Positions 1 to 64,000 of a stretch of 64,000 nt of DNA are shown piece after piece; the first letter of the stretch is position 1, and every line of letters starts with the position of its first letter. The stretch comes from a virus. The DNA lies in the IMG/VR virus record IMGVR_UViG_3300031839_001380, positions 1-64,000 of that record, one strand, 5' to 3'. The notes under the pieces were generated by a model. That model worked only from the letters and a program-made list of their open reading frames with translations, had not been told where the DNA came from and did no database searches. The translations under genes were made by a program, and so were the position numbers.

Positions 1-11
1 AACTGAGACTA

Positions 12-17
12 TATAAT
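12..17 (+). promoter_or_regulatory. possible -10 box at window edge
   Basis: TATAAT lies 16 bases before the ATG of the first gene. A matching -35 would fall before the window starts, so only half of the promoter can be judged. Confidence 0.3.
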
Positions 18-33
18 GTAGTTTAAATACATC

Positions 34-480
34 ATGGTTGATTATGAAAACCCCTGGATTTTTGAAGGACAACCTTTTTTATCTGAGAACATTGGTGAGT
101 TTGTCGGTTTTGTCTACCGGATTACTAATCTCGAATCAGGTAGGCAATACATCGGTAGGAAGTACTTTCACCAACTACGAAAGCCTAGAGGTGGAGGTAG
201 GCGAGTTAAGAGTGAGAGCGACTGGAAAAGATACTACGGAAGCTCTGACGAACTTAATCGGGACCGCCGTGGACTTGGAAATAGTTCCTTCAAACGAGAA
301 ATACTTTCGTTACAATTAACAAAGGGTAAAGTTAACTACGAAGAAACCAAACAATTATTTGTCCATTCTGTCCTAACAGAATCTCTTGAAAACGGTGACC
401 CCAAGTATTACAATAGTAATATCTTGGGTCGTTATTATAAAAAAGATTATTATTCATGGCCGAATATCGAAGAGACATAA
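34..480 (+). CDS. GIY-YIG-like endonuclease
   Basis: The 148-residue protein shows the order of motifs of the GIY-YIG nuclease fold: GFVYRITN at residues 25-32, QYIGRK at 38-43, a WKRYYGSS element at 64-71, FKREIL at 86-91, a glutamate pair at 103-104 that could supply the metal-binding Glu, and YYNSN at 125-129. Such proteins cut DNA and in T-even phages often act as free-standing homing endonucleases (Seg type); some are repair nucleases. No DNA-binding tail is visible after the catalytic module, so it may be a minimal nuclease. Its end overlaps the next gene by 25 nt. Family call is by motif reading; target and role are unknown. Confidence 0.65.
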   Translation: MVDYENPWIFEGQPFLSENIGEFVGFVYRITNLESGRQYIGRKYFHQLRKPRGGGRRVKSESDWKRYYGSSDELNRDRRGLGNSSFKREILSLQLTKGKVNYEETKQLFVHSVLTESLENGDPKYYNSNILGRYYKKDYYSWPNIEET

Positions 481-1094
481 ACGATAACGATATACTTTAC
501 GGTTCCTCCAGAGACCATCAGTACATGATGGAATGGGAACATAAGTATATGATAGATTGTATAGATTTCTTAGAACCTTATGGTGATGTTCTAGAGATTG
601 GATTTGGTATGGGATATTCTGCTGATCAAATTATGAAGTGGAAACCTAAATCATATACTGTACTGGAACCAGATCCTGTAGTCTATGAAAAAGCTTTGGA
701 GTGGTCTAAACAATATCCTAATACTACAGTTATCAAACAAGCATGGCCTGATATAAGTGGATTGGGAAAGTTTGATTGTTTTTTCTTTGACCCATACTTA
801 GAGGGGGATACCTCTAATATTTGTATTAATAATTGTGCAGTCACTTTCTTTATATTAAAATGTTTTAAACATCTGGCAAAAAAACGATCCCGGTATTCTT
901 TTTATTGTTCTAGTCAAGGAAATGATATTGAGGACTGGGGGAAAAATGTATATCGCACCTTAATGGATTTGCCCGAAGGGGTTCAGTTTGGTATTAAAAT
1001 ATCCCCATATGATGTAGAAGTCCCTGATAATTGCAATTACTGTAAAAATAATTGGTTACATCTTCCCGTGATATCTCTGGCTCAAAACCTGTAA
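456..1094 (+). CDS. class I SAM-dependent methyltransferase
   Basis: A Rossmann-fold methyltransferase of 212 residues. Motif I reads VLEIGFGMG at residues 45-53, and the acidic residue that contacts the SAM ribose is in VLEPDP (Glu71). The GFGMG form of motif I and the small size resemble the guanidinoacetate/arginine N-methyltransferase-like group, but the substrate cannot be read from sequence. A FFFDPY stretch lies where motif IV is expected. It overlaps the upstream nuclease gene and sits 7 nt before an oxygenase gene, so nuclease, methyltransferase and oxygenase are likely co-transcribed. Confidence 0.75.
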   Translation: MAEYRRDINDNDILYGSSRDHQYMMEWEHKYMIDCIDFLEPYGDVLEIGFGMGYSADQIMKWKPKSYTVLEPDPVVYEKALEWSKQYPNTTVIKQAWPDISGLGKFDCFFFDPYLEGDTSNICINNCAVTFFILKCFKHLAKKRSRYSFYCSSQGNDIEDWGKNVYRTLMDLPEGVQFGIKISPYDVEVPDNCNYCKNNWLHLPVISLAQNL

Positions 1095-1101
1095 TTGGCT
1101 T

Positions 1102-1767
1102 ATGATAGAACATATCTTTCCAACAGCAATTTACAGATCAAATGTTCCCTGTCCACAAAAAGAGTGGAAAGGAATGATGGATCTATGTAAAGAGTTTTAC
1201 TATAAAAACTTAGAAGAGATTGAAGATAATGGTAACTTTACTGGTGACCAAGACATACCAAAGTTTTTTCTCTTACATAAAACTAAAGAATTTTATTGGT
1301 TGAATGCTCAGATGGCACATGCTACGAGGCAGTATCTATCTGGTATGTGTAGACAAACTGAAGATGACAAGGATTATGATCATGACATCTTCTTTCAAAA
1401 GTCCTGGCCCAATGTGTGTAGACCAGACGAGGGTGGCAATCCAGATCATTTGCATAAGGGATCTCACTTTAGTGGTATCTACTACTTAAGAACTCAGGGG
1501 AATGGTGGAACATTGACTCTTGCCTCTGAAGGTTATATGGATAATCTTCCATTGAATGTTAATGATGATTATGGTATTTACAGTTTAGATCCAGAAGATG
1601 GTGATCTAATTATTTTTCCATCTAATATTTTGCATAGGGTAACAGAGTTTAATGGAGTTGACTTTAGAGCTTCAATCGTTTATGATATCTTCGTGACCTC
1701 TACTGTAAATGTAGACCACAACTACGAAAATGTCGTCACTTCACCACATCACTGGGTCCAAGTATAG
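1102..1767 (+). CDS. Fe(II)/2-oxoglutarate oxygenase family protein
   Basis: A 221-residue protein with the plan of the phage oxygenase family resembling Pfam 2OG-FeII_Oxy_5: an N-terminal IFPTAIYRSNV strand, then DHLHKGSHFSGIYYL with His116-x-His118, and a distal GDLIIFPSNILHRV with His178 followed by Arg189, the expected 2-oxoglutarate salt-bridge residue. The first metal motif is HxH rather than the usual HxD. Such enzymes hydroxylate proteins, nucleobases or small molecules; the substrate here is unknown. It follows the methyltransferase gene by 7 nt. Confidence 0.8.
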   Translation: MIEHIFPTAIYRSNVPCPQKEWKGMMDLCKEFYYKNLEEIEDNGNFTGDQDIPKFFLLHKTKEFYWLNAQMAHATRQYLSGMCRQTEDDKDYDHDIFFQKSWPNVCRPDEGGNPDHLHKGSHFSGIYYLRTQGNGGTLTLASEGYMDNLPLNVNDDYGIYSLDPEDGDLIIFPSNILHRVTEFNGVDFRASIVYDIFVTSTVNVDHNYENVVTSPHHWVQV

Positions 1768-1794
1768 ACTAAATAAGTTTGCTAGGGGTTCCGA

Positions 1795-2109
1795 ATGCTT
1801 TCCACACAGTACCGACTAAAGCTGGAGTTTATTTGTAAATGTATTGCTAATGGAGAAAAAGTTAAATTAGATGATATGGTTTGGGCACAGAAACTTGCTA
1901 AGGCAAATACATCTGCTAATGAGATGTTAAAGATGGCAAGACGCCAAGCATCTCAAAATATCGAAGAAGGTAGCACAGACGATTTTCTGAATAGGATGGG
2001 TTTAGGAGATCCCGATCCATCCAATCACAAGAAGGGATTTACTGATGCTGACGATATCAAGAGTTGGTTTCACCAAGACAAACCTGATGATTGGAGACAG
2101 CGAGACTAA
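1795..2109 (+). CDS. conserved small phage protein, unknown function
   Basis: A 104-residue soluble protein, probably helical in its first 60 residues (KLEFICKCIANGE, VWAQKLAKANTSANEMLKMA) with an acidic, Asp/Pro-rich tail. There is no recognised domain or signal peptide. The stop codon overlaps the ATG of the next gene by one base, which suggests translational coupling. The weak late-promoter-like string CTAAATA lies just upstream, near 1768. Confidence 0.6.
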   Translation: MLSTQYRLKLEFICKCIANGEKVKLDDMVWAQKLAKANTSANEMLKMARRQASQNIEEGSTDDFLNRMGLGDPDPSNHKKGFTDADDIKSWFHQDKPDDWRQRD

Positions 2110-2315
2110 TGCCACATGAATTTGATCCATGCGAAGCACCGAGGGGTAAAGTAGATAAGTGGGGGTTTTCTATTAAACCTCCTATCGGTGATGAAAAATG
2201 TATTCTTATTTGTTTAAAGAATGCTCCCTGTGGTACTGATAAAAAACAAGTAGAGAGATTGATAAAATATTATGAAGATCTCGAAAAGAACTCTTTCAAA
2301 CATAATTTTTGGTAA
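2109..2315 (+). CDS. small protein, unknown function
   Basis: Codes for 68 residues beginning MPHEFDPCEAPRGKVDKWGF. The start was chosen at 2109 because it overlaps the upstream stop as TAATG; an in-frame ATG at 2091 would overlap by 19 nt. Three cysteines are spread without a clear metal motif (C8, C32, C42 approximately). The C-terminal half looks helical. No family recognised. Confidence 0.55.
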   Translation: MPHEFDPCEAPRGKVDKWGFSIKPPIGDEKCILICLKNAPCGTDKKQVERLIKYYEDLEKNSFKHNFW

Positions 2316-2320
2316 TAATA

Positions 2321-2530
2321 ATGGATGATTTTAACACACCAGGATCGAATAAATCTTGGATGGATGATGGGTTTAAAGAGTTTGTCACCCAATTACAACT
2401 AGATAATGTTTGTAAAATATTGAACGGTGAATTAATGCATTATTATTGTTCTGATAGAACAACAACTCACGAAAAAATTGTAATTGAATTCAACCACAAA
2501 ACAAAGGAGGAAAACAATGACAAATCCTAA
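2321..2530 (+). CDS. small protein, unknown function
   Basis: Codes for 69 residues starting MDDFNTPGSNKSWMDDGFKEF. The ATG at 2321 is preferred over an in-frame TTG 12 nt upstream. The sequence is acidic and soluble with a WMDDGFKEFVTQLQLDNVCKI helix and a short basic end. Its 3' end overlaps the next gene by 14 nt. No family recognised. Confidence 0.5.
   Translation: MDDFNTPGSNKSWMDDGFKEFVTQLQLDNVCKILNGELMHYYCSDRTTTHEKIVIEFNHKTKEENNDKS
2504..2510 (+). promoter_or_regulatory. strong Shine-Dalgarno
   Basis: AAGGAGG lies 6 nt before the ATG at 2517 and decides the start of that small gene over an upstream in-frame ATG at 2484. Confidence 0.75.
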
Positions 2531-2672
2531 TCAACTTTATGAGGATATGGACAAGCTCAATGCTCTTTTTGAAGAACTAATGTGGCATCCAGATGATGAG
2601 TTAGTTTTTACGCATGAGAATGGTCGAGTTGTGATTTATAATAGGACTTTAGATGATTGCAACAGTAATTGA
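2517..2672 (+). CDS. small protein, unknown function
   Basis: A 51-residue acidic protein (MTNPNQLYEDMDKLNALFEELMWHPDDELVF is its first part) with an amphipathic helix and a short beta-like end. The start is fixed by the near-perfect AAGGAGG ribosome site. It overlaps the following oxygenase reading frame by 20 nt. Function unknown. Confidence 0.6.
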   Translation: MTNPNQLYEDMDKLNALFEELMWHPDDELVFTHENGRVVIYNRTLDDCNSN

Positions 2673-3219
2673 TAAGCAATTTGAGCTTTCGTATATGGTT
2701 AAGGTTGAGACGCAAATCAAAAACCTACCAGTAACTGCTACTAACATTGCGAACGGTACTTCAGTTCCTTATGGAGAGAATGGAACTCATAGATTGATGG
2801 GGGAAAACATATTTGAAAGGGAGTCAATAAACAAAGTAGTAAATCTCATGGATGACAGTGAGATTTTCTTTGATATGTTGGAGGAATTAGAAGAGCTTCT
2901 TGATAAAAGATTTTATCTTAATAGAATTGATTTTAACTTACAGCATTCTTTTTGTGATGGGACTAGTCATATAGATGGAGAAGAAGGTTCCTATACAATT
3001 ATGTACATGCCGAATTTGGAATGGGATACTTTAGAATGGGGTGGTCAGTTTCAACTACTTGATGATGAAGATAATGTTATAGAAGAGCATGAATATGTAC
3101 CTGGTAGGGTACTAATTTTCCCATCGGAGATTAAACATAGAGGACTAGGACCACGGCATCCTCATGTGTATAGATACACTGTGGTATGGAGAGTACAGGA
3201 GCTCAACGACGCATTATGA
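2653..3219 (+). CDS. Fe(II)/2-oxoglutarate oxygenase (prolyl-hydroxylase-like)
   Basis: A 188-residue double-stranded beta-helix enzyme. The metal triad is visible as His106-x-Asp108 in TSHIDGEEGS and His162 in PSEIKHRG; Arg174 in VYRYTVVW is placed to bind 2-oxoglutarate. The GGQFQLLD strand between them is typical of the prolyl 4-hydroxylase-type fold. An alternative start at 2695 would remove the 20-nt overlap with the upstream gene without touching the catalytic core. It ends with ATGA coupling to another oxygenase. The substrate is unknown. Confidence 0.82.
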   Translation: MIATVIDKQFELSYMVKVETQIKNLPVTATNIANGTSVPYGENGTHRLMGENIFERESINKVVNLMDDSEIFFDMLEELEELLDKRFYLNRIDFNLQHSFCDGTSHIDGEEGSYTIMYMPNLEWDTLEWGGQFQLLDDEDNVIEEHEYVPGRVLIFPSEIKHRGLGPRHPHVYRYTVVWRVQELNDAL

Positions 3220-3746
3220 AACCAAACATTCTTTCCCTTGACAAAGCTCTATCTTCAGAAGACTTTAGAGAAGTAAGTGAGTATGCATATGACGCTGAGT
3301 ATGCATATGGTGAGCGAGACGATGATTCCCACAAACCAACAGGATTGATTTGTGAATTAGATCCAGAAAATGAAGAAGATGATGCCATTGTAGGCATCTT
3401 AGAAACCATAATCTATGCTAGATATCCAGAGATTCAGGAGTATAAATTATACCGAGCATACATTAATTGCTTTGCTCCTAGAGAGATCGCAAACTTTCAT
3501 AAAGACTGTGATATTGATCAAGATGAAGTTACTTTCATTTTCTATGCCAACAAAAATTATACTGGAGTAGATGAGGGGGGATGTACGGAGTTCTTCTTGG
3601 ACAATAAAATTATTGGTGTCCCTCCCGTCCCTAATACTTTATTAAAATTTACTTCTTGGATTTTGCATAGAGCAACTCCTTTGAATTCGGATCATCGTTT
3701 TACCTATGCACTCAAATATTCTAAAGAAGATTATTCAGGAACATAG
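3216..3746 (+). CDS. Fe(II)/2-oxoglutarate oxygenase
   Basis: A 176-residue protein with His95-x-Asp97 (NFHKDCD), His151 (SWILHRATP) and Arg161 (HRFTYALKY), the full Fe(II)/2-oxoglutarate set. A GGCTEFFLDN strand pair separates them as in prolyl hydroxylases. The start at 3216 overlaps the previous stop as ATGA; an in-frame ATG 30 nt upstream is less likely. It overlaps the next oxygenase gene by 41 nt. It is diverged from its neighbours in sequence, so the array is not a simple recent duplication. Confidence 0.82.
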   Translation: MKPNILSLDKALSSEDFREVSEYAYDAEYAYGERDDDSHKPTGLICELDPENEEDDAIVGILETIIYARYPEIQEYKLYRAYINCFAPREIANFHKDCDIDQDEVTFIFYANKNYTGVDEGGCTEFFLDNKIIGVPPVPNTLLKFTSWILHRATPLNSDHRFTYALKYSKEDYSGT

Positions 3747-4311
3747 ATATCATGTGGAGGATGGACTATTCCTCCCCGAAGTCATCGATGAGCTTAGGGA
3801 GTACGCTCTCAATGCAGAAGACCCGGATGATATCTATGAAGACTACTACTCTCTTAATTTTTCTAAAGAGAGGTTGCGCCTTCCCATTCTTTCTGCTATA
3901 ATAACAGGGTTGGAAACAAGGTTCCCATTCCTTGGTCATTTTGATAGAGGATGGGCATTTGTTTACGACAATAATGCCGAAGGTGTGACTCCACATGCTG
4001 ACCCAGCATGTTATAATGTGAATCTCTGGGTCACTCCAGATTCTTCTGTAGAAGATCCAGAGAAAAATGGTTTGATTCTTTACGATATCAAACCGCCTCC
4101 GACATGGACATGGCGTGAGTATAATACGGATGTCAAGTTGATTCGGAAATATCTGGAGTATACTAGATCAGAGAAGACGATTATACCATATGCGTATAAT
4201 CGTCTTCTCATATTCAACTCCAAGTACTTTCACGAAACAAATAGAGTTTCGATGAAACCAGGTTCCAATCACAGAAGAGTTAATTACACCTTCATGTTTA
4301 AGACTCAGTAG
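3706..4311 (+). CDS. Fe(II)/2-oxoglutarate oxygenase
   Basis: A 201-residue protein with His97-x-Asp99 (VTPHADPACYNVNLWV), His176 (SKYFHETNRV) and Arg190/191, matching the Fe(II)/2-oxoglutarate core. A WTWREYN insert lies between the two halves. The stop codon TAG lies inside the downstream tRNA-Arg gene, so the coding sequence and the tRNA share 10 nt. The 41-nt overlap with the upstream oxygenase suggests that the true start could be a non-ATG codon slightly further on. Substrate unknown. Confidence 0.8.
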   Translation: MHSNILKKIIQEHRYHVEDGLFLPEVIDELREYALNAEDPDDIYEDYYSLNFSKERLRLPILSAIITGLETRFPFLGHFDRGWAFVYDNNAEGVTPHADPACYNVNLWVTPDSSVEDPEKNGLILYDIKPPPTWTWREYNTDVKLIRKYLEYTRSEKTIIPYAYNRLLIFNSKYFHETNRVSMKPGSNHRRVNYTFMFKTQ

Positions 4312-4374
4312 CTCAGTGGACAGAGCAACTGCCTTCTAAGCAGTCGGTCGTTGGTTCGACCCCAACCTGAGTCG
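4302..4374 (+). tRNA. tRNA-Arg(UCU)
   Basis: Full cloverleaf: acceptor GACTCAG/CTGAGTC, D stem GCTC/GAGC, anticodon stem ACTGC/GCAGT with loop CTTCTAA (anticodon TCT), T stem GTTGG/CCAAC with TTCGACC loop, discriminator G. No CCA is encoded. It reads AGA and AGG, codons the phage uses often. Its 5' end overlaps the stop region of the preceding oxygenase gene. Confidence 0.95.
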
Positions 4375-4377
4375 TTT

Positions 4378-4449
4378 GGGAGATTAGCTCAGAGGTAGAG
4401 CACCTCGTTTACACCGAGATTGTCACAAGTTCGATCCTTGTATCTCCCA
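4378..4449 (+). tRNA. tRNA-Val(UAC)
   Basis: Cloverleaf with acceptor GGGAGAT/ATCTCCC, D stem GCTC/GAGC, loop TTTACAC (anticodon TAC), T stem ACAAG/CTTGT with TTCGATC loop, discriminator A. The outermost anticodon-stem pair is a C-A mismatch (4403/4419). No CCA is encoded. It starts 3 nt after tRNA-Arg, and its last base is the A of the next gene's ATG. Confidence 0.94.
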
Positions 4450-5102
4450 TGAATTTTTTCAGTAATAAAGATTTTCAACTTAATGAATCCTGGAATATTG
4501 TGAATGTTCCTTGGAAAGATTCTGAGATTTTATTCATTGACGATATATATAAGTACCCTGAAAAAATTTATCAATACCTTAACTCTGTTAATAGTATTGT
4601 AACTCATAAATCTTGTAAGGGATCTCTCAATGGCATTGACTTTATGGATGGTCAAATGCTATTGGATAATAGGTGGGATTTGCACAGAAAATATTTGTTA
4701 GAATCGATAGCAAATAATTATAATCTAGAAGTAGATCCACAAACTGCACCCCATACGATCAATCAGTTTAGATTGATTAATGATGTTCCAAAAGAGAGAC
4801 ACTGGCATCCTCACACTGATGGTCAATTAAATTTTATTATCTTTTTGAATCCAACTCATCATATGAAATCTGGCACTTCATTGTATACTCCTTGCAATAC
4901 AAAAGCAAAGAGCTATTCTAGTAAAAGGGACACCGAACATACAAGTCCTTGGAAAACCAATAAACAGTTCAAGGAAGATTTGTGTATCTTAGATCGATTT
5001 AATTGTGGGGTCGTGTTTCCTGGAAAATGGTTTCATGGTCAAACAATTGTAGACGACTTCTTTAAACAAACAACTAGATTTACTGAGGTTACTTTTTTAT
5101 GA
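4449..5102 (+). CDS. DUF6445-like oxygenase-fold protein
   Basis: A 217-residue protein with HWHPHTDGQLNFIIFLN, giving His122-x-Asp124, then GTSLY, PGKWFHGQ (His196) and a terminal TTRFTEVTFL (Arg210). This is the layout of the DUF6445-type branch of the Fe(II)/2-oxoglutarate superfamily. A Lys/Ser-rich insert of about 30 residues sits before the distal His. The ATG overlaps the tRNA-Val discriminator base, so translation must start from a transcript in which the tRNA has not been cut out, or from one cleaved exactly at the start codon. Substrate unknown. Confidence 0.75.
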   Translation: MNFFSNKDFQLNESWNIVNVPWKDSEILFIDDIYKYPEKIYQYLNSVNSIVTHKSCKGSLNGIDFMDGQMLLDNRWDLHRKYLLESIANNYNLEVDPQTAPHTINQFRLINDVPKERHWHPHTDGQLNFIIFLNPTHHMKSGTSLYTPCNTKAKSYSSKRDTEHTSPWKTNKQFKEDLCILDRFNCGVVFPGKWFHGQTIVDDFFKQTTRFTEVTFL

Positions 5103-5251
5103 AGAAGAAAAAAATTAAAGAAGAATTATCTGAAATAAAGGAGTTATTAAGACATGCTATCTGTCAAATGCAAAATTTGCAATGTAGAATTGACCAGCTC
5201 AACCAAGAGTCAGAGTTGCGGTTGCCCAAATATGATGACATTATTGGATGA
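5099..5251 (+). CDS. small coiled-coil protein
   Basis: An open frame of 50 residues starts at an ATGA overlap with the upstream stop. It begins MKKKKIKEELSEIKELLRHA and continues with heptad-like leucine/isoleucine spacing, so it looks like a short coiled coil. Its last 98 nt overlap a second, better-defined frame starting at 5154, so one of the two may be a shadow. The ATGA coupling and sensible composition favour it being real. Confidence 0.45.
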   Translation: MKKKKIKEELSEIKELLRHAICQMQNLQCRIDQLNQESELRLPKYDDIIG

Positions 5252-5402
5252 CAAAATTACAGCTATGGATCTTAGTGAAGTCGTTTTGTTAAAAAATGAA
5301 AACAATTCTAAGGATAGTCATGTTCTTAGTAGAAATGACTTAGAGTACCAAGAGAACCGACGCAAACGCAAAGTTCGTAAACTAAACTTTGAAGTACGAT
5401 GA
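5154..5402 (+). CDS. small zinc-ribbon-like protein
   Basis: An 82-residue protein with CKIC near residues 6-9 and CGC at 22-24, a likely single zinc knuckle, followed by an Asn/Ser-rich middle and a strongly basic end (NRRKRKVRKLNF). The layout suggests nucleic-acid binding, but no named family is recognised. It overlaps the preceding small frame by 98 nt and the next gene by 4 nt (ATGA). Confidence 0.6.
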   Translation: MLSVKCKICNVELTSSTKSQSCGCPNMMTLLDDKITAMDLSEVVLLKNENNSKDSHVLSRNDLEYQENRRKRKVRKLNFEVR

Positions 5403-5590
5403 TTGACCTGAATAACCTGACTCATGAGCAGAAAGAATGCCTTGCAGAGGACTGTGAGGATTTTCTATTGCATCGTCACATTCCTCTTCACTCCCACAGT
5501 TACGACAACATCATTCGTCAGGCAATGGTAGAGGGATATCAAATTGATAAGTTTGATCGGCACCCACCCTTTGTGATCAAACCAAAGTAG
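5399..5590 (+). CDS. small protein, unknown function
   Basis: A 63-residue acidic, histidine-rich protein starting MIDLNNLTHEQKECLAED. The start overlaps the previous stop as ATGA. Histidines cluster in LLHRHIPLHSHSYDN, which could bind metal, but no family is recognised. Confidence 0.55.
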   Translation: MIDLNNLTHEQKECLAEDCEDFLLHRHIPLHSHSYDNIIRQAMVEGYQIDKFDRHPPFVIKPK

Positions 5591-5630
5591 GAACTGTCCA
5601 TAGGTCCTACTCAAACCAGTAAATATGGGG

Positions 5631-5636
5631 TATAAT
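5631..5636 (+). promoter_or_regulatory. putative sigma70-like -10 box
   Basis: TATAAT stands in the 68-nt gap before the gene at 5659. The hexamer 17 bases upstream (TACTCA) is a poor -35, so this is a weak candidate promoter. Confidence 0.35.
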
Positions 5637-5658
5637 AACAAGGTAATCAAACAGAGCA

Positions 5659-5880
5659 ATGTCTGTCACTACTAAGTTCAGGAAACACATCAACATTCTT
5701 CGTAGTACTGTTGAAGGTCAAGTTGATCTAGATCACCAGTATCCAAAAGTTTTTCGTAAGGTCACTAAGTATTACAGGGAAAGGGGAATTCAATTTAAGA
5801 ACGATCCTTGTGATGACTACGAAATTCTGCTAGACTGTCTGTACAATGATCTTGTAACTGAAGGTATTATCAATGAATGA
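5659..5880 (+). CDS. small protein, unknown function
   Basis: A 73-residue protein starting MSVTTKFRKHINILRSTVEG, soluble and helical in appearance with mixed charge. It follows a 68-nt gap that contains a TATAAT box, so it may head a short operon with the two genes after it. It overlaps the next gene by 8 nt. Confidence 0.6.
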   Translation: MSVTTKFRKHINILRSTVEGQVDLDHQYPKVFRKVTKYYRERGIQFKNDPCDDYEILLDCLYNDLVTEGIINE

Positions 5881-6154
5881 TCTAGATCCAAAGTCTGTTG
5901 CATCGACTAAGACGCTTGTTATTCATGAGCGTTATCCTTATCGCTATGTGCAAAAGGGTTACATTCAACTCAATGATAAGCCTGACTTGCGTCTTCAAAA
6001 GGCAGATGAGTATAGTAAAAAATACTCTGACATCTATCTTTTTGATAATGCCGACCAGTGTTTTCTAGCTATAGAAGATTTTGAGTATACTAAGTGGCTA
6101 GATCCTCATGGTGTACCATGTTATACCAAAGATACCGTATCATCCAATTATTAA
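5873..6154 (+). CDS. small protein, unknown function
   Basis: A 93-residue protein, tyrosine- and aspartate-rich (ERYPYRYVQKGY, EYSKKYSDIYLFDNADQ). No signal peptide, membrane span or known motif is visible. It overlaps the previous gene by 8 nt and ends 2 nt before the next start. Confidence 0.6.
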   Translation: MNDLDPKSVASTKTLVIHERYPYRYVQKGYIQLNDKPDLRLQKADEYSKKYSDIYLFDNADQCFLAIEDFEYTKWLDPHGVPCYTKDTVSSNY

Positions 6155-6156
6155 TT

Positions 6157-6474
6157 ATGTACAACTCCTACCAAACTGCTGCTGACTCTGTAAAAAATGC
6201 ACTTATTTCTGCACTAAATAACGACGAGGATACTAGAACGCTGTCAGAAATTTGGCGGCATTACTTGGGACTTCGTGCTATCGCAGATCAAGCATGTGCT
6301 GATCAAGCAATGTCCTCCGAAGACAATATTACTTTCAATTCTTCCTCCGCTAGCCCTTTTGATTGGGGTCAGGATGGCATTAGTTTCACTGGCAATCCTA
6401 CTGCTACTGTTGTAGCTGCTGATACTGTAGCTATTAGTAGTCTTGGAGGACAGGATATTATTACATTTAATTAA
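6157..6474 (+). CDS. small protein, unknown function
   Basis: A 105-residue protein beginning MYNSYQTAADSVKNALISAL. The N-terminal half is helical; the C-terminal half is Ser/Thr/Gly/Asn-rich with two copies of an (N/D)xITFN motif (DNITFNSS and QDIITFN at the end), suggesting a beta-stranded tail. The start at 6157 is chosen because the in-frame ATG at 6094 would overlap the upstream gene by 61 nt. It ends 3 nt before gmd. Confidence 0.6.
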   Translation: MYNSYQTAADSVKNALISALNNDEDTRTLSEIWRHYLGLRAIADQACADQAMSSEDNITFNSSSASPFDWGQDGISFTGNPTATVVAADTVAISSLGGQDIITFN

Positions 6475-6477
6475 AAA

Positions 6478-7470
6478 ATGATTGCATTAATAACTGGTAT
6501 TACAGGACAGGATGGATCGTACCTTGCAGAACTTCTCCTTGAAAAAGGATATGAAGTTCATGGCATTGTACGCCGTTCTTCTCTTATTAATACTCATAGA
6601 ATTGATCATATCTATGATCGTATTCATCTCCATTATGGAGACCTGACTGATGCTGGTAATCTTATCAGTATTATTCAAAAGATCAAACCAACTGAGGTTT
6701 ATAACCTTGGTGCAATGAGCCATGTTAAGGTGTCTTTCGAGATGCCTGAGTATGTGGGTCAAGTTGATGCTCTAGGAACACTGCGTCTTCTGGAAGCTAT
6801 TCGTCTATTAGATCATCCCTGTAAGTTCTATCAGGCATCTACTAGTGAATTGTATGGACTCGTACAAGAAGTTCCTCAGAAAGAAACAACTCCCTTCTAT
6901 CCAAGATCCCCCTATGGGGTGGCAAAACTATACTCTTACTGGATGGTCAGAAACTATCGTGAAGCGTATGGTATCCATGCTAGTAATGGTATCCTATTCA
7001 ACCATGAATCCCCTAGGAGAGGTGAAACCTTCGTTACCCGTAAGATCACGATGGGATTGTCAAAGATCTCTGCAGGTCTGCAAGATATTTTAGAGCTTGG
7101 TAATCTGGATGCTCAGCGTGATTGGGGGCATGCTAAAGATTTTGTTCGTGGTATGTGGATGATCTCTCAGCATGATACTCCTGACGATTTTGTTCTTGCC
7201 ACTGGTAAGATGCGTAGTGTTAGGGAGTTTGTTGAAGAAGCTTCTCAGTATTATGGATTCAGTATTGAGTGGCGTGGAGAGGGATTGGATGAGGTTGGTT
7301 TCTGTAAATGTATGAACAGAGACATCATTCGCATCAACCCTAAATATTACCGCCCAACAGAAGTTGAACAACTACTGGGTGATTATACCAAGGCTAAAAC
7401 TGTCCTCGGATGGGAACCAGATATTAGTTTTTCGGAACTTGTACAAGACATGTGTATTTACGGACAATGA
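6478..7470 (+). CDS. gmd: GDP-mannose 4,6-dehydratase
   Basis: A 330-residue extended short-chain dehydrogenase that converts GDP-D-mannose to GDP-4-keto-6-deoxymannose, the first step to GDP-L-fucose. The NADP-binding TGITGQDG lies at residues 6-13, the Ser/Thr-Glu catalytic region as ASTSELYG, and the Tyr-x3-Lys pair as YGVAK. Residues [15 protein letters not shown] form the family's GDP-mannose binding stretch. Length is close to bacterial Gmd (about 350-370). It opens a tightly coupled glycan operon; the next gene overlaps by 4 nt and GDP-fucose synthase follows it. Identification is confident from motifs. Confidence 0.95.
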
Positions 7471-8717
7471 ATAAATTTTACAAAATTGAAAAATGTAGAG
7501 TTTGTGGTAACGAACATCTAGTTACGGTACTCGATCTTGGTGATCAGTATCTCTCTGGTATTTTTCCAAAAACGATTGACTTTGGAATGTATAGGGGTCC
7601 TTTAGCTCTTGTCAAATGCGATGAGAAGAAGGGTGGATGTGGGCATGTTCAACTAGAACATACCTTTGATCTTCCTACCATGTATGGTGAAGAATATGGA
7701 TACCGTTCTGGTTTGAATGGTTCTATGATCCGTCACTTGCGTGAGAAAGCAGAAAAAATCAAGGCGGATACTAAACTAGAGTCGGGTGATATTGTTGTTG
7801 ATATTGCTGGTAATGATGGCACCTTCCTAAGTTGTTTCCCTCATGATCTTCAGCTCATGAGTATTGATCCTACCTCTAAAAAGTTTAGAGATTTTATCCC
7901 TGACCATGTGAGTTACATTGCAGACTTCTTCTCTGCTGATGCCTTCCGTGAGCGGTTTGGTAAGCAAAAGGCAAAGGTCATTACATCATTCTCTATGTTC
8001 TATGACCTAGAGGATCCTTGTGAGTTTGCTCGTCAGGTCCATGAAGTCCTTGATCCTCAGGGTATCTGGGTTCTTGAGCAGAGCTACATGCCTGAGATGC
8101 TGAAGCAGAATTCTTTTGATACTGTGTGTCATGAGCATCTGTCTTACTATGGTATGAGACAACTTAAATACATCATGGACAAAGCGGGATTCAAGATTGT
8201 TGATTTTGATTTCAATGATGTCAATGGTGGCAGCATCTCTGTTGTTGTTACTCACGCTACTAATAGTGAGCGTAAAGAGTGTACAACTAAACTCACTGGT
8301 ATCATCGCTCTAGAACTTGAAAAGAAGTTAGATACTATTGAGCCTTGGGAAGAATTTGCTCAGAGAATTAATGATTGTAAAGACCAGTTCTGGAAGATCA
8401 TGGACTTCTACAAATCAAATAATGCAAAGATCTGTTGTCTAGGTGCTAGTACTAAAGGTAATGTGACTCTTCAAACATGGGAGATTGGTCCTGATGATGT
8501 AGAGGCTATTGGTGATGTTAATCCTGATAAGGATGGATCATTTACACCTGGTACATGGATTCCTATTAAGGATGAAGAAGACATTATGATGAATGAATAT
8601 GATCTTCATATTGTTCTACCTTGGCACTTTAGAAATTTCTTCCTTAAGAATCCTAAGTTTAAAGGAAAGCGTTTCTTGTTCCCTCTTCCAGAACCTGAAG
8701 TTGTAATCGCCCCATGA
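7467..8717 (+). CDS. NDP-sugar C-methyltransferase-like protein
   Basis: A 416-residue protein with the three-part plan of deoxysugar C-methyltransferases (TylC3/NovU type). An N-terminal zinc-binding module has Cys10-x2-Cys13 with Cys51 and Cys58. A central SAM domain carries [13 protein letters not shown] as motif I. A C-terminal Rossmann-like domain contains CLGASTKGN and ends at [19 protein letters not shown] and CHEHLSYY match the family's active-site region. It may methylate a keto-deoxysugar such as the Gmd product, branching off from fucose. The start at 7467 gives ATGA overlap with gmd; an in-frame ATG 15 nt upstream is less likely. Confidence 0.85.
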
Positions 8718-9667
8718 AACTTAGAACAATGAAAAAAGATTCAAAGATTTATGTCGCTGGTCATCGTGGTTTAGTTGGATCTTCTATTGTTCGTCGTTTA
8801 GAACATGAAGGGTATGAAAACATTGTTACTAGGACTAGGCAAGAACTTGATCTTATGGATCAAGATGCTGTAGAAAGTTTCTTTGATTATGAACAAATTG
8901 ATTATGTATTTGATGCTGCTGCTCGTGTCGGTGGCATCCACGCCAATGATACATATTCGGCAGAGTTCATCTATCAGAACACTCAGATTCAAAACAATCT
9001 AATTCACAATGCTTGGAAAAGCGGTGTTAAAAAGTTTTTGTTTTTGGGAAGTGTATGCATCTATCCTAAGTTTGCAGAGACTCCTGTACAAGAAGAGTCG
9101 TTGATGTCTGGAGAACTTGAGCCTACTAATGATGCATATGCTCTAGCTAAGATTCATGGTATCTACATGCTCAAGTCCTACTACAAGCAGTATGGATTCA
9201 AGAGTGTTTCTCTTATGCCTGCTAACCTATATGGTCCTAATGATAACTTCCACCCCATGAATGGGCATGTCATTCCGGCGATGATGCAGAAGTTTAATAA
9301 CTGGACTCAAGGTAACGATCCGGTCACCTGCTGGGGCACAGGAGACCCTCGTAGGGAGTTTCTCCATGTAGATGATCTTGCTGATGCATGTCTCTTCGCC
9401 ATGGATAACTATAGTCAGGCAGAGTTGCTGAATGTGGGGTCAGGTGAAGATGTTTCTATTAAAGAGCTAGCAGAGATGATTGCTAAAGTTACTGGTTACC
9501 CTGGAGACATCTGTTGGGATGTATCTAAACCAGATGGAACTCCAAAGCGTCCCTTAGACTATACAAAACTCTTGGAAAAAGGTTGGAAGCCGAACTATAA
9601 ATTACTAGATGGTCTTCGTAAGACCTATGAATGGTATACTGCAAACACTGATATTCAAACAAGATGA
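8714..9667 (+). CDS. fcl: GDP-L-fucose synthase
   Basis: A 317-residue epimerase/reductase (WcaG) that converts GDP-4-keto-6-deoxymannose to GDP-L-fucose. The NADP loop reads VAGHRGLVGSS near residues 14-24. The catalytic Ser is in LGSVCIYPKFA, and the Tyr-x3-Lys pair follows in DAYALAKIHG. PANLYGPNDNFHPMNGHVIPAMM and REFLHVDDLADA are hallmark strings of the family. A second in-frame ATG at 8729 is a possible start. With gmd in the same operon the phage can make GDP-L-fucose from host GDP-mannose. Confidence 0.95.
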   Translation: MKLRTMKKDSKIYVAGHRGLVGSSIVRRLEHEGYENIVTRTRQELDLMDQDAVESFFDYEQIDYVFDAAARVGGIHANDTYSAEFIYQNTQIQNNLIHNAWKSGVKKFLFLGSVCIYPKFAETPVQEESLMSGELEPTNDAYALAKIHGIYMLKSYYKQYGFKSVSLMPANLYGPNDNFHPMNGHVIPAMMQKFNNWTQGNDPVTCWGTGDPRREFLHVDDLADACLFAMDNYSQAELLNVGSGEDVSIKELAEMIAKVTGYPGDICWDVSKPDGTPKRPLDYTKLLEKGWKPNYKLLDGLRKTYEWYTANTDIQTR

Positions 9668-10473
9668 TTGGTATTAATTATGTCGGCAAGATGAAAGAGC
9701 GTCTTGCCAATCAAATGTTTCAGTATGCTGCAGTAAAAGGCATTGCTGCTAACAGGGGATTTAATTATTGTGTCCCTCCTTCAAAATTTAAGAGTAATGA
9801 TGATGAATGGAATGAGCACCAGTTGTTTGTTCCTTTTGAATTGACTGACTTAAATCCTCTTCAAGTTCAGTACATTGATTCTGATCGCCCTATTGTTAGA
9901 GAAGAGTTTTATCACTTTGATGAGAATCTGTTTAATAATTGTCCAGACTTTGTTAGTCTCTTTGGATTCTTTCAGTCTGAAAAATATTTCAAACATATCA
10001 GGGAAGATATTCTGAAGGACTTTACTTTTACTGAGGATTATCTAGAGCCTTGTAAGAAGATGTTGATGGATGTAACAAATCCTATCGCTCTTCATATTCG
10101 CCGTAGTGATTATGCTAATTATTCGCACCATCCTATTTGTGATATAAATTACTATAAGGAAGCGTTAACATACTTCGGTCCTGAACGGGAAGTGATTATC
10201 TTCTCGGATGATCCCGAATGGTGTTTGGATGAATCAACTTTCGATAACGATAGATTCTTAGTTTCTCAAACAAATGATCAGTATCTTGATCTTTGTATGA
10301 TGTCTCTCTGCAGTGATTTTATTATTGCAAATAGTTCTTTTAGTTGGTGGGGAGCGTGGCTCTCTACTAATAAGAATAAGAAAGTCATCGCTCCTAAAAC
10401 CTGGTTCGGACCTCCTCTAGATAAAACAAATGATACAAAAGATTTGTACTGTGAAGGATGGAAAGTGATATGA
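9664..10473 (+). CDS. GT11 alpha-1,2-fucosyltransferase-like
   Basis: A 269-residue GDP-fucose-dependent glycosyltransferase of family GT11. Visible motifs are RLANQMFQYAA at residues 13-23 (usual form GxLGNQxFQYA), HIRRSDY at 144-150 (usual HxRRGDY, the GDP-fucose site), FSDDPEW at 180-186, and ANSSFSWWGAWL near 222-233. Known members transfer fucose to a beta-galactose or similar acceptor. It follows fcl by ATGA overlap and precedes the GT6 gene, which places donor synthesis, fucosylation and the next transfer in one operon. Confidence 0.92.
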   Translation: MIGINYVGKMKERLANQMFQYAAVKGIAANRGFNYCVPPSKFKSNDDEWNEHQLFVPFELTDLNPLQVQYIDSDRPIVREEFYHFDENLFNNCPDFVSLFGFFQSEKYFKHIREDILKDFTFTEDYLEPCKKMLMDVTNPIALHIRRSDYANYSHHPICDINYYKEALTYFGPEREVIIFSDDPEWCLDESTFDNDRFLVSQTNDQYLDLCMMSLCSDFIIANSSFSWWGAWLSTNKNKKVIAPKTWFGPPLDKTNDTKDLYCEGWKVI

Positions 10474-11165
10474 GTGTAGCTATTATATTCATTGGGACAA
10501 ACAAGTATCTAGATTTCCTTCCGAAATATTATGAGACTTGCGAAAAACTTCTTTTTCCTGATCTGAAAAAACAATATTATGTTTTTACTGATGGGGAACT
10601 TGGTGGTGATGTACCTGATAACATGACGGTTGTTCCTATTGAGCATAAAGACTGGCCTGCAATCACACTAGAAAGATTTCACACTATCTTAACAGCAGAA
10701 GAACTTCTGAAAGAGCATGAATGGTTGCTCTTTCTAGATGCTGATATGAGAGTTGACTCTGTAGTCTTCTCTGAAGAACTTCTCGATGATGATAAAGACT
10801 TTGTTGCTGTTCACCATCCATGTCATTACTTGACTGGTACGGGAACCTTTGAAACTAATCCTGAATCCGAAGCTTATGTGAAGGGAGAACCTCTTCAATA
10901 CTATCAAGGATGCCTCTGGGGAGGTAAAATTGAAGCAGTCATTCCTATGATGAAACTCTTAAAAGACAGAGTTGACAAAGATTATAGTAATGATATAATT
11001 GCTCTATGGCATGATGAAAGTCATCTCAATAGATTCTTTATTGAAAACAACGATAGGGTGTTTGCTGTTGCACCGGACTATGCATTCCCAGAATGCTATC
11101 CTAACTATCCCTACCAAAGAAAAATTGTACACCTATCCAAAGATAATTCATCTTATCAAGTATGA
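10470..11165 (+). CDS. GT6 (ABO/alpha-1,3-Gal/GalNAc) family glycosyltransferase
   Basis: A 231-residue retaining glycosyltransferase of family GT6, whose vertebrate members make the blood-group A and B antigens and alpha-Gal. The sequence shows YYVFTD at residues 36-41, the metal-binding D90-A-D92 in LFLDADMRV, YYQGCLWGG at 144-152, and the family signature WHDESHLNRFF at 180-190. It lacks the membrane anchor and stem of animal enzymes. Residues aligned to ABO positions 266 and 268 are Gln146 and Cys148, unlike either A (Leu/Gly) or B (Met/Ala), so donor choice cannot be inferred. In the ABO pathway GT6 acts on a fucosylated acceptor, and here it directly follows the GT11 gene. Confidence 0.92.
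   Translation: MSVAIIFIGTNKYLDFLPKYYETCEKLLFPDLKKQYYVFTDGELGGDVPDNMTVVPIEHKDWPAITLERFHTILTAEELLKEHEWLLFLDADMRVDSVVFSEELLDDDKDFVAVHHPCHYLTGTGTFETNPESEAYVKGEPLQYYQGCLWGGKIEAVIPMMKLLKDRVDKDYSNDIIALWHDESHLNRFFIENNDRVFAVAPDYAFPECYPNYPYQRKIVHLSKDNSSYQV
10972..10999 (+). promoter_or_regulatory. candidate internal sigma70 promoter
   Basis: TTGACA (10972-10977) is followed after 16 nt by TATAAT (10994-10999), with TGA just before it as an extended -10. It lies inside the GT6 gene, about 160 nt before the FkbM-like gene. It could be a chance match in AT-rich coding sequence. Confidence 0.35.
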
Positions 11166-11863
11166 GCGATCCAAATGCATGGCAAATGCCAACCTTCTTC
11201 ACTGCGGACAAAGCAGATGAACTCAGATATAAATTCCCTGGACTTGAACTGGTAAGTCACCAGAACTTCTCGCAGTGTTACCAGGATATGTTTGTTTTGA
11301 GTATGACTGATGGTCGTCCAAAAGGAACTTTTGTTGAGATCGGATCTGGACATCCAGTAATTTCTAACAATACTGCTCTCCTTGAATCTCGCTTCGAGTG
11401 GAATGGTATTGGTCTTGAGATCAAAGATCATGAAGCTGATTTATATAATCAACATCGTCGTGCAAAGGTCGCTGTAGGGGATGCTACCACTGCAGACTTT
11501 GATGCATTGTTTGAAGAAGTTGGTATTGGTCCTAACTTTGATTACTTACAAGTAGATTGTGAACCAGCTGCGGTCACATTTGAAGCATTGAAAAAGATTG
11601 ATCTTGACAAATATAAATTTGCTACAATCACATTTGAACATGATGCGTATAATGACGGTACTGATGTTAGAGATGCTTCTCGTGAGTATCTTTCGTCATA
11701 TGGCTACATCTTGATCGCTGATAATATTTCTGTAGATGATGAGCATCCCTTTGAAGATTGGTGGGCTCATCCTGATCTTGTACCATCCCATACTATTGAT
11801 ACAATGAAGTGTGTAGATGGAGAAACTAAAAAAGCAGAAGATTATATGCTAGGGAGGGTATGA
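11162..11863 (+). CDS. FkbM-type methyltransferase
   Basis: A 233-residue SAM methyltransferase. SQCYQDMFV leads into motif I FVEIGSGHP (residues 57-65); GIGLEIK carries the acidic ribose contact, and DYLQVDCEPA is the post-I region typical of FkbM-family O-methyltransferases. Such enzymes often methylate sugars in surface glycans. It overlaps the GT6 gene by 4 nt and the next glycosyltransferase by 1-4 nt, so it probably modifies a sugar of the same glycan. Confidence 0.82.
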   Translation: MSDPNAWQMPTFFTADKADELRYKFPGLELVSHQNFSQCYQDMFVLSMTDGRPKGTFVEIGSGHPVISNNTALLESRFEWNGIGLEIKDHEADLYNQHRRAKVAVGDATTADFDALFEEVGIGPNFDYLQVDCEPAAVTFEALKKIDLDKYKFATITFEHDAYNDGTDVRDASREYLSSYGYILIADNISVDDEHPFEDWWAHPDLVPSHTIDTMKCVDGETKKAEDYMLGRV

Positions 11864-12792
11864 TGAAGTGTGTACTATGGGGGTATCCCTTACACTCTGA
11901 CACATACTCTTATGTTCATGAGGGATTTAAAAAGGCCCTAGAAAGAGCAGGACATCAAGTTCATTGGTTCCATGATGATGAATATCCTGAACACTCGGAC
12001 TTTGATTATGAAGACTGTGTGTTTTTTACTGAAGGATACGCAGATAAAAATATCCCGGTCCTTGCTAGTTGCGTTTACTATGTTCATGTATGCGTAAACC
12101 CTGAGAAGTATCTTGGCAACTGTAAGAAACTAGTTGATGTTCGCTATCACCAGGATAGTATGGACAAAGATAACTATGAGTTCCATCATGATTTAAATGA
12201 CTTTGAAGAATTAGATACTGGAGTTTGCATTGATCGTATCTCTTCACAAGAGAAGGGGTACGATATTGTATATCTTGCATGGGCTACTGATCTAATGCCA
12301 GAAGAGTTTGATGAAGAGTGGGTAAACATTCCAAGAGAGAATACTTTCTATTTTATCGGAAGCATTTCTCATGAAGGTAGGTTTAAAAATGCCCATCTAA
12401 TTCAAGAGTTTGGAACATTGTGTGCTAAAATTGATGTGAGAACTGGTTGGTCTAATCCGTGGGTTAATCCCTTAGATGGATCAGTCATGAGAGATCTTAT
12501 GCAAAGATCTTTTATGAATCCAGATCTTAGAAATGATACTCATAAGAGGTGGGGCACCAAAACTTGTAGAGTTTTTAAGTCTATGAGTTACGGGCATTTA
12601 GGTATTACCAACTCACCCAAGCTTGCTAAATTTGCTGGACCTGAAGTTATCTGTGAAGAAAACATTAGTGATCTTTTTGAAGCAGGATTAAAGTATAGAG
12701 AAGATAAAGAATTAATTCTCAGACAGATGCGCTATACAAAAGAGCATCATACATATGTTAATCGTATTAACGGACTCCTTAAATTGCTATGA
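11863..12792 (+). CDS. GT-B fold glycosyltransferase-like protein
   Basis: About 309 residues. The N-terminal Rossmann half starts KCVLWGYPLHSDTYSYVHEG and the C-terminal half contains RVFKSMSYGHLGITNSPKL, which resembles the donor-binding region of CgeB/GT1-like enzymes. Acidic, with no membrane segment. Two adjacent ATGs at 11860 and 11863 are possible starts; the Shine-Dalgarno GGAGG at 11853-11857 has better spacing to 11863. It ends in ATGA overlap with the next gene. Donor and acceptor unknown. Confidence 0.65.
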   Translation: MKCVLWGYPLHSDTYSYVHEGFKKALERAGHQVHWFHDDEYPEHSDFDYEDCVFFTEGYADKNIPVLASCVYYVHVCVNPEKYLGNCKKLVDVRYHQDSMDKDNYEFHHDLNDFEELDTGVCIDRISSQEKGYDIVYLAWATDLMPEEFDEEWVNIPRENTFYFIGSISHEGRFKNAHLIQEFGTLCAKIDVRTGWSNPWVNPLDGSVMRDLMQRSFMNPDLRNDTHKRWGTKTCRVFKSMSYGHLGITNSPKLAKFAGPEVICEENISDLFEAGLKYREDKELILRQMRYTKEHHTYVNRINGLLKLL

Positions 12793-13646
12793 GTAAACTA
12801 ACCTTTGGTTTTATCGTCGGCGGTGACGATAAGTATTATACGAATCTCATGAGAGCTTGTGAGTCCCTTGAACGGGTTAAGCAGGACCATGAGATTCTTA
12901 TCATTGATATGGACAATCGTTTGGATATTGAAGATCCAAAAGTTAAGATTGTTTTCACTGATGAAGACAAACTAAAACAGAGGTATCTTAAGAACGGTGA
13001 TGATGATCGTAATTGGTTCCAACCTCATGCCTGGGCAGAGCGTTATAATCTCTACAAGCATGTAGAGACTGATCATTGTATTTACCTTGATACTGATTGT
13101 GTTATTGTTAATGATCGTATTGATGAGCTGATTGAAGAGGCAGGAGAAGATTTTTTACTTACTCAGCACTGGTGGGTTCCTACACTGGATGATTATTTTA
13201 GGAATGTGATTGTAGATAGGACAGGACTATCTAAGTATCTCCCTGATGATCATTCTGAGTATGTCTATGGAGCTTCTGGGGCATTCATGTTCCAAAAAGA
13301 AAAGCATGATAAATTATTTGAAAGGTATAATGAAATTTTTGAAGATATCTTTAGTCGTCCTGGTGCCCATACTGGAGTGACTGATGAGTTAGTTCTTTGT
13401 CTTGCCCTCAATGAAGTTGGTGGATACAAATTTACTAACGGATCTTTTAATCATTGTGCTGCAGCTGATCAGCAAGATTTGAAGATGCAAGATGATACAT
13501 TTTATGGGAAGAATCCTCAGGAAGATGAGTATAAAAAGATCTTTGCATTCCATAGTGCATGTGAGAATGTAGATTCACTTAAGTATCATAGTCCTGGATT
13601 TATTGATCAGATTAAGAAAACTATGTATTGGGAGGATTATCAATGA
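12789..13646 (+). CDS. GT-A fold glycosyltransferase
   Basis: A 285-residue enzyme with a GT-A layout: a beta-strand-rich N-terminus (LTFGFIVGGDD), a metal-binding DTD at residues 101-103 in CIYLDTDCVIV, and a distal region with GASGAFMFQKEKHD and FHSACEN that could complete the metal/donor site. It resembles GT8-like or uncharacterised phage transferases; the exact family is uncertain. Start and end overlap neighbours by 4 nt, so it is translationally coupled within the operon. Confidence 0.7.
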   Translation: MSKLTFGFIVGGDDKYYTNLMRACESLERVKQDHEILIIDMDNRLDIEDPKVKIVFTDEDKLKQRYLKNGDDDRNWFQPHAWAERYNLYKHVETDHCIYLDTDCVIVNDRIDELIEEAGEDFLLTQHWWVPTLDDYFRNVIVDRTGLSKYLPDDHSEYVYGASGAFMFQKEKHDKLFERYNEIFEDIFSRPGAHTGVTDELVLCLALNEVGGYKFTNGSFNHCAAADQQDLKMQDDTFYGKNPQEDEYKKIFAFHSACENVDSLKYHSPGFIDQIKKTMYWEDYQ

Positions 13647-14605
13647 AGATTGCTTTAATTGGTCCTGGTATTATGAACATTCCACCTGAGGGGTGGGGTG
13701 CTGTTGAGATGCTCATCTGGGATTACACTCTGATTCTTAGGGAGCTTGGTCATCGAGTAGAAATTATCAATACTCCAGACAGAGAACTGATTAAGTTTGA
13801 GGTGGAACATGGTAAGTATGATGTAGTGCATCTACATTATGATGTCTTTCATGATATCATCGATGACTTGGTTCCTCTATGTAAGAAACTAGTAGTGTCT
13901 AGTCACTACCCATATGTTAATACTCCTCACATGTGGGGTAAAGATAACTATGGACCTGTGGTACAGAAGTATGCTGCTAACAGAAACTTTCATATCTTCT
14001 GCTCATCTCAGAAAGACTTTAACACTTGGGTGGAATTTGGTGCTAATCCTAATCGTGTTTGGTTGAGCAAACTTGGTGTCCGTCCTTATCCATATAAGTT
14101 CGATGAGTTTGCCAGTTGGGATAGAACATTATGCTTCTCTCAAATTGTAGATCGTAAGCGTCAGTATCTTTTAGAAGGTATTGATACCGTTGATTTCATG
14201 GGTCGCATGGAGTTTGGTGGTAAGTTTGATAGAAAGAATTCAAATTACAAGGGAGAGGTTATTCGAGAAAAGCTTAATGAATACATTACATGTTATTCAA
14301 ACATGGTTTTGTTGAGTGAAGTAGAGAACACTACTCCTTTGGTTATTAAAGAAGGATTGATTTGTGGATTGGGTATTGTTTGCTCAGAAGCAATTACTCC
14401 CGAGTTGGATACATCCAAACCATGGATTGATGTGATTCCTGAGAGTCAAATAAATAACATCGATCACATTCTCAATGTGATTGACAATAATAAAAAAGTA
14501 TCGAAGCAGTATAGAAAAGAGATTAGAGAATACGGTATCAACGAATTCGGTCTTGAAAATATTCTTGCTTATGAATACATTCCGAAGTTGCAATCTTTGC
14601 TATGA
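13643..14605 (+). CDS. GT4-like glycosyltransferase, tandem copy 1
   Basis: A 320-residue GT-B enzyme. IGPGIMNIPPEGWGAVEMLIWDY at its N-terminus matches the IPPxGWGAVExLIWDYxxxL module of GT4 enzymes that act on surface glycans. The distal domain has VLLSEVENTTPLVIKEGLICGLGIVCSE in place of the usual ExxGxxxxEAxAxG, with E (residue about 244) retained. It is paralogous to the next gene: both share the N-terminal GWGAVExLIWDY and the C-terminal LDT...VIPES motifs. The start at 13643 is preferred over an ATG 15 nt upstream because it overlaps the previous stop as ATGA. Confidence 0.82.
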   Translation: MKIALIGPGIMNIPPEGWGAVEMLIWDYTLILRELGHRVEIINTPDRELIKFEVEHGKYDVVHLHYDVFHDIIDDLVPLCKKLVVSSHYPYVNTPHMWGKDNYGPVVQKYAANRNFHIFCSSQKDFNTWVEFGANPNRVWLSKLGVRPYPYKFDEFASWDRTLCFSQIVDRKRQYLLEGIDTVDFMGRMEFGGKFDRKNSNYKGEVIREKLNEYITCYSNMVLLSEVENTTPLVIKEGLICGLGIVCSEAITPELDTSKPWIDVIPESQINNIDHILNVIDNNKKVSKQYRKEIREYGINEFGLENILAYEYIPKLQSLL

Positions 14606-15555
14606 GATTTAGTATTATTGGTCCCGCGACTGCTATTCCCCCAGTAGGATGGGGGGCAGTAGAGAGCCTTATCTGGGACTATAAACTTACCCTAGAGAAA
14701 CTCGGTCATGAAGTTGACATCATTAATATCTCAGATCCTAGAGAAATTATAAAAAGAGTCAATGCGTATAGTCCCGATTTCGTGCATATTCATTACGATG
14801 ACTGGGTTGTTCTCTATCCTTATATTCAATATCCTTGTGCGTGTACCACCCACTTCGCATACCTTGAGCAGTCCCACAAGATGAATGGGTATGGCCAAAT
14901 CTTTGGTCAGTTTCAACAGACTAAACCAAATGTGTTCTGTCTGTCAGAAGGTATTAGGAAAGCATATCATATTCTTGGTGATATTCCTGATGATAGATTG
15001 TTCATCGTACCTAATGGTGTCAATCTAGATCTGTTCCGCACTACTGATACTCCAGAGTTTCCTGATCGTAGCATCTACCTTGCTAAGGTTGACTATCGTA
15101 AGCGTCAGCATAAGTTTCAGTCTATCGATAGCTTGTTCTTTGCTGGTAACATTGCAGATAAAAAATTTAATCCTAACAAGAACTATCTTGGTGAATGGAA
15201 GAAGGAGTATCTTCATGATTATCTAACTGATTATGGCAACCTTGTCCTTCTATCTGATGGTGAGGCACACTCTCTTGTAATTATGGAAGCTTTTGCTTCT
15301 GGTCTTGGTGTAGTGGTTAGTGAGTTTGCTCAAGCAAACCTTGATACTGATAGGGAATTCATCACAGTCATCCCAGAATCTAAGATTGATGATGTAGAAT
15401 TTGTAGAGTATGCTATAATTAAGAATAGGGAATACTCCATCACTCATCGTGATGAGATCCTTGAGTATGCAAAAGAGTTTGATTGGTCAACAGTCTTACA
15501 AAACCACTACCTGCCTAATGTACAAGAAGTGATCGCAAAGCATGGACAAAAATAA
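14602..15555 (+). CDS. GT4-like glycosyltransferase, tandem copy 2
   Basis: A 317-residue GT-B enzyme, paralogous to the gene before it (IIGPATAIPPVGWGAVESLIWDY, FIVPNGVNLDLF, SDGEAHSLVIMEAFASGLGVVVSEF). It keeps the more canonical GT4 donor site, including PNGVN and the ExxAHSLVIMEAFASG stretch. The two copies probably add different sugars of the same glycan. ATGA overlaps at the start, and a 14-nt overlap with the GT25 gene at the end. Confidence 0.85.
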   Translation: MRFSIIGPATAIPPVGWGAVESLIWDYKLTLEKLGHEVDIINISDPREIIKRVNAYSPDFVHIHYDDWVVLYPYIQYPCACTTHFAYLEQSHKMNGYGQIFGQFQQTKPNVFCLSEGIRKAYHILGDIPDDRLFIVPNGVNLDLFRTTDTPEFPDRSIYLAKVDYRKRQHKFQSIDSLFFAGNIADKKFNPNKNYLGEWKKEYLHDYLTDYGNLVLLSDGEAHSLVIMEAFASGLGVVVSEFAQANLDTDREFITVIPESKIDDVEFVEYAIIKNREYSITHRDEILEYAKEFDWSTVLQNHYLPNVQEVIAKHGQK

Positions 15556-16330
15556 GTCTGCACAAAAACTCAAAGATCTCCCCCATGTATATTGGTTGAA
15601 CCTTGACGGCAAAGAAGATCGCCGCCAATGGATGGAGAACCAGTTTGCATATTGGGAAGTGGAGAACACCAGAATCTCTGCTTATGATGGACGCAATGAT
15701 GATCTTAGCGACATCATTGCAGGTAAGTACCCTGACAACATGTCCTCTGGTGAAATCGGATGTGTTACATCCCATCTTAAAGCTATTCAATATTGGTTGG
15801 ACAATTCCGACGAAGAGTATGCTATAATGATGGAAGATGACTGCGATCTTGAGGTGGTCAAGCATTGGCCATTCTCTTGGAAAGACTTCTTCCGTAATGC
15901 ACCTGCTGCATGGGACTGTCTCCAAATCGCAATTATCAATCCTGCCGTCCCTGTGATGCAAATGCACTACAGGTTCATTAACGACTTCTCAACGGCTGCC
16001 TATGTTATCAATCGTAGGTATGCTGAAAAGCTACTTTCTCTTTACACTCGTAAAGGTAAGTACAAGTTAGATGGTAGAATTAAACCCCGTGCAGTTGCAG
16101 ATGATCTCATCTACAATAGCGGGATGACCTACGCAATGCCTATACTCATGTATAAGATTGCTCTTGGGTCAGATATTCATAACATTCATGTTGATGTATA
16201 TCATCGTCAATGTCATGATGCCCTCTGGAACTTTTGGAGGAATGATGCTAATATGGTTGAGGATTGGAATCAATTCTTTGATCTCAATCCTTACCTTGGC
16301 AGACTTCCTCCTGGTTTTGAAGGGAAGTAA
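15542..16330 (+). CDS. GT25-like LPS glycosyltransferase
   Basis: A 262-residue transferase with the family 25 layout: VYWLNLDGKEDRR near residues 17-29, SSGEIGCVTSHLKAI at 68-82, and the acidic metal site MMEDDCD at 96-102. Family members transfer galactose or glucose in lipooligosaccharide synthesis. It is the last gene of the 10-kb glycan operon. A late promoter and a structured leader for the next gene follow. Confidence 0.85.
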   Translation: MDKNKSAQKLKDLPHVYWLNLDGKEDRRQWMENQFAYWEVENTRISAYDGRNDDLSDIIAGKYPDNMSSGEIGCVTSHLKAIQYWLDNSDEEYAIMMEDDCDLEVVKHWPFSWKDFFRNAPAAWDCLQIAIINPAVPVMQMHYRFINDFSTAAYVINRRYAEKLLSLYTRKGKYKLDGRIKPRAVADDLIYNSGMTYAMPILMYKIALGSDIHNIHVDVYHRQCHDALWNFWRNDANMVEDWNQFFDLNPYLGRLPPGFEGK

Positions 16331-16334
16331 CATG

Positions 16335-16342
16335 TATAAATA
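16335..16342 (+). promoter_or_regulatory. T4-type late promoter
   Basis: TATAAATA is the exact T4 late-promoter core recognised by the phage sigma factor gp55 with gp33. It lies 102 nt before the secreted beta-barrel gene and right after the glycan operon's last stop codon. Confidence 0.75.
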
Positions 16343-16346
16343 TTAC

Positions 16347-16366
16347 AACTGTCACATGTGACAGTT
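16347..16366 (+). promoter_or_regulatory. 20-bp perfect palindrome, operator-like
   Basis: AACTGTCACATGTGACAGTT is identical on both strands with no central spacer. It begins 5 nt after the late-promoter core and so covers the expected transcription start. A dyad of this kind suits a homodimeric DNA-binding protein better than an RNA hairpin, as there is no loop. Confidence 0.6.
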
Positions 16367-16378
16367 CGTATCTAAAAC

Positions 16379-16420
16379 GAGAGAATGTCGATCTCTCTAT
16401 CATCCGTGGGACACTCCACG
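16379..16420 (+). promoter_or_regulatory. two hairpins in 5' leader
   Basis: GAGAGA (16379-16384) pairs with TCTCTC (16392-16397) around a 7-nt loop, and CGTGG (16405-16409) pairs with CCACG (16416-16420) around a 6-nt loop. They precede AAAGGA at 16431-16436, the ribosome site of the gene at 16445. They could stabilise the leader or control translation. Confidence 0.45.
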
Positions 16421-16444
16421 AGATATACTTAAAGGAATTTTCAA

Positions 16445-16816
16445 ATGTTTAAATCTGTATTCGCAGCTTCCGCTGCTCTTTTCGCTTCTGCTGGCGCTGC
16501 CCTTGCAGGTCCATATGTTAATGTCGAAACCAATGCTGGTTGGACTGGCTCCGAGTATAATGGTGCTGGAACAGACCTGCATGTAGGATTTGAAGGCGAA
16601 CTCGGTGAGTCTGCTTCGTACTATGTCCAGGGTGGTGCCACTGTGCTGACTCCTGATGGTGGTGACGCTGAAAGCGTTCCTTCTGGTAAGGCGGGTCTGG
16701 GTCTTGCACTGACCGATGCACTGGGTGCATATGGTGAAGTCTCCTTCGTTGGTTCTGGTGACGAAGATCTCGACCGTGGTTACGGTGCTAAGTTGGGCGT
16801 TAAGTACAGCTTCTGA
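16445..16816 (+). CDS. secreted small beta-barrel-like outer-membrane protein
   Basis: A 123-residue protein with a clear signal peptide (MFKSVFAASAALFASAGAAL, cleavage after A-L-A at residue 21). The mature part alternates polar and nonpolar residues in short strands (YVNVETNAGW, DLHVGFEGELG, ASYYVQGGATVL, AYGEVSFVG, GAKLGVKYSF) and ends in Phe, as outer-membrane beta-barrel proteins do. It is short for a full barrel (perhaps six to eight strands). It has its own late promoter, palindrome, leader and downstream terminator. A role in the host envelope late in infection is inferred; a virion-associated role is possible. Confidence 0.7.
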   Translation: MFKSVFAASAALFASAGAALAGPYVNVETNAGWTGSEYNGAGTDLHVGFEGELGESASYYVQGGATVLTPDGGDAESVPSGKAGLGLALTDALGAYGEVSFVGSGDEDLDRGYGAKLGVKYSF

Positions 16817-16854
16817 TCCTTCATATAGACACATAAACATCTAGATGTTATACT

Positions 16855-16881
16855 GGGGGTGCGACGGCATCCCCTTTTTTT
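16855..16881 (+). terminator. Rho-independent terminator
   Basis: GGGGGTGC (16855-16862), loop GACG, GCATCCCC (16867-16874) with one G-U pair, then seven T residues ending at 16881. The next gene's ATG starts at 16882, directly after the T run. Confidence 0.88.
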
Positions 16882-17091
16882 ATGAAAGATTATTTTCTAA
16901 AAATAGTTAGTAGTCCAATAGTTCATCTTAATATTATTACTATTGGAATGCTAGTATTGATAGGGGCACTACATAACCATGCTCACTTCACAATGGATAA
17001 GGATGCAGATGGTTATGTGAGACAGTGGTGTAGATCATCAGCAGAAAACAAAAAGACCTGTATCAGATATGGTACTGACTCAGACTATTGA
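16882..17091 (+). CDS. small single-span membrane protein
   Basis: A 69-residue protein with one hydrophobic segment (about residues 13-31, IVHLNIITIGMLVLIGALH) and a hydrophilic tail with two cysteines (RQWCRSS, KKTCIRY). It starts on the first base after the upstream terminator's T run and has no visible ribosome site, so it may be translated from read-through or leaderless RNA. Its stop codon is embedded in the -35 box of the hli promoter. Function unknown. Confidence 0.6.
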   Translation: MKDYFLKIVSSPIVHLNIITIGMLVLIGALHNHAHFTMDKDADGYVRQWCRSSAENKKTCIRYGTDSDY

Positions 17092-17116
17092 CAAGTCTTT
17101 AGATCTACTATATAAT
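17088..17116 (+). promoter_or_regulatory. consensus sigma70 promoter for hli cassette
   Basis: TTGACA (17088-17093), a 17-nt spacer and TATAAT (17111-17116): a perfect match to the host housekeeping promoter, 28 nt before the first hli start. The TGA stop of the upstream gene is part of the -35 hexamer. Confidence 0.9.
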
Positions 17117-17143
17117 ATGTAAAGATTTATAACGGAATGTATC

Positions 17144-17353
17144 ATGACTGTAACAACCAATGATCGCGGACAACAGAATCTGTTCGCTAAAGAACCCCAG
17201 ATGTATATCTCAAAGACTGACGCAGAGCGTCATGGTCTTGAGACATATGCCGAGAGATCTGAAAAGCTTAACGGTCGTTATGCTATGATGGGTATTGTCG
17301 CAGGATTCATTTCATATGCTATCACCGGCAACTTCTTTTTTGGTGTGCTTTAA
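17144..17353 (+). CDS. hli: high-light-inducible protein (Hli)
   Basis: A 69-residue single-helix chlorophyll-binding protein. Residues 36-69 carry the family motif AERSEKLNGRYAMMGIVAG, with the Glu/Asn/Arg that bind and bridge chlorophyll, followed by a thylakoid-spanning helix ending FFFGVL. In cyanobacteria Hlips quench excess light energy and assist photosystem II repair; phage copies are thought to keep photosynthesis running during infection. It is transcribed from the consensus promoter 28 nt upstream, with a second hli 44 nt downstream. Confidence 0.95.
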   Translation: MTVTTNDRGQQNLFAKEPQMYISKTDAERHGLETYAERSEKLNGRYAMMGIVAGFISYAITGNFFFGVL

Positions 17354-17397
17354 CCAGTAAATCAAACTAAATTTTATCTTACACTAGGAAAACAATC

Positions 17398-17517
17398 ATG
17401 AAATTCGGATTCACCCCTGAGGCAGAGATCCTCAACGCTCGTTTGGCAATGCTTGGTTTTGTCATTGCTGTAGGCACTTACCTGACCACTGGACAAATCA
17501 TTCCTGGAGTACTATAA
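17398..17517 (+). CDS. hli: short high-light-inducible protein (Hli)
   Basis: A 39-residue Hlip reduced to the core: MKFGFTPEAEILNARLAMLG holds the ExxNxRxAMxG chlorophyll-binding motif, and one membrane helix ends with GQIIPGVL, the same ending (GVL) as the upstream hli. Marine picocyanobacterial and phage Hlips are often this short. The stop codon TAA shares its last A with the next gene's ATG. Confidence 0.93.
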   Translation: MKFGFTPEAEILNARLAMLGFVIAVGTYLTTGQIIPGVL

Positions 17518-17633
17518 TGTTATTGTTAGCAACTACTTTGCTTGCAGCTTTTATTATGGGAGCAGTATTAAGCGAAACAGATGCTGACGATGATGATAAT
17601 GGTCCTCAGGGAGGACTAATGCAACCTATTTGA
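17517..17633 (+). CDS. small membrane or secreted peptide
   Basis: A 38-residue protein: MLLLATTLLAAFIMGAVLSE is a hydrophobic helix, followed by an acidic DADDDDN tail. It overlaps the hli stop by one base (TAATG) and lies 3 nt before the peroxiredoxin gene, so it is a coupled member of the cassette. Function unknown; it could be a small thylakoid accessory protein. Confidence 0.6.
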   Translation: MLLLATTLLAAFIMGAVLSETDADDDDNGPQGGLMQPI

Positions 17634-17636
17634 GAT

Positions 17637-18170
17637 ATGAATCGCATTCCCTATCAAGAATTTATTCTTCACGGATCTCCAGTACCCGATCCTATTGACG
17701 AAAGTCTAGAAGGAAAAACTATAAGTACTTCCTACGGATACTTCTGCGATAAGAAAGCTATTTTATTTGGACTGCCAGGAGCCTTTACTCCCACATGTAC
17801 AAATGAGATGCTTCCAACATATGATATTCTTTTTGATAAATTCAAAAAAGAATTTGGCATTGATGCAATCTATTGTACTAGTGTCAACGATGACTATGTT
17901 ATGGAAGCCTGGGCAAAGTCCTTGAAGATTAAAAATGTAGAGATGATTCCTGACGGTAACGCTTCCTTTGCAAAAGCAATGGGTATGTGTGTCAAAATGG
18001 AACACATGGGATTTGGTCTTCGTTCTTGGAGGTACTCTGCTTATGTTGATGATGGTGAAATTAAACTCATGCTACCAGAAAATGGTATGGAAAATAATCT
18101 AGCATTAGATGAGTATGATATTTCCAGTCCAGAATACATGTATGAACAACTAAAAAAGTTGTTGTCATAG
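17637..18170 (+). CDS. peroxiredoxin (Prx5-like)
   Basis: A 177-residue thioredoxin-fold peroxidase. PGAFTPTC at residues 47-54 contains the peroxidatic Cys54 with its Pro and Thr helpers, and RYSAYVDDG is the distal family strand; the layout matches the Prx5/type II peroxiredoxin group, which reduces H2O2 and alkyl hydroperoxides with glutaredoxin or thioredoxin. Cys37 and Cys118 are other cysteines; which one resolves is unclear. Grouping with hli and near psbA points to protection from photo-oxidative stress. A terminator closes the cassette. Confidence 0.92.
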   Translation: MNRIPYQEFILHGSPVPDPIDESLEGKTISTSYGYFCDKKAILFGLPGAFTPTCTNEMLPTYDILFDKFKKEFGIDAIYCTSVNDDYVMEAWAKSLKIKNVEMIPDGNASFAKAMGMCVKMEHMGFGLRSWRYSAYVDDGEIKLMLPENGMENNLALDEYDISSPEYMYEQLKKLLS

Positions 18171-18176
18171 TAACTA

Positions 18177-18204
18177 AGGACACCTATATAAGGTGTCCTT
18201 TTTT
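18177..18204 (+). terminator. Rho-independent terminator
   Basis: AGGACACCT (18177-18185), loop ATATA, AGGTGTCCT (18191-18199), then a T run to 18204. It ends the hli-peroxiredoxin cassette. Confidence 0.9.
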
Positions 18205-18218
18205 GCAGATGGGTAACC

Positions 18219-18491
18219 ATGCAAAAACTAATTAATGTACTTTCAGTTCTATCCTTTATTGGAACTGCAAGCATCATCGGCGGTGGTGCTTATGTTTATC
18301 TCAACAAAGATTCTATTGTTGAGAATATTAAATCCCAAGTTACAGCAGCTGCAACAGAAGCAATTACTGGAGCATTACCTGGCATGATGGATGCTGCTAT
18401 GCCCGAACTTCCTAGTGTTACTGGAGGTGTTGTTCCTCCTGCCCAATCAACTTTTCCTAAAAGTACTGGACTTCCCATTCCTGGAATGTAA
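18219..18491 (+). CDS. small single-span protein, Ala/Pro-rich
   Basis: A 90-residue protein with an N-terminal hydrophobic segment (VLSVLSFIGTASIIGGGAYVYL, about residues 7-28), then an amphipathic stretch (VENIKSQVTAAATEAITGALPGMM) and a Pro/Gly-rich end. The hydrophobic segment may be an uncleaved anchor. No named family; cyanophages commonly carry genes of this look. It follows a terminator by 14 nt, so its promoter is not obvious. Confidence 0.6.
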   Translation: MQKLINVLSVLSFIGTASIIGGGAYVYLNKDSIVENIKSQVTAAATEAITGALPGMMDAAMPELPSVTGGVVPPAQSTFPKSTGLPIPGM

Positions 18492-18494
18492 ATT

Positions 18495-18659
18495 ATGCCT
18501 CATGGATTCGTGACTAAAAATGATATTTTGGCTAGAGTTTATAAAATAAAAACTGAACTCTACGATGGTCAAAAAGACGATAAGAATAGTGATTGGCACG
18601 ATGGTGCTCACGATTCGTTAAATAAAATACTTAATCTCCTTCAAGAATATATTCAATGA
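18495..18659 (+). CDS. small conserved phage protein, unknown function
   Basis: A 54-residue soluble protein beginning MPHGFVTKNDILARVYKIKT, with DWHDGAHDSLNKILNLLQEY at the end forming a likely helix. Histidine and aspartate pairs (WHDGAHD) may bind metal, but no family is named. It overlaps the halogenase-like gene by 4 nt (ATGA). Confidence 0.6.
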   Translation: MPHGFVTKNDILARVYKIKTELYDGQKDDKNSDWHDGAHDSLNKILNLLQEYIQ

Positions 18660-19768
18660 AAATTGGTGTTGTTGGTGGTGGTAACGCTGGACTGACTGTT
18701 GCCATGGTCGTATTTGCAGAAACATACGGTCAAGATGTGGAGATTGAGCTTTACTATGATCCAGAAGTTCCTATCGAAAAGGTGGGGCAAGGGTCACTAA
18801 TAAATTTTGTGGTTCTTCTTTCAGATGTGTTTGGTATTGATTGGTATAATAATCCAATTGATGCAACATTTAAAACTGGAATCCTATATGAAGACTGGGG
18901 GAAGAAGAAGGATAAATTCTTCCATCCTTTCCCTATGAACTACACAGCTATTCATTACTCTCCTAGTAAATTGAGAGAGTATATGAAAGATAAAAAAGTA
19001 TGTAAGTTCATTGAGCAGAATGTTGAGGACTGTAATGATCTTGACTGTGATTATGTCTTTGACTGTAGGGGAACCCCAAAAGATTTTTCTTATTACAACA
19101 TCCTGAAAAATCCATTGAACAGTGTTCTTCTTGGGAAGAGTAATGATGTAGATGTTCATCAGCATTGGACAAGGTGTATTGCTACACCAGATGGTTGGAT
19201 GTTCTCTATACCTGATAAAGATCAGACTAATTATGGATACCTATACAATCAAAATTATACATCAAAGACTGAGGCAGAAGAAAACCTAGCAAATCTATAC
19301 GGTATTCAAGGCACAGAACATCTTCAATTTAAAAATTACTTAGCTAGGAGACCTATTCAGAATGATAAGGTTATTCTGAATGGTAATAGGTTAATGTTCA
19401 TTGAGCCTTTAGAAGCAAGTTCAGTTGAAACCTATTATCGTTGGACTAGTTTAGCTCTTGATTGGATTTTGGGTAACGAGTCTAAGAGATCAGTTCTACA
19501 GGACCTTGTGACACATGTGGAAGAGATACAGAACTTCATTCTCTGGCACTACGCAAACGGGTCAAAGTATGCTACAATGTTCTGGTCAGAAGCAGAGCAG
19601 ATGGCAAAGAATCATTCTTATGATGAGTACTTCTTTGACTTCATTCGTTCTGCCAAATCCAATAGTAGACATGAACTTGTCTATAACCATGACGATTCTT
19701 ACGGGCATTGGTATGGGACCAGCTTTAAAAGCTGGATTGACAACACGCACCTCTTGACAGATATGTGA
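18656..19768 (+). CDS. flavin-dependent halogenase-like oxidoreductase
   Basis: A 370-residue protein of the tryptophan-halogenase family. The FAD-binding GGGNAG loop lies at residues 7-12. TFKTGILYEDW (residues 71-81) holds a lysine (Lys73) aligned with the catalytic Lys that forms the haloamine. A degenerate form of the WxWxIP halogenase motif appears as GWMFSIP, and FIEPLEASSVE matches the FxxPLExxGxx region. It is shorter than typical tryptophan halogenases (about 500-540), lacking part of the C-terminal substrate lid, and the usual GE(S/A)T motif is replaced by GQGSL. It may be a halogenase or a related monooxygenase; the substrate is unknown. Confidence 0.75.
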   Translation: MKIGVVGGGNAGLTVAMVVFAETYGQDVEIELYYDPEVPIEKVGQGSLINFVVLLSDVFGIDWYNNPIDATFKTGILYEDWGKKKDKFFHPFPMNYTAIHYSPSKLREYMKDKKVCKFIEQNVEDCNDLDCDYVFDCRGTPKDFSYYNILKNPLNSVLLGKSNDVDVHQHWTRCIATPDGWMFSIPDKDQTNYGYLYNQNYTSKTEAEENLANLYGIQGTEHLQFKNYLARRPIQNDKVILNGNRLMFIEPLEASSVETYYRWTSLALDWILGNESKRSVLQDLVTHVEEIQNFILWHYANGSKYATMFWSEAEQMAKNHSYDEYFFDFIRSAKSNSRHELVYNHDDSYGHWYGTSFKSWIDNTHLLTDM

Positions 19769-19779
19769 GGAAGTGCTAA

Positions 19780-19787
19780 TATAAATA
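19780..19787 (+). promoter_or_regulatory. T4-type late promoter before psbA
   Basis: TATAAATA, identical to the T4 late-promoter core, lies 152 nt before psbA and 12 nt after the halogenase stop. It implies at least part of psbA expression is late. Confidence 0.65.
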
Positions 19788-19818
19788 AAGACACAGTTAC
19801 GAAATGTAACGGTCAACA

Positions 19819-19917
19819 ACACCCCGCAAACCAAGACCTCTAGGGTGTATAAAAGCGTCTTTAATATTCCTACCTGAGGGTGGTAGGAAAATAGTAACTC
19901 CACCATTCCCTGATGGT
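19819..19917 (+). ncRNA. structured psbA 5' leader (PhotoRC-like candidate)
   Basis: Three nested-free hairpins precede psbA. ACACCC (19819-19824) pairs with GGGTGT (19843-19848) around an 18-nt loop. TTCCTACC (19867-19874) pairs with GGTAGGAA (19882-19889) around a 7-nt loop. ACCAT (19902-19906) pairs with ATGGT (19913-19917) around 6 nt. Conserved RNA motifs named PhotoRC-I and PhotoRC-II are known from psbA leaders of cyanobacteria and marine phages; this may be one, though only position and hairpins support it here. Confidence 0.6.
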
Positions 19918-19938
19918 CTTACTTTTTTGTTCAAAACA

Positions 19939-21015
19939 ATGGCTACAACTCTTTCAAGACAACAATCAACCCCATGGCAGAATTTCTGTGAGTGGGTAAC
20001 CTCAACCAATAATCGTTTGTATGTTGGTTGGTTCGGTGTACTGATGATCCCAACACTGCTTGCAGCAACTGTCTGCTTCATTGTTGCATTCATCGCAGCA
20101 CCTCCCGTCGATATTGACGGTATCCGTGAACCTGTAGCTGGTTCACTCATGTACGGTAACAACATCATCTCTGGTGCAGTTGTTCCTTCTTCAAACGCAA
20201 TCGGTCTTCACTTCTACCCCATCTGGGAAGCTGCATCTTTGGATGAATGGCTTTACAATGGCGGTCCTTTCCAATTGGTAGTATTCCACTTCCTCATCGG
20301 TATCTATGCATACATGGGTCGTGAGTGGGAACTCTCTTACCGTCTAGGTATGCGTCCATGGATCTGTGTTGCCTACTCGGCACCAGTCGCTGCTGCGAGT
20401 GCAGTATTCCTCGTCTATCCTTTCGGTCAAGGTTCTTTCTCCGATGCTATGCCTCTTGGTATCTCTGGTACTTTTAACTACATGCTTGTATTCCAAGCAG
20501 AACACAATATCCTTATGCACCCGTTCCACATGCTCGGTGTTGCTGGGGTATTCGGTGGATCTTTGTTCTCTGCTATGCACGGAAGTCTCGTTACTTCCTC
20601 ACTTGTTCGTGAAACAACTGAAACAGAGTCACAGAACTACGGTTACAAGTTCGGTCAAGAAGAAGAGACCTATAACATCGTCGCAGCACATGGCTACTTC
20701 GGTCGTTTGATCTTCCAATACGCTTCATTCAACAACTCCCGTTCCTTGCACTTCTTCCTTGCTGCATGGCCTGTTGTTGGCATCTGGTTCACCGCCCTTG
20801 GCGTCTCCACGATGGCATTCAACCTGAACGGTTTCAACTTCAACCAGTCCATCCTTGATGGTCAGGGTCGTGTGTTGAACACCTGGGCAGATGTACTGAA
20901 CCGTGCTGGTCTTGGAATGGAAGTTATGCATGAGCGTAACGCCCACAACTTCCCCTTGGATCTTGCTGCTGCTGAGTCCACACCTGTGGCACTTACCGCA
21001 CCTGCCGTAGGCTAA
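19939..21015 (+). CDS. psbA: photosystem II D1 protein
   Basis: A 358-residue D1 reaction-centre protein, uninterrupted by any intron. It contains the five thylakoid helices and the expected ligands: Mn-cluster residues in the C-terminal [14 protein letters not shown], and the cleavage site after that Ala. The residue matching position 130 ([11 protein letters not shown]) is Glu, the high-light D1:2 form, not Gln. The start is the ATG at 19939 ([10 protein letters not shown]); an in-frame TTG 12 nt upstream is ignored. No good Shine-Dalgarno is visible, and the leader is highly structured. Phage D1 replaces photodamaged host D1 during infection. Confidence 0.99.
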
Positions 21016-21036
21016 TATGCCTGACGGTAGTCTACA

Positions 21037-21064
21037 CCCCCTCACATATGTGGGGGGGTTTTTT
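21037..21064 (+). terminator. Rho-independent terminator after psbA
   Basis: CCCCCTCA (21037-21044), loop CATATG, TGGGGGGG (21051-21058) with one U-G pair, then six T residues. Confidence 0.9.
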
Positions 21065-21111
21065 ATAGGTATTCTAACTCTTGTAGTCCCCATACTTTGT
21101 GTGTTACTATT

Positions 21112-21252
21112 ATGATTAGTTCTGATACACCTATCAAACTTGCCGAGATCATTCGTGATACTTGGCCACAATTATTTCACTTAAAAGGTATTAAAACGGT
21201 AAGTAAAAATGACGACAAGTACACTAACAGCACCGACAAGGGGGTGGTTTGA
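21112..21252 (+). CDS. possible small protein overlapping psbD start
   Basis: An open frame of 46 residues ([20 protein letters not shown] at the start) occupies the gap between the psbA terminator and psbD and runs 44 nt into psbD in another frame. Its first 30 residues look protein-like; the part inside psbD ([14 protein letters not shown]) is low-complexity. It may be a short regulatory ORF or chance. Confidence 0.35.
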
Positions 21253-22264
21253 TGTCCTGGATGACTGGCTTAAACGCGACCGCTTTGTATTTGTGGGCTG
21301 GTCTGGACTACTACTTCTTCCCACTGCTTATCTGGCCATTGGCGGTTGGCTTACTGGGACAGCTTTTGTTACGAGCTGGTACACCCACGGTCTTGCTAGT
21401 TCCTATCTTGAGGGTGCTAACTTTCTCACGGCAGCTGTCTCGACGCCTGCTGATGCTATGGGTCATTCTCTTCTTCTACTTTGGGGTCCTGAGTCTCAGG
21501 GGAATTTCCAGCGGTGGTGCCAACTTGGGGGACTCTGGAATTTTGTGGCACTCCATGGAGCCTTTGCCCTCATTGGTTTCATGCTTCGTCAATTCGAGTT
21601 GGCTAGGTTAATTGGAATTCGTCCCTACAATGCGATTGCTTTTTCTGGTCCTATTGCTGTATTCGTGTCTGTATTCCTCATCTATCCTTTGGGACAGTCA
21701 TCTTGGTTCTTTGCGCCGAGTTTCGGTGTCGCGGCGATTTTCCGCTTCCTTCTCTTCCTCCAGGGCTTTCATAATTGGACGCTCAATCCCTTCCATATGA
21801 TGGGAGTGGCAGGTATCCTGGGAGGAGCACTGCTCAGTGCTATCCATGGTGTCACTGTAGAAAATACATTGTATGAAGATGGAGAACAAGCAAACACATT
21901 CAAGGCATTTGATTCCACTCAAGAAGAGGAGACTTACTCGATGGTTACAGCGAACCGTTTCTGGTCGCAAATCTTCGGGATTGCTTTTAGTAATAAGCGT
22001 TGGTTGCACTTCTTTATGCTGTTTGTTCCTGTCATGGGTCTTTGGACATCTTCTATTGGCATCATTGGGCTTGCTCTTAATCTTCGTGCTTATGATTTTG
22101 TGAGTCAGGAGATTCGTGCAGCAGAAGACCCAGAGTTTGAGACCTTCTACACCAAGAACATCCTATTGAATGAAGGCTTGAGAGCATGGTTGGCACCAGT
22201 TGATCAACCACATGAGTCATTCGTATTCCCCGAGGAAGTATTACCTCGTGGTAATGCCCTTTAA
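21209..22264 (+). CDS. psbD: photosystem II D2 protein
   Basis: A 351-residue D2 reaction-centre protein that pairs with D1. N-terminal [20 protein letters not shown], the transmembrane helices, the His ligand region [20 protein letters not shown] and the C-terminal [19 protein letters not shown] are all present. It has no intron or truncation. Among T4-like cyanophages psbD next to psbA is most common in those with Synechococcus hosts. There is no strong promoter just upstream, so expression may depend on read-through of the psbA terminator or a weak element near 21081-21110. Confidence 0.99.
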
Positions 22265-22312
22265 TAAGTATTTTCTTATTAAAATTTCAATCCTAAACTT
22301 AAATAAGGCATC

Positions 22313-22528
22313 ATGAATAGTTTCGAGTTCACGCTATACTTTATATGCTTCGCTCTCATTGCTGGTGGTGCCTTCGCTATGATGTGGTGCAACATTCAAT
22401 CTATTAATATAGAGATGAGGAATCCTCCCAAACCAAAGCATCCTGAGGCACCACAGGCAGGTGAAGAGTTGATGTATGTTGATCTCAGTAGAGAGAAACT
22501 GGAAAACATTTACAAGCAAACTGAATGA
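22313..22528 (+). CDS. small single-span membrane protein
   Basis: A 71-residue protein with an N-terminal hydrophobic segment (FTLYFICFALIAGGAFAMMWC, about residues 6-26), then a Pro-rich linker (PPKPKHPEAPQ) and a charged C-terminal helix. The topology is probably N-out single span. It lies between psbD and a terminator, so it may be part of the photosynthesis transcription unit. Function unknown. Confidence 0.65.
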   Translation: MNSFEFTLYFICFALIAGGAFAMMWCNIQSINIEMRNPPKPKHPEAPQAGEELMYVDLSREKLENIYKQTE

Positions 22529-22537
22529 TGGTATACT

Positions 22538-22562
22538 AAGAGGGTTAAACACCCTCTTTTTT
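22538..22562 (+). terminator. Rho-independent terminator abutting purC
   Basis: AAGAGGGT (22538-22545), loop TAAAC, ACCCTCTT (22551-22558) and a T run to 22562. The purC ATG begins at 22563. Confidence 0.85.
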
Positions 22563-23261
22563 ATGGAAGTAATTACAGAAGGAAAGGTAAAAACTGTATA
22601 CCAAGGTGATGATGCAGAGCAAGTCATTATTGAGTATCATGATAAGGTGACTGCAGGAAATGGAGAGAAGGAAGATCATCCTTTAGGAAAGGGATCTCTT
22701 TGCTGTAGTATTTCATCTATCATTTTTGAAAAACTTGCCAAAGAGCTTATCCCAACTCATTATATTAATATGGTTGGTGCTAACAAGATGATCTGTAAGA
22801 ATGTAGACATCGTTCCTCTAGAAGTTATTTGTAGGAATCGTGCTGCTGGATCTATTGTTCGTGAGACAACTCTCAAGGAGGGTTATCCACTACCAAATCC
22901 AATTGTTGAGTTCTTTCTGAAGGATGATAGTAAGCATGATCCTCTGCTCACAAAGGATCGTGTGCGTCTCATGGGATATGATCCAGAACCTTTCATTGAG
23001 ATGACACTCCGTATCAATGATTTCCTTCGTCAGATGTTCTACATCATGGGTATTGATTTGGTTGACTTCAAGATTGAATATGGTTATACTGCTCATGGAG
23101 AACTGATACTGGCTGATGAGATCAGTCCTGATAGTATGAGGCTCTGGAAGATTGGTAGTGATGAAAGATTTGATAAAGATCTATTCAGGAAGGATGAAGG
23201 AGATATTGTACCTGCCTATCGTTATATTCTTGACCAACTACAACCCCTTGCTATTCAATGA
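22563..23261 (+). CDS. purC: SAICAR synthetase
   Basis: A 232-residue enzyme of de novo purine synthesis (CAIR + Asp + ATP to SAICAR). N-terminal EGKVKTVYQGDD is the family's ATP-binding strand. VPLEVICRNRAAGS, the SAICAR synthetase signature, and LILADEISPDSMRLW are both present. Length matches bacterial PurC (about 237). The start directly follows a terminator's T run; upstream in-frame starts are rejected because they lie within that hairpin or the previous gene. It is coupled to purM by ATGA overlap. Phage purine genes support genome replication in nutrient-poor hosts. Confidence 0.97.
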   Translation: MEVITEGKVKTVYQGDDAEQVIIEYHDKVTAGNGEKEDHPLGKGSLCCSISSIIFEKLAKELIPTHYINMVGANKMICKNVDIVPLEVICRNRAAGSIVRETTLKEGYPLPNPIVEFFLKDDSKHDPLLTKDRVRLMGYDPEPFIEMTLRINDFLRQMFYIMGIDLVDFKIEYGYTAHGELILADEISPDSMRLWKIGSDERFDKDLFRKDEGDIVPAYRYILDQLQPLAIQ

Positions 23262-24196
23262 AAATGGACTACAAAACTTCTGGTGTTGACATTATCAAGG
23301 GTAGATCCTTTGTAGAATATATCAAAGCACTGGCACCTAAGATTGATGGTGGGTTCAATGGAATGATGGAAATCCCATCAGGATATGAGAAACCTGTATT
23401 AGTATCTGGTGCTGATGGTGTCGGAACTAAGATGAATATCTGTAGGATTGCCGATATGTACCTTACTATCGGTATAGATTTGGTTGCTATGTGTGTTAAT
23501 GATGTAATCTGTAGTGGTGCTAAACCATTATATTTTCTAGACTATATCTCTACCAAATCCCTTGACGGTAATGTGAGTGACATTGTATATGGAATTAATA
23601 CTGGTTGTGTGATGGCTGGTATGGAACTACTAGGTGGAGAAACGGCAGAACATTTCAGACAAACTGATTATGACCTTGCTGGTTTCTGTACTGGTGTTGT
23701 AGAGAAGAATGAAATTGTTGATGGTACTAACATTCAACCTGGTGATGTAGTCATTGGTATTGAGAGTAGTGGACTTCATAGTAATGGATATACTCTTGTT
23801 AACTATTTGCTTAATAGAAATTACATTTACTATAAGGAGATGCCAGAGCTTCTGATACCGACCACCATCTATGCCCGTCTGATCCAGTACCTGTTGGATG
23901 AGGTTCCTATCTTAGGCATGGCACACATCACTGGTGGAGGTATCCCTGAGAATCTTCCTAGGTGTCTTCCATCAGGTCTTACAGTTGATGTTGACTATGA
24001 TGCTTGGGAGAGACCAGAACTCTTTAACAAGATTCAGGAGGCAGGAGAGATTGCCGAAGAGGAGATGCGTAATGTGTTCAACTGTGGTATTGGATTCTGT
24101 CTGGTAGTGCCGCCAGAGGTGGCAACATTAACTCAGAGCTTGATTGCTGATACACCATTTGGCATGAGATCATGGGTCATTGGACAAGTAAAATAA
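23258..24196 (+). CDS. purM: AIR synthetase
   Basis: A 312-residue phosphoribosylformylglycinamidine cyclo-ligase (FGAM + ATP to AIR). DYKTSGVDIIKG at the N-terminus, VSGADGVGTKMNI for ATP/Mg binding, VAMCVNDVICSGAKPLYFLDY and the HITGGGIPENLPRCLP region are hallmarks. It is shorter than E. coli PurM (345) and has a trimmed C-terminus. A second ATG at 23264 is possible. purC and purM catalyse nearby steps and are often paired in cyanophages. Confidence 0.96.
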   Translation: MKMDYKTSGVDIIKGRSFVEYIKALAPKIDGGFNGMMEIPSGYEKPVLVSGADGVGTKMNICRIADMYLTIGIDLVAMCVNDVICSGAKPLYFLDYISTKSLDGNVSDIVYGINTGCVMAGMELLGGETAEHFRQTDYDLAGFCTGVVEKNEIVDGTNIQPGDVVIGIESSGLHSNGYTLVNYLLNRNYIYYKEMPELLIPTTIYARLIQYLLDEVPILGMAHITGGGIPENLPRCLPSGLTVDVDYDAWERPELFNKIQEAGEIAEEEMRNVFNCGIGFCLVVPPEVATLTQSLIADTPFGMRSWVIGQVK

Positions 24197-24208
24197 ATAT
24201 GCTATAAT
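24180..24208 (+). promoter_or_regulatory. composite promoter: sigma70-like with overlapping late core
   Basis: TTGGAC (24180-24185), a 17-nt spacer and TATAAT (24203-24208) preceded by TGC (extended -10). The late-promoter core ATAAATA lies inside the spacer (24193-24199). The -35 overlaps the end of purM. It could fire both early and late for the genes from 24233. Confidence 0.55.
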
Positions 24209-24232
24209 TAGTTGGGAATAGCACCTCCTCTT

Positions 24233-24517
24233 ATGGGAAATGAATATTACTCAGTATATGATTCTCTTGGTAAAAAGTATGCTGACTGTGGATGGGAAAA
24301 AGATGCAATAAACTTATGTTCCATGGTTCCTGGTAGAACATATAGAAAAAATAAATTTATTACCGATCAAGTTATTGATATTACGGCTACTACAGATAAA
24401 GAGTTGCCTGGGCAACATGGACTTCCTCCTGCAAAGATTGTAGTTGAGGGTCAAGAACTTGAAATTCAGCAGTCTTTACCTCAATCAGATTCACAACCAA
24501 TTCACTTTAGAGTTTAA
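24233..24517 (+). CDS. small protein, unknown function
   Basis: A 94-residue protein beginning MGNEYYSVYDSLGKKYADCG. Soluble, with two cysteines (CGWEKDAINLC) and an end rich in Gln/Pro/Ser. The ATG at 24233 is preferred over an in-frame TTG at 24212. It lies 24 nt after a composite promoter and 2 nt before the secreted metallopeptidase-like gene. No family recognised. Confidence 0.6.
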   Translation: MGNEYYSVYDSLGKKYADCGWEKDAINLCSMVPGRTYRKNKFITDQVIDITATTDKELPGQHGLPPAKIVVEGQELEIQQSLPQSDSQPIHFRV

Positions 24518-24519
24518 TT

Positions 24520-25182
24520 ATGAAAAAACTTCTTTTAGCTCTGCTTCTAGCAGCATCTCCAGTCTTCGCTAACGAAGATAAAATCACTAAAGGATATAAG
24601 ACTATGGATTCCATGGGATGTATGCTATTAGGTGAATGTACTGATGGTGTGAAAGAAGTACACTCCTTATTGGATGTCTCATCCGAATATAAAAACTACT
24701 CTCGTTTTACTGTAGTTGCGAACGAGTTTAATCATATGCTTTCCTCCCTTAATCAGGTTGGTGTGAAAGTATATCTTGCTGACGATAAGTATTTCCCAGT
24801 AGGTCATCGTGGTGTCTATCATACTGTAAGTAATAACTTCTTCCTGAATGAAAATTATATGAATGATCCTGGAGTTCTTATGGCAGTCATGAGACATGAG
24901 GGATGGCATGCTGCACAAGATTGTATGGCAGGAACAATTAATAATAGTATGATTGCTATTATTAAACCTGAAGATGAAGTTCCTATGCTCTGGAGAGAGA
25001 TGGTAGAGCGTACCTATCCTAAGTCTGCTGTACCTTGGGAAGCAGAAGCAACCTGGGCAGGTAAGACAGAAGGTATGACTATGGCAGCACTAGATGCATG
25101 TGCTACTGGTTCTATGTGGGAAGTTTACGAACCAACCCCAATGACTCGCGAATGGTTAGAGGAGAATAATTACATTGACTGA
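24520..25182 (+). CDS. secreted zinc metallopeptidase-like protein
   Basis: A 220-residue protein with a signal peptide (MKKLLLALLLAASPVFA, cleavage near residue 17). RHEGWHAAQDC at residues 125-135 holds the zincin motif His126-Glu127-x-x-His130; Glu174 or Glu176 in PWEAEATW, about 45 residues on, is a plausible third zinc ligand as in gluzincins. Cysteines at 34, 40 and 135 suggest a disulfide in the periplasm. It overlaps the next gene by 8 nt. Export suggests a role in the periplasm or on the cell surface late in infection. No precise peptidase family is assigned. Confidence 0.7.
   Translation: MKKLLLALLLAASPVFANEDKITKGYKTMDSMGCMLLGECTDGVKEVHSLLDVSSEYKNYSRFTVVANEFNHMLSSLNQVGVKVYLADDKYFPVGHRGVYHTVSNNFFLNENYMNDPGVLMAVMRHEGWHAAQDCMAGTINNSMIAIIKPEDEVPMLWREMVERTYPKSAVPWEAEATWAGKTEGMTMAALDACATGSMWEVYEPTPMTREWLEENNYID
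25161..25177 (+). promoter_or_regulatory. Shine-Dalgarno and TTG start
   Basis: GGAG at 25161-25164 lies 10 nt before TTG (25175-25177). The first downstream in-frame ATG (25259) would remove 28 residues, so TTG is chosen as the start of the oxygenase gene. Confidence 0.6.
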
Positions 25183-25768
25183 AGATTCTTTTTCCATTCT
25201 GCCATATGTTGTGGCAAGATCTTTTGATGATGACTTTGATGATATTCAAGATCATTTCATGGATTGGATGGAAAATTATGCTAAAGTTTATCAACCAAAC
25301 CATAGAAGTAATGTTGATGGATATCAAAGTCCTGATGATTTTTATCTAGAGAAAAGCTTTACCCCTTTTCTAAATTATTTAAGTGATAGAATCCTGAGTT
25401 TGTTGGAAGTGTACTATAAGAATGAACTCGTAGAGGTTAATTTTCAACCTCGTCTTGCCAACATGTGGTTTAATATTAATTATGTTGAGTGTTATAATGT
25501 AAGACACACTCATCCTGGGTCATCTATAGCTGGAGTACTATACATAAATGTACCAGATAACTCTGGGGGTATTACTTTTCATCATTTAGATGAACATAAT
25601 TTATCATTAACTCAGCAAACATGTTTTTCTGTCGAACCTGATGATGGATTGATGATTCTTTTTCCTGCATCATTAGCTCATAATGTAGATAGAAATTTGA
25701 GTGATGGTAAAGAACCTCGGATGTCAATCGCGTTTAATCTCTATGAATATTACCATGAAGATACTTGA
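25175..25768 (+). CDS. Fe(II)/2-oxoglutarate oxygenase family protein
   Basis: A 197-residue protein of the phage 2OG-FeII_Oxy_5-like type. NVRHTHPGSSIAGVLYI gives His111-x-His113; GLMILFPASLAHNVDRN gives His169; Arg182 in PRMSIAFNLYE is the likely 2-oxoglutarate contact. The first motif is HxH, not HxD. The start is TTG with a clear ribosome site. It directly precedes another oxygenase (14-nt overlap) and a block of tail-fibre genes, which hints at a virion-protein or envelope substrate, but this is inference. Confidence 0.8.
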   Translation: MTEDSFSILPYVVARSFDDDFDDIQDHFMDWMENYAKVYQPNHRSNVDGYQSPDDFYLEKSFTPFLNYLSDRILSLLEVYYKNELVEVNFQPRLANMWFNINYVECYNVRHTHPGSSIAGVLYINVPDNSGGITFHHLDEHNLSLTQQTCFSVEPDDGLMILFPASLAHNVDRNLSDGKEPRMSIAFNLYEYYHEDT

Positions 25769-26240
25769 TAATTATTTGGAGCAAGACTATTTTGATCATC
25801 TAAAGAATAGTGTATTCAGTACACAGTTTCCTTGGGTATTTTGTCAAGAGGTTGCTAACTTAGGTGAAATGAACGATAACCATTTCTTTTTTACTCATAG
25901 GGTATTTGATCGGTTTGAACCACAGAGTTCTTTCATAAAAGAACTGGATCATTTGTTAGTAAATTATTTAAATGTAAAAGCTCTTATAAGAGTAAGATTT
26001 AATTTGTATCCCAATAGTGGTAAATTTATTGAACATGATTTTCATGAGGATTATCATTACAATCATAAGACTGCAGTTTTATATTTGAATACTTGTAATG
26101 GATATACTGGATTCAAAGATGGAACAAAAGTAGAGAGTGTTGAGAATAGAGTTGTTCTTTTTGATGGATCTGAACCACACCATAGCACCACCTGTACTGA
26201 TCAAAAAGCTAGAATTGTATTATCGGTAAGTTACTTCTGA
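25755..26240 (+). CDS. Fe(II)/2-oxoglutarate oxygenase
   Basis: A 161-residue compact oxygenase. EHDFHEDYHYNHKTAVLYLNT gives His97-x-Asp99; GSEPHHSTTC gives His142/143; Arg153 in KARIVLSVSYF binds 2-oxoglutarate. The start at 25755 (MKILDNYLEQDYF) matches the domain's usual N-terminus and overlaps the upstream stop by 14 nt; an ATG 54 nt upstream is rejected. The stop codon TGA overlaps the late promoter for the fibre genes. Confidence 0.82.
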   Translation: MKILDNYLEQDYFDHLKNSVFSTQFPWVFCQEVANLGEMNDNHFFFTHRVFDRFEPQSSFIKELDHLLVNYLNVKALIRVRFNLYPNSGKFIEHDFHEDYHYNHKTAVLYLNTCNGYTGFKDGTKVESVENRVVLFDGSEPHHSTTCTDQKARIVLSVSYF

Positions 26241-26246
26241 TAAATA
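26240..26246 (+). promoter_or_regulatory. late promoter core
   Basis: ATAAATA within GATAAATAC, 29 nt before the first tail-fibre gene. The same GATAAATAC string recurs upstream of the gene at 31773. Confidence 0.65.
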
Positions 26247-26274
26247 CTATGAGTCACATATTCATTTTGTCGTA

Positions 26275-26745
26275 ATGCCTACACGCATTAAACCAAAAAG
26301 AAGTACCACGCAGGGTCAGATTCCTGGTTTAGTAGACCTGGAAGATGGAGAGATGGCTATTAATATAGTTGACCAGAAAATCTATATCAGATCTGGGAAC
26401 AATGTAGAAACAGTTGCTCAAGCAGCAACTGGTGCCACTCCTGTCTATACTGACCTTACTGGTCCTATTACTACCCAGTTAGTTGTTAACAAGAGATATC
26501 TTGCGAATACTAGTGCTGGTGCCATTAACGCTACAATGCCCGTGGTCAATCTCTCTATTGGAGACAGTATTGAGATCGCTGATGGCGGACAAAACTGGAA
26601 TATAAATAATGTTATATTGACCTCATCCGCGCATCAATTCAAAGATGCGATTGGCAACATTGATAATGGTCCCGTTAACTTAGATGTTTCGGGAGTGACT
26701 GTTATGTTCTTGTGGACAGGTACTTATTGGAGAATCATTAGCTAA
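26275..26745 (+). CDS. tail-fibre-like virion protein
   Basis: A 156-residue protein whose N-terminus (RIKPKRSTTQGQIPGLVDLEDGEMAINIVDQKIYIR) is the common N-terminal module of phage fibre and appendage proteins (xxLxxGExAxNxxDxKiyi). The rest is a beta-rich module ending VTVMFLWTGTYWRIIS, a strand pair that recurs at the end of the 1222-residue fibre nearby (GWRIITI). It is probably a short fibre or fibre-associated subunit. Its stop shares a base with the next start. Confidence 0.75.
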   Translation: MPTRIKPKRSTTQGQIPGLVDLEDGEMAINIVDQKIYIRSGNNVETVAQAATGATPVYTDLTGPITTQLVVNKRYLANTSAGAINATMPVVNLSIGDSIEIADGGQNWNINNVILTSSAHQFKDAIGNIDNGPVNLDVSGVTVMFLWTGTYWRIIS

Positions 26746-27095
26746 TGGCATTAACTTTAAGTAACGCACATTTTCAGCCTAAAGATTCTACGGGTTATTA
26801 TGTTTATGCGTTGAGGAGAGATGCAAATGACATGCTGTTCTTTAGTAAAGTAAGCACGGCATCTACCAGTGAAACTCTTGATCCTCATCGTTTAGATGGA
26901 ACGCAGGTTGAAGAGTTCGGGGACTACAACGATTATGTTGAAGAAACCACTGAACAAAAATCACTTGCCAATAACCCACAAGATAAATATCAACAGATAC
27001 GCTTTGATAGGCGCAACCTTTTTTATTACCTAGACACTGATGGATATCTAGTCCTTCAGGTCAACGGAACCCATTCATACTCTGAACCTGTTTAA
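26745..27095 (+). CDS. virion structural protein, fibre-associated
   Basis: A 116-residue protein starting MALTLSNAHFQPKDSTGYYVYALRRD with predominantly beta character and a FDRRNLFYYLDTDGYLVLQVNGTHSY C-terminal half. No named domain. The position between two fibre genes, and one-base overlap with the first, argue that it is part of the fibre or its attachment. Confidence 0.6.
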   Translation: MALTLSNAHFQPKDSTGYYVYALRRDANDMLFFSKVSTASTSETLDPHRLDGTQVEEFGDYNDYVEETTEQKSLANNPQDKYQQIRFDRRNLFYYLDTDGYLVLQVNGTHSYSEPV

Positions 27096-27107
27096 CGAGA
27101 ACCTACA

Positions 27108-30100
27108 ATGGCAGAATTTAGACTTGGTAGACTGAAATTTAACTGGCGTGGTGCCTGGACAGCTTCTACCGCATTCATTATTGATGACATCGTTAGATAC
27201 GGTGCCAGCAGTTATGTTTGTACAACAAATCATACTTCAGATGCCAGTTCTACTGGATTTCCAAACGATAGTGCCAACTGGGACCTCCATACAGAGGGTC
27301 AGAACTATGCTGGCGAGTGGACAGTTAGCACCGGATATGTTGTAAACGATATCGTCAAGGAAGGCGGTAATCAATATATCTGTACGGCACAACATGTGTC
27401 AGTTGGTGTACAAAGCAACTGGTACAGTTCTGATTTCCCAGCATACTGGGATCTCTATGCTGAGGGACTGAACTTCCGAGGTGCTTTTACAACTGCCACT
27501 TATTATGGCATCAATGATGTTGTTAAGTATGGTGGACAAGAGTATCGTACAATTGTTCCCTTCCAAGTCGCTAGCGACTTTACAATGCAGGGGGTTTCTA
27601 CTAGTTTCCATGATCCTACTGGAGTAGGTTCGGATGGTTTCTATCCTCCAGCATCTAATTTTACAGACTTTAATAAAGCCTTCACTAATGAAGGTCTTTA
27701 CAATGCAAATACCCGCTATGAAAGGGGGGATATTGTAGAGTACATCGGTGCATCTTATGTTGCTATCGGTACTAACCCTAAAGGTGCTCAACCTAACGAA
27801 AACGCTGATCAGTGGTCAGTTCTTGTTGGTGGTATTGGTACTGGAGCAGGTACTACCTACGATCCTAATGAGATCTATGCTCGTGGTGAGATTGTAACCC
27901 TTGGTGGTAATACTTATATTGCTGACCAAGTTAAGATTCTTGGAGACAACCGACCTGTCGGTACTGCTATTACTACCATTGATACTGGTACTAATGGTTG
28001 GTCTCTGTTAGCTAGAGGATTTAACTGGAGAAGTACCTGGAGTGGTTCTAGTGTATATGAGATCGGTGATGTTGCCGAGTATTCATCCTCTGCTTACATC
28101 TCGGTAGCTTCATCGAACATTAATGTTCAACCTGGTACTGCTGTTAGCATGTGGGCAGCGTTCGCTATCGGTGACAGCGCAGCACTGCTGACAACCAAAG
28201 GTGACTTGCTTACCAGAGATGGTACTGGACCTACGAGACAGGGTATTGGTACGCAAGGCACATATCTAAGAGTCTCTTCTGGCGATGAGATTGAGTGGCA
28301 GTATCCTGGTCTTCGCACCAAGGTATACTATGTTGATGCACAGCAGGGTAGTAATAATAACACAGGTCTTACCCCAGACAATGCTTGGGGTTCAATTGCT
28401 TATGCTTCTACTGCTGGTCAAACCAGAAGGGATATCACAAACTTTGTTTATGATGAAACCAGTGGTATTGCAACAGTTACTGCTGCTGCCCATGGTTTGT
28501 TCCCTCAGGGTCAGGTTAAACTTCAGGGTATTGCATTCACTTGTGCTCAGGCACATGCTGGTGTTACAACTACTATCTTCCCTGATGGTACACAAGGATT
28601 CTTCTTTAGAGTTGACGCCGTTAATGATTCCAACAGTTTCGTAACTAATGTTGGCATCTCTACTATTGCTCATACTTATGTGAGTGGTGGTGAGGTTACT
28701 GATGTATCTCCTATCATTCTTAAGTTGTCTGCTGGTGTATTCAGTGAACAGCTTCCTATTACTCTACCTAAGAACTTCTCCATTGCCGGTGATGTCCTGA
28801 GAGGAACGACTGTTGAACCAGCACCTGGTGTTTCCACTGACGGTCTTGTTCCTAATAGCCGTCAGACGATGTTCTTCGTGTCTGACTCTACTACGGTTCA
28901 GGCAATCACGATGCGTGGTCTGCAAGGATTTAATTATGACACTAATGATGCTTTCAATACTGATAAGTGGCAACCCAAGGTTGGTGTAGGTACTACATCT
29001 TGCGGTGTTTACTTCAGACTTAATCCTGATACTCCTATCCTTGAGCGTTCACCCTACATCAAAGACTGTACTGCCTTCTCTAACCTGTGTATTGACGGCA
29101 CTGGACATCAAGGTGCTATTGGTGTCTTTATTGAGGGTGGTGTTCACGAAGCCAGGCAAGCACGAGAGGGTAGAGGTGGTAAATCGATGGTATTCGATGC
29201 CTTTACCAACATTCACTCCGGTGGCGTAGGTTTCTGGCTTGAAGACGATGCTCTTGCTGAAATTGTTTCTTCCTTCACTTACTACTGTGCTTTCGGTTAT
29301 GTTTCTGATGATGGATCTGAAATCAGATCTCTCTCAGGTAACAACTCCTATGGTAACTACGGTGCATTGGCTGTTGGATTCTCCACACTAGAATCTGCTC
29401 GTCCTGGTCGCCTCTATGGTGACAAGATGTCTACCCAAGTTGGTACTTCTGCTGGTACTATCTCTGTTGGTGCTACGATGCGTGGTACTGTATCAGGAGC
29501 TCGTGCTGTTGTTACAAACAATCAGATCGCTGGTGATCAACTGTACTTTAAGTACAATGCTGGATTTGGTAACCCCGATGGTGCTAACGGTGCTGTTGGT
29601 GTTGGTACTACTGTCTTCACACCTGGTGAGTTCATTGAATTTGACAGTGTTGGTGCTGGTGCTACAGGATATGTTAAGATTGCATCTGCATCTAACGCCG
29701 TTGGCGGACAGAAAGATGGACTATTTGAAGTAGTCGGACTGAGTACAACACCACTTGTTGGTGATGCGATTGGATTCACTACAGTTGGATTGGGATTCTC
29801 CGATTCAATTAGTTACATTATTAGAACAGTTTCTGCATATGACTTTGCATCTGGTCGTGCAACGATCAACATTGCACCAGTTAAAGGATCTGCTCCTGCT
29901 TCGTTTGATGATCAAGAGTTCTTGATGAGATCTAAGTTCTCCAAGGTTCGTCTCACAGGTCATGACTTCCTGCTAATTGGTACAGGTAACACCTCACAAA
30001 CTAATTATCCAACTGTTGATGAGAACACAGCTTCTCAGGGTAACGAGACAACTGTACTGAATACTGGTAAGATCTTCTTCGTATCTACTGACCAAGGCGG

Positions 30101-30776
30101 TAACTTCAGAGTTGGTGAATACTTCTCTGTTAACCAGTTGACTGGTGCTGCTACCCTGGATGCTTCCGCATTCAACCTGTCAGGTCTTTCTGAACTGAGA
30201 CTGGGTGCCATTGGTGGTCAGATTGGTGAAGCAGTCAACGAATTCTCCTCGGACGAATTCCTGTCTGGCGACTCTAACAGTGCATGTCCTACTGAGAAAG
30301 CAGTTCGTGGCTTCCTCACTCGCGGTAAGATGGATTCCACTTCTGGTATCCTGGTTCCTCCTCGTGGTGCTCAAGCCTCTCGTCCAACTGGTGTTGATCT
30401 GATCGAAGGTGGTCTTCGTTACGATACTGATGCTGATGGATTTGAATTCTATAACGGATCTAGTTGGTTGCCTCTAGGTGCTTACGCTAATGTAGATGTC
30501 AGTGCTGATGGAACTACATTGGCAAATAGACAGCAAGCTTGGTGTAATACTAGTGGTGGTTCATTCACTGTCACTTTACCTTTATCTCCTGTTAAGGGTG
30601 ACTCCATTAGAATCTTTGATATCGCCAAGACATTTGATACTAACAACCTTACAATTGGTAGAAATGGTGAACCAATCATGGGTGACGCTGCTGACTTGGT
30701 TGTATCTACTGAAGGCGCGGCATTTGAATTGGTATACTATGATGGATCACAAGGATGGAGAATCATCACCATCTGA
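27108..30776 (+). CDS. large tail fibre with carbohydrate-binding-like repeats
   Basis: A 1222-residue virion protein. The first 360 residues hold about six imperfect repeats with the pattern W/F-x3-Y-x3-D/G-D-(I/V)-V-x-Y-x-G-x2-Y (for example TAFIIDDIVRYGASSYVC, TGYVVNDIVKEGGNQYIC, YGINDVVKYGGQEYRT, TRYERGDIVEYIGASYVA), the plan of CBM5/12-type chitin-binding modules. The middle resembles a beta-helix/right-handed parallel fold with DG/GV/TG turns. The C-terminus has SRPTGVDLIEGGLRYDTDADGFEFYNGSSWLPL, typical of fibre proteins, ending GWRIITI. It probably contacts surface glycans. A terminator follows. Confidence 0.82.
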   Translation: MAEFRLGRLKFNWRGAWTASTAFIIDDIVRYGASSYVCTTNHTSDASSTGFPNDSANWDLHTEGQNYAGEWTVSTGYVVNDIVKEGGNQYICTAQHVSVGVQSNWYSSDFPAYWDLYAEGLNFRGAFTTATYYGINDVVKYGGQEYRTIVPFQVASDFTMQGVSTSFHDPTGVGSDGFYPPASNFTDFNKAFTNEGLYNANTRYERGDIVEYIGASYVAIGTNPKGAQPNENADQWSVLVGGIGTGAGTTYDPNEIYARGEIVTLGGNTYIADQVKILGDNRPVGTAITTIDTGTNGWSLLARGFNWRSTWSGSSVYEIGDVAEYSSSAYISVASSNINVQPGTAVSMWAAFAIGDSAALLTTKGDLLTRDGTGPTRQGIGTQGTYLRVSSGDEIEWQYPGLRTKVYYVDAQQGSNNNTGLTPDNAWGSIAYASTAGQTRRDITNFVYDETSGIATVTAAAHGLFPQGQVKLQGIAFTCAQAHAGVTTTIFPDGTQGFFFRVDAVNDSNSFVTNVGISTIAHTYVSGGEVTDVSPIILKLSAGVFSEQLPITLPKNFSIAGDVLRGTTVEPAPGVSTDGLVPNSRQTMFFVSDSTTVQAITMRGLQGFNYDTNDAFNTDKWQPKVGVGTTSCGVYFRLNPDTPILERSPYIKDCTAFSNLCIDGTGHQGAIGVFIEGGVHEARQAREGRGGKSMVFDAFTNIHSGGVGFWLEDDALAEIVSSFTYYCAFGYVSDDGSEIRSLSGNNSYGNYGALAVGFSTLESARPGRLYGDKMSTQVGTSAGTISVGATMRGTVSGARAVVTNNQIAGDQLYFKYNAGFGNPDGANGAVGVGTTVFTPGEFIEFDSVGAGATGYVKIASASNAVGGQKDGLFEVVGLSTTPLVGDAIGFTTVGLGFSDSISYIIRTVSAYDFASGRATINIAPVKGSAPASFDDQEFLMRSKFSKVRLTGHDFLLIGTGNTSQTNYPTVDENTASQGNETTVLNTGKIFFVSTDQGGNFRVGEYFSVNQLTGAATLDASAFNLSGLSELRLGAIGGQIGEAVNEFSSDEFLSGDSNSACPTEKAVRGFLTRGKMDSTSGILVPPRGAQASRPTGVDLIEGGLRYDTDADGFEFYNGSSWLPLGAYANVDVSADGTTLANRQQAWCNTSGGSFTVTLPLSPVKGDSIRIFDIAKTFDTNNLTIGRNGEPIMGDAADLVVSTEGAAFELVYYDGSQGWRIITI

Positions 30777-30786
30777 TTCATATCAC

Positions 30787-30812
30787 AAGGGAGAGCAATC
30801 TCCCTTCTTTTT
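30787..30812 (+). terminator. Rho-independent terminator
   Basis: AAGGGAGA (30787-30794), GCAA tetraloop, TCTCCCTT (30799-30806), then CTTTTT. It ends the fibre transcript. Confidence 0.88.
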
Positions 30813-30823
30813 ATTATGTTTTC

Positions 30824-30830
30824 ATAAATA
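30824..30830 (+). promoter_or_regulatory. late promoter core
   Basis: ATAAATA in CATAAATAC, 34 nt before the first cysteine-rich gene and 12 nt after the terminator. Confidence 0.65.
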
Positions 30831-30863
30831 CTATTACGAATTTCACCATTAAGAATATAAACA

Positions 30864-31742
30864 ATGGCTGACTATCAAACCTATAAAAAAATCGATGCCT
30901 CTGATGCAGTTATTGATGGAACCATTGGACCCGGTAAGGTAACGGGCGTATCTACAGGTAATGTTTGTAGAAGCTTTTATTTTAACTGTTGCCATAATGT
31001 CCCATGTAATGGCGGTTGCTGCTACCTTTGGACCGTACCAGAAAAAGTAACTACGATTCAATTTGAAATTATATCTGGTGGCGGATCAGGTGCAGGTGGC
31101 CGTTGCTGTGGTAATGGACCTGGCATGGGTGGAGGCGGCGGCGGTTACGCTACTAAAATGCAGTACGCTAACTGTGGTCATTTTGTCGCTGGATCTACTC
31201 AGTTTACTGTTTGTGCTGGTTCCAGTAGCAGATGTTCTTGTTGTGGATGTTGCCATGGCAGAACCGGTTGTGGATTCTATGGGTGCCCTTCTTTCGTCTT
31301 AGGTGGTGGATTAGGAACCTTCTGTATGCAAGGTGGATCTTTCGCATCGCAGAGATGCACTAATAGTTGCTACGCTTGCCTGAAAGTAGCACAAAGAACC
31401 AACTGTCTTACTGCTTGCTCTGCTTCTTGGCCTGATGGACAATCTAAGCCTGATTCAGCAAACCCAGAAAACGAATTCTATATTTGTGGTTTGTCCGGTG
31501 GTGAACTGAAGCATGTTAACTGTCACTCAAGATCATTTTCAGTTGCATCTTCTCCAGTTGGTCCTTGGACAAGTGGAAGAAACTTTGGAGTAGGTCGTTG
31601 CTCCACTGGTGACACTAGAGGATGTTGTTCTTCACCTTCGTTGTTCCCTGGTGGTGGTGGATTTAGTGGTGCGAGTCAAGGTGGTCAATGCTGGGGTGAC
31701 TGGGGCGGCGGCGGTCTCGTAGTTGTTACAACTTGGTCCTGA
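30864..31742 (+). CDS. Cys/Gly-rich adhesin-like virion protein, copy 1
   Basis: A 292-residue protein with 29 cysteines, many in pairs (NCCHNVPCNGGCCYLW, RCSCCGCCHGRTGCGFYGC), and polyglycine runs (GGGSGAGG, GMGGGGGGY, GGGGFSG, GGGGL). YLWTVPEKVTTIQFEIISGGGSGAG matches the start of phage Gly-rich fibre-tip domains (xWTVPxxVtxi...iGgGGgG). Polyglycine II sandwiches of this kind form the tips of T-even gp38-type adhesins. The cysteines may form disulfides or bind metal. It has its own late promoter and a near-duplicate at 32522. The adhesin role is inferred. Confidence 0.7.
   Translation: MADYQTYKKIDASDAVIDGTIGPGKVTGVSTGNVCRSFYFNCCHNVPCNGGCCYLWTVPEKVTTIQFEIISGGGSGAGGRCCGNGPGMGGGGGGYATKMQYANCGHFVAGSTQFTVCAGSSSRCSCCGCCHGRTGCGFYGCPSFVLGGGLGTFCMQGGSFASQRCTNSCYACLKVAQRTNCLTACSASWPDGQSKPDSANPENEFYICGLSGGELKHVNCHSRSFSVASSPVGPWTSGRNFGVGRCSTGDTRGCCSSPSLFPGGGGFSGASQGGQCWGDWGGGGLVVVTTWS
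31158..31207 (+). repeat. identical block shared with copy 2 (block A)
   Basis: These 50 bases are identical to 32816-32865, while neighbouring codons of the two genes differ at many third positions. The block encodes part of the Gly/Cys-rich core. Confidence 0.85.
31260..31330 (+). repeat. identical block shared with copy 2 (block B)
   Basis: These 71 bases are identical to 32918-32988. The flanks diverge on both sides, which fits recent sequence exchange between the two adhesin-like genes. Confidence 0.85.
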
Positions 31743-31748
31743 TAAATA
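31742..31748 (+). promoter_or_regulatory. late promoter core
   Basis: ATAAATA within GATAAATAC, overlapping the stop region of copy 1 and lying 24 nt before the next gene. Confidence 0.65.
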
Positions 31749-31772
31749 CTTACAACGGAGTACATTTTAGCA

Positions 31773-32516
31773 ATGGCGCAAATTACTAAAACAATTGTTT
31801 ATCCTGTACCTACCGAGTGGTATGGCGATACTCAGGACACAAATAGAAGTGGTATCTGTACATATACTGGACCAGATAGGATTACTTTCTGGTATATGAA
31901 TAATGGAACAGATGCTGATCCTAAGTGGGAAGTAGAGCATTCTTTCCCATCTGATCCTGGTGAAGACAGAGATCCTCCAGCTGGGGCAAGAGTTGTTGAG
32001 CTTAATGCTGATACTCATCCTATGAATGCAGTTGCAATGTATGGAGGTATTCTTCCTCCAGAACTGATTGAAACTCCTGCTGGTCCTGATTCGGAGCCTA
32101 ACCCAATCATTCCTAACTATCTTTACTTCAATGAAGTATATGATATGTGCTCATTCGGTTATAATTTTGAGACTAGTCTTTGGAATACAGGTAGATTCTC
32201 TGGTCCCCACACAGAAATTGATCTAGAAGATGAATCTGCTAGTCATTCCTTTGGATGGGAAGAAGTAAGAAGAACAAGAGATATCTTACTTGCACAATCT
32301 GATGATAAAATTCCTGCAGACGCTCCAGCAGGTTTTGTTAGTGAGTGGACAACATATCGTCAAAAGTTGAGAGACTTGCCAGATACTTGGAGTAGTGTTG
32401 GTAACAATACTTATCTGATCGTATGGCCTAGAGAGCCTGGTGATCGTGACGCATTTACTGGAGATTCTCCTGAGACTGGATTGGATTCTACTGATACTAG
32501 CACTGTAGGAGCCTAA
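31773..32516 (+). CDS. putative tail-fibre assembly chaperone with N-terminal domain
   Basis: A 247-residue acidic protein. Residues 159-211 (GWEEVRRTRDILLAQ...SEWTTYRQKLRDLPDTW) match the pattern W..iR..RD.LLa.sD...pad.p....weaYRQ.LRDlP of the phage tail-assembly chaperone family (Phage_tail_APC type). The first 150 residues (ITKTIVYPVPTEWYGDTQD, ITFWYMNNGTDADPKWEVE) form a separate beta-rich region with no known family. It lies between the two cysteine-rich adhesin-like genes, so it may help to fold or mount them, as gp38-type helpers do. A virion role for the N-terminus is possible. Confidence 0.6.
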   Translation: MAQITKTIVYPVPTEWYGDTQDTNRSGICTYTGPDRITFWYMNNGTDADPKWEVEHSFPSDPGEDRDPPAGARVVELNADTHPMNAVAMYGGILPPELIETPAGPDSEPNPIIPNYLYFNEVYDMCSFGYNFETSLWNTGRFSGPHTEIDLEDESASHSFGWEEVRRTRDILLAQSDDKIPADAPAGFVSEWTTYRQKLRDLPDTWSSVGNNTYLIVWPREPGDRDAFTGDSPETGLDSTDTSTVGA

Positions 32517-32521
32517 TTATT

Positions 32522-33403
32522 ATGGCGGATTATCAGACCTATAAAAAAATTGATGCTGATGATGCATTTATTAACGGAACTGTAGGTCCAACTAAAGTAA
32601 CGGGCGTATCTACGGGTAATGTTTGTCGAAGCTTCTATTATAACTGTTGTCATAATGTCCCATGTAATGGTGGATGTTGTTACCTCTGGACCGTACCAGA
32701 AAAAGTAACCACTATTCAATTTGAAATTGTATCTGGTGGTGGATCAGGTGCAGGTGGTCGTTGCTGCGGCAACGGTGCTGGTATGGGTGGCGGTGGTGGT
32801 GGTTATGCCACCAAGATGCAGTACGCTAACTGTGGTCATTTTGTCGCTGGATCTACTCAGTTTACAATTTGTTCGGGATCTACTAGTAGGTGTTCCTGCT
32901 GTGGTTGTTGTCACGGTAGAACCGGTTGTGGATTCTATGGGTGCCCTTCTTTCGTCTTAGGTGGTGGATTAGGAACCTTCTGTATGCAGGGCGGATCTTA
33001 CTCTAACCAAAAGTGTACAGTTGCTTCTTGTTATGCCTGTGCAAAGCAAGCACAAAGAAACAATTGTTATAACGCTTGCTCTGCTTCTTGGCCTGATGGA
33101 CAATCTAAGCCTGATACAGCAAACCCAGAAAACGAATTCTACATTTGTGGTTTGTCCGGTGGTGAATTTAAATCGTATAGTTGTCACTCGGACGACTTTG
33201 CAGTTGCATCTTCTCCAGTTGGTCCTTGGTCCACAGATAGAAACTTTGGTGTAACTCGCTGCTCCTATGGTAACAGTAGAGGATGTTGTTCTTCACCTTC
33301 GTTGTTCCCTGGTGGCGGTGGATTCTCTGGATCTACCCAAGGCAGTCAATGCTGGGGTGACTGGGGTGGTGGTGGACTGGTTGTTGTTACAACTTGGTCC
33401 TGA
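32522..33403 (+). CDS. Cys/Gly-rich adhesin-like virion protein, copy 2
   Basis: A 293-residue paralogue of the gene at 30864. All 29 cysteines and the glycine runs are kept; most differences fall in short stretches (for example SYSNQKCTVASCYACAKQAQ versus SFASQRCTNSCYACLKVAQ, and FKSYSCHSDDF versus LKHVNCHSRSF). Identical DNA blocks shared with copy 1 flank the variable parts. It lacks its own late promoter and is probably co-transcribed with the chaperone-like gene. A terminator follows. Confidence 0.7.
   Translation: MADYQTYKKIDADDAFINGTVGPTKVTGVSTGNVCRSFYYNCCHNVPCNGGCCYLWTVPEKVTTIQFEIVSGGGSGAGGRCCGNGAGMGGGGGGYATKMQYANCGHFVAGSTQFTICSGSTSRCSCCGCCHGRTGCGFYGCPSFVLGGGLGTFCMQGGSYSNQKCTVASCYACAKQAQRNNCYNACSASWPDGQSKPDTANPENEFYICGLSGGEFKSYSCHSDDFAVASSPVGPWSTDRNFGVTRCSYGNSRGCCSSPSLFPGGGGFSGSTQGSQCWGDWGGGGLVVVTTWS
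32816..32865 (+). repeat. identical block shared with copy 1 (block A)
   Basis: Partner of 31158-31207; 50 identical bases. Confidence 0.85.
32918..32988 (+). repeat. identical block shared with copy 1 (block B)
   Basis: Partner of 31260-31330; 71 identical bases. Confidence 0.85.
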
Positions 33404-33430
33404 AACGAAATTGACTTTTTAATTCCATAA

Positions 33431-33461
33431 TTTCGGGGAAATTTTCCCCGGAATTTTTTTT
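33431..33461 (+). terminator. Rho-independent terminator
   Basis: TTTCGGGGAA (33431-33440), loop ATT, TTCCCCGGAA (33444-33453) with one U-G pair, then eight T residues to 33461. It closes the adhesin block. Confidence 0.85.
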
Positions 33462-33481
33462 GATTTTTAGGATTTTATAAA

Positions 33482-34219
33482 ATGTTTGAACTTAATGAAA
33501 ATCTTGATGTTAGTGTTAAGAGAGTAGGACCGCAAAATAGAACGATTATAATTGCCGATAATTTTTATAAAAATCCAGACGAAATAAGAAATCTCTCTTT
33601 AAGCTTAGAGAGAAAAACAAATGAGAGTTTAATAGGCGATCTTCCTGGTCAAAGAATATTCAAAGAGACTTCAGAAGTAAAGAAGAATCTTAAACCCTTT
33701 TTTGATGAGTATTGTTTAGACAATTCTCTATGGTCTAAGAATATTGATAAACAATCATATGAATTCCAGTGGGATACTGTTGGATTCATGTGTAATGTTA
33801 TGAATTATGATAGTGCATTTCATGCACCATGGTTCAATATTCCTCATCAAGATTCATATCTGCAAGAGCTTACTACAGAATCCAATCAGTTTGGCGCAGT
33901 GATTTATTTGAATACTCCAGAAGAATGTCAAGGTGGTACAAATTTATATTCGTACAAGGGGCAGATGTCTCTTCCATATAAGGTAACGGAATATATTGAC
34001 AAACCCGAGGGATTTGATGATGAGGTTACAAGACCCGAACAATGTTTTCCATACATCAGAAAGTGGTTGTATGGTGATAGGGAGTGGAGAGTTGAATATG
34101 AGGCTGAAATGGTGTATAATAGATGTATCTTTTATGAATCTGATGTGATGCACTCGCAGAACATTGATCATGGGATGTTCACCGAACATGATCGAGTGAA
34201 TCAGGTTTTCTTTTTATAA
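33482..34219 (+). CDS. DUF6445-like oxygenase-fold protein
   Basis: A 245-residue protein with the DUF6445-type layout: NRTIIIADNFYKNPDEIRN at the N-terminus, FNIPHQDSY (His122-x-Asp124), FGAVIYLNTPEECQGGTNLYSY, then CIFYESDVMHSQN (His224) and DRVNQVFFL (Arg238). It is related in plan to the gene at 4449. It lies just after the adhesin terminator and before the second glycan block. Its N-terminal strand and the metal residues are intact, so activity is plausible; the substrate is unknown. Confidence 0.78.
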   Translation: MFELNENLDVSVKRVGPQNRTIIIADNFYKNPDEIRNLSLSLERKTNESLIGDLPGQRIFKETSEVKKNLKPFFDEYCLDNSLWSKNIDKQSYEFQWDTVGFMCNVMNYDSAFHAPWFNIPHQDSYLQELTTESNQFGAVIYLNTPEECQGGTNLYSYKGQMSLPYKVTEYIDKPEGFDDEVTRPEQCFPYIRKWLYGDREWRVEYEAEMVYNRCIFYESDVMHSQNIDHGMFTEHDRVNQVFFL

Positions 34220-34245
34220 CTATATACTTTGTTGACCAAATTAGT

Positions 34246-35226
34246 ATGAGATCAAAAGCATTCTTCATTAATGGAGGAGCTGGTAGAGTTATCACCTCCA
34301 TCCCTGCCTTTGAAAAATATGCAGAAACACATGATGATTTTATCATTGTGTGTGAGGGTGGGATGAACTTCTACAAGTCCCATCCAGTCCTTCACAAATA
34401 CGCATACGATAACTGGCATAAAGATCTTTTTGAAGATAAGATCAAAGACAGAGATTGTGTCACACCTGAACCATATCGTCGTTGGCATTACTACAATCAA
34501 AAATGTAGTATTGCTCAAGCATTTGATATGGAAATCAATGGCACAGAAGAGCCTAGGGAACTTCCCAAACCTACGATTAAACTAGCAAAGCATGAGGGTA
34601 TTCAGGGTCTTCAACTAGTCGATAACGCAATTAAAGCTACTGGTAAAGAAAAGGTTATTGTAATTCAACCTTTTGGTAGAGGTGTAATGGATGAGGGTGG
34701 GTATATTTTTGACCCAACATCTAGAAGTTTTAGTCTTGGAGATATTAGTAAGATTGTTAATGATCTCAAAAAAGATTACTGTGTGATTGTAATGTCTGAG
34801 TTCCCATTTCAGACAGAGGATGGAGATTCTAAGTATCCGTTTATTCTACCTCAAATTCCTGATGTCCGTATTTGGACATCTATTATTAATAGGGCAGATC
34901 ATTTCTTGGGTTGCGATTCTGTTGGTCAACACATTGCAGCTGCAACTGATACTAGTGTAACAGCAGTGATTGGATCAACATATCCTATCAATATTAGCTA
35001 TCCAAATGACGATCAATTTGATATAATTGATTTGGGAGAGGATAAGAGAACATTCTCTCCCATTAGATTGACAATGGAAGACTATGCTGACATGCAGAAT
35101 GATGAATGTATGGCAATGACAGAAGATGATATTGAAAGTGTGTTAAAGTCTTGTAGAGATAGACTTGGAAAACCGGTAAAGAAAAAAGAGACAACAGAAA
35201 CCCCTACAAAAGGATTTGGTAAATGA
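34246..35226 (+). CDS. GT9-like heptosyltransferase family protein
   Basis: A 326-residue GT-B protein resembling ADP-heptose:LPS heptosyltransferases (GT9). VIVIQPFGRG and the acidic stretch of SEFPFQTEDG stand in the nucleotide region; the strongest match is INRADHFLGCDSVGQHIAAATDTSVTAVIGST, the conserved GxDSGxxHxAAA.....alfG signature of the family. The C-terminal 25 residues are a Lys/Thr-rich tail. It overlaps the carbamoyltransferase gene by 4 nt and shares an operon with heptose-activation genes, supporting heptose as donor sugar. Confidence 0.78.
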   Translation: MRSKAFFINGGAGRVITSIPAFEKYAETHDDFIIVCEGGMNFYKSHPVLHKYAYDNWHKDLFEDKIKDRDCVTPEPYRRWHYYNQKCSIAQAFDMEINGTEEPRELPKPTIKLAKHEGIQGLQLVDNAIKATGKEKVIVIQPFGRGVMDEGGYIFDPTSRSFSLGDISKIVNDLKKDYCVIVMSEFPFQTEDGDSKYPFILPQIPDVRIWTSIINRADHFLGCDSVGQHIAAATDTSVTAVIGSTYPINISYPNDDQFDIIDLGEDKRTFSPIRLTMEDYADMQNDECMAMTEDDIESVLKSCRDRLGKPVKKKETTETPTKGFGK

Positions 35227-37016
35227 CACAGTGGATTGCTGGTATCACTCGCGGACACAACGCTGGAGTATGTCTTCTGAAAGATGGTGAGCTTATTTTT
35301 GCTGTTGAGGAAGAGAGATTATCTCGTCGTAAATATGATGGCGGACCTATTGCCTCACTATTAGAGATACAGAAGTACACTGATAAACTTGATTATCTTG
35401 TTGTTGGTCACACTCAATTAATGGAGAGGGATTGTGGTAGTCTTGAGTATAGCAATGAGGCAATCTATGTTGGGATGGCAAGAAAACTTGGTTTGATTAA
35501 AGATGTAGAACCAGATCCAAGCAAGATGCATCCTCAAGTTGTTGATGTTGGTAATGTTCACCATAAACTTCATGCTGCTGCTGCTTTTTATCGGTCTGGA
35601 TTTGAAGAAGCAGCTGCACTTGTAGTTGATGGAGCCGGAACCTTCATTCAGTTTGATGTAATGGGGCATACTGAAACTGTATGGGAAACTGAAACTATTT
35701 TTAATTGTAAGTTCCCAAACGACATTAATACTGTATATAAACATCTCGGAACTCGTGGTCCCTGCTGCACAAATTATGTTCCTGAAATGGAAGCAGCAAT
35801 GGCTTATCCTGGTGAAACTGGTTTCTTCTCTTATACTCTCGATGAAACTGCAGGTATCGTAAAAGCATATGAAGCTGCTACACAATACTGTGGTTGGCAT
35901 GCTATCGAGGCTGGTAAAACTATGGGATTATTTCCATATGGAGAACCTAACGAAGAAGTCCCCACTCTATTTAAAGAGGTTGGAACAGTAGATAGGAATG
36001 TTATTGTTCCTACTTATCCTAATGCTGGGCATGTTAATGTTCAAGAATATCCTTTTTTAAATAATCATGATTCTGACGATTTGACCAAACTTAAGAATCG
36101 TAGAGACTTTGCTTATGCAGTGCAAACTGAAACGCAAGAAGCAGTTTTGAAGCTAATCTATAAAGCAGTTGAACTCACTGGTAAAAAGAATATTGTTCTT
36201 TCTGGTGGATATGGATTGAATTGTGTAGCAAACTATTGGTATCTTGATAAGTTGAAAGAAGATGGTATCAATCTCTTTGTTGAACCTGTCAGTAATGATG
36301 GTGGAACTGCTATTGGAGCTGCCTTATATGTACATTATCAATTGAATGGTAAGAAACAAACAACAGTTCCCTCTAGAATTACTGATTTGTACTATGGTCC
36401 TGACTATAACTATACTATTGAGCAGATTATTGATATTGCTGACAAGTATAGTGGTATTGTAAGTGATGCTAACAATGACGATGTAATTAATTTGATCTCT
36501 AATGAGAATATCGTCGCACTTTTCCAAGGAAAATCAGAAGCTGGTCCTCGTGCTCTCGGCAATCGTTCTATTCTTTATGATCCCCGTGATCCTGAGGGTA
36601 AAGATTTTGTTAATAATGTGAAGCATCGTGAATACTTCCGTCCCTTTGCTGGATCTATTCTTGCTGAATATGCTGACGAATGGTTTGATTTGCGTGGGAT
36701 GGAAGATACTCCCTTCATGATGTATGCTGTTAAGTGTCAACCTGGTATTGAAGAAAAGATCCCAGCTATTATTCATGTTGACGGAACATGTCGTATTCAA
36801 ACTGTTACTGAAGAACAGAACAAGAATTACTATGACCTCATCAAAACCTTCTATGATGCTACGGGTTGTCCGATTTTGTTCAATACCTCTTTTAATCTTG
36901 GTGGTGAACCTCTGGTGGAGACCTTGGACGACGCTTGCCGTACTCTTGCTAACTCTGATATCGAGTATCTTTATCTTCCTGAATATGGTAAAATAATCCA
37001 GGTATCTAATGACTAA
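35223..37016 (+). CDS. NodU/CmcH-family carbamoyltransferase
   Basis: A 597-residue enzyme that transfers a carbamoyl group from carbamoyl phosphate to a hydroxyl, typically of a sugar (NodU, TobZ, CmcH). ITRGHNAGVCLLKDGELIFAVEEERLSRRK is the N-terminal ATP-site signature; VGNVHHKLHAAAAFYRSGF contains the metal-binding histidines; GKSEAGPRALGNRSILYDPRDPEGKD and PILFNTSFNLGGEP are the C-terminal YrdC-like domain hallmarks. Full length for the family. It probably carbamoylates a sugar of the glycan made by this block. Confidence 0.94.
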   Translation: MTQWIAGITRGHNAGVCLLKDGELIFAVEEERLSRRKYDGGPIASLLEIQKYTDKLDYLVVGHTQLMERDCGSLEYSNEAIYVGMARKLGLIKDVEPDPSKMHPQVVDVGNVHHKLHAAAAFYRSGFEEAAALVVDGAGTFIQFDVMGHTETVWETETIFNCKFPNDINTVYKHLGTRGPCCTNYVPEMEAAMAYPGETGFFSYTLDETAGIVKAYEAATQYCGWHAIEAGKTMGLFPYGEPNEEVPTLFKEVGTVDRNVIVPTYPNAGHVNVQEYPFLNNHDSDDLTKLKNRRDFAYAVQTETQEAVLKLIYKAVELTGKKNIVLSGGYGLNCVANYWYLDKLKEDGINLFVEPVSNDGGTAIGAALYVHYQLNGKKQTTVPSRITDLYYGPDYNYTIEQIIDIADKYSGIVSDANNDDVINLISNENIVALFQGKSEAGPRALGNRSILYDPRDPEGKDFVNNVKHREYFRPFAGSILAEYADEWFDLRGMEDTPFMMYAVKCQPGIEEKIPAIIHVDGTCRIQTVTEEQNKNYYDLIKTFYDATGCPILFNTSFNLGGEPLVETLDDACRTLANSDIEYLYLPEYGKIIQVSND

Positions 37017-37413
37017 AAAAGTTTTTGTAAACGGAACCTTTGATATTCTTCATTCTGGACATTTGCAACTCTTAGAGTATGCAAAGTCTATGGGTGATGT
37101 AGTAGTTGTTGGTATTGATAGTGATGAGCGGGTAAGGGAAAAGAAAGGTCCTTCTCGCCCAATAAATAACGCCGAAGATAGAGCATACATGCTACAAAGT
37201 CTTAAGACTGTAGATCATGTAGTTCTATTTGGTTCTGATGAAGAACTAGAAAAGTGCATAGCTGTTACTGCACCTGATATAATGGTAGTAGGATCTGACT
37301 GGGAAGGAAAGTCAGTCATTGGATCTATGTACGCTACTGAATTACATTTTTTCCCTAGGTTAGAAGATTATGCAACTAGCAAGACCATACAAAGTATTAT
37401 TGATCGGGGATAG
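37009..37413 (+). CDS. hldC: D-beta-D-heptose 1-phosphate adenylyltransferase
   Basis: A 134-residue nucleotidyltransferase matching the C-terminal half of E. coli HldE (RfaE). VFVNGTFDILHSGHLQLLEYAKSMGD contains the HxGH nucleotide motif (HSGH near residues 16-19), GDVVVVGIDSDERV and GPSRPINNAEDRAYML align with the family's NSD and RPVNxxxxR motifs. It would transfer AMP to heptose 1-phosphate to give ADP-heptose. In E. coli it is fused behind the kinase domain; here it is a separate gene placed before the kinase. Overlaps both neighbours. Confidence 0.88.
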   Translation: MTKKVFVNGTFDILHSGHLQLLEYAKSMGDVVVVGIDSDERVREKKGPSRPINNAEDRAYMLQSLKTVDHVVLFGSDEELEKCIAVTAPDIMVVGSDWEGKSVIGSMYATELHFFPRLEDYATSKTIQSIIDRG

Positions 37414-38164
37414 TTGTACTGATGAATGGGTCTATGGTCCATGCAATAGACTAAGCCCAGAGGCACCAGTTCCTATATTGATTCAAAGTCAAAAAGAACA
37501 GGCACCTGGCATGGCTGCTAATGTTCATGCAAATCTAGAGTCTCTTGGTATTAATGTAACTTTTCTTACTAATAAGGAACCTCTCACTAAGACGAGATAT
37601 ATTGATATTAGATCTAACCAACAGATTGTCCGAGTAGATAATGAACCTGATGTAAAACCCTTGCATCCATCTGAACTGCAGATGGCTTTATTGCATGAAA
37701 CATATGATGCTATTGTCATTTCGGACTATAACAAAGGTTATATTCCCGACGCAAAAACAATCAGTGACATTGCTGGTAGGTATCCTAATACTAAGATATT
37801 TGTGGATACGAAAAAAACTATACTTCCTACGGAGCACAGTAATGTCATCTATAAAATTAACAAGAAAGAATTTGAGAGTTTAGATCCAGATCATATTCCA
37901 AACTCTACGAATATGATTGTTACCATGGGGTCTGAGGGTGCTGCATGGAATAAGAAAAAGTTTCCATGTGCAGATCTTGTTCGGACATTTGATGTGACTG
38001 GAGCTGGAGATACTTTCCTTGCATCTTTAGTTTTCTATTACATTCAACTTCCGTCAATGGATGAAGCAATTTGTTTTGCTAATAAGGCAGCTGCTATTGC
38101 AGTACAGAATCCTGGTACATATATTCTCACTATGAATAATGTTGATAGGATTTTAAATATATGA
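37370..38164 (+). CDS. hldA: D-glycero-beta-D-manno-heptose 7-phosphate kinase-like
   Basis: A 264-residue PfkB-family kinase aligning with the N-terminal half of HldE: VYGPCNRLSPEAPVPIL matches E. coli YGPTSRISPEAPVPVV, followed by APGMAANVHANLESLG, SNQQIVRVDNE, ISDYNKGY, and the catalytic DVTGAGDTF near the C-terminus. About 27 residues are missing between LGINVTFLT and TKTRYIDIRSNQQ compared with E. coli, a region near the sugar-binding lid. It overlaps the adenylyltransferase gene by 44 nt. With the next genes it makes an ADP-heptose pathway. Confidence 0.87.
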   Translation: MQLARPYKVLLIGDSCTDEWVYGPCNRLSPEAPVPILIQSQKEQAPGMAANVHANLESLGINVTFLTNKEPLTKTRYIDIRSNQQIVRVDNEPDVKPLHPSELQMALLHETYDAIVISDYNKGYIPDAKTISDIAGRYPNTKIFVDTKKTILPTEHSNVIYKINKKEFESLDPDHIPNSTNMIVTMGSEGAAWNKKKFPCADLVRTFDVTGAGDTFLASLVFYYIQLPSMDEAICFANKAAAIAVQNPGTYILTMNNVDRILNI

Positions 38165-38484
38165 GATATACTGTTGATATCGATGAAACAATTTGCTATG
38201 CTGGGAAGGGAGAATCTAGGTATACTCTCGCAACCCCTAGATGGGATCGTATACAGAAAATAAATAAGCTTTATGATGAAGGTCATACTATAAATTATCT
38301 TACCGCCAGAGGCATGGGTAGGTACGATAATAATCGTGAGTTAGCTGAGAAAGAGTTCTACGAATTTACTAAGAATCAATTAGAGTCGTGGGGGTGTAAG
38401 TTTCATAATTTATATCTAGGTAAACCATCATCAGATTATTACATTGACGACAAGGGAATTAATGACAAAGACTTCTTCAATTAA
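38161..38484 (+). CDS. HAD-family phosphatase
   Basis: A 107-residue minimal HAD hydrolase. Motif I is DIDET at residues 6-10, with the nucleophile and general acid Asp6 and Asp8; motif II is LTARG near residues 46-50; KPSSDYYIDDKGIND provides the motif III lysine and the motif IV Asp pair. There is almost no cap domain. It resembles small phosphatases found in capsule and polysaccharide operons. In this cluster it could perform the GmhB step (removing the 7-phosphate of heptose bisphosphate), but it is not a canonical GmhB sequence. Confidence 0.75.
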   Translation: MRYTVDIDETICYAGKGESRYTLATPRWDRIQKINKLYDEGHTINYLTARGMGRYDNNRELAEKEFYEFTKNQLESWGCKFHNLYLGKPSSDYYIDDKGINDKDFFN

Positions 38485-38821
38485 GGTAGTCCCCAAAGGA
38501 TGGGGTTATGAAAAGTGGATTGTAAATAATGAAATGTACTGTGGTAAACTTTTGTTCCTGGAAAAGAACAAAAGGTGCTCGTGGCACTACCATAAAATAA
38601 AAGATGAGACCTTCTACCTACAGAGTGGTCTCATCTCATTGTATTTTGGGTGGGATGAAGATCTCAGTAAAGCAGAACTTAAAGTCTTAGAACCTGGAGA
38701 TAAGTTTTATGTTCCTACTGGGCTAAAGCATCAGATGATTGCGTTGGAAGACTCAGAACTGTTTGAATTCTCAACGCAACACTTTGATTCAGACTCAATC
38801 AGAATTCATCGTGGTAATTGA
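38462..38821 (+). CDS. cupin-domain protein, sugar isomerase/epimerase-like
   Basis: A 119-residue single-cupin protein. RCSWHYHKIKDETFYLQSG is cupin motif 1 with the metal-binding HxHx(n)E set, and FYVPTGLKHQMIAL is motif 2. The sequence VVPKGWGYEKWI at the N-terminus is typical of mannose-6-phosphate isomerase/GDP-mannose pyrophosphorylase C-terminal cupins. The start at 38462 is preferred over an upstream ATG 18 nt away. The stop region overlaps the converging hldD gene by 23 nt. It may supply an isomerase step for sugar synthesis. Confidence 0.75.
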   Translation: MTKTSSIKVVPKGWGYEKWIVNNEMYCGKLLFLEKNKRCSWHYHKIKDETFYLQSGLISLYFGWDEDLSKAELKVLEPGDKFYVPTGLKHQMIALEDSELFEFSTQHFDSDSIRIHRGN

Positions 38822-39596
38822 TATAATCAGCAACGGTTTTGAACTTATAGTTTAACCAATTCATATCTGCTTGAGTATTGTATTGATACTTACCAACGAG
38901 GTTTGGTGGGAAAGGAATTTCCTCTACCATAGCCTCGGTTTTTTGTGCAACTAAATCTGCCACTTCTTGAATAGTAATTGCAGCACCAGTTCCTAGGTCA
39001 TAGATACCACTACCTGCACTATTAGTGAGCACAACATTTACAATGTCTCCTACCCAGATATAATCTCTATGTACCTTATTTGATCCTTCAAAGGGATGAA
39101 CTTTGCCTGTAGCAGATTGCCACTTGAACTTACTTACAAGGCTTGCCTGCTCTCCTTTGTGGACCTCACCGCTACCATATACATTAAAGAACTTAAATCC
39201 TTGGATGTGTGAGAATCTATGCATATTGTCTTGCACCCAGTAATCAACCGTTGCTTTTGATAATGCGTAGTGGTTTAGAGGATTAATAATACCATCAGTT
39301 GACATGCAACGACCATAAGTGGAAGCAGAGGAGGCATACTTGACGGGAATACCATACTCAATTGCCTTTTCAAATAGCTTGATGCTATAATCAATATTAT
39401 ACTTGTAAATTAAATCTACATTTTTATCTGTTGTGAATGAGCGAGCACCCATGTGGATGATTGTGTTTACCTCTTCCCAACGATTAAATTTATTCAACAG
39501 GTCAAAGCAGTTATCAATATCAATTTCAAGCACACTATCCATGTTTTTGGCAAAGTGTCCACCAATGAATCCCTTCGCTCCAGTAACAATATTCAT
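38799..39596 (-). CDS. hldD: ADP-L-glycero-D-manno-heptose 6-epimerase
   Basis: A 265-residue extended SDR epimerase (HldD/RfaD) that converts ADP-D,D-heptose to ADP-L,D-heptose. VTGAKGFIGGH at residues 4-14 binds NADP, YASSASTYGR holds the catalytic Ser, and HYALSK has Tyr110 and Lys114. The family-specific strings FKFFNVYGSGEVHKGEQAS, PFEGSNKVHRDYIWVGD and EIPFPPNLVGKYQYNTQAD match E. coli HldD closely in pattern. It is encoded opposite to its neighbours and converges with the cupin gene. The start at 39596 (MNIVTGAKG) fits the fold; longer in-frame N-termini are rejected. Confidence 0.9.
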   Translation of the reverse strand: MNIVTGAKGFIGGHFAKNMDSVLEIDIDNCFDLLNKFNRWEEVNTIIHMGARSFTTDKNVDLIYKYNIDYSIKLFEKAIEYGIPVKYASSASTYGRCMSTDGIINPLNHYALSKATVDYWVQDNMHRFSHIQGFKFFNVYGSGEVHKGEQASLVSKFKWQSATGKVHPFEGSNKVHRDYIWVGDIVNVVLTNSAGSGIYDLGTGAAITIQEVADLVAQKTEAMVEEIPFPPNLVGKYQYNTQADMNWLNYKFKTVADYINYHDEF

Positions 39597-39669
39597 AGTA
39601 AGGCTCTTTATAATATATATTCTACCATACCTAAATATAAAAAAGGTGCTCACCTATAGATTTTGAGGC

Positions 39670-42600
39670 ATGACTCTTAAAAGATATACCCTGGCAGTTA
39701 CTAGTGCTGATCATTGGAATGAGATCCATGGGTCTCTCACTATCGACTCTAATCAGGACGGAATTCCAGACAGAAAAATTACTTGTACCGATGAGCACTC
39801 AATTAGTGCAGTTCGTGGTACTTATGAGTTAACAGATGACGAGGCTCAAGAGATTGCTCGTCATCCTCATGTTAAGTGGATTGAACTTTCACTAAAGGAC
39901 AATAGAGAAAGCTTTCCAGATCCATCTCTGGTAATGCCGTTAAGGTTTGATAGTGATGTTAAAATCTATAGAGATTTAGATAGTAATGGTCCACCAGCTT
40001 CAAATCCAACTTCTGCAGAATTAAATAGAACAAACTGGGCACTTCCTAGACTTTCTGGTATCGCAACCAACGGAGATTTTTGGTCTGGTGTAGTCGGTGA
40101 TATTGCACCCAAGCAGGGTAACTTTAACTTCTTATATGATGGTAGAAATGTAGATATTGTTATTCAAGACTCTGGTACTCTACAATCACACCCAGAATTC
40201 TTGGATGATAGTGGGAAAAGTAGGGTGCTTGACCTTGTTCTTGACTTCCCATATTATCTTGACCCTGGTTACTTTAATAGTGGTGGATTTGTTTATACCT
40301 TAGAAGACGGATCAGTAGGTGTTGATACTGCTAGAGCTGAAGCATGGTGGGAAGATAACAATGCTAGATCTGCTGAGTTCGTTCTTCTTCCTGAAGTAGT
40401 TATTCCTCCTGGTTACAATAGAAATGGTGCTATCGGTATTGGCACGGCAGGTTCTAATAACTTAGGTAGTGGTCACGGTACTGCAGCTGCATCTCTTGCT
40501 GCTGGTAAGAACTTTGGTCTTGCATTTAAATCAAACATCTGGGCAATGCCTTGTGTGTCTGATAATGTTGGTATGGATATTGAGACATCTTATGATCTCA
40601 TTAAGTTCTTCCATCAATATAAACCAGTAAACACTCAAACTGGGGTAAGAAATCCTACGGTTGTTAATGGTTCTTGGGGTTATCAGGCTGCTGTCCTCCC
40701 ATCGGGAACTGTAAGATACAAATTTACTGGTATTACTAGTACCATTGACATGAGCAGTGTCGCAGCTGGAGCTCCAGCTGGTGTTGAAGATATGATTATT
40801 GGTTTCAATAATCAAGTATCAGGTGCTTATAAATCATGGTCTTCTTCATCTAGATCTAGCGCCACTGATGCTGCTGGCGCTGAGATGATCGAAGCCGGTG
40901 TAATTATGATTGCCGCTGCTGGTAATAACAACCAGTATATTGGTATTGGACGAACAGATCCTCATAGACTTAATGGTGTTGCCGACCAATACTTTGGTTC
41001 TAATGATCCAAGGGCTGAGTTTGGTGGACAGAGGACACCAACATCCCATAGGGATTGGATGAATCCTCAGGGTATTGGTGTCGATGAGACCACTGGATAT
41101 CATCCTGTTATCAATGTTGGTGCTCTTGATGACTTTGTGGAATCTAGCTACAAAGAAAGAAAAGCTGAATATTCTAATAGTGGTCCTGGTGTTGACATTT
41201 ATGCACCTGCTGAAGACACTCTAGCTGCTGGTCTTCCTAGTGGACCTTATGCAGACTTCCAGAGATATGATAATCCTACTCATTTCGACGCTAACTTCAA
41301 CGGTACATCTGCTGCTGCTCCTGTAGTTACTGGTCTTGTAGCTTTATACTTGCAGAGAAAACCTGACGCTACATCTCAGGAACTGAGACAGTGGTTGCTG
41401 AATGATTATGGTCGGGGTGTTGGTGTTGGTGCAACGGACTCTTCCACTGTTGCTGCTGGTAGTACACAGACTGGTTCCGATTTACTCTTTGATCAGTTTC
41501 CAACTTCTGACTATGGTGATTCTAATTTTCAGTGGTGGACTGGTCAGTTCAACCAAAGAAGTCCTGATGGATCTGGTGGCAGTGTAGCGATTGTTTATCT
41601 TGACACTGCTTCTGGTATTCTGACAGAATCTGCTGGTATTACAGAACCGACTATTGAATCTCCAATCAATAATGATGTTGGTGTTAGTACTGAAAGCTTA
41701 CAGATAAGATCTAGTAGCTATGTTGCTATTGGAGATACTACCGTATCTGGTACTTTAAAAGCAGTTGAGATGCAACTCTCTACTGCATCTGACTTTAGTT
41801 CTATTGTCTGGGAATCTACTGGAGATAATAATACTAGTCTAATCCAAACAGTTGATGTTCAGTTAGCAGGTTTCACGACCCACTATGCTCGTACAAGACA
41901 TCTGTCTAACGATGATGGCACATCATTTACTTCATATACCTCTAATTACTCTACAGGTATTGTTTCATTCGCTACCTTAGGTAATGCTCCTGGTGTTCAG
42001 GCACCTACGATTATTAGTCCTATCAGTGGAACTACTCTAAATCAGAGATTTGGTATTGCTCTTGTATCCAGTGCATTTGTTTCTATTGATAGTGAAGCAG
42101 TATCTGGTACTTTAAAAGCAGTTGAGTTTGAAGTTGCTGAAGATATTGGATTTACTACTATAGTATTTACTAGTGTTGGTAACAATAATACTTCTTTATC
42201 TCAGATAATTCCTGAAGGACTTAACTCTAATCATACCTTCTATGTAAGATGTCGTCATCTTTCTAACGCTGATGGTACATCTGGTGTTGAACATACATCT
42301 CCTTTCTCAGCAGTAATTTCTTTCACCACTCCTTCTGCTGCTCTTGCTGAGGTTGGTAGACTTGCTTCTATTAAAACAACACTAACGAACGGTGTTGTTG
42401 AGCCGGTTCAGTTATATGAGGCAGATAACCTCCTTGAGGTTAGCATTAGTGTTGCAAACCAGAACGACTTCCGTTCTACATTCTCTATTGGTATTTCTAG
42501 TACTCCTGGATTCAAAAGGAGTGACTATATTACCTATGGTATTCCCCTTGATAGAGGTGGTACGAGACTGATTGAAAAAGTTGGTATCAAACCTGGAGAT

Positions 42601-44610
42601 AAGATCTTCGTATCTTCTTTCGACCCTAACATCTCTTTCCTTGCCTTTGCTACTAGAAAGTTTGATAAGTTGGGTCCTGACTCTGCTCTGGTTCATGGTA
42701 GAAGAAGATCTGGTACTCTTGGATTCAATCCTCCTTTCCAGATCAATACTAACCTTGAGTTTTTTACAGCACAAGAAGATAGCCTAGTCACAGTTCATGC
42801 TACAAACCAGAACTCTGACTCTACTGTTGGCATGTCAGTTGGTCTGTCCTCTGGTGGTCTCGCACAGTTCCAAGAGTCTGACTACCTGGTATTTGGTTTA
42901 AGACTGGCTCCTCTGCAGGATGTTCAGATCGACAACCTTGCTCTTGCTAAGGGTCAGAGCTTGATTGTTCGTGGTTCTAAACCCAATCTGACTTTTGTTG
43001 CTCACTCTGTACCTCAGGACCCTGGTCCCTCTGGTATTGGTACAAACATCAATGTTAATACCAGCGGTAACATTACTGCTACTGCATTCTTTGGAGATGG
43101 TTCTGGTATTACTGGTGTAACTGGTGTTGGTGCAGGTGTCATCATTAAGGATGATGATAGTACTGTTGGTACTGCTGCTACTATTAACTTCGGTCAGAAT
43201 CTGACAGTATCTCAAATCTCTGCTGGTATTGTCACTATTACTGCTGCAGATACCGTAGGTGTTGCACAAACTGCTAATAGTCTTGCCGCTGGGGTTTCTG
43301 TTCCTAAAGCAACTCAAGCAGACTTTGCAACTGTTGCTGGATTGGCTACGGTAGCAACCACAGCGACCTCGGCAAATACTGCTGACAGTGCAACAACTGC
43401 AGGAACAGCTTCTCAATTGGATGTTGATGCTACAATCACATCTAATAATGACATCACTGCACCGAGATTTATTGGTGACGGATCTCAGTTAACTAATATT
43501 GTTGCTGCTGGTTCGGGTGTCATCATTCAAGACTCTGGATCCGCAGTTGGTACAGCAGGAACAGTCAACTTTAATGCTGGTCTCGATGTAAGTCCAGTCT
43601 CTGCTGGTATCGTTACAGTAACGATTAACGAGGCACCTCGTGCTACACTTGCAGGTATTGCATCTGAGGCTATTGTCGCTGGCATTGCTACCTACGCTAC
43701 GCTCGCTGGACTCGCCTCTCAGGCAAACAATGCACTCTTTGCTAATAGTTCTAGTTTCTCCACCTTAACGGGCGCTGCAGACACCGCTAAGAACCTTTAT
43801 ACGCAGTTTGAGGGCACATACAAGCCTCTACCTACTACTATTGGTACAAAGACAACAGATCACAGATATTATGGCATCGGATCTGATCGTTCTATCAATG
43901 TTCAGGGTTATGAATCTCCTTACCTGAGATTTGAAGTAGGTCAAACCTATCGCTTTGAGAATGCATCACAGCAGGTAAACTATCCGATCAGGTTCTACTA
44001 TGCTGCAGATGGTTCTGCAGTAGGATTTGGTACAACAACTCCGAATCAGTACTCTGATAATGTAACTGAGACTGGAACTTATACTGAAATTCTCATTGAT
44101 GAGAACACTCCTCAACTCTTGTATTATGGTGCTGGTATTGGAACACAATTTGGAAGCATGGGTAACTCCATCCAAGTGTTTAATAATGATTTCCATAAGG
44201 TCAGCAGAGTTGGGGAGTTTAAGAATCTTGTAGGTCTCAAGACTGCTACTTACACTCAATTCTATGAAGGTCGCGCCACTTCTTGGTACATGAACACTAA
44301 CCTTGGTGTTGGTAACAGTGATTATGTCCCTGGAGATCGCTCACATAATGTAAGCTCTATCGTTCAAACCGGTACTGGTATCTACAATGTTAACTTTGCT
44401 GATGCAATGAATGATACTGACTATGCTGTCATTGGTATCGCAAGTGGTACAAATGCTTTCCCAGGTGGTATCGTTAATTTACGAATTTCTGACAGAACAG
44501 TTAACGGATATACCGTTAGGGTGTATAATGGAATTCCTGCCCTTGAAGACTTGGGCGAACTTAGTATTATGACGCTTGGTGGACAAGATGGAGAACGGAC
44601 CTACATCTAG
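39670..44610 (+). CDS. giant virion protein: subtilisin protease fused to fibre repeats
   Basis: A 1646-residue protein. Residues 1-72 look like an I9-type propeptide (ISAVRGTYELTDDEAQEIARHPHVKWIEL). Residues about 120-600 form an S8 subtilisin-like peptidase with Asp167 (IVIQDSGT), His269 (GSGHGTAAA), oxyanion Asn near 419 (AAAGNN) and Ser547 (FNGTSAAAP). Two fibronectin-type repeats follow (ISSxxxVSGTLKAVEF and RTRHLSNDDGTSF, RCRHLSNADGTSG), then repeated phage beta modules of the AGVSVPKATQADFATVAGLATVATT type and an ending ELSIMTLGGQDGERTYI. No signal peptide. It is probably a tail appendage that digests host surface protein or processes itself. Confidence 0.85.
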   Translation: MTLKRYTLAVTSADHWNEIHGSLTIDSNQDGIPDRKITCTDEHSISAVRGTYELTDDEAQEIARHPHVKWIELSLKDNRESFPDPSLVMPLRFDSDVKIYRDLDSNGPPASNPTSAELNRTNWALPRLSGIATNGDFWSGVVGDIAPKQGNFNFLYDGRNVDIVIQDSGTLQSHPEFLDDSGKSRVLDLVLDFPYYLDPGYFNSGGFVYTLEDGSVGVDTARAEAWWEDNNARSAEFVLLPEVVIPPGYNRNGAIGIGTAGSNNLGSGHGTAAASLAAGKNFGLAFKSNIWAMPCVSDNVGMDIETSYDLIKFFHQYKPVNTQTGVRNPTVVNGSWGYQAAVLPSGTVRYKFTGITSTIDMSSVAAGAPAGVEDMIIGFNNQVSGAYKSWSSSSRSSATDAAGAEMIEAGVIMIAAAGNNNQYIGIGRTDPHRLNGVADQYFGSNDPRAEFGGQRTPTSHRDWMNPQGIGVDETTGYHPVINVGALDDFVESSYKERKAEYSNSGPGVDIYAPAEDTLAAGLPSGPYADFQRYDNPTHFDANFNGTSAAAPVVTGLVALYLQRKPDATSQELRQWLLNDYGRGVGVGATDSSTVAAGSTQTGSDLLFDQFPTSDYGDSNFQWWTGQFNQRSPDGSGGSVAIVYLDTASGILTESAGITEPTIESPINNDVGVSTESLQIRSSSYVAIGDTTVSGTLKAVEMQLSTASDFSSIVWESTGDNNTSLIQTVDVQLAGFTTHYARTRHLSNDDGTSFTSYTSNYSTGIVSFATLGNAPGVQAPTIISPISGTTLNQRFGIALVSSAFVSIDSEAVSGTLKAVEFEVAEDIGFTTIVFTSVGNNNTSLSQIIPEGLNSNHTFYVRCRHLSNADGTSGVEHTSPFSAVISFTTPSAALAEVGRLASIKTTLTNGVVEPVQLYEADNLLEVSISVANQNDFRSTFSIGISSTPGFKRSDYITYGIPLDRGGTRLIEKVGIKPGDKIFVSSFDPNISFLAFATRKFDKLGPDSALVHGRRRSGTLGFNPPFQINTNLEFFTAQEDSLVTVHATNQNSDSTVGMSVGLSSGGLAQFQESDYLVFGLRLAPLQDVQIDNLALAKGQSLIVRGSKPNLTFVAHSVPQDPGPSGIGTNINVNTSGNITATAFFGDGSGITGVTGVGAGVIIKDDDSTVGTAATINFGQNLTVSQISAGIVTITAADTVGVAQTANSLAAGVSVPKATQADFATVAGLATVATTATSANTADSATTAGTASQLDVDATITSNNDITAPRFIGDGSQLTNIVAAGSGVIIQDSGSAVGTAGTVNFNAGLDVSPVSAGIVTVTINEAPRATLAGIASEAIVAGIATYATLAGLASQANNALFANSSSFSTLTGAADTAKNLYTQFEGTYKPLPTTIGTKTTDHRYYGIGSDRSINVQGYESPYLRFEVGQTYRFENASQQVNYPIRFYYAADGSAVGFGTTTPNQYSDNVTETGTYTEILIDENTPQLLYYGAGIGTQFGSMGNSIQVFNNDFHKVSRVGEFKNLVGLKTATYTQFYEGRATSWYMNTNLGVGNSDYVPGDRSHNVSSIVQTGTGIYNVNFADAMNDTDYAVIGIASGTNAFPGGIVNLRISDRTVNGYTVRVYNGIPALEDLGELSIMTLGGQDGERTYI

Positions 44611-45148
44611 GGTTATTCAATATGATAAGGTGGTCACTAAGTTGCCCACCTTTATTATTGAAAATGGTCCAGAAGAATTTAATAGATTTAAAGATATAAT
44701 TCTGGAGAAAAGATCTCAAGATCCAGAATATCTGGATACAGATGAGACCGCAGGCCATTCTGTCAAGGCATGGTTAACTAAGTGGGATACACATCAAACT
44801 GATGATAGGTTTTTGGACATTGGCAATTATGTCATATATGTGCTAGACTACATTACGGAGCAGGTATTCCATACTCATGCAAAGTATAAACTCGCTTCTT
44901 TATGGGCAGTAGTCATGGAGGAGGGTGATCAAGCTACCCCTCATGATCACTTTCCATCAGCATGGTCTTGCGTTTACTATATTGATGTCGAAGAAGATGT
45001 TGCTCCTATCTTATTGGAAGATAAGGAAGTCCATGTAAAGAATGGGATGTTAGTTTTGTTTCCTGGATTCATTACACATCATGTTCCGCCTACGAAGGGG
45101 AGAAGGATTGCTGTTGCTATGAACATTAGTATTATTGATGAATCTTGA
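44588..45148 (+). CDS. Fe(II)/2-oxoglutarate oxygenase-like, copy 1
   Basis: A 186-residue protein. TPHDHFPSAWSCVYYIDVEEDVAPI gives His119-x-His121; GMLVLFPGFITHHVPP gives His164/165; GRRIAVAMN gives Arg172/173. It resembles the next gene throughout (VEExxAPI, HFPSAxS, EGRRI/GRRI), so the pair is a tandem duplication. First motif HxH. The start at 44588 overlaps the giant fibre gene by 23 nt, indicating coupled expression with it. Substrate unknown. Confidence 0.78.
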   Translation: MENGPTSRVIQYDKVVTKLPTFIIENGPEEFNRFKDIILEKRSQDPEYLDTDETAGHSVKAWLTKWDTHQTDDRFLDIGNYVIYVLDYITEQVFHTHAKYKLASLWAVVMEEGDQATPHDHFPSAWSCVYYIDVEEDVAPILLEDKEVHVKNGMLVLFPGFITHHVPPTKGRRIAVAMNISIIDES

Positions 45149-45150
45149 TT

Positions 45151-45705
45151 ATGACCGATATCGGAATTAGTAAAGTCTCTGTTCAAATGCCAATTTTTGA
45201 GTCTAGATGGACTGAAAGGTTGGATGAATTCAAACAGAATATTTTAGATCATAAAAAAGAAAACCCTGATAGTGTCTCTGATAGTAATGTCGAAGCGAGT
45301 TGGAGATCTGCTTGGAATCTTCATGAGGTTGATTCTAGATTTTCTTCAATTGCAAATTACTTTGAGGAGTTTGCCAACTCTATTGGCAAGCAGTACTTTT
45401 ATAGTAACGGCATATATGAGGTAACTAATCTATGGGCTATGGATTATGGTCCAAATGAAGGGACAAAATATCATAGTCACTTTCCCTCAGCATTGTCTTT
45501 CATTTTTTATATTGATGTGGAGGAAAACTCTGCCCCTATTTGTTTTGGAGACTCATGTAGACCTGTAGAAAATGGATTAGTTTTAGTGTTTGACGCTAGC
45601 TTACCGCATTGGGTTCCTGATAATCATGAGGGAAGAAGAATAGTTATTTCTGCAAATGTTGATCATGTGCCCCCACAGCTCCGGGGATATAATAGAGCAA
45701 TTTAA
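45151..45705 (+). CDS. Fe(II)/2-oxoglutarate oxygenase-like, copy 2
   Basis: A 184-residue paralogue of the preceding gene. TKYHSHFPSALSFIFYIDVEE gives His108-x-His110; VLVFDASLPHWVPD gives His153; EGRRIVISAN gives Arg162/163. Again HxH replaces HxD. An in-frame TTG 6 nt upstream is ignored. The two copies differ mainly in the N-terminal 90 residues, so they may act on related but different targets. Confidence 0.78.
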   Translation: MTDIGISKVSVQMPIFESRWTERLDEFKQNILDHKKENPDSVSDSNVEASWRSAWNLHEVDSRFSSIANYFEEFANSIGKQYFYSNGIYEVTNLWAMDYGPNEGTKYHSHFPSALSFIFYIDVEENSAPICFGDSCRPVENGLVLVFDASLPHWVPDNHEGRRIVISANVDHVPPQLRGYNRAI

Positions 45706-45742
45706 TTTTTTATAAATCTACTTGTAGGTAAAGCAGTAAGTT

Positions 45743-45973
45743 ATGTTTACAATCTACTCAATGCCAGGGTGTGGTCACTGTCGTCAAGTAAAACAGCTCA
45801 TGGAGATTACAGAGCAAAAGCATGTAGTCTACACATTAAATCAGGATTTTACTATTGAAGAATTTCAAAATGAATTTAATACGCAGTATTTTCCTCAGGT
45901 AGTTCACAACGATAAAGTTGTTGGAGGAGCTGCTGAAACAGTACAGTATTTTAAAGAGCAGAATCTTGTCTGA
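45743..45973 (+). CDS. grx: glutaredoxin
   Basis: A 76-residue glutaredoxin. The dithiol active site is C10-G-H-C13 in IYSMPGCGHCRQVK, FPQVVHNDKVVGG contains the cis-Pro and the GG glutathione site. It reduces disulfides using glutathione and may feed ribonucleotide reductase or the phage peroxiredoxin encoded near 17.6 kb. The first gene after a 37-nt gap with no clear promoter. The next small gene overlaps its 3' end by 8 nt. Confidence 0.93.
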   Translation: MFTIYSMPGCGHCRQVKQLMEITEQKHVVYTLNQDFTIEEFQNEFNTQYFPQVVHNDKVVGGAAETVQYFKEQNLV

Positions 45974-46160
45974 ACCAGAACTAAATAAAGATACCCACGG
46001 AAATCGGGGGGTGGAGTTCATTCTCAGCGGAGGAAAAAAGAAAGAACAACCAAAAACTTTTCAAATAAAGTTCGGTAACATGTTATCTTTCTTCAGGAGA
46101 GATATTGTTCTACATCTGAATTTTTATTTGGATATCAGAAAAAATAATTCCTCGGAGTAA
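45966..46160 (+). CDS. small protein, unknown function (TTG start)
   Basis: Codes for 64 residues (SEPELNKDTHGNRGVEFILS near the start) with a Lys-rich turn and an amphipathic C-terminal half (FGNMLSFFRRDIVLHLNFYLDI). The start is put at TTG 45966, overlapping the glutaredoxin stop by 8 nt; a longer in-frame extension would run deep into glutaredoxin. An internal ATG at 46080 would leave only 27 residues. Function unknown. Confidence 0.45.
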   Translation: MSEPELNKDTHGNRGVEFILSGGKKKEQPKTFQIKFGNMLSFFRRDIVLHLNFYLDIRKNNSSE

Positions 46161-46164
46161 AACA

Positions 46165-46389
46165 ATGCTAGCTGTAAGTTTAGTTGCAGGATCGTTCTTG
46201 GTCATAGGTGCATTAATCGTTGGATGTATGCTAGGATGGGTACTTAGAGAATATATGATGTACCATCATGATCGTTCAGATCAACAACAAGTTCTCCACC
46301 CTGAAATGTATGATGAGAATGGAAATATTCTTCCTGACTCATTAATCGCCTTTCGTTTTAATGAAGACGATGCCGATGACGAAGACTAA
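46165..46389 (+). CDS. small single-span membrane protein
   Basis: A 74-residue protein with an N-terminal transmembrane helix (LAVSLVAGSFLVIGALIVGCMLGWVL, residues 2-27) and an acidic cytoplasmic tail ending EDDADDED. GGAG 9 nt before the ATG is a good ribosome site. No family recognised. Confidence 0.65.
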   Translation: MLAVSLVAGSFLVIGALIVGCMLGWVLREYMMYHHDRSDQQQVLHPEMYDENGNILPDSLIAFRFNEDDADDED

Positions 46390-46406
46390 TTATTAATTTG
46401 AAAATC

Positions 46407-46856
46407 ATGAGTAAATTACCACCACATCCACTCCAATCTGAAATTTTGCAAGCTGTGTCGAGTGCAAAAACTAAAGCAGCAAAAATCAATCTGCTCAAAG
46501 AGCATAGATCTCCTGCTTTAGTCTCTTTATTTGTGTGGAACTTTGATGATAGTGTCATAAGTGCCATTCCTGAAGGAGATGTTCCATTCACTCCAAATGA
46601 TTCTCCTACTGTAGAATCTCAGAGTAAATTAGCTAGTCAGTATAGAACTCTTTATAACTATGTAAAGGGGGGTAATGATAGTCTTAAGAGGACTCGTAGA
46701 GAATCTTTGTTCATTGAACTTTTAGAGTCTCTTCATCCCGATGAAGCAGAAATTATCTGCTTGGTTAAGGATAAGAATTTGGGTAAGAAGTATCGTATCA
46801 CTCACAATGTCGTCAAGGAAGCATATCCTGATGTTGAGTGGGGTAATCGTAGTTGA
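46407..46856 (+). CDS. conserved phage protein (DUF6433-like)
   Basis: A 149-residue soluble, mostly helical protein beginning MSKLPPHPLQSEILQAVSSA, with KINLLKEHRSPALVSLFVWNFDDSVISAIPEGDVPF, a composition and layout resembling the T4-like family DUF6433. The start at ATG 46407 is preferred over a TTG 9 nt upstream. Its stop overlaps a TTG start of the next gene. The function of the family is unknown. Confidence 0.65.
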   Translation: MSKLPPHPLQSEILQAVSSAKTKAAKINLLKEHRSPALVSLFVWNFDDSVISAIPEGDVPFTPNDSPTVESQSKLASQYRTLYNYVKGGNDSLKRTRRESLFIELLESLHPDEAEIICLVKDKNLGKKYRITHNVVKEAYPDVEWGNRS

Positions 46857-47125
46857 ACAACGAAAGAGTAACCATCCTACATAAGGATTGCGATCCCGAG
46901 TTGGCAAAAGATAAATCTTTGCCATACTCGGCTTTTTTAATCGAATACTATGACTCTGAGGGACATAAAAAGTATGATATTGCCTCATCCTACAAACAAG
47001 TAGATCTTTTTGATTATTATTACGACGAATATAAGCATGGATTAAAGGGTTGGACTCAGACTGATGGGAAAGTCAACCCAAAGATGTATGGGTATAAAAG
47101 TAAAAATAAAGAGTCTAAAAAGTAA
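46853..47125 (+). CDS. conserved small phage protein (TTG start)
   Basis: A 90-residue protein (NNERVTILHKDCDPELAKDK after the start) with an aromatic-rich middle (DLFDYYYDEYKHGLKGW) and a basic tail. The only suitable start is TTG 46853, overlapping the previous stop by 4 nt, with no in-frame ATG before residue 78. Function unknown. A terminator follows. Confidence 0.6.
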   Translation: MNNERVTILHKDCDPELAKDKSLPYSAFLIEYYDSEGHKKYDIASSYKQVDLFDYYYDEYKHGLKGWTQTDGKVNPKMYGYKSKNKESKK

Positions 47126-47147
47126 TTTGACTTTTATTTTCAAGAAT

Positions 47148-47175
47148 CCGGGGAAAAAATCTCCGGGTTTTTTTT
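47148..47175 (+). terminator. Rho-independent terminator
   Basis: CCGGGGA (47148-47154), loop AAAAA, TCTCCGG (47160-47166) with one G-U pair, then G and eight T residues. A consensus promoter begins 12 nt later. Confidence 0.85.
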
Positions 47176-47186
47176 GCCCTATAGGG

Positions 47187-47216
47187 TTGACATAAATAAT
47201 GATAGTGGTCTATAAT
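47187..47216 (+). promoter_or_regulatory. consensus sigma70 promoter with embedded late core
   Basis: TTGACA (47187-47192), 18-nt spacer, TATAAT (47211-47216). ATAAATA (47192-47198) overlaps the -35 and spacer. The string TATAATAGACC is shared exactly with the gp32 promoter at 51201. Confidence 0.85.
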
Positions 47217-47224
47217 AGACCTGT

Positions 47225-47280
47225 CGTTCATCCAGAGCAATCTGGACGCAAGTAAGTCGCGGAACGGAGTCGTTCATCCC
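47225..47280 (+). promoter_or_regulatory. structured leader that may hide the ribosome site
   Basis: TCCAGA-GCAA-TCTGGA (47231-47246) is a perfect 6-bp hairpin with a GNRA loop. GAACG (47262-47266) pairs with CGTTC (47271-47275) around loop GAGT, enclosing the Shine-Dalgarno GGAG (47266-47269). A second CGTTCATCC copy at 47225-47233 could pair with the same GAACG, so two structures compete. Confidence 0.6.
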
Positions 47281-47448
47281 ATGTTAGAAGTATTATTCTA
47301 CACAACACTCACCTGTACTCAAACTGATGCTATCATGCTGAAGATTGAGAATAATCAAAACCTTAGCAATCAAGTTAAGGTTGAGTTGGTTGAGACCCTT
47401 AAGGACTCAGCACCAGAGTGTCGGTGGTATTGGGACGCACACGACTGA
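47281..47448 (+). CDS. small conserved phage protein, unknown function
   Basis: A 55-residue protein starting MLEVLFYTTLTCTQTDAIML, with a mildly hydrophobic N-terminus, two cysteines (C12, C47) and a WYWDAHD end. It has its own consensus promoter and structured leader. Proteins of this type recur in marine T4-like phages, but no function is known. Confidence 0.7.
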   Translation: MLEVLFYTTLTCTQTDAIMLKIENNQNLSNQVKVELVETLKDSAPECRWYWDAHD

Positions 47449-47518
47449 AGGAACGGGAAAAAACGGATCCAGCGAAAGCTGAGAAGGTTAATTTTCACCC
47501 AACTTCAGGAGTAAACCG

Positions 47519-47662
47519 ATGTCTACAATCACATACCGTGGCGTCAAGTATGACGCAGACCAGTACAAAGCAAAAGTAATTGAGGAGCAAACTGCTCGTC
47601 AAAATCACGAATTAATGTATCGTGGTATTAAAGTTGAGCGTAAGTTCGCATCAAAAAGCTGA
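47519..47662 (+). CDS. DUF4278-like small protein
   Basis: A 47-residue protein with two YRG motifs (ITYRGVKYDADQY and LMYRGIKVERK), the pattern of DUF4278 proteins of cyanobacteria. AGGAG at 47507-47511 lies 7 nt before the ATG. It may be a host-derived small protein; function unknown. It is followed by a composite terminator-promoter. Confidence 0.7.
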   Translation: MSTITYRGVKYDADQYKAKVIEEQTARQNHELMYRGIKVERKFASKS

Positions 47663-47684
47663 GTACTAGATTGGACGAATTAAA

Positions 47685-47712
47685 GAGGACTCTTGACGAG
47701 TCCTCTTTTTTT
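47685..47712 (+). terminator. Rho-independent terminator sharing DNA with a promoter
   Basis: GAGGACTC (47685-47692), loop TTGAC, GAGTCCTC (47698-47705), then a T run to 47712. The stem can extend by AAA/TTT. Its loop plus next base spell the -35 box of the following promoter. Confidence 0.88.
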
Positions 47713-47721
47713 GTGTATAAT
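47693..47721 (+). promoter_or_regulatory. sigma70 promoter nested in the terminator
   Basis: TTGACG (47693-47698) occupies the terminator loop; after 17 nt comes TATAAT (47716-47721). It would drive the genes from 47742. Five of six -35 bases and all -10 bases match consensus. Confidence 0.7.
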
Positions 47722-47741
47722 GATCAAAACCTCATTCTTTT

Positions 47742-47912
47742 ATGGACAGACAAGTTTTAAAGGGTTTGGTCTTGACCATGAAAGCATTGGTGCAAGAACT
47801 AGAATCTGAAGTGTTCTCCGATGCAGAAGCTTATCAACAAGATAAGCGCGAAAACTATGATGATCCAGTAGAATACTTTGGAGACGGAGACGATGACGGA
47901 TATGCAGACTGA
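47742..47912 (+). CDS. small acidic protein, unknown function
   Basis: A 56-residue protein beginning MDRQVLKGLVLTMKALVQEL; the first half is an amphipathic helix, the end is very acidic (GDGDDDGYAD). It is the first gene after the nested promoter and overlaps the next by 20 nt. Function unknown. Confidence 0.6.
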   Translation: MDRQVLKGLVLTMKALVQELESEVFSDAEAYQQDKRENYDDPVEYFGDGDDDGYAD

Positions 47913-48150
47913 CTGGAGATATACTCCAGAAAAAATGCAAGTTAGAAACTCTGCTCTATCAATCCTTTTGAAGAATTTTGGTAGTGAGTTGAATCCAGAT
48001 GGATCTCCTAAATATTCAAACCAGAGCATATATGAATGTGCTCATGATTGGGTATCCCAAGGAAATATGATAACTCACGGACTACTAAAATACTACGAGG
48101 TCTACTATGCGGATGAAGGATACAATTCGGTTAACCAAGGAAGCACTTAA
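47893..48150 (+). CDS. small protein, unknown function
   Basis: An 85-residue protein starting MTDMQTDWRYTPEKMQVRNS, soluble and alpha/beta in look. The ATG at 47893 is preferred over an in-frame TTG 15 nt upstream. It overlaps both neighbours. No family recognised. Confidence 0.6.
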   Translation: MTDMQTDWRYTPEKMQVRNSALSILLKNFGSELNPDGSPKYSNQSIYECAHDWVSQGNMITHGLLKYYEVYYADEGYNSVNQGST

Positions 48151-48328
48151 ACAACCTTGGTTATATACAGATGAAGAACTTTTGTATATGAAGAAAGCAA
48201 GGAAAGTTGCTAAAAAGGGATTAAAATTAAAACAACTGAAAGGAAATCATGGAAAAAGTGAGACTAGTTCAATCGACTCCGAATCCAGAGGAGACGATGG
48301 CGTACATAGCAAGGGTTTCAAATCCTAA
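48107..48328 (+). CDS. small basic protein overlapping thyX
   Basis: A 73-residue protein; MRMKDTIRLTKEALKQPWLY then a Lys-rich helix (MKKARKVAKKGLKLKQLKGN) looks like a nucleic-acid-binding element. The last 26 residues (SETSSIDSESRGDDGVHSKG) lie inside the thyX reading frame (80-nt overlap) and are Ser/Gly-rich, so the functional part is probably the first 47 residues. An ATG at 48113 is another possible start. Confidence 0.5.
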   Translation: MRMKDTIRLTKEALKQPWLYTDEELLYMKKARKVAKKGLKLKQLKGNHGKSETSSIDSESRGDDGVHSKGFKS

Positions 48329-48887
48329 TAATCAGGATAATCCTAGCTTTGAAGGTCTCTTAAAGTATTGTATTAATCATGGACATTGGTCTGTGTTTGA
48401 GCAAGCATACATGACTTTAGAAATTGAAACTTCTAGGGCAATCGCAGCTCAAGTGCTTCGTCACCGTTCTTTTACATTCCAGGAATTTTCACAAAGATAT
48501 GCTGACAGTTCTATGTTAGCTAGTAGTATTCCTATTCCTGAATTGCGTGGCCAAGATTACAAGAATCGCCAAAATAGTCTTGACAATGTTGATGCATTTA
48601 AAAGACAAACTTTTGAGATTGCTATACAGAAATACTTTACTGAAGGTATGGATCTATATCAGACCATGCTAGACGCTGGAATCGCCAAGGAGTGCGCTAG
48701 AATGGTGCTTCCCTTAGCAACCCCCACAAGAATCTATATGACAGGCTCATGTCGCTCGTGGGTGCATTATATAGATCTTAGAAGTGCTCATGGTACTCAG
48801 AAAGAACATATGGATATCGCAGTTCAGGCTAAGAGTATTTTCTGCGAACAATATCCTACTGTCGGCAAGGCACTCAATTGGTTTTGA
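48249..48887 (+). CDS. thyX: flavin-dependent thymidylate synthase
   Basis: A 212-residue ThyX that makes dTMP from dUMP using FAD and methylenetetrahydrofolate. The signature RHRSFTFQEFSQRY stands near residues 78-91 (RHRxxSxxxxSxR type), ECARMVLP and SWVHYIDLR are the dUMP-binding C-terminal motifs. Full length for the family. The start overlaps a small basic gene by 80 nt. Supports phage DNA synthesis. Confidence 0.96.
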   Translation: MEKVRLVQSTPNPEETMAYIARVSNPNNQDNPSFEGLLKYCINHGHWSVFEQAYMTLEIETSRAIAAQVLRHRSFTFQEFSQRYADSSMLASSIPIPELRGQDYKNRQNSLDNVDAFKRQTFEIAIQKYFTEGMDLYQTMLDAGIAKECARMVLPLATPTRIYMTGSCRSWVHYIDLRSAHGTQKEHMDIAVQAKSIFCEQYPTVGKALNWF

Positions 48888-48893
48888 TAAATA
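48887..48893 (+). promoter_or_regulatory. late promoter core
   Basis: ATAAATA in GATAAATAAC, beginning at the last base of the thyX stop codon and 20 nt before the next ATG. Confidence 0.5.
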
Positions 48894-48913
48894 ACTTCGC
48901 ATAATATTTTGAT

Positions 48914-49168
48914 ATGGCAACTTATCCTGTAGTACACAAAGAAACCGGTGAACAAAAAGAAGTAGTGATGAGTGTTCATGCTTGGGACTCCTGGCGTGAA
49001 GATAATCCTGACTGGACTCGTGATTATTCTGATCCATCAACCATGCCCGGTGTTGGTGAAGTTGGAGAATGGAAAGATAAACTTCTTAAATCTAAACCCG
49101 GTTGGAATGAAGTATTAGCTAATGCACAAAAAACTGGTAAAAACTGCCAAAAACTCACTTTAGACTAA
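48914..49168 (+). CDS. conserved small phage protein, unknown function
   Basis: An 84-residue protein beginning MATYPVVHKETGEQKEVVMS, with WDSWREDNPDWTRDYSDPS and GEVGEWKDKLLKSKPGWNEVL. The start resembles FmdB-like zinc ribbons in layout but lacks cysteine pairs (only one Cys near the end). It sits just before phoH in an arrangement common in marine T4-like phages. Function unknown. Confidence 0.65.
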   Translation: MATYPVVHKETGEQKEVVMSVHAWDSWREDNPDWTRDYSDPSTMPGVGEVGEWKDKLLKSKPGWNEVLANAQKTGKNCQKLTLD

Positions 49169-49171
49169 ATT

Positions 49172-49924
49172 ATGCCTAGGAAGAGAAAGTCCGATCCAAG
49201 TGCCGGTGCTGGAATGACCAGTAAGCAGATGAGAAGGAAGAAACCTATTAATACGGACTTCCTGGTTGATATTCAACCCTTAACAGATAATCAAGAAACC
49301 CTATTCAAGGACTATTCTCAGGGGAAAAATATTTTTGCTTATGGAGCAGCTGGTACGGGCAAAACCTTTATCGTACTGTATAATGCTATTAAAGATGTTC
49401 TTGACGAATACTCTCCTTATCAAAAAATCTATATTGTCCGTTCTTTAGTATCCACTAGAGAAATTGGTTTCCTTCCCGGAGATCATGAGGATAAGTCAGC
49501 TCTTTACCAAATTCCTTATAAGAATATGGTAAAATATATGTTTGAGATGCCTACTGATTCTGACTTTGAGATGTTGTATGGCAATCTAAAGCAGCAAGAG
49601 ACTATTTCTTTCTGGTCAACATCATTCATTCGTGGAACTACTCTTGATGATGCAATTGTCATTGTAGACGAATGCCAAAACTTGAATTTTCATGAACTTG
49701 ATAGTATAATCACTAGAGTTGGGGAGAATTCTAAAATTCATTTCTGTGGTGATGCTACCCAGACTGATTTGACTAAGACTTACGAAAAAAATGGCATCCT
49801 AGACTTTATGAAGATTCTAGAGCAAATGCCATCATTCGCATCAATTGAATTTGGTGTTGATGATATTGTTCGTTCTGGTCTCTGTAAAGAATATCTTGCT
49901 ACTAAATTGGCACTCGGTATGTAA
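49172..49924 (+). CDS. phoH: PhoH-like P-loop ATPase
   Basis: A 250-residue PhoH-family ATPase. Walker A is GAAGTGKT at residues 58-65 and Walker B is IVIVDECQN near residues 167-175; IHFCGDATQTDL is a downstream conserved sensor motif. The N-terminus is basic (MPRKRKSDPS). phoH is a common marine-phage marker; its role is unclear (RNA metabolism or phosphate-stress response). Stop and next start overlap by one base. Confidence 0.95.
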   Translation: MPRKRKSDPSAGAGMTSKQMRRKKPINTDFLVDIQPLTDNQETLFKDYSQGKNIFAYGAAGTGKTFIVLYNAIKDVLDEYSPYQKIYIVRSLVSTREIGFLPGDHEDKSALYQIPYKNMVKYMFEMPTDSDFEMLYGNLKQQETISFWSTSFIRGTTLDDAIVIVDECQNLNFHELDSIITRVGENSKIHFCGDATQTDLTKTYEKNGILDFMKILEQMPSFASIEFGVDDIVRSGLCKEYLATKLALGM

Positions 49925-50583
49925 TGTTTAATCATCTTGAAATTGAACTTCCTCGGTTAGAGAGGAACACCATTGATGGTGTACGATATTATGAAACACC
50001 TGACACAAAGATGGTATCCATTACCTCTATTATCAGTTTTTATAATAGAGAAATTTTCATCAAATGGCGGAAAAGAGTTGGAGAAGAAGCAGCAAATCTA
50101 AAGACTAAACTCTCTACGAGTCGTGGTACAGATATGCACACTCTTACAGAGCATTATCTAAAGAATGATGATCTCCCCAAGGTAAAGCCTCTTCCTGAAT
50201 TTTTGTTTAAAATTGCCAAACCCGATCTAAATCGGATTAGTAACATTCACACTCTAGAAGGATCTTTGTATAGTGAGCAATTAGGAGTTGCTGGAACTGT
50301 AGATTGTATCGCTGAGTATGATGGTGAATTAGCAGTTATTGACTTTAAAACATCGGCAAAACCTAAACCATATAAGTGGATTGAAGGTTATCTTGTTCAA
50401 TGTGCTGCTTATGCTTGTATGTACTATGAACTGACTGGCACACCTGTCAAAAAATTTGTCATTATCATGGCATGTGAAGATGGGTCTTGCAAAGTGTATC
50501 AAGAATATGATAAACTTAAGTACATGAAGTTACTTACCAAATACATCAGAAACTTCGCGGAGTATCACTTAAATGGAAAATGA
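49924..50583 (+). CDS. PD-(D/E)XK exonuclease
   Basis: A 219-residue nuclease of the RecB/Cas4-like (MGME1-type) branch. GVAGTVDCIAEYDGELAVIDFKTS contains the catalytic Asp, Asp and Lys (D...DFK), preceded by RGTDMHTLTEHYL, the His-bearing N-terminal helix, and followed by YLVQCAAYACMYYELTG, the Q/Y motif. It probably degrades or processes DNA ends during recombination and host-DNA breakdown. It overlaps phoH by one base and gp33 by 11 nt. Confidence 0.87.
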   Translation: MFNHLEIELPRLERNTIDGVRYYETPDTKMVSITSIISFYNREIFIKWRKRVGEEAANLKTKLSTSRGTDMHTLTEHYLKNDDLPKVKPLPEFLFKIAKPDLNRISNIHTLEGSLYSEQLGVAGTVDCIAEYDGELAVIDFKTSAKPKPYKWIEGYLVQCAAYACMYYELTGTPVKKFVIIMACEDGSCKVYQEYDKLKYMKLLTKYIRNFAEYHLNGK

Positions 50584-50827
50584 ATTAACAAAGGCATTGG
50601 GCAAAAAGTTCATGAATGCTGCAAAGTTCTCTTTAGAAATAGAGACTCTTGTACTAAAAGAAAAAATGAATTACATTGAAGCCATTGTGCTTTTCTGTGA
50701 GGAGAATGGTATTGAAATAGACTCAATTAGTAAGTTAATTTCAAAGCCATTGAAAGAGAAATTGAAGCGTGATGCTCAAGATCTTAATTTTATGAAGAAG
50801 ACCACTAGAGCAAAGTTGCCTCTCTAA
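50573..50827 (+). CDS. 33: late-transcription coactivator gp33
   Basis: An 84-residue basic/acidic helical protein: KKFMNAAKFSLEIETLVLKEKMNYIEAIVLFCEENGIEI then a C-terminal AKLPL tail. The layout and position match T4-like gp33, which bridges the sliding clamp gp45 and RNA polymerase at late promoters. This agrees with the ATAAATA late promoters seen in the window. Confidence 0.82.
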   Translation: MENELTKALGKKFMNAAKFSLEIETLVLKEKMNYIEAIVLFCEENGIEIDSISKLISKPLKEKLKRDAQDLNFMKKTTRAKLPL

Positions 50828-50850
50828 ATAAGCCAAGGTAAATTAGAAAG

Positions 50851-51180
50851 ATGTCAGATTTTTTCGACTCAGAACTTGTTCAAGAGGAGTTACAGGAAAT
50901 TAATGAACTTCAGGAAGAAATCTACACTGAAGTATTTTCTTTTGGCGAATTAGATCGTGAAGAGAAAATTGAGCATATCGATAAACTCGATCTACTATTA
51001 GAAAAACAGAGAATTCTGTATACGAGAATGTCACTGTCTGATGATCCTCGCGCACAAGAAATGCGTGAGAGTGTCCGCAAATCAGCTATCATGATGGGGT
51101 TCCCCAAAGATGTTGATTGTGCAGTCCTTTTCGGCAACATGCAGAAAACCTTAACAAAAGTCAGAGAGCAGATCTCTTGA
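50851..51180 (+). CDS. DUF1825 family protein
   Basis: A 109-residue helical protein. FFDSELVQEELQEINELQEEIY, FGELDREEKIEHIDKLDLLLEKQRILYTRMSLSDDP and MQKTLTKVREQ match DUF1825, a family of cyanobacteria and their phages. It is likely of host origin; function unknown. The stop codon TGA is part of the -35 box of the gp32 promoter. Confidence 0.8.
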   Translation: MSDFFDSELVQEELQEINELQEEIYTEVFSFGELDREEKIEHIDKLDLLLEKQRILYTRMSLSDDPRAQEMRESVRKSAIMMGFPKDVDCAVLFGNMQKTLTKVREQIS

Positions 51181-51206
51181 CAATGGGAGCACTGTCGCCC
51201 TATAAT
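51177..51206 (+). promoter_or_regulatory. consensus sigma70 promoter for gp32
   Basis: TTGACA (51177-51182), 18-nt spacer, TATAAT (51201-51206). The upstream stop codon lies within the -35. The -10 and following bases (TATAATAGACC) match the promoter at 47211. Confidence 0.9.
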
Positions 51207-51246
51207 AGACCAGTAACAAGCCAAATCCAATTACAGGCCAAATCTA

Positions 51247-52128
51247 ATGTCATTCGCATCACTTAAAAAACAGTCCTCCCTTGGTTCACTAACCGCTAAA
51301 CTGGTTAAGGAAGTAGAGAAAACCAATAAGGGTGGCAACTCAGCTGACGAGCGTCTCTGGAAACCAGAGGTCGATAAAGCTGGCAATGGATATGCTGTTA
51401 TCCGTTTTCTTCCTGCCCCTGATGGTGAAGATCTCCCATGGGCAAAGATGTACTCCCATGCCTTCCAAGGTCCTGGTGGTTGGTATATTGAAAACTCTTT
51501 GACCACTAGTGGTGCCAAAGATCCTGTTTCCGAACTCAATTCTAGTCTCTGGAACAGTGGCATTGATTCTGACAAAGAGACTGCTCGTAAGCAGAAGCGT
51601 AAGCTTTCTTACTACTCCAACATCTATGTTGTAAAAGATCCTGCAAACCCTGATAACGAGGGTAGGGTCTTCCTTTATAAGTTTGGTAAGAAGATCTTTG
51701 ATAAGGTTATGTCTGCCATGCAACCTGAGTTTGAAGACGAAGAACCAATCAACCCATTCGACTTCTGGCAGGGTGCCGACTTTAAGATCAAAATCAAAAA
51801 AGTTGCAGGTTACTGGAATTATGATTCTAGTGAGTTTGCTCGTCAAGCACCTCTCCTGGATGATGATGATGCTATGGAAGCAATTTGGAAGAAAGAGTAT
51901 TCTCTTGCAGAGTTAGTTGATCCTTCTCAGTTCAAATCCTATGATGAACTGAAGACTCGTTTGAACTATGTTCTTGGATCTTCTACTCCTAAAGCTCCTG
52001 ACCCTGAGGTTATGGATGAAGAAGCACAACCTGTAGTAAATGACCCAATCGCCGGTAAGGTTGATATGGGTGGATCTACAGAAGATGATGACGCTCTGTC
52101 CTATTTCCAGCGTCTTGCAGAGGAATGA
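51247..52128 (+). CDS. 32: single-stranded DNA-binding protein gp32
   Basis: A 293-residue T4 gp32-type SSB that coats ssDNA in replication and recombination. N-terminal MSFASLKKQSSLGSLTAKLV corresponds to the cooperativity (LAST-like) region; the OB-fold core includes NGYAVIRFLPAPDGEDLPWAKMYSHAF and FLYKFGKKIFDKVMS; the C-terminus is acidic with STEDDDALSYFQRLAEE. It has its own consensus promoter and is followed by a late promoter and hairpin. Confidence 0.95.
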   Translation: MSFASLKKQSSLGSLTAKLVKEVEKTNKGGNSADERLWKPEVDKAGNGYAVIRFLPAPDGEDLPWAKMYSHAFQGPGGWYIENSLTTSGAKDPVSELNSSLWNSGIDSDKETARKQKRKLSYYSNIYVVKDPANPDNEGRVFLYKFGKKIFDKVMSAMQPEFEDEEPINPFDFWQGADFKIKIKKVAGYWNYDSSEFARQAPLLDDDDAMEAIWKKEYSLAELVDPSQFKSYDELKTRLNYVLGSSTPKAPDPEVMDEEAQPVVNDPIAGKVDMGGSTEDDDALSYFQRLAEE

Positions 52129-52136
52129 TATAAATA
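52129..52136 (+). promoter_or_regulatory. T4-type late promoter
   Basis: TATAAATA begins at the base after the gp32 stop and lies 44 nt before the gene at 52180. Confidence 0.65.
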
Positions 52137-52137
52137 T

Positions 52138-52170
52138 AGGGAGGGAGACCTCCCTTTCGTAGTTTTTTTC
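52138..52170 (+). terminator. hairpin after gp32, weak terminator
   Basis: AGGGAGG (52138-52144), GAGA loop, CCTCCCT (52149-52155). A seven-T run comes only at 52163-52169 after TTCGTAG, so it is either a weak terminator for gp32 or a 5' leader hairpin of the late transcript starting here. Confidence 0.5.
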
Positions 52171-52179
52171 TAGCTAAAA

Positions 52180-52338
52180 ATGTCTTTCTCCGGTAATAGA
52201 TATATTGTCACATACGATGATGGTGACAATACCAATACTCAAAGACTTGAAGTAATTGCTGAATCTGCTAGTATGGCAGAAACAAGAGTAACGCAACTCT
52301 TCCCGTCTGCTCAGAATATTGTAGTTGTTTCTGCCTGA
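52180..52338 (+). CDS. small protein, unknown function
   Basis: A 52-residue beta-alpha-beta-like protein beginning MSFSGNRYIVTYDDGDNTNT. The first five residues echo the gp32 start (MSFAS) by chance. It lies behind a late promoter and is separated from the next gene by 2 nt. Function unknown. Confidence 0.6.
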   Translation: MSFSGNRYIVTYDDGDNTNTQRLEVIAESASMAETRVTQLFPSAQNIVVVSA

Positions 52339-52340
52339 TA

Positions 52341-52745
52341 ATGTCACGCACTCAAGTAATTGTTTATAATGGCCCTGACGGGTTTTGTAATGTCGTCATT
52401 CCGTCAGATCAGTGCATTCTCTCTGATATAGATATCATCTCTAAGGATGTACCTACATCAGAGTACTCGATGATCTCTCATACCGAATTGCCCTCTACAG
52501 TATTCAGAAACGCATGGAAATACAACCACTCAAATTCAGCTGTGGATGTGGATCTTGTAAGTGCAAAAAATCTGTGCCAGAAAGAGCTGGAAAGTCGGTA
52601 TCTGCAGATCAGAACCGAGAATCAAGAGATTACAGCACTAGCAGAAATGAAGGGAGAATCTCCAGTACTGAAAGATAATCCTGTTGTACCCTATTCTGAT
52701 ATTAATTCTGCAACTACGGCATCACAACTAGAAGCACTTCTTTAG
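52341..52745 (+). CDS. conserved phage protein, unknown function
   Basis: A 134-residue protein beginning MSRTQVIVYNGPDGFCNVVI with a beta-rich first half and a long helix (VDLVSAKNLCQKELESRYLQIRTENQEITALAEM). Its helix plus N-terminal strands suggest a virion-assembly or chaperone role, but no family is recognised. It converges with gp53 and the 3' ends overlap by 4 nt. Confidence 0.6.
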   Translation: MSRTQVIVYNGPDGFCNVVIPSDQCILSDIDIISKDVPTSEYSMISHTELPSTVFRNAWKYNHSNSAVDVDLVSAKNLCQKELESRYLQIRTENQEITALAEMKGESPVLKDNPVVPYSDINSATTASQLEALL

Positions 52746-53383
52746 TCAGAAGCAATTTTAATTCCAGTCTGAGGATCAAACTGAGAAGATTCTTGATATT
52801 CTAGAAAATCTCTAAATTCATTAACGAACGATGTTAAGTATTCACTTCTGAGTACTCTTATCGTTCGTTTTTTATTGTTTTTTCTTACTTCTACTAGCCA
52901 ATTAGAAACTCCAACAGTTGGGTTAATATCTTGACCAGGAGAGTCTGGGTTTGGGATTCTAAATGTGGAATCAACAACCTGACCGCCAGGAATTAAAAGT
53001 CTTCCTTGAGAATCTTTTGTTTCTTTTGTCTCATAGTGACGAGTAGAATTTAGATTTTCCTCATACTTGTCATACATAACATCATATAGTTGTCTAGATG
53101 ATAATGGCCATTCATCTCTGACATTGATGATATTGGCAGTCAATAAAACTACCCAATCATAATTTGGATCGCCATATAATTCATTAGCGACATCATCAGG
53201 TCGTTGATTTTCATCAATATCGTATTTTGTCAGGTTAGTTGCAAACTCAGAAACAGAGTCTCTGATCTTCATTCGCGTAAAAAGATTCTTTACCTCTACA
53301 TATTGCTTCTTTCTACCACCAGATTGATTGGGGTTGAGGTATTGGAAGTTTGGTAAAAGATTGAAGTATGAGTGACTAGCCAT
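52742..53383 (-). CDS. 53: baseplate wedge subunit gp53
   Basis: A 213-residue gp53. YFNLLPNFQYLN at the N-terminus, RPDDVANELYGDPNYDWVVLLTANIINVRDEWPLSSRQL in the middle (the LysM-like gp53 core) and TIRVLRSEYLTSFVNEFRDFLEYQESSQFDPQTG at the end match the family. It joins wedges into the baseplate. On the minus strand; its ATG overlaps the stop of gp48 by one base. Confidence 0.9.
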   Translation of the reverse strand: MASHSYFNLLPNFQYLNPNQSGGRKKQYVEVKNLFTRMKIRDSVSEFATNLTKYDIDENQRPDDVANELYGDPNYDWVVLLTANIINVRDEWPLSSRQLYDVMYDKYEENLNSTRHYETKETKDSQGRLLIPGGQVVDSTFRIPNPDSPGQDINPTVGVSNWLVEVRKNNKKRTIRVLRSEYLTSFVNEFRDFLEYQESSQFDPQTGIKIASD

Positions 53384-54306
53384 TAGAATCCTGCGTCGTT
53401 GTAGTTGTCGTCATAATCTTCGGCATATACTGGTTCAAGCTCAGTAAATGATAAATTCAACCTATAATGAATCGGTGTCCCATCATTATATGTTGCGTGA
53501 ATACCAGAACCCGTGTAATCTACTCCAACACTTGTTAGGGCACATAATTTAAATTTATTCAGATATTTTTGATCTGCAGTTCCTTTCTTATAGCTGAGTC
53601 TAAAAACATCCGGTGCTTGTAAGAATGCGTTTTTACCTTTTATTGACTTTGCTGCAGATGTCCTTTTAAGAGTTTTTATGATTTGTAGGACTGATTTTGA
53701 CTCATTTATATTTCTAGGAGTCAAATCCCAGTTGAATCCAAAAGGTCTAATAGACACACTATTGAACAGTAGTTCTACATTTTGATTTATAATCTGACCC
53801 TCTTGTCTACCAAGAACATCATTTAATCCAATCGAAGTTCCTGCAACTGCATTAACAATCGCTCTCTGAGCTTGTGTTTTAAAATATTTTCTATACAAAT
53901 CAAATCCAGTACCGGTACCGCCACCCAACCCTGAAGCTTCGCTGGCGGCAAAATCAGCAGCTGTTTCACCTAAACTGCTACCCTCAGGAAGTTTACCCGT
54001 AGCTGCATCAACTAACAATCCTGCTGCCTTGAGTCCTGAACCAGCAAGTGCAGATATTCTACTTTCTCCCCAACCAGTTCTGTTTACTGATGCGATAGAA
54101 TTTGGTATTGGTAAGATAATACTTTGTTTTGCTTTCGTACCTGCCGATTTAAAAACATCAGTTCCTGTTCCCGGTTTTCTTCTACCACTACCTGGGTCAA
54201 AAGTAGGTACTTTTGAAGGCACATATTCCATAACCTCCAAAAACATATAGTCTGTTGTGGAGTCTATAATATCGAGAGGATATCTAAGCAGTTGTGGATG
54301 AGCCAT
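53383..54306 (-). CDS. 48: tail-tube cap/baseplate protein gp48
   Basis: A 307-residue protein of the gp48/gp54 tail-tube-related family: LLRYPLDIIDSTTDYMFLEVMEYVP at the N-terminus, an Ala/Gly-rich middle, and NQNVELLFNSVSIRPFGFNWDLTPRNINESKSVLQIIKTLKRTSAA plus HYRLNLSFTELEPVY at the end, the tail-tube-like beta motifs. It sits on the baseplate hub and starts tube assembly. Late promoter on its strand 17 nt upstream. Confidence 0.88.
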   Translation of the reverse strand: MAHPQLLRYPLDIIDSTTDYMFLEVMEYVPSKVPTFDPGSGRRKPGTGTDVFKSAGTKAKQSIILPIPNSIASVNRTGWGESRISALAGSGLKAAGLLVDAATGKLPEGSSLGETAADFAASEASGLGGGTGTGFDLYRKYFKTQAQRAIVNAVAGTSIGLNDVLGRQEGQIINQNVELLFNSVSIRPFGFNWDLTPRNINESKSVLQIIKTLKRTSAAKSIKGKNAFLQAPDVFRLSYKKGTADQKYLNKFKLCALTSVGVDYTGSGIHATYNDGTPIHYRLNLSFTELEPVYAEDYDDNYNDAGF

Positions 54307-54322
54307 CCGTTTTTTTATTAGT

Positions 54323-54329
54323 TATTTAT
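54323..54329 (-). promoter_or_regulatory. late promoter core for gp48-gp53
   Basis: On the minus strand the bases read ATAAATA, overlapping the stop codon of the preceding minus-strand gene and lying 17 nt before the gp48 start. Confidence 0.55.
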
Positions 54330-54673
54330 GTGGACATTTTGAATTTTGCATATGATAAAGATCTGGCATCTTCAAGTTCATTAGCCTCAATAACATATAA
54401 CTGACTTTGGCATTCTTCCCAAGTATAGTTTCTTGTTAGATTCCAATGAAAGTTAAATCCAGTGAATCCCCATTTATCTACACTAGTGCAGGCAATTAGT
54501 GGAAACTCATCATATTTTATGTTTGGTGTCTTTGCTTTGTATATAAAAGTATAGAATTTTCCTCCTTCTGGAATAATTTCTAGATTGTCTAAAACTTCCA
54601 TAATCTTAGTGAAAATATCTTCTGGTTGTTCTAAACCGATAAGTTCATCTACTATGGGTTGTAACCTACTCAT
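54326..54673 (-). CDS. conserved morphogenesis-region protein, unknown
   Basis: A 115-residue protein with an acidic N-terminal helix and a beta-rich core (GGKFYTFIYKAKTPNIKYDEFPLIACTSVDKWGFTGFNFHWNLTRNYTWEE). It lies between gp4 and gp48 with 4-nt overlap to gp4, so it is very likely an assembly or structural protein. No T4 counterpart can be named from sequence alone. Confidence 0.65.
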   Translation of the reverse strand: MSRLQPIVDELIGLEQPEDIFTKIMEVLDNLEIIPEGGKFYTFIYKAKTPNIKYDEFPLIACTSVDKWGFTGFNFHWNLTRNYTWEECQSQLYVIEANELEDARSLSYAKFKMST

Positions 54674-55104
54674 ACACCTAAATTGTCCTCTGTTAAGATT
54701 TTAAATTGAAATAATCTATCCTTACAATATTCAGTAGCAGCTTTCCACTTCGCTTGATTTTTAGCATACTCAGCAACTTCACGGATGTATGTTTTAGTTC
54801 GTTGCTTTTGTACCTTTGGTTCAATACACTGCTTTTTTGGTTTCACTTCTATAATATATCTTTTAATATCTCCCGTGTTTTCGCGAACTTTGATATAGAA
54901 ATCTGGAAAATATCTATGAATTCTTCCATCTAGAGGAGAACGATATGGGATAACAATCTCCTCACTGCCCCATTCAAGAATGTTTTCATTTCTATCACAG
55001 TAAACCATGAACTTTCGTTCCCATAAACTGCGATAAATAATAGAGCGATGGTCTCCTCGATATTTTTCAATATTGCTAGGTTGAAATCTACCTCTATACG
55101 CCAT
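54670..55104 (-). CDS. 4: head completion protein gp4
   Basis: A 144-residue protein matching T4 gp4 (gp50/65), the head-completion nuclease-like protein. YRSLWERKFMVYCDRNENILEWGSEEIVIPYRSPLDGRIHRYFPDFYIKVRE has the TnsA/Vsr-like endonuclease fold with Asp in PDFYI and Lys in IIEVKPKK, giving a PD-(D/E)XK arrangement. It is needed before tail joining. On the minus strand, divergent from gp54. Confidence 0.88.
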   Translation of the reverse strand: MAYRGRFQPSNIEKYRGDHRSIIYRSLWERKFMVYCDRNENILEWGSEEIVIPYRSPLDGRIHRYFPDFYIKVRENTGDIKRYIIEVKPKKQCIEPKVQKQRTKTYIREVAEYAKNQAKWKAATEYCKDRLFQFKILTEDNLGV

Positions 55105-55133
55105 TATAAAATATTTAACCTAAGGTATTTAGT

Positions 55134-55931
55134 GTGCCACGACGAAATTACCCCAGGAAGAGAACTACAACAGAAATAAAATCGTTGTTTACGAATGTAG
55201 CTACAACGAATCATTTCGAGTTTCAACTTCTGGCTTTCCCAACCGGTTTATTAAATTATGTTCAAGCGAAGGAACCTTTACTTTCTCGGTATTTTCTTAC
55301 CAGGGAGTTAAATTTGTTGTGTAAGGGAGCAGAACTTCCTGGTGCTGCTTTTGCTACCGCACAAATAAAAGGCAATTACATGGGTATTGTCCAAAAGTAT
55401 GCCCACACAAGAGTCTTTACCGATAGTTCATTCACCTTTATTGTTGATAAGAACTATCTTGTGTTAAAGTTCTTCCAACTATGGCAAGAATTTATTGCAA
55501 GTGGTGGAGAAGTAAGTCAAGATAAAAGAGCCTATTACAGTAGAATGTTGTTTCCCGACAACTATAAGTGTAGTCAAATGGGTGTAAGTAAGTTTGACAA
55601 AGACCACTTCCAGAAGATAGACTATACCTTTATCAATGCGTTCCCAGTTAATATCGTCCCATCTGCAGTAGATTATGGAACTAATCGAGTTCTAGAAATT
55701 ACTGTGACTTTCAGTTATGATAGGTATGTTCTTGGAAGTATTGGTAGTTTAGATACCCGTTCAGATCAGAGAGAGGTTTCAACTCAATGGTCTGTGGAGG
55801 ATAAGAAAGAATATAAGGAAACGACGGGGAGAGAATACTCTAGCGATCCTAATGGAGATAGTGGACTAGCTCCAAAAACTGATCAAAATAACCCTCCTAG
55901 GGTTCAACCTATTGAGGTAATACCTTTTTGA
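55134..55931 (+). CDS. 54: baseplate-tail tube initiator gp54
   Basis: A 265-residue protein of the tail-tube-related family: HFEFQLLAFPTGLL, RELNLLCKGAELPGAAFATAQIKGNYMGI, FTFIVDKNYLVLKFFQLWQEFI, and the SYDRYVLGS strand are typical of gp54/gp19-type folds. It starts tail-tube polymerisation on the baseplate. The start is GTG at 55134 (55 nt from any upstream in-frame ATG) with AAGG about 9 nt before it. It is divergently transcribed from gp4 with only 29 nt between. Confidence 0.78.
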   Translation: MPRRNYPRKRTTTEIKSLFTNVATTNHFEFQLLAFPTGLLNYVQAKEPLLSRYFLTRELNLLCKGAELPGAAFATAQIKGNYMGIVQKYAHTRVFTDSSFTFIVDKNYLVLKFFQLWQEFIASGGEVSQDKRAYYSRMLFPDNYKCSQMGVSKFDKDHFQKIDYTFINAFPVNIVPSAVDYGTNRVLEITVTFSYDRYVLGSIGSLDTRSDQREVSTQWSVEDKKEYKETTGREYSSDPNGDSGLAPKTDQNNPPRVQPIEVIPF

Positions 55932-55936
55932 CCCTA

Positions 55937-55943
55937 ATAAATA
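55937..55943 (+). promoter_or_regulatory. late promoter core
   Basis: ATAAATA in TAATAAATAA, 20 nt before the gp26 ATG. Confidence 0.55.
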
Positions 55944-55962
55944 AAATTACTGAACAATTATT

Positions 55963-56676
55963 ATGTCTTTACCAAAGATTGCAACTCCGACATTTGAGTT
56001 GGTTATTCCGTCCACAAAGAAAAAAATTAAGTATCGCCCATTCCTAGTCAAAGAAGAAAAAGTTCTTGTTTTGGCTATGGAGAGCGAGGACATTGAACAG
56101 ATTGCGAGAGCTATCAAAGATGTTCTCACCGCATGTATCATCACTCGTGGTGTGAAAGTAAATGAACTCTCTACTTTTGATATCGAATATCTATTTTTGA
56201 ATGTTCGTGGAAAGTCAGTTGGAGAATCTATTGATGTTATTGTTACCTGTCAGGATGATGGAGAAACTAAAGTTCCCTTGACAGTCTATATTGATGAAAT
56301 TCAGGTTATTGATTATCCTGAACATAATCGAGATATCAAATTAGATGATACTTTAACTCTGAGGATGAAGTATCCATCTCTTGGAGAGTTCATCAGTCAA
56401 AATTTTGGTGCCGGTCTTGATCTCAATGCATCATTCGATGTCATTGCATCCTGTGTTGATATGATTTACTCGGATGATGAGACTTGGGAGTCAAAGGATA
56501 CACCTAAGAAGGAATGGATTGAATTTATTGAGGGTTTGAATTCTTCTCAGTTCAAACAAATCGAATCCTTCTTTAATACTATGCCTAAGCTTTCTCATAC
56601 TGTTAAATTTGAGAACCCGAATACTAATGTAGAAAATGAGATCGTACTTGAGGGATTAGCATCTTTTTTCAGCTAG
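55963..56676 (+). CDS. 26: baseplate hub assembly protein gp26
   Basis: A 237-residue protein beginning LPKIATPTFELVIPSTKKKIKYRPFLVKEEKVLVLAMES, with DVLTACIITRGVKVNELSTFDIEYLFLNVRGKSVGE, a pattern of T4 gp26-type hub proteins. It acts in hub assembly with gp51. The next small gene starts 2 nt after its stop. Confidence 0.85.
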   Translation: MSLPKIATPTFELVIPSTKKKIKYRPFLVKEEKVLVLAMESEDIEQIARAIKDVLTACIITRGVKVNELSTFDIEYLFLNVRGKSVGESIDVIVTCQDDGETKVPLTVYIDEIQVIDYPEHNRDIKLDDTLTLRMKYPSLGEFISQNFGAGLDLNASFDVIASCVDMIYSDDETWESKDTPKKEWIEFIEGLNSSQFKQIESFFNTMPKLSHTVKFENPNTNVENEIVLEGLASFFS

Positions 56677-56678
56677 CG

Positions 56679-56858
56679 ATGTTACATGAGGATATTGTAG
56701 CTTACTACAAAGTTAATTTCGCCCTCATGCAGCATCATAAATACTCCTTGAGTGATATTGAAAATATGATCCCTTGGGAAAGGGACATTTATCTTAGTTT
56801 ATTAGAGACATTTATTGAAGAGCAGAATTTAAAGGCACAACAATCTAATGGTTATTGA
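56679..56858 (+). CDS. 51: baseplate hub assembly catalyst gp51
   Basis: A 59-residue protein: MLHEDIVAYYKVNFALMQHH then SLSDIENMIPWERDIYLSLL and a short helix. In T4-like phages gp51 is a tiny hub assembly catalyst encoded next to gp26. Position, size and the YSLSDIxxMxPWERxxY pattern support the call. It overlaps the next gene by 11 nt. Confidence 0.8.
   Translation: MLHEDIVAYYKVNFALMQHHKYSLSDIENMIPWERDIYLSLLETFIEEQNLKAQQSNGY
56737..56743 (+). promoter_or_regulatory. possible late promoter core inside gp51
   Basis: ATAAATA within CATAAATACTCC, 104 nt before the next gene's ATG. It may be a real internal late promoter or a chance match. Confidence 0.35.
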
Positions 56859-58533
56859 CCCTACAAAGCTACTTCCACCAGGTCAGAAGGGAACTCCCGA
56901 GGGTAATGTTGACAACCCAGGAGTTCCTGAGGGGAACTTGACTGTCAAGCAATATAATTCGTTAAACAAAAACATCTTTGCAATCCAAAGAAATCTAACT
57001 GCAATTGCAGATCTGATTAGTGGTAGAAACGCTCAAGATGCAGAAGAAGATAAGAGAGAGATAAAGCAAAAGAGAGAATCCGCAGATAGTCTTAAAAAAG
57101 GTACAAAAGAAAACTTTATTGAATCTGCTCTTAAGAATGGGTTAGTTAAACCAATTGAGGCTTTAAAGAAACGGGCAATGGGACCTTTTGGTCGCTTTAT
57201 GAAAGCACTTGAGGCATTGTTCTTAGGGTGGTTAGGAATAAAAGGATTAGATGCCTTAGAAGCATGGTCAGAGGGTGATAATGATGCTTTTGAAAAGATA
57301 AAGAACGATCTTATTAAGGGATTGGCGATTGCTGGTGGTGTTGCACTTGCTCTGAATGGTGGCATTGGTGCAATTACTGGAACAATTAGTGGTGTTCTTA
57401 CATCAATGCTGCTCAACATTCCAAAGATCCTAGGGTTATTGGCAAACCCATATCTTTTGATAGGTGCTATAGCTGTGGCAGCTGGTGTCACACTTTTTGA
57501 TATTATTAAAAATGATAGGTTCGGAAGTGGTCGAAGTAGTTTTTCAGAATCAAAACGAAAAACTATCGATCATTATTTGAAACATGGAAGAGAGAGTACA
57601 TTAGAAATGCTTTATGAGGAAGAAGAAAAAATATACAAGCAAAAACCCGCTTTAAGAGGTACAACTACAGCTTCTCCTGAAAGAATTTACTTAGATCCAT
57701 TTGGAATACTTAATGAAATTGAGCACCAAAGACAGCAACTTATAGATGGAGTATATGGAAATGCAATTGGTGAGAATATTACTGATGAAGATAAAGTTCA
57801 ACTTAATCATATAATTGCTGCTATTAAGGTATTGCGCCAAAATACTAGTAGATATGAAACTTTGAATAAAGATGTAGGACTTGCTTTATCAAAGGTGCAA
57901 AAAGATGTGTCTAAATTGAGTCCAGAAGATAAGAGAAAATATGATGAATATGAAAAATTGAAGACCAGTATGATAAAATCTATGGAATTTATCCAGGGTA
58001 TTAGAGATACTAAGTTAACGGAGCAAGGAAAGAATTTCTTTAATGCTAGAGTGGGGATGTTTGATGAGGCTATGTTCCTTGATAAACCTGGAATTCTAGG
58101 AATACCGAGATTTGGAGGTGAACCGGATCCAAACAGATTGTCTGATCTAAACGATATTGTTCAGCAAATGAATAAGGGTCTTGGTAAAGCTGAGACTCCA
58201 CCTACTAGTAGTGCTCCTGCTGCATCTACTGTTGCTCCTCCTGTGCAACAGATGCCACAATCGAATGGACCAACAAATATAACACCAGAGCAAGTTGCAC
58301 CAATTCCTCCAAATTTTGGGTTTTCACTTGAACCAGTTAGCTCACGATTTAATAATGTAGAAGGCACTGTAGCATCGGTGCCACTTGTAGTTGTACAACC
58401 TGTTGGATCTCCTAGTGGTGATAGTGGAGAACCCGTTTCATCCACTCCATCTGGAACTGCATTGCCTGATATTCGTACAACGAATCCAAATAATGAATGG
58501 ATTAATTTTGCAAGATCAGTATATGAAGCATAA
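56848..58533 (+). CDS. large virion structural protein, hub-associated
   Basis: A 561-residue protein. Residues 1-60 are helical/disordered, 75-120 basic helical, and about 140-210 contain two hydrophobic Gly/Ala-rich stretches (LIKGLAIAGGVALALNGGIGAITGTISG and GLLANPYLLIGAIAVAAGVTLFDII) that look like membrane-active or tape-measure-like segments. The C-terminal 130 residues are Pro/Ser-rich. The location between gp51 and the M23 gene suggests a hub/tail-needle component or gp29-like neighbour. No T4 homologue can be named. Confidence 0.6.
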   Translation: MVIDPTKLLPPGQKGTPEGNVDNPGVPEGNLTVKQYNSLNKNIFAIQRNLTAIADLISGRNAQDAEEDKREIKQKRESADSLKKGTKENFIESALKNGLVKPIEALKKRAMGPFGRFMKALEALFLGWLGIKGLDALEAWSEGDNDAFEKIKNDLIKGLAIAGGVALALNGGIGAITGTISGVLTSMLLNIPKILGLLANPYLLIGAIAVAAGVTLFDIIKNDRFGSGRSSFSESKRKTIDHYLKHGRESTLEMLYEEEEKIYKQKPALRGTTTASPERIYLDPFGILNEIEHQRQQLIDGVYGNAIGENITDEDKVQLNHIIAAIKVLRQNTSRYETLNKDVGLALSKVQKDVSKLSPEDKRKYDEYEKLKTSMIKSMEFIQGIRDTKLTEQGKNFFNARVGMFDEAMFLDKPGILGIPRFGGEPDPNRLSDLNDIVQQMNKGLGKAETPPTSSAPAASTVAPPVQQMPQSNGPTNITPEQVAPIPPNFGFSLEPVSSRFNNVEGTVASVPLVVVQPVGSPSGDSGEPVSSTPSGTALPDIRTTNPNNEWINFARSVYEA

Positions 58534-58536
58534 ATT

Positions 58537-60069
58537 ATGAAATTAATTCCAACCAACGAAGCTTTAAATATTGTTGATGTAGGTTTGCTCTCTATTAGGC
58601 AGACCACTCAAGGTCTTAGGAAGTCTTTAGGTAAGGAGATTAGAAAAGATAAGCAAAGAGAAACGACTAAGTTAAGTCTTGATAGATTAGAAGTTGACAC
58701 TGCAAGAACAAAAGATGCAGAAAAAATTGTAGAGGCAAAAAAACCTCAGAATTTTATTAAAGGTGGAATTTCTTCTGCTATTAAAGGATCTAAGAGTATA
58801 TTCTCTGGGTTACTGAAAGCAGCTGGTTGGATTCTTCTTGATTGGTTATTGGCAAATCTCCCAAGAATTATTGTAATTGTTGAGGATGTAACTAATTTCG
58901 TTAAGAATTTGTATGATAATATTGTTAAAGTTTTCAATAGCTTTGGAAATGTCTTGCGAGGCATTATGGATACAGCTGCTGCACTAAGCAGAGATTTAAT
59001 ATCTGGAAAAATATTTACAAGTGAAAGGGAAGTTACAAAAGAGTTGGAAGATTTAGGTAACGATTTCTCCCAACTTCAAAAAGATGTTGACATTACATTC
59101 AAAGATACTGTTAGAGATCTAGAAGATTTAAAAGCACAGAGTGAAGCAGAAATTGCTGATGCTAGAAAAAAACTAGGATTAGATCCTTTGCCAACAACAT
59201 CTGCAATACCTACTGGACGAAGTGTTAAACAGCAGACTCAAATTGCAGAAGCTAAGGAAAGACTAGACAGTGGAGAAATTACTCAACAAGAGTACAATCA
59301 GCAAGTAGAGACTATTATGCAGCCTCCAACTACTCTTCCTCCTTCACCTCCTGTTCAAGCTAGACCCGCACCTTCTTCTGGAGTACAACCACAAACATCT
59401 GGATTAATATTCCAAGATACTGGGAAAAAACCTCCTGGATATAGGATAGGAGATGGTATTGGTGCTAACCGCGGCCATATGGGATTAGATATTCCTGCGG
59501 AGTTTGGTTCTGCGCTCACGGTTCCGTCAAATTCTACTATCACTGATGGAGGATTTGAAAAGAATTATGGTAACTATGTTGTGTTCGTGGATGCAAATGG
59601 ACTGGAGCATTTTTATGGACACATGATGGAAAGGACCCCATATAAGAAAGGAGACAGGGTTAAGCCAGGCGATATCATTGGTAGAGTAGGATCAACTGGA
59701 AAATCTCGTGGACCACACTTGCATTGGGAACTCGGTAAAGCAGAGGGTATTACCGGATATCCTAGAAAGAATGCAATTAATCCCATGGAATATGGATTCC
59801 CTGGCACTGCTCCTTTTACTGGAGAAGTTGTTGCTGCTCCTAAGAGGCTTGTCTCATCTTTAGAGGGAGTAAAAAGATCATCAACGGTAGCATCTGCTGG
59901 ATCTTTACAAGAACCTATAGTAGTTCCATTTGATCTTGCATCTCTAAATATTAGTAGTGGTCAAGCTTCAAGTGATATGGGATCTGATTCGGGAACCATA
60001 GAAAGTTTTGGTCAAAGTTCCAACTCTAATATAATCACTGATATCCAAAAAGTAGTGAGGTTGGGATAA
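58537..60069 (+). CDS. virion protein with M23 peptidase domain
   Basis: A 510-residue protein. Residues 90-125 contain hydrophobic segments (LLKAAGWILLDWLLANLPRIIVIV), 160-215 form a coiled coil, 218-290 are Pro-rich, and 300-410 form a LytM/M23 peptidoglycan endopeptidase: His314-x3-Asp318 (HMGLD), His358 and His362 region, and His394-x-His396 (HLHWE). The zinc set is complete. Its likely role is to cut peptidoglycan during DNA injection, replacing the lysozyme of T4 gp5. The C-terminal 100 residues are Ser-rich. Confidence 0.88.
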   Translation: MKLIPTNEALNIVDVGLLSIRQTTQGLRKSLGKEIRKDKQRETTKLSLDRLEVDTARTKDAEKIVEAKKPQNFIKGGISSAIKGSKSIFSGLLKAAGWILLDWLLANLPRIIVIVEDVTNFVKNLYDNIVKVFNSFGNVLRGIMDTAAALSRDLISGKIFTSEREVTKELEDLGNDFSQLQKDVDITFKDTVRDLEDLKAQSEAEIADARKKLGLDPLPTTSAIPTGRSVKQQTQIAEAKERLDSGEITQQEYNQQVETIMQPPTTLPPSPPVQARPAPSSGVQPQTSGLIFQDTGKKPPGYRIGDGIGANRGHMGLDIPAEFGSALTVPSNSTITDGGFEKNYGNYVVFVDANGLEHFYGHMMERTPYKKGDRVKPGDIIGRVGSTGKSRGPHLHWELGKAEGITGYPRKNAINPMEYGFPGTAPFTGEVVAAPKRLVSSLEGVKRSSTVASAGSLQEPIVVPFDLASLNISSGQASSDMGSDSGTIESFGQSSNSNIITDIQKVVRLG

Positions 60070-61361
60070 TGTCTGCATCAACTGGAGCATCAATCTATGA
60101 GAAATTTGACATAACATCGAAAGAACAAGATAAGACTGTATCTATTATTAATGGTGTGATTGATTTTCAATATTTTGAGGATCTATATTCACCAATTGTA
60201 ACAGCACTGGCGGTAATTTCAAATACTGGTAATACTATCGATGGTCAAGGGCTATATCATGGATTACCTATAATTGGTGGAGAACAGGTAAATATTAAGA
60301 TCAAAACTCCATTTGATGCGATTTTTGAAAAACCCGGATCATTTGAGTATACAATGGTTGTCGATAAAGTCACTAATTATATTAGTAATCGACAGATGGA
60401 GGGATTTGTTTTACATTTAACTTCAAGAGAAGCAATTTCTGCAAGACAAATCAGGGTAAGTAGAAAATACACAGGTATGACAATTGATAAAACTCTGTCA
60501 AAAATTATTGGATTAGTGCAACCAACACAACCAGTTGATTTTGAGCAAACAGAAACTGTATGGCCTCTTACTGGCAATATGAAACTACCTTTTTGGTGGG
60601 CTATTAAGTTAGCAGCTAGAGCAGTTCCTGTAGGTGCTAAAAGTAATTCTGCAGGATTTTTCTTTTGGCAGACAAAGAGAGGATTTAACTTTAAATCCAT
60701 GGATGGATTATCTAAAACTGCGATAAAAAACAAAAAAATCGTTCAGAGATATTACTATAGACAAACTTTTGAAGATGGTCATAGAAATCCCAAATATCAA
60801 GCTACATCACTGCTTGATTTTCGTGTAAATAAAACTATCGATCTTTCGGAGTCGATATCTAAAGGAGAGTATTCTTCAAATCGTATTTTTATCGATCCAT
60901 ATAATTATGAGACTACTCCACGAACAGTATCTAAATTTGAACCAAAAGGTGGGACCAAATTGGGGGAAAAAAGTCCTATACCAAAAATTGTCGATCCAAA
61001 ACAAAGTCCCCCAAATAACTCCAGAACCTTCGTTGGGATGTATAATGTAGGTACTCTAGATGTGGGAGTATCTACTAGCAGAGCTTACAATCCCTTAGAT
61101 TCTGTTGGTCAATCAGCTGCTAGATATAGCTCTTTTACGAATATTGATTGCCATATCCTGGTTCCTGTCAACACTAATTTATGTGCTGGGGATGCTGTAC
61201 ATCTAGAGTTCCCAAAAGTATCAAGTGAATCTCCTGACATTGACCGTAGGCAAAGCGGTCTATATATTATTAAGGAAATTACCCATAAGTTTTTCCCTAA
61301 TAAGTCATATACGGCTATGCGGTTGGTTAAAGACAATCCCGGAATTAAAACAAAAAGTTAA
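60069..61361 (+). CDS. 27: baseplate hub subunit gp27
   Basis: A 430-residue hub protein. IYEKFDITSKEQDKTVSIINGVIDFQYFEDLYSPIVTALAVIS is the N-terminal tube-like domain of gp27; WWAIKLAARAVPVG and LYIIKEITHKFFPNKSYTAMRLVKDN match its second domain. Three copies ring the hub and hold gp5 and the tail tube. It starts on the last base of the M23 gene's stop codon. Confidence 0.85.
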   Translation: MSASTGASIYEKFDITSKEQDKTVSIINGVIDFQYFEDLYSPIVTALAVISNTGNTIDGQGLYHGLPIIGGEQVNIKIKTPFDAIFEKPGSFEYTMVVDKVTNYISNRQMEGFVLHLTSREAISARQIRVSRKYTGMTIDKTLSKIIGLVQPTQPVDFEQTETVWPLTGNMKLPFWWAIKLAARAVPVGAKSNSAGFFFWQTKRGFNFKSMDGLSKTAIKNKKIVQRYYYRQTFEDGHRNPKYQATSLLDFRVNKTIDLSESISKGEYSSNRIFIDPYNYETTPRTVSKFEPKGGTKLGEKSPIPKIVDPKQSPPNNSRTFVGMYNVGTLDVGVSTSRAYNPLDSVGQSAARYSSFTNIDCHILVPVNTNLCAGDAVHLEFPKVSSESPDIDRRQSGLYIIKEITHKFFPNKSYTAMRLVKDNPGIKTKS

Positions 61362-61589
61362 ATGAAAAACATCGAAACTCACATTGCAAAGGACAAAGAA
61401 ATCCTTGATAATCCTCTGATTTCTCCAAATCAACGGAGGCACATTGAGGGAGAACTTCATGAGCTAGAAGTCTATGCAGAAAACCATAAAAAAGAAATTG
61501 AGGCAGGAGATCATCATGATCCTACTGCATTAGAACTTTTTTGTGAGATGGAACCAGATGCAGATGAATGTAGGATTTACGAGGACTGA
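61362..61589 (+). CDS. small helical protein between gp27 and gp5
   Basis: A 75-residue acidic protein (IDNPLISPNQRRHIEGELHE in its middle) with two amphipathic helices, and EMEPDADECRIYED at the end. It begins directly after the gp27 stop and overlaps gp5 by one base. Probable hub assembly accessory; no family recognised. Confidence 0.65.
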   Translation: MKNIETHIAKDKEILDNPLISPNQRRHIEGELHELEVYAENHKKEIEAGDHHDPTALELFCEMEPDADECRIYED

Positions 61590-63682
61590 TGACAGACGCT
61601 AGCAATTTATTTTACAACTATACTACTAAATTACCATTTAAACCCTTTATTGCAAGAGTTGCTCCTATTAGTGCTCAAGAAGAGCAAGTAGTTAATGGTA
61701 AGGGACTTAGTAATAGGTATAAAATTAGAGTCTGTGGTCTTCATGATAATGAGGGTGACATACCTGATAAAGAATTGCCGTATGCATGTGCAATCTTACC
61801 AACAACTTCTGGTGCCGGTGGTGCAAATTATGCTCAGTCCACTGTAATTCAGCAGAATGATTTAGTTTTTGGATTTTTTCTTGATGATGAAGAACAAATC
61901 CCAATGATTCTAGGACAATTTCCTAGAACTTCACTCGTGGAGGAACTGTTTGGATCATACACAAAATCTACCCCAGAAAGTGCTAGAGTACCCAGATCAC
62001 AAACAAACGAACAGAACGAAGAATCACAGCCAACTCCTAACACATCACCAAACACTGCAAAACCAGACAATGTTGCTGCAGCAAAAATAAAAGTTCTAAC
62101 TGCTGATACTTGTCAAACTAATCCTATTAGTCAGATTGCAAATGTAGTAGAAAATCTTGCTAGTAAAGTAGAAAGTCTTGCTCTTGCTGGTACTAACTTA
62201 TCTAATGAAGTTAGACTAGCAGCTGATCTTATTGAAGTTCAAGCCAACAGATTCGTTGGCACAATGATTGAAAAGTTATTTGATAAATTAGAAGGTTTAG
62301 GACAACAAGGTCTTAAAGCTTTATATGCTGCAGTTTACGCTAAAGTTCTTGCTGCAACTCAATCTGCAATTATCGCTCATGCTGCTGGTGTTGCTGCACA
62401 AACTGCACTGTTGTCTCCAGTTTCTTTTTTACAATCAGCAATTGGATGTGCTGCAAATAAAGCTGTAGAAGGTTTATCTGGTACTATCGAAGATTTACTT
62501 TTTGATCTCATTGATAGTGGAAGAAACTATGCTGGATGTATGGGAGCACAGTTTACTGGTGCTTTTGTTGGAGCAATTCTGGATGAAATTGAAGATGCTA
62601 TGTCGAAACCTCTTGATGCTGTATCTAAGATTATCGCTCCTGGATTTAAAGTTGCAGATTTCTTATCAAGCGTTAGTAGTAATTTAAATACCGTTGCATC
62701 ATTCCTTGATTGTAATCAAAACAACGGTGGTAAGTGTCCACAAGATAAAGAATATGTTGTTGGTGGTAGCAGCAAAGAGAAAGGAGAAGATCCTTTTGAC
62801 TATGTTATGAATGCCCTTAAGATATCAAAAGGTGCTGCTAATCTAACCAATGATTTTGAACGACAGTGGGGTAAGTGGGATATATTTGATGATGGTGGAT
62901 TGTTAAGCGATTCTAGTAATAATATTGTATCTGGTGGGTGCTATGGCGGTCCATCTCAAAACTGTACTGGTCCTTATGTTGAAATCTTTGGTGGAGGTGG
63001 ATTTGGTGCAGCAGGTGAAGTTATCATGGGTTATTTTGTAGATAATGTTGGACTTGGTGGTATCACTGCTGGTATTCAAAGAACAGCTAGTATCATCGGC
63101 GTTCAGATGAAAAATAAGGGATCAGGGTATAGATATCCGCCCATGGTAAACTTTAGAGATAAGTGTAGTTTTGGATATGGTGCTACCGGTCAAGCTATTC
63201 TTGGCAAGGGAGAAGATAGTGATAAAGTTGTCGCTATTGTTATAATTACTCCCGGAGAAAACTATCCAGAAACTGTTCCTTCGGACCCAAGAGGTTCTGA
63301 GGGGATTACAGATATTATTGTTACCAATCCTGGAAGTGGATATACACCTGGAGATCCCGTCACAATCCCAGGAATTTCTGAAGATGGTACTTTTATAATT
63401 AATCTTCCCGAAGGTCCTGATATTGTATTCGATGGTGATGATCCCGTTGGTCCTCCTGGTGGTGTGGGTATCGGATCTTCTGCACCAATCTATGAGATTG
63501 TTGTTGGTGATGAGGGAGAAATCCTTGATGTTAAGGTTCTAAATATTTTCAGGTATGATGAAACTTTACCTGAACTAAAAGTTCTAAGTGAAACTGGAAG
63601 TGGGGCTATTCTTAGACCCGTATTTGGTTCGTTCCCAACAGATCGTCAAGTTGGTATTATTTCTGCAATCGATTGTGTGTAA
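61589..63682 (+). CDS. 5: baseplate central spike/hub protein gp5-like
   Basis: A 697-residue gp5-like protein. Residues 15-120 match the gp5 OB-fold (PFIARVAPISAQEEQVVNGKGLSNRYKIRVCGLHDN, LPYACAILPTTSGAGGANYAQS, QNDLVFGFFLDDEEQIPMILGQFPR). A Ser/Pro-rich linker and a long Ala-rich helical region (about 160-380) follow, and then Gly-rich repeats (YRYPPMVNFRDKCSFGYGATGQAIL, GENYPETVP, GSGYTPGDPVTIPG) as in virion spikes. No T4 lysozyme domain is visible; the M23 peptidase in the neighbouring protein may serve instead. Confidence 0.82.
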   Translation: MTDASNLFYNYTTKLPFKPFIARVAPISAQEEQVVNGKGLSNRYKIRVCGLHDNEGDIPDKELPYACAILPTTSGAGGANYAQSTVIQQNDLVFGFFLDDEEQIPMILGQFPRTSLVEELFGSYTKSTPESARVPRSQTNEQNEESQPTPNTSPNTAKPDNVAAAKIKVLTADTCQTNPISQIANVVENLASKVESLALAGTNLSNEVRLAADLIEVQANRFVGTMIEKLFDKLEGLGQQGLKALYAAVYAKVLAATQSAIIAHAAGVAAQTALLSPVSFLQSAIGCAANKAVEGLSGTIEDLLFDLIDSGRNYAGCMGAQFTGAFVGAILDEIEDAMSKPLDAVSKIIAPGFKVADFLSSVSSNLNTVASFLDCNQNNGGKCPQDKEYVVGGSSKEKGEDPFDYVMNALKISKGAANLTNDFERQWGKWDIFDDGGLLSDSSNNIVSGGCYGGPSQNCTGPYVEIFGGGGFGAAGEVIMGYFVDNVGLGGITAGIQRTASIIGVQMKNKGSGYRYPPMVNFRDKCSFGYGATGQAILGKGEDSDKVVAIVIITPGENYPETVPSDPRGSEGITDIIVTNPGSGYTPGDPVTIPGISEDGTFIINLPEGPDIVFDGDDPVGPPGGVGIGSSAPIYEIVVGDEGEILDVKVLNIFRYDETLPELKVLSETGSGAILRPVFGSFPTDRQVGIISAIDCV

Positions 63683-64000
63683 TGGCTGCTAAACCAAAAA
63701 ATTATAATAGAAGAGTTATTGACTCTAGAGGAGCTCACTTTAGGATTGTTTCTGGTGATCCTTTGGTGGGATCAACTGGTGCTGAGGTATGTAAAGTATA
63801 TGCCGTAAATGATAATGATGACTCGTTTCTAATTTCCCACAGTCAAGGTGGATTAACTAGAATCGCAGCAGAAAAGACTTTAGAAGTTCGTGCTGGTGAC
63901 AAAAACAATCCACACATCATTGATATTAGAGTTAGTGCTGCTAATGGCGATGTTACTATTACTGCTAGTAACGGATCTGTTAGAGTCAATGCTAAAAATA
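63682..64000 (+). CDS. spike/baseplate protein, truncated by window end
   Basis: At least 106 residues beginning MAAKPKNYNRRVIDSRGAHF, then RIVSGDPLVGSTGAEVCKVYAVNDNDDSFLISHSQGGLTRIAAEKTLEVRAG and ITASNGSVRVNAKN, a repetitive beta pattern like the gp5 C-terminal beta-helix or a gp5-associated structural protein. It overlaps gp5 by one base. The stop codon is beyond the window. Confidence 0.55.
   Translation, partial: MAAKPKNYNRRVIDSRGAHFRIVSGDPLVGSTGAEVCKVYAVNDNDDSFLISHSQGGLTRIAAEKTLEVRAGDKNNPHIIDIRVSAANGDVTITASNGSVRVNAKN

Follow-up and report, generated by a model that had tools for sequence, protein, structure and literature searches.

Annotation of cyanophage sugar clusters usually stops at calling them fucose or LPS genes. 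The closest described relatives of the locus considered here come from such phages. In Prochlorococcus phage P-SSM2 (AY939844), gmd, fcl, GT11, and GT6 genes stand in this order in a cluster that ends with a GT25 gene, beyond which come hli, ferredoxin, and psbA. ACG-2014f has the same order of the four genes, and in Synechococcus phage DSL-LC03 (OR003938) they are contiguous across the record start. Synechococcus phage DSL-LC02 (OR032571) carries a triad of gmd, a gene for a sugar C-methyltransferase (CMT), and fcl, with several genes between fcl and an adjacent GT11-GT6 pair later in the cluster. The accessible part of the paper on DSL-LC02, a metagenomic-assembled phage according to the title, reads the PF03414 gene as one for DNA glycosylation and does not mention a sugar methyltransferase (PMC10611076).

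The same three enzyme types in the same order were proposed in silico, for a bacterium, as a gmd/TylCIII/GMER route to GDP-L-virenose. As far as the accessible text goes, the later steps of this route were without biochemical demonstration, its CMT was compared with the TDP-type TylCIII, and C-methyltransferases of this type had by then been demonstrated on TDP sugars only (PMC3539893).

The window analyzed here covers the initial 64 kb of an IMG/VR virus record of 179,846 bases that has a linear classification and is possibly incomplete. We assign the source to cyanophages because the record contains a match to PF24653, a cyanophage outer-membrane protein family, as well as a psbA-like open reading frame (ORF) at 19927, recognized by eye, and because the whole sugar cluster resembles those of Kyanoviridae. 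A preliminary description of the window presented gmd, fcl, GT11, and GT6 as a new four-gene combination; the gene order is, however, the one already present in P-SSM2, ACG-2014f, and DSL-LC03. The window differs from P-SSM2 and DSL-LC03 in having a CMT gene, which was found neither in the P-SSM2 cluster nor in DSL-LC03. In P-SSM2, GT11 is also separated from both fcl and GT6 by other genes, and the encoded Fcl and GT6 are 51 and 35% identical to those of the window. The DSL-LC03 Fcl (54%) belongs to another clade. The window CMT matches six phage records. Only DSL-LC02 among them exceeds 40% identity, and no other of the six is a named cyanophage.

Organization of the operon

As can be seen from Table 1, the identities and order of gmd, fcl, GT11, and GT6 given in the preliminary description are borne out by profile and structure-sequence matches. 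However, five genes rather than four lie within 6478–11165, since the CMT gene between gmd and fcl had been omitted, and the operon extends to 16330. ATGA overlaps are found at 9 of 10 gene junctions from gmd through the GT25 gene, which itself overlaps the preceding gene by 14 bases.

Table 1. Genes of the sugar operon, with window coordinates and the basis of each assignment.
Gene or product	Coordinates	Strand	Basis
gmd (GDP-mannose 4,6-dehydratase)	6478..7470	+	TIGR01472 527.9 bits (cut-off 415); PF16363 487.4 bits; 5uzh E 6.3e-141
CMT, SAM-dependent sugar C-methyltransferase	7467..8717	+	Methyltransf_13, _23, _14 over cut-off; 4rv9 E 1.9e-41
fcl, GDP-4-keto-6-deoxymannose epimerase/reductase, CMT-linked clade	8714..9667	+	1bsv (E. 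coli GDP-fucose synthetase) E 3.4e-102
GT11, alpha-1,2-fucosyltransferase-like	9664..10473	+	PF01531 92.5 bits (cut-off 23.9)
GT6 glycosyltransferase with DXD	10470..11165	+	PF03414 88.5 bits (cut-off 25); BoGT6a 4ayj E 7.1e-29
FkbM-like methyltransferase (named by eye)	11162..11863	+	ATGA overlap
Glycosyltransferase-like (Glyco_trans_1_2)	11860..12792	+	PF13524 21.8 bits (below cut-off 25); ATGA overlap
Probably glycosyltransferase (by eye)	12789..13646	+	0 Pfam families; ATGA overlap
Glycosyltransferase, GT4-like	13643..14605	+	PF13439 20.3 bits (below cut-off 28.5); ATGA overlap
Glycosyltransferase, GT4-like	14602..15555	+	PF13439 35.4 bits (cut-off 28.5); ATGA overlap
Glycosyltransferase family 25, final operon gene	15542..16330	+	PF01755 50.2 bits (cut-off 24)

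Several starts were placed downstream of those listed for the ORFs. The CMT ORF is listed from a GTG at 7452 (7452–8717), and its likely start is the ATG at 7467, which overlaps the gmd stop. The GT6 ORF is listed from 10458 (10458–11165), with an ATG at 10470 overlapping the GT11 stop; the first GT4-like ORF is listed from a TTG at 13628, with an ATG at 13643. The FkbM-like gene matched no Pfam or NCBIfam family; in the nearest loci that contain a CMT, relatives at 76 to 100% identity follow GT6. The T4-type late promoter TATAAATA occurs 4 times in the window (4.94 expected) and never before gmd, and Sigma-70-like sites in the window are not above shuffled sequences (29 versus 35.1).

The preliminary description also spoke of a complete fucose route. 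This holds from GDP-mannose onward but not before it: neither PF00483 (NTP_transferase) nor PF01050 (MannoseP_isomer) has a match across the possibly incomplete record. Three epimerase-family matches were found in the record, one of them the window Fcl.

The C-methyltransferase

The CMT is full length and is joined by ATGA overlaps to both gmd and fcl. Its closest solved relative is the TylC3-type D-mycarose 3-C-methyltransferase (4rv9), to which it is homologous over nearly its whole length. The domain set of TylC3/TcaB9-type enzymes, i.e., a Zn-binding N domain, a SAM domain, and a C-terminal Methyltransf_14, is present with all parts over cut-off, and four Cys residues are retained in the window CMT. 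We take the active site of this type to be formed by His181, Tyr222, Glu224, and His225, the roles of these residues being part of the same assumption. The Glu-His pair is kept in all 135 aligned CMT sequences, and all of them have Asp at the His181 and Cys at the Tyr222 position, so the chemistry of the CMT could differ from that of TylC3.

To describe the surroundings of the CMT, the best 80 of 142 relatives were taken, giving 79 loci and 57 dereplicated clusters. The order gmd-CMT-fcl was found in 45 of these 57 clusters. In 6 more, one partner was seen and the other would lie beyond the contig end; one cluster had fcl without an adjacent gmd, and 5 had neither arrangement. In bacterial loci with the same CMT subfamily, 62 of 80 contained a gmd of at least 55% identity or had a gmd-family SDR directly upstream. 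The CMT subfamily in bacteria is thus tied to GDP-mannose enzymes.

Fcl tracks CMT, Gmd does not

The Fcl tree of dereplicated sequences placed 21 of the 23 linked to CMT in one clade with the bacterial CMT neighbor L185 (SH-aLRT 99, rising to 100 after five long rows were dropped), and no group at ≥88% identity mixed CMT-linked with gmd-linked Fcl. Before dereplication, the identity of 99 CMT-linked sequences to the window Fcl had a median of 70.7%, a 10th percentile of 67.2%, and a minimum of 43.6%, while the 118 encoded directly behind gmd reached 57.6% at most. Among 25 genomes of the order to which the L185 genome belongs, 22 matched CMT-linked Fcl at E ≤ 0.001; a close relative was present in the L185 genome alone (66%), the next being at 48%.

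The window Fcl and all 22 clade sequences keep the residues corresponding to S107, C109, Y136, K140, and H179 of E. coli GMER, whose numbers and roles we partly assume. Position 108, which lies between the catalytic residues S107 and C109, carries Val in the window Fcl and in 22 of 22 clade sequences, compared to Ser (56) or Ala (7) in the 63 gmd-linked Fcl; this count leaves out 14 “other” and 3 edge rows. Since the 22 Val108 sequences form one clade, they possibly reflect one event rather than repeated adaptation. The two CMT-linked sequences outside the clade, L052 and L332, both have Ser108, suggesting that a special Fcl beside CMT is not strictly needed. Placement of L052 inside the clade was not rejected (p-AU 0.188, with L332 left out). 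The GDP-L-fucose synthase equivalog NF047922, on which the window Fcl scores 439.6 bits against a cut-off of 500, was discarded as a means to separate the two kinds of Fcl, since no phage Fcl tested, CMT-linked or otherwise, reaches 500.

Gmd, unlike Fcl, does not follow CMT. Forcing 17 CMT-linked Gmd rows into one clade against 51 others was rejected (p-AU 0.0038), and 6 of 82 Gmd groups at ≥88% identity contain both CMT-linked and other contexts; well-supported branches alone force only two to three changes in the Gmd trees. The different behavior of Gmd and Fcl suggests that the cassette was not simply moved as one block.

The GT11-GT6 pair

The preliminary description mentioned an earlier report of GT6 in a cyanophage, which is right but understated: a GT6 relative is found in 71 of 50,697 phage records. 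In 62 dereplicated viral GT6 loci, GT11 is located directly upstream in 53 and elsewhere in the locus in 8, the last reaching a contig end. In 18 of the 53 loci with an adjacent pair, the stretch available contains gmd and fcl without a CMT. The window GT6 falls into the GT6 family by its PF03414 match and by the W, H, D, and E residues and the DAD motif; on the family 6 transferase model NF041524, it scores 177.2 bits, below the cut-off of 250. The near-obligate pairing and the kept WHDE and DXD motifs support the idea that GT6 works beside GT11, as the preliminary description had it. For GT11, no PDB sequence matched at E ≤ 1.

BoGT6a and human GTA/GTB share with the window GT6 the sequence family, the WHDE motif, and a His, at positions that we take to be GTB 300–303 and 233, respectively. 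A Pro is common to the window GT6 and BoGT6a at what is presumably GTB D326. However, DXD is present in 68 of 68 phage GT6 rows, where BoGT6a has NXN. The donor site also differs: at the positions presumed to be GTB 266–268, the window GT6 has Gln-Gly-Cys, a motif found in 63 of the 68 phage rows, in contrast to M-G-A in GTB and A-G-G in BoGT6a and P-SSM2. The donor-site residues of an ABO-type synthase of either kind are therefore absent from the window GT6. An fcl ortholog is absent from 6 of 10 named GT6-bearing genomes searched whole. Together with the donor site, this weakens the blood-group A/B reading of the donor offered in the preliminary description.

CMT-specific subfamilies of the two transferases were considered and rejected, as clustering was tighter than in shuffled data but loose: 9 changes for 15 CMT rows in GT11 (shuffled mean, 14.3) and 6 changes for 12 CMT rows in GT6 (shuffled mean, 10.8). 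Their subfamilies are common to loci with and without CMT, and the genes occur also with gmd-fcl lacking CMT or with neither, so their substrates may be fucose or host sugars.

Discussion

At the level of sequence, the identities of the genes, their coupling, and the CMT-Fcl and GT11-GT6 associations are established. What was first noted is thus partly confirmed, and its interpretation is partly supported. Plain fucose, the product envisaged there, is disfavored by the translational coupling of the CMT to gmd on one side and fcl on the other, and by the membership of the Fcl in the clade associated with CMT. On balance, the operon probably makes and transfers a C-methylated 6-deoxyhexose instead.

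From the gene content, we infer the substrates, products, linkages, and biological role as follows. Gmd, CMT, and Fcl would together yield GDP-3-C-methyl-6-deoxy-L-hexose. The CMT would place a methyl group onto C3, beside the keto group, and the specialized Fcl would carry out C5 epimerization and then C4 reduction. Since C3 would be quaternary after methylation, it could not be epimerized, and the predicted product is GDP-6-deoxy-3-C-methyl-L-hexose. If C3 is inverted by the CMT, as by TylC3, the sugar would be 3-C-methyl-L-fucose; if it is retained, L-virenose (gulo). GT11 may then move the fucose-like sugar onto a phage- or host-derived glycan, and GT6, predicted to be metal-dependent because of its DXD, may attach a hexose, probably not GalNAc, beside it. 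The later transferases would lengthen the glycan, for which the most likely candidate is a polysaccharide of the host surface that is modified in the course of infection.

The pairing of GT11 with GT6, the 18 pair-bearing loci with gmd and fcl that show no CMT, and the Pro shared with BoGT6a would also fit a pathway in which Gmd and Fcl supply GDP-L-fucose, GT11 forms an H-type end, Gal or GalNAc is attached next to this by GT6 in an ABO-like manner, and CMT has its role at another step of the glycan pathway. Among solved GT6 enzymes, the nearest, BoGT6a, uses 2′-fucosyl-lactose as a GalNAc acceptor, according to the accessible part of its description (PMC3961637). The position of CMT between gmd and fcl, the membership of Fcl in the CMT clade, the Q-G-C donor site, and the GT6-bearing genomes lacking an fcl ortholog make this pathway unlikely. 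Somewhat more doubtful still is a branch point at which both GDP-L-fucose and its C-methylated form are made in a ratio that depends on CMT activity, so that the surface glycan would vary. The five retained Fcl residues, which would serve C3/C5 epimerization and reduction, and the sharing of GT11 and GT6 subfamilies by loci with and without CMT are consistent with it, but a pure bystander role does not predict a separate Fcl clade with an altered residue beside the catalytic Cys.

Joint transfer of CMT and fcl could also give such a clade, with the two genes hitchhiking as a linked unit and Fcl unspecialized, or CMT could methylate another position. The ordinary Fcl beside the CMT of L052 and the changed TylC3 His and Tyr positions fit these possibilities, which nevertheless appear very improbable given the prevalence of the gmd-CMT-fcl order among the clusters from the best 80 relatives and the homology of CMT to 3-C-methyltransferases over nearly its whole length.

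Returning to the C-methylated product, its broader form is that cyanophages encode a complete route from GDP-mannose to GDP-3-C-methyl-6-deoxy-L-hexose, with a GDP-sugar-specific CMT subfamily, a co-adapted Fcl subfamily, and a capped C-methyl-fucose epitope built by the GT11-GT6 pair, so that a branched-chain sugar of viral making would stand in an ABO-like architecture; we give this an even chance. In the open-access literature searched, neither an interpretation of phage gmd-fcl loci in terms of C-methyl sugars nor a discussion of the phage GT11-GT6 pair was found.

If the proposed route is correct, viruses equip the surface of abundant cyanobacteria with a sugar of distinctive chemistry. 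A C-methylated fucose analog, if made, could conceal the cell from rival phages or grazers, and could mark infection chemically. The near-obligate GT11-GT6 pair offers a direct and cheap way to ask whether phage GT6 needs a GT11-made acceptor. More generally, the CMT-linked Fcl clade implies that the annotation “GDP-fucose synthase” in phages and bacteria may conceal other products.

A methyltransferase gene within the presumed fucose route

The IMG/VR virus record whose first part (1–64,000) is the window comprises 179,846 bases. Its eleven-gene operon has ATGA stop-start overlaps at 9 of 10 junctions and a 14-base overlap at the remaining, final one. It starts with gmd, CMT (a sugar C-methyltransferase gene), fcl, GT11, and GT6, in that order, followed by a presumed FkbM-like methyltransferase gene and glycosyltransferase genes (presumed or confirmed), with GT25 last. 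The gmd, fcl, GT11, and GT6 genes that the preliminary description had assembled into an ABO-like fucose pathway are real; however, it omitted CMT, which is among the first five genes and lies inside the supposed fucose route, between gmd and fcl. A plain fucose/ABO reading thus overlooks the gene most likely to change the product.

In profile searches, CMT exceeded the cut-offs for Methyltransf_13, Methyltransf_23, and Methyltransf_14. Its best PDB sequence match was D-mycarose 3-C-methyltransferase (4rv9, E = 1.9e-41), and all ten distinct PDB matches were 4rv9 and other sugar 3-C-methyltransferases, including TcaB9. Since neither a PF00483 nucleotidyltransferase domain nor a PF01050 mannose phosphate isomerase domain was detected in the phage record, GDP-mannose must be supplied by the host, unless the genome is incomplete, as it may be, and a part not in the record encodes the supply. 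The region contains 29 sigma-70–like sites, against 35.1 in shuffles, and thus shows no enrichment, so the one inside GT6 may be due to chance.

Coordinates of the operon and of other features observed in the window and in related phage loci
Sequence	Position	Strand	Feature
Window	1102–1767, 2653–3219, 3186–3746, 3706–4311, 4449–5102		Run of ORFs (1102–5102), putative 2OG-Fe(II) oxygenases by eye; tRNA-Arg and tRNA-Val among them
Window	6478–16330	+	Eleven-gene operon
Window	10972–10999		Perfect (12/12) sigma-70–like site inside GT6, TTGACA-16-TATAAT with TG
Window	16445–16874		Stretch behind the operon with a cyanophage outer-membrane beta-barrel gene (PF24653, 165.3 bits) and, after it, the hairpin of the next row
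Window	16855		Strong terminator-like hairpin after the PF24653 gene
Window	18656–19768		370-aa ORF adjoining a psbA-like ORF; by eye, putative flavin-dependent halogenase or other FAD enzyme
Window	39024–39590	−	Third epimerase-family SDR of the record, far from the operon
L173 (phage ACG-2014f)	9237–10430		DegT/DnrJ aminotransferase (PF01041, RfbH-like) between fcl and GT11
L177 (phage without fcl)	8068–9189		Distinct SDR preceding the GT11-GT6 pair
L174 (phage without fcl)	8128–9213		Distinct SDR preceding the GT11-GT6 pair

The gmd-CMT-fcl cassette carries its own Fcl clade

In the CMT-seeded scan (best 80 of 142 relatives, 57 dereplicated clusters), gmd-CMT-fcl was found in 45 clusters. 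Contig ends cut the cassette after gmd-CMT in five clusters and before gmd in one with CMT-fcl; CMT-fcl without adjacent gmd occurred once (L066), and five clusters had neither arrangement, three of them with CMT followed by gmd.

We collected 240 viral Fcl genes from 331 loci (loci from one contig may overlap). CMT immediately precedes 99 of these genes and gmd 118; another 19 sit elsewhere and 4 at edges. Identity to the window Fcl sets CMT-linked copies (median 70.7%, 10th percentile 67.2%, minimum 43.6%) apart from gmd-linked ones (maximum 57.6%). In a phylogeny of three references and 103 viral Fcl sequences, the latter dereplicated, one clade (SH-aLRT 99) united 21 of 23 CMT-linked rows with the Fcl that adjoins CMT in L185, an uncultured gammaproteobacterium (MAG, contig AG-894-P10). 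The viral loci L052 and L332 fell outside, as did the distant Fcl-like gene that follows CMT in L236, a bacterial locus. When five long rows, including L332 and L236, were removed, clade support was 100, and forcing L052 into the clade was not rejected (p-AU 0.188). The L052 contig, of 4,831 bases, may be recombinant or chimeric.

At seven alignment columns, the 22 clade members differ completely from the 63 gmd-linked Fcl, with a divergence that rounds to 1.00 at two decimals; 14 “other” rows and 3 edge rows were not counted. One of these columns corresponds to E. coli residue 108, which sits between the catalytic residues S107 and C109: it is Val in 22/22 clade members and Ser (56/63) or Ala (7/63) in gmd-linked Fcl, while both L052 and L332 have Ser. 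The clade retains all five catalytic residues (S107, C109, Y136, K140, and H179).

Movement of the whole cassette as a block would predict that Gmd splits as Fcl does. On the Gmd tree (82 rows, 17 of them CMT-linked), the CMT label requires 10 changes, against a shuffled mean of 15.7; on the Fcl tree (106 rows, 23 of them CMT-linked), it requires 4, against a shuffled mean of 21.1. Counted on strongly supported branches alone, however, only 3 changes are forced in each tree. A single clade for the 17 CMT-linked Gmd was rejected (p-AU 0.0038) in a set of 68 rows, from which the longest rows and 11 “neither” rows had been removed. Both contexts are mixed in 6 of 82 Gmd groups at ≥88% identity, and identities to the window Gmd overlap (69.0–100% for CMT-linked, 53.3–74.9% for fcl-linked). 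Simple block movement thus does not explain the cassette: Gmd is swapped between contexts, while Fcl accompanies CMT.

Bacterial CMT relatives (the best 80 of 545) come from a genome scan with two conserved peptides as probes, which selects for likeness. Of these 80 loci, 62 either contain a gmd of at least 55% identity or have a gmd-family SDR directly upstream; Fcl of at least 50% identity occurs in one, L185, whose genome carries gmd on another contig. In an alignment of 55 phage proteins (one shorter row left out) and the same 80 bacterial ones, the His and Tyr positions of TylC3 are Asp and Cys throughout, and its Glu-His pair is kept throughout. CMT thus appears to be a branch of 3-C-methyltransferases whose specificity for GDP-sugars we infer.

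GT11 and GT6 form a pair

The gmd, fcl, GT11, and GT6 combination of the preliminary description is already present in other cyanophages: P-SSM2 (same order as in the window, GT11 and GT6 annotated as such), DSL-LC03 (contiguous), and ACG-2014f (gmd, fcl, aminotransferase, GT11, two hypothetical genes, GT6). The PF01041 aminotransferase suggests that, in ACG-2014f, GDP-4-keto-6-deoxymannose may be a precursor not only of fucose but also of an amino or dideoxy sugar. GT6 relatives occur in 71 of 50,697 phage records; GT6 was noted in two cyanophages in 2014 (PMC3961637), and a 2023 paper lists a PF03414 gene with GDP-L-fucose genes in DSL-LC02 and DSL-LC03, interpreting the former as DNA glycosylation (PMC10611076).

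A GT6-seeded scan of viral contigs (best 80 loci of 495 relatives) gave 62 clusters. In 53 of them, GT11 sits immediately upstream of GT6 and on its strand; in 8, it is found at another place in the locus, and in 1, a contig end intervenes. Over the stretches covered, 20 of the 53 also have gmd, CMT, and fcl, 18 have gmd and fcl without CMT, 5 have only gmd or only fcl, and 10 have none of the three. Conversely, in the 57 clusters of a GT11-seeded scan (best 80 of 418), the gene detected next after GT11 is GT6 in 42 clusters, GT25 in 10, and fcl in 2; in the other 3, none of the eleven genes follows. Both scans support the proposal that GT6 works beside the GT11 product.

Ten named GT6-bearing genomes, out of the 71 records, were searched whole for Fcl. 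Strong matches were found in four (DSL-LC02, DSL-LC03, ACG-2014f, and P-SSM2) and not in the other six: Bellamy, S-8S56, S-CAM9, S-PRM1, and SynMITS9220M01 gave only SDR matches of ≤110 bits, and B23 gave none. The GT11-GT6 pair is therefore independent of a fucose route encoded by the phage, and CMT rows cluster only loosely in the GT11 and GT6 trees. The SDRs of L177 and L174 (Epimerase family, no equivalog over cut-off) may make the sugar used there by the pair. In the more distant viral loci L081, L083, and L084, CMT is followed by gmd without adjacent fcl, and GT6 lies upstream of GT11, in reverse order, in the same locus.

The GT6 alignment comprised 68 rows from phages, with a single row for each cluster and the window among them. 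All carry DXD where BoGT6a has NXN, a difference linked to metal dependence in GT6 (PMC3961637). Because DXD is present, the phage enzymes are probably metal-dependent, unlike BoGT6a. At the donor-site positions aligned to GTB 266–268, 63 rows have Q-G-C, two (P-SSM2 and AG-345-F15) A-G-G, and two C-G-G (the motif of L081 and L083); one lacks the positions. GTB has M-G-A and BoGT6a A-G-G, and Cys at 268, instead of Ala (GTB) or Gly (BoGT6a), would argue against transfer of GalNAc. At GTB T245, the window GT6 has Thr (Ala in 32/68 rows, Ser in 11/68). At D326 it has Pro, as does BoGT6a, which is described as using 2′-fucosyl-lactose (PMC3961637); a fucosylated or fucose-like acceptor is thus possible.

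Proposed product and role

Fucose synthase is described as epimerizing C3 before C5 and then reducing C4 (PMC12362431). A methyl group placed at C3 by CMT would create a quaternary carbon, leaving Fcl only C5 epimerization and C4 reduction. By established sugar stereochemistry, C5-only epimerization takes a manno keto sugar to the L-gulo series if the C3 hydroxyl stays where it was and to the L-galacto series if C3 is inverted on methylation. The product would accordingly be L-virenose (L-gulo) if CMT retains the C3 configuration, or 3-C-methyl-L-fucose (L-galacto) if it inverts C3 as TylC3 does. One paper reports the inversion by TylC3 and proposes in silico a GDP-L-virenose route with the same enzyme order as Gmd, CMT, and Fcl in the window (PMC3539893).

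The transferases that follow in the operon suggest that the glycan would most likely be a host-surface polysaccharide altered during infection; glycosylation of the virion instead is possible. What is worth following is the proposed C-methyl sugar cassette, whose Fcl forms a clade of its own, together with the near-obligate GT11-GT6 pair.
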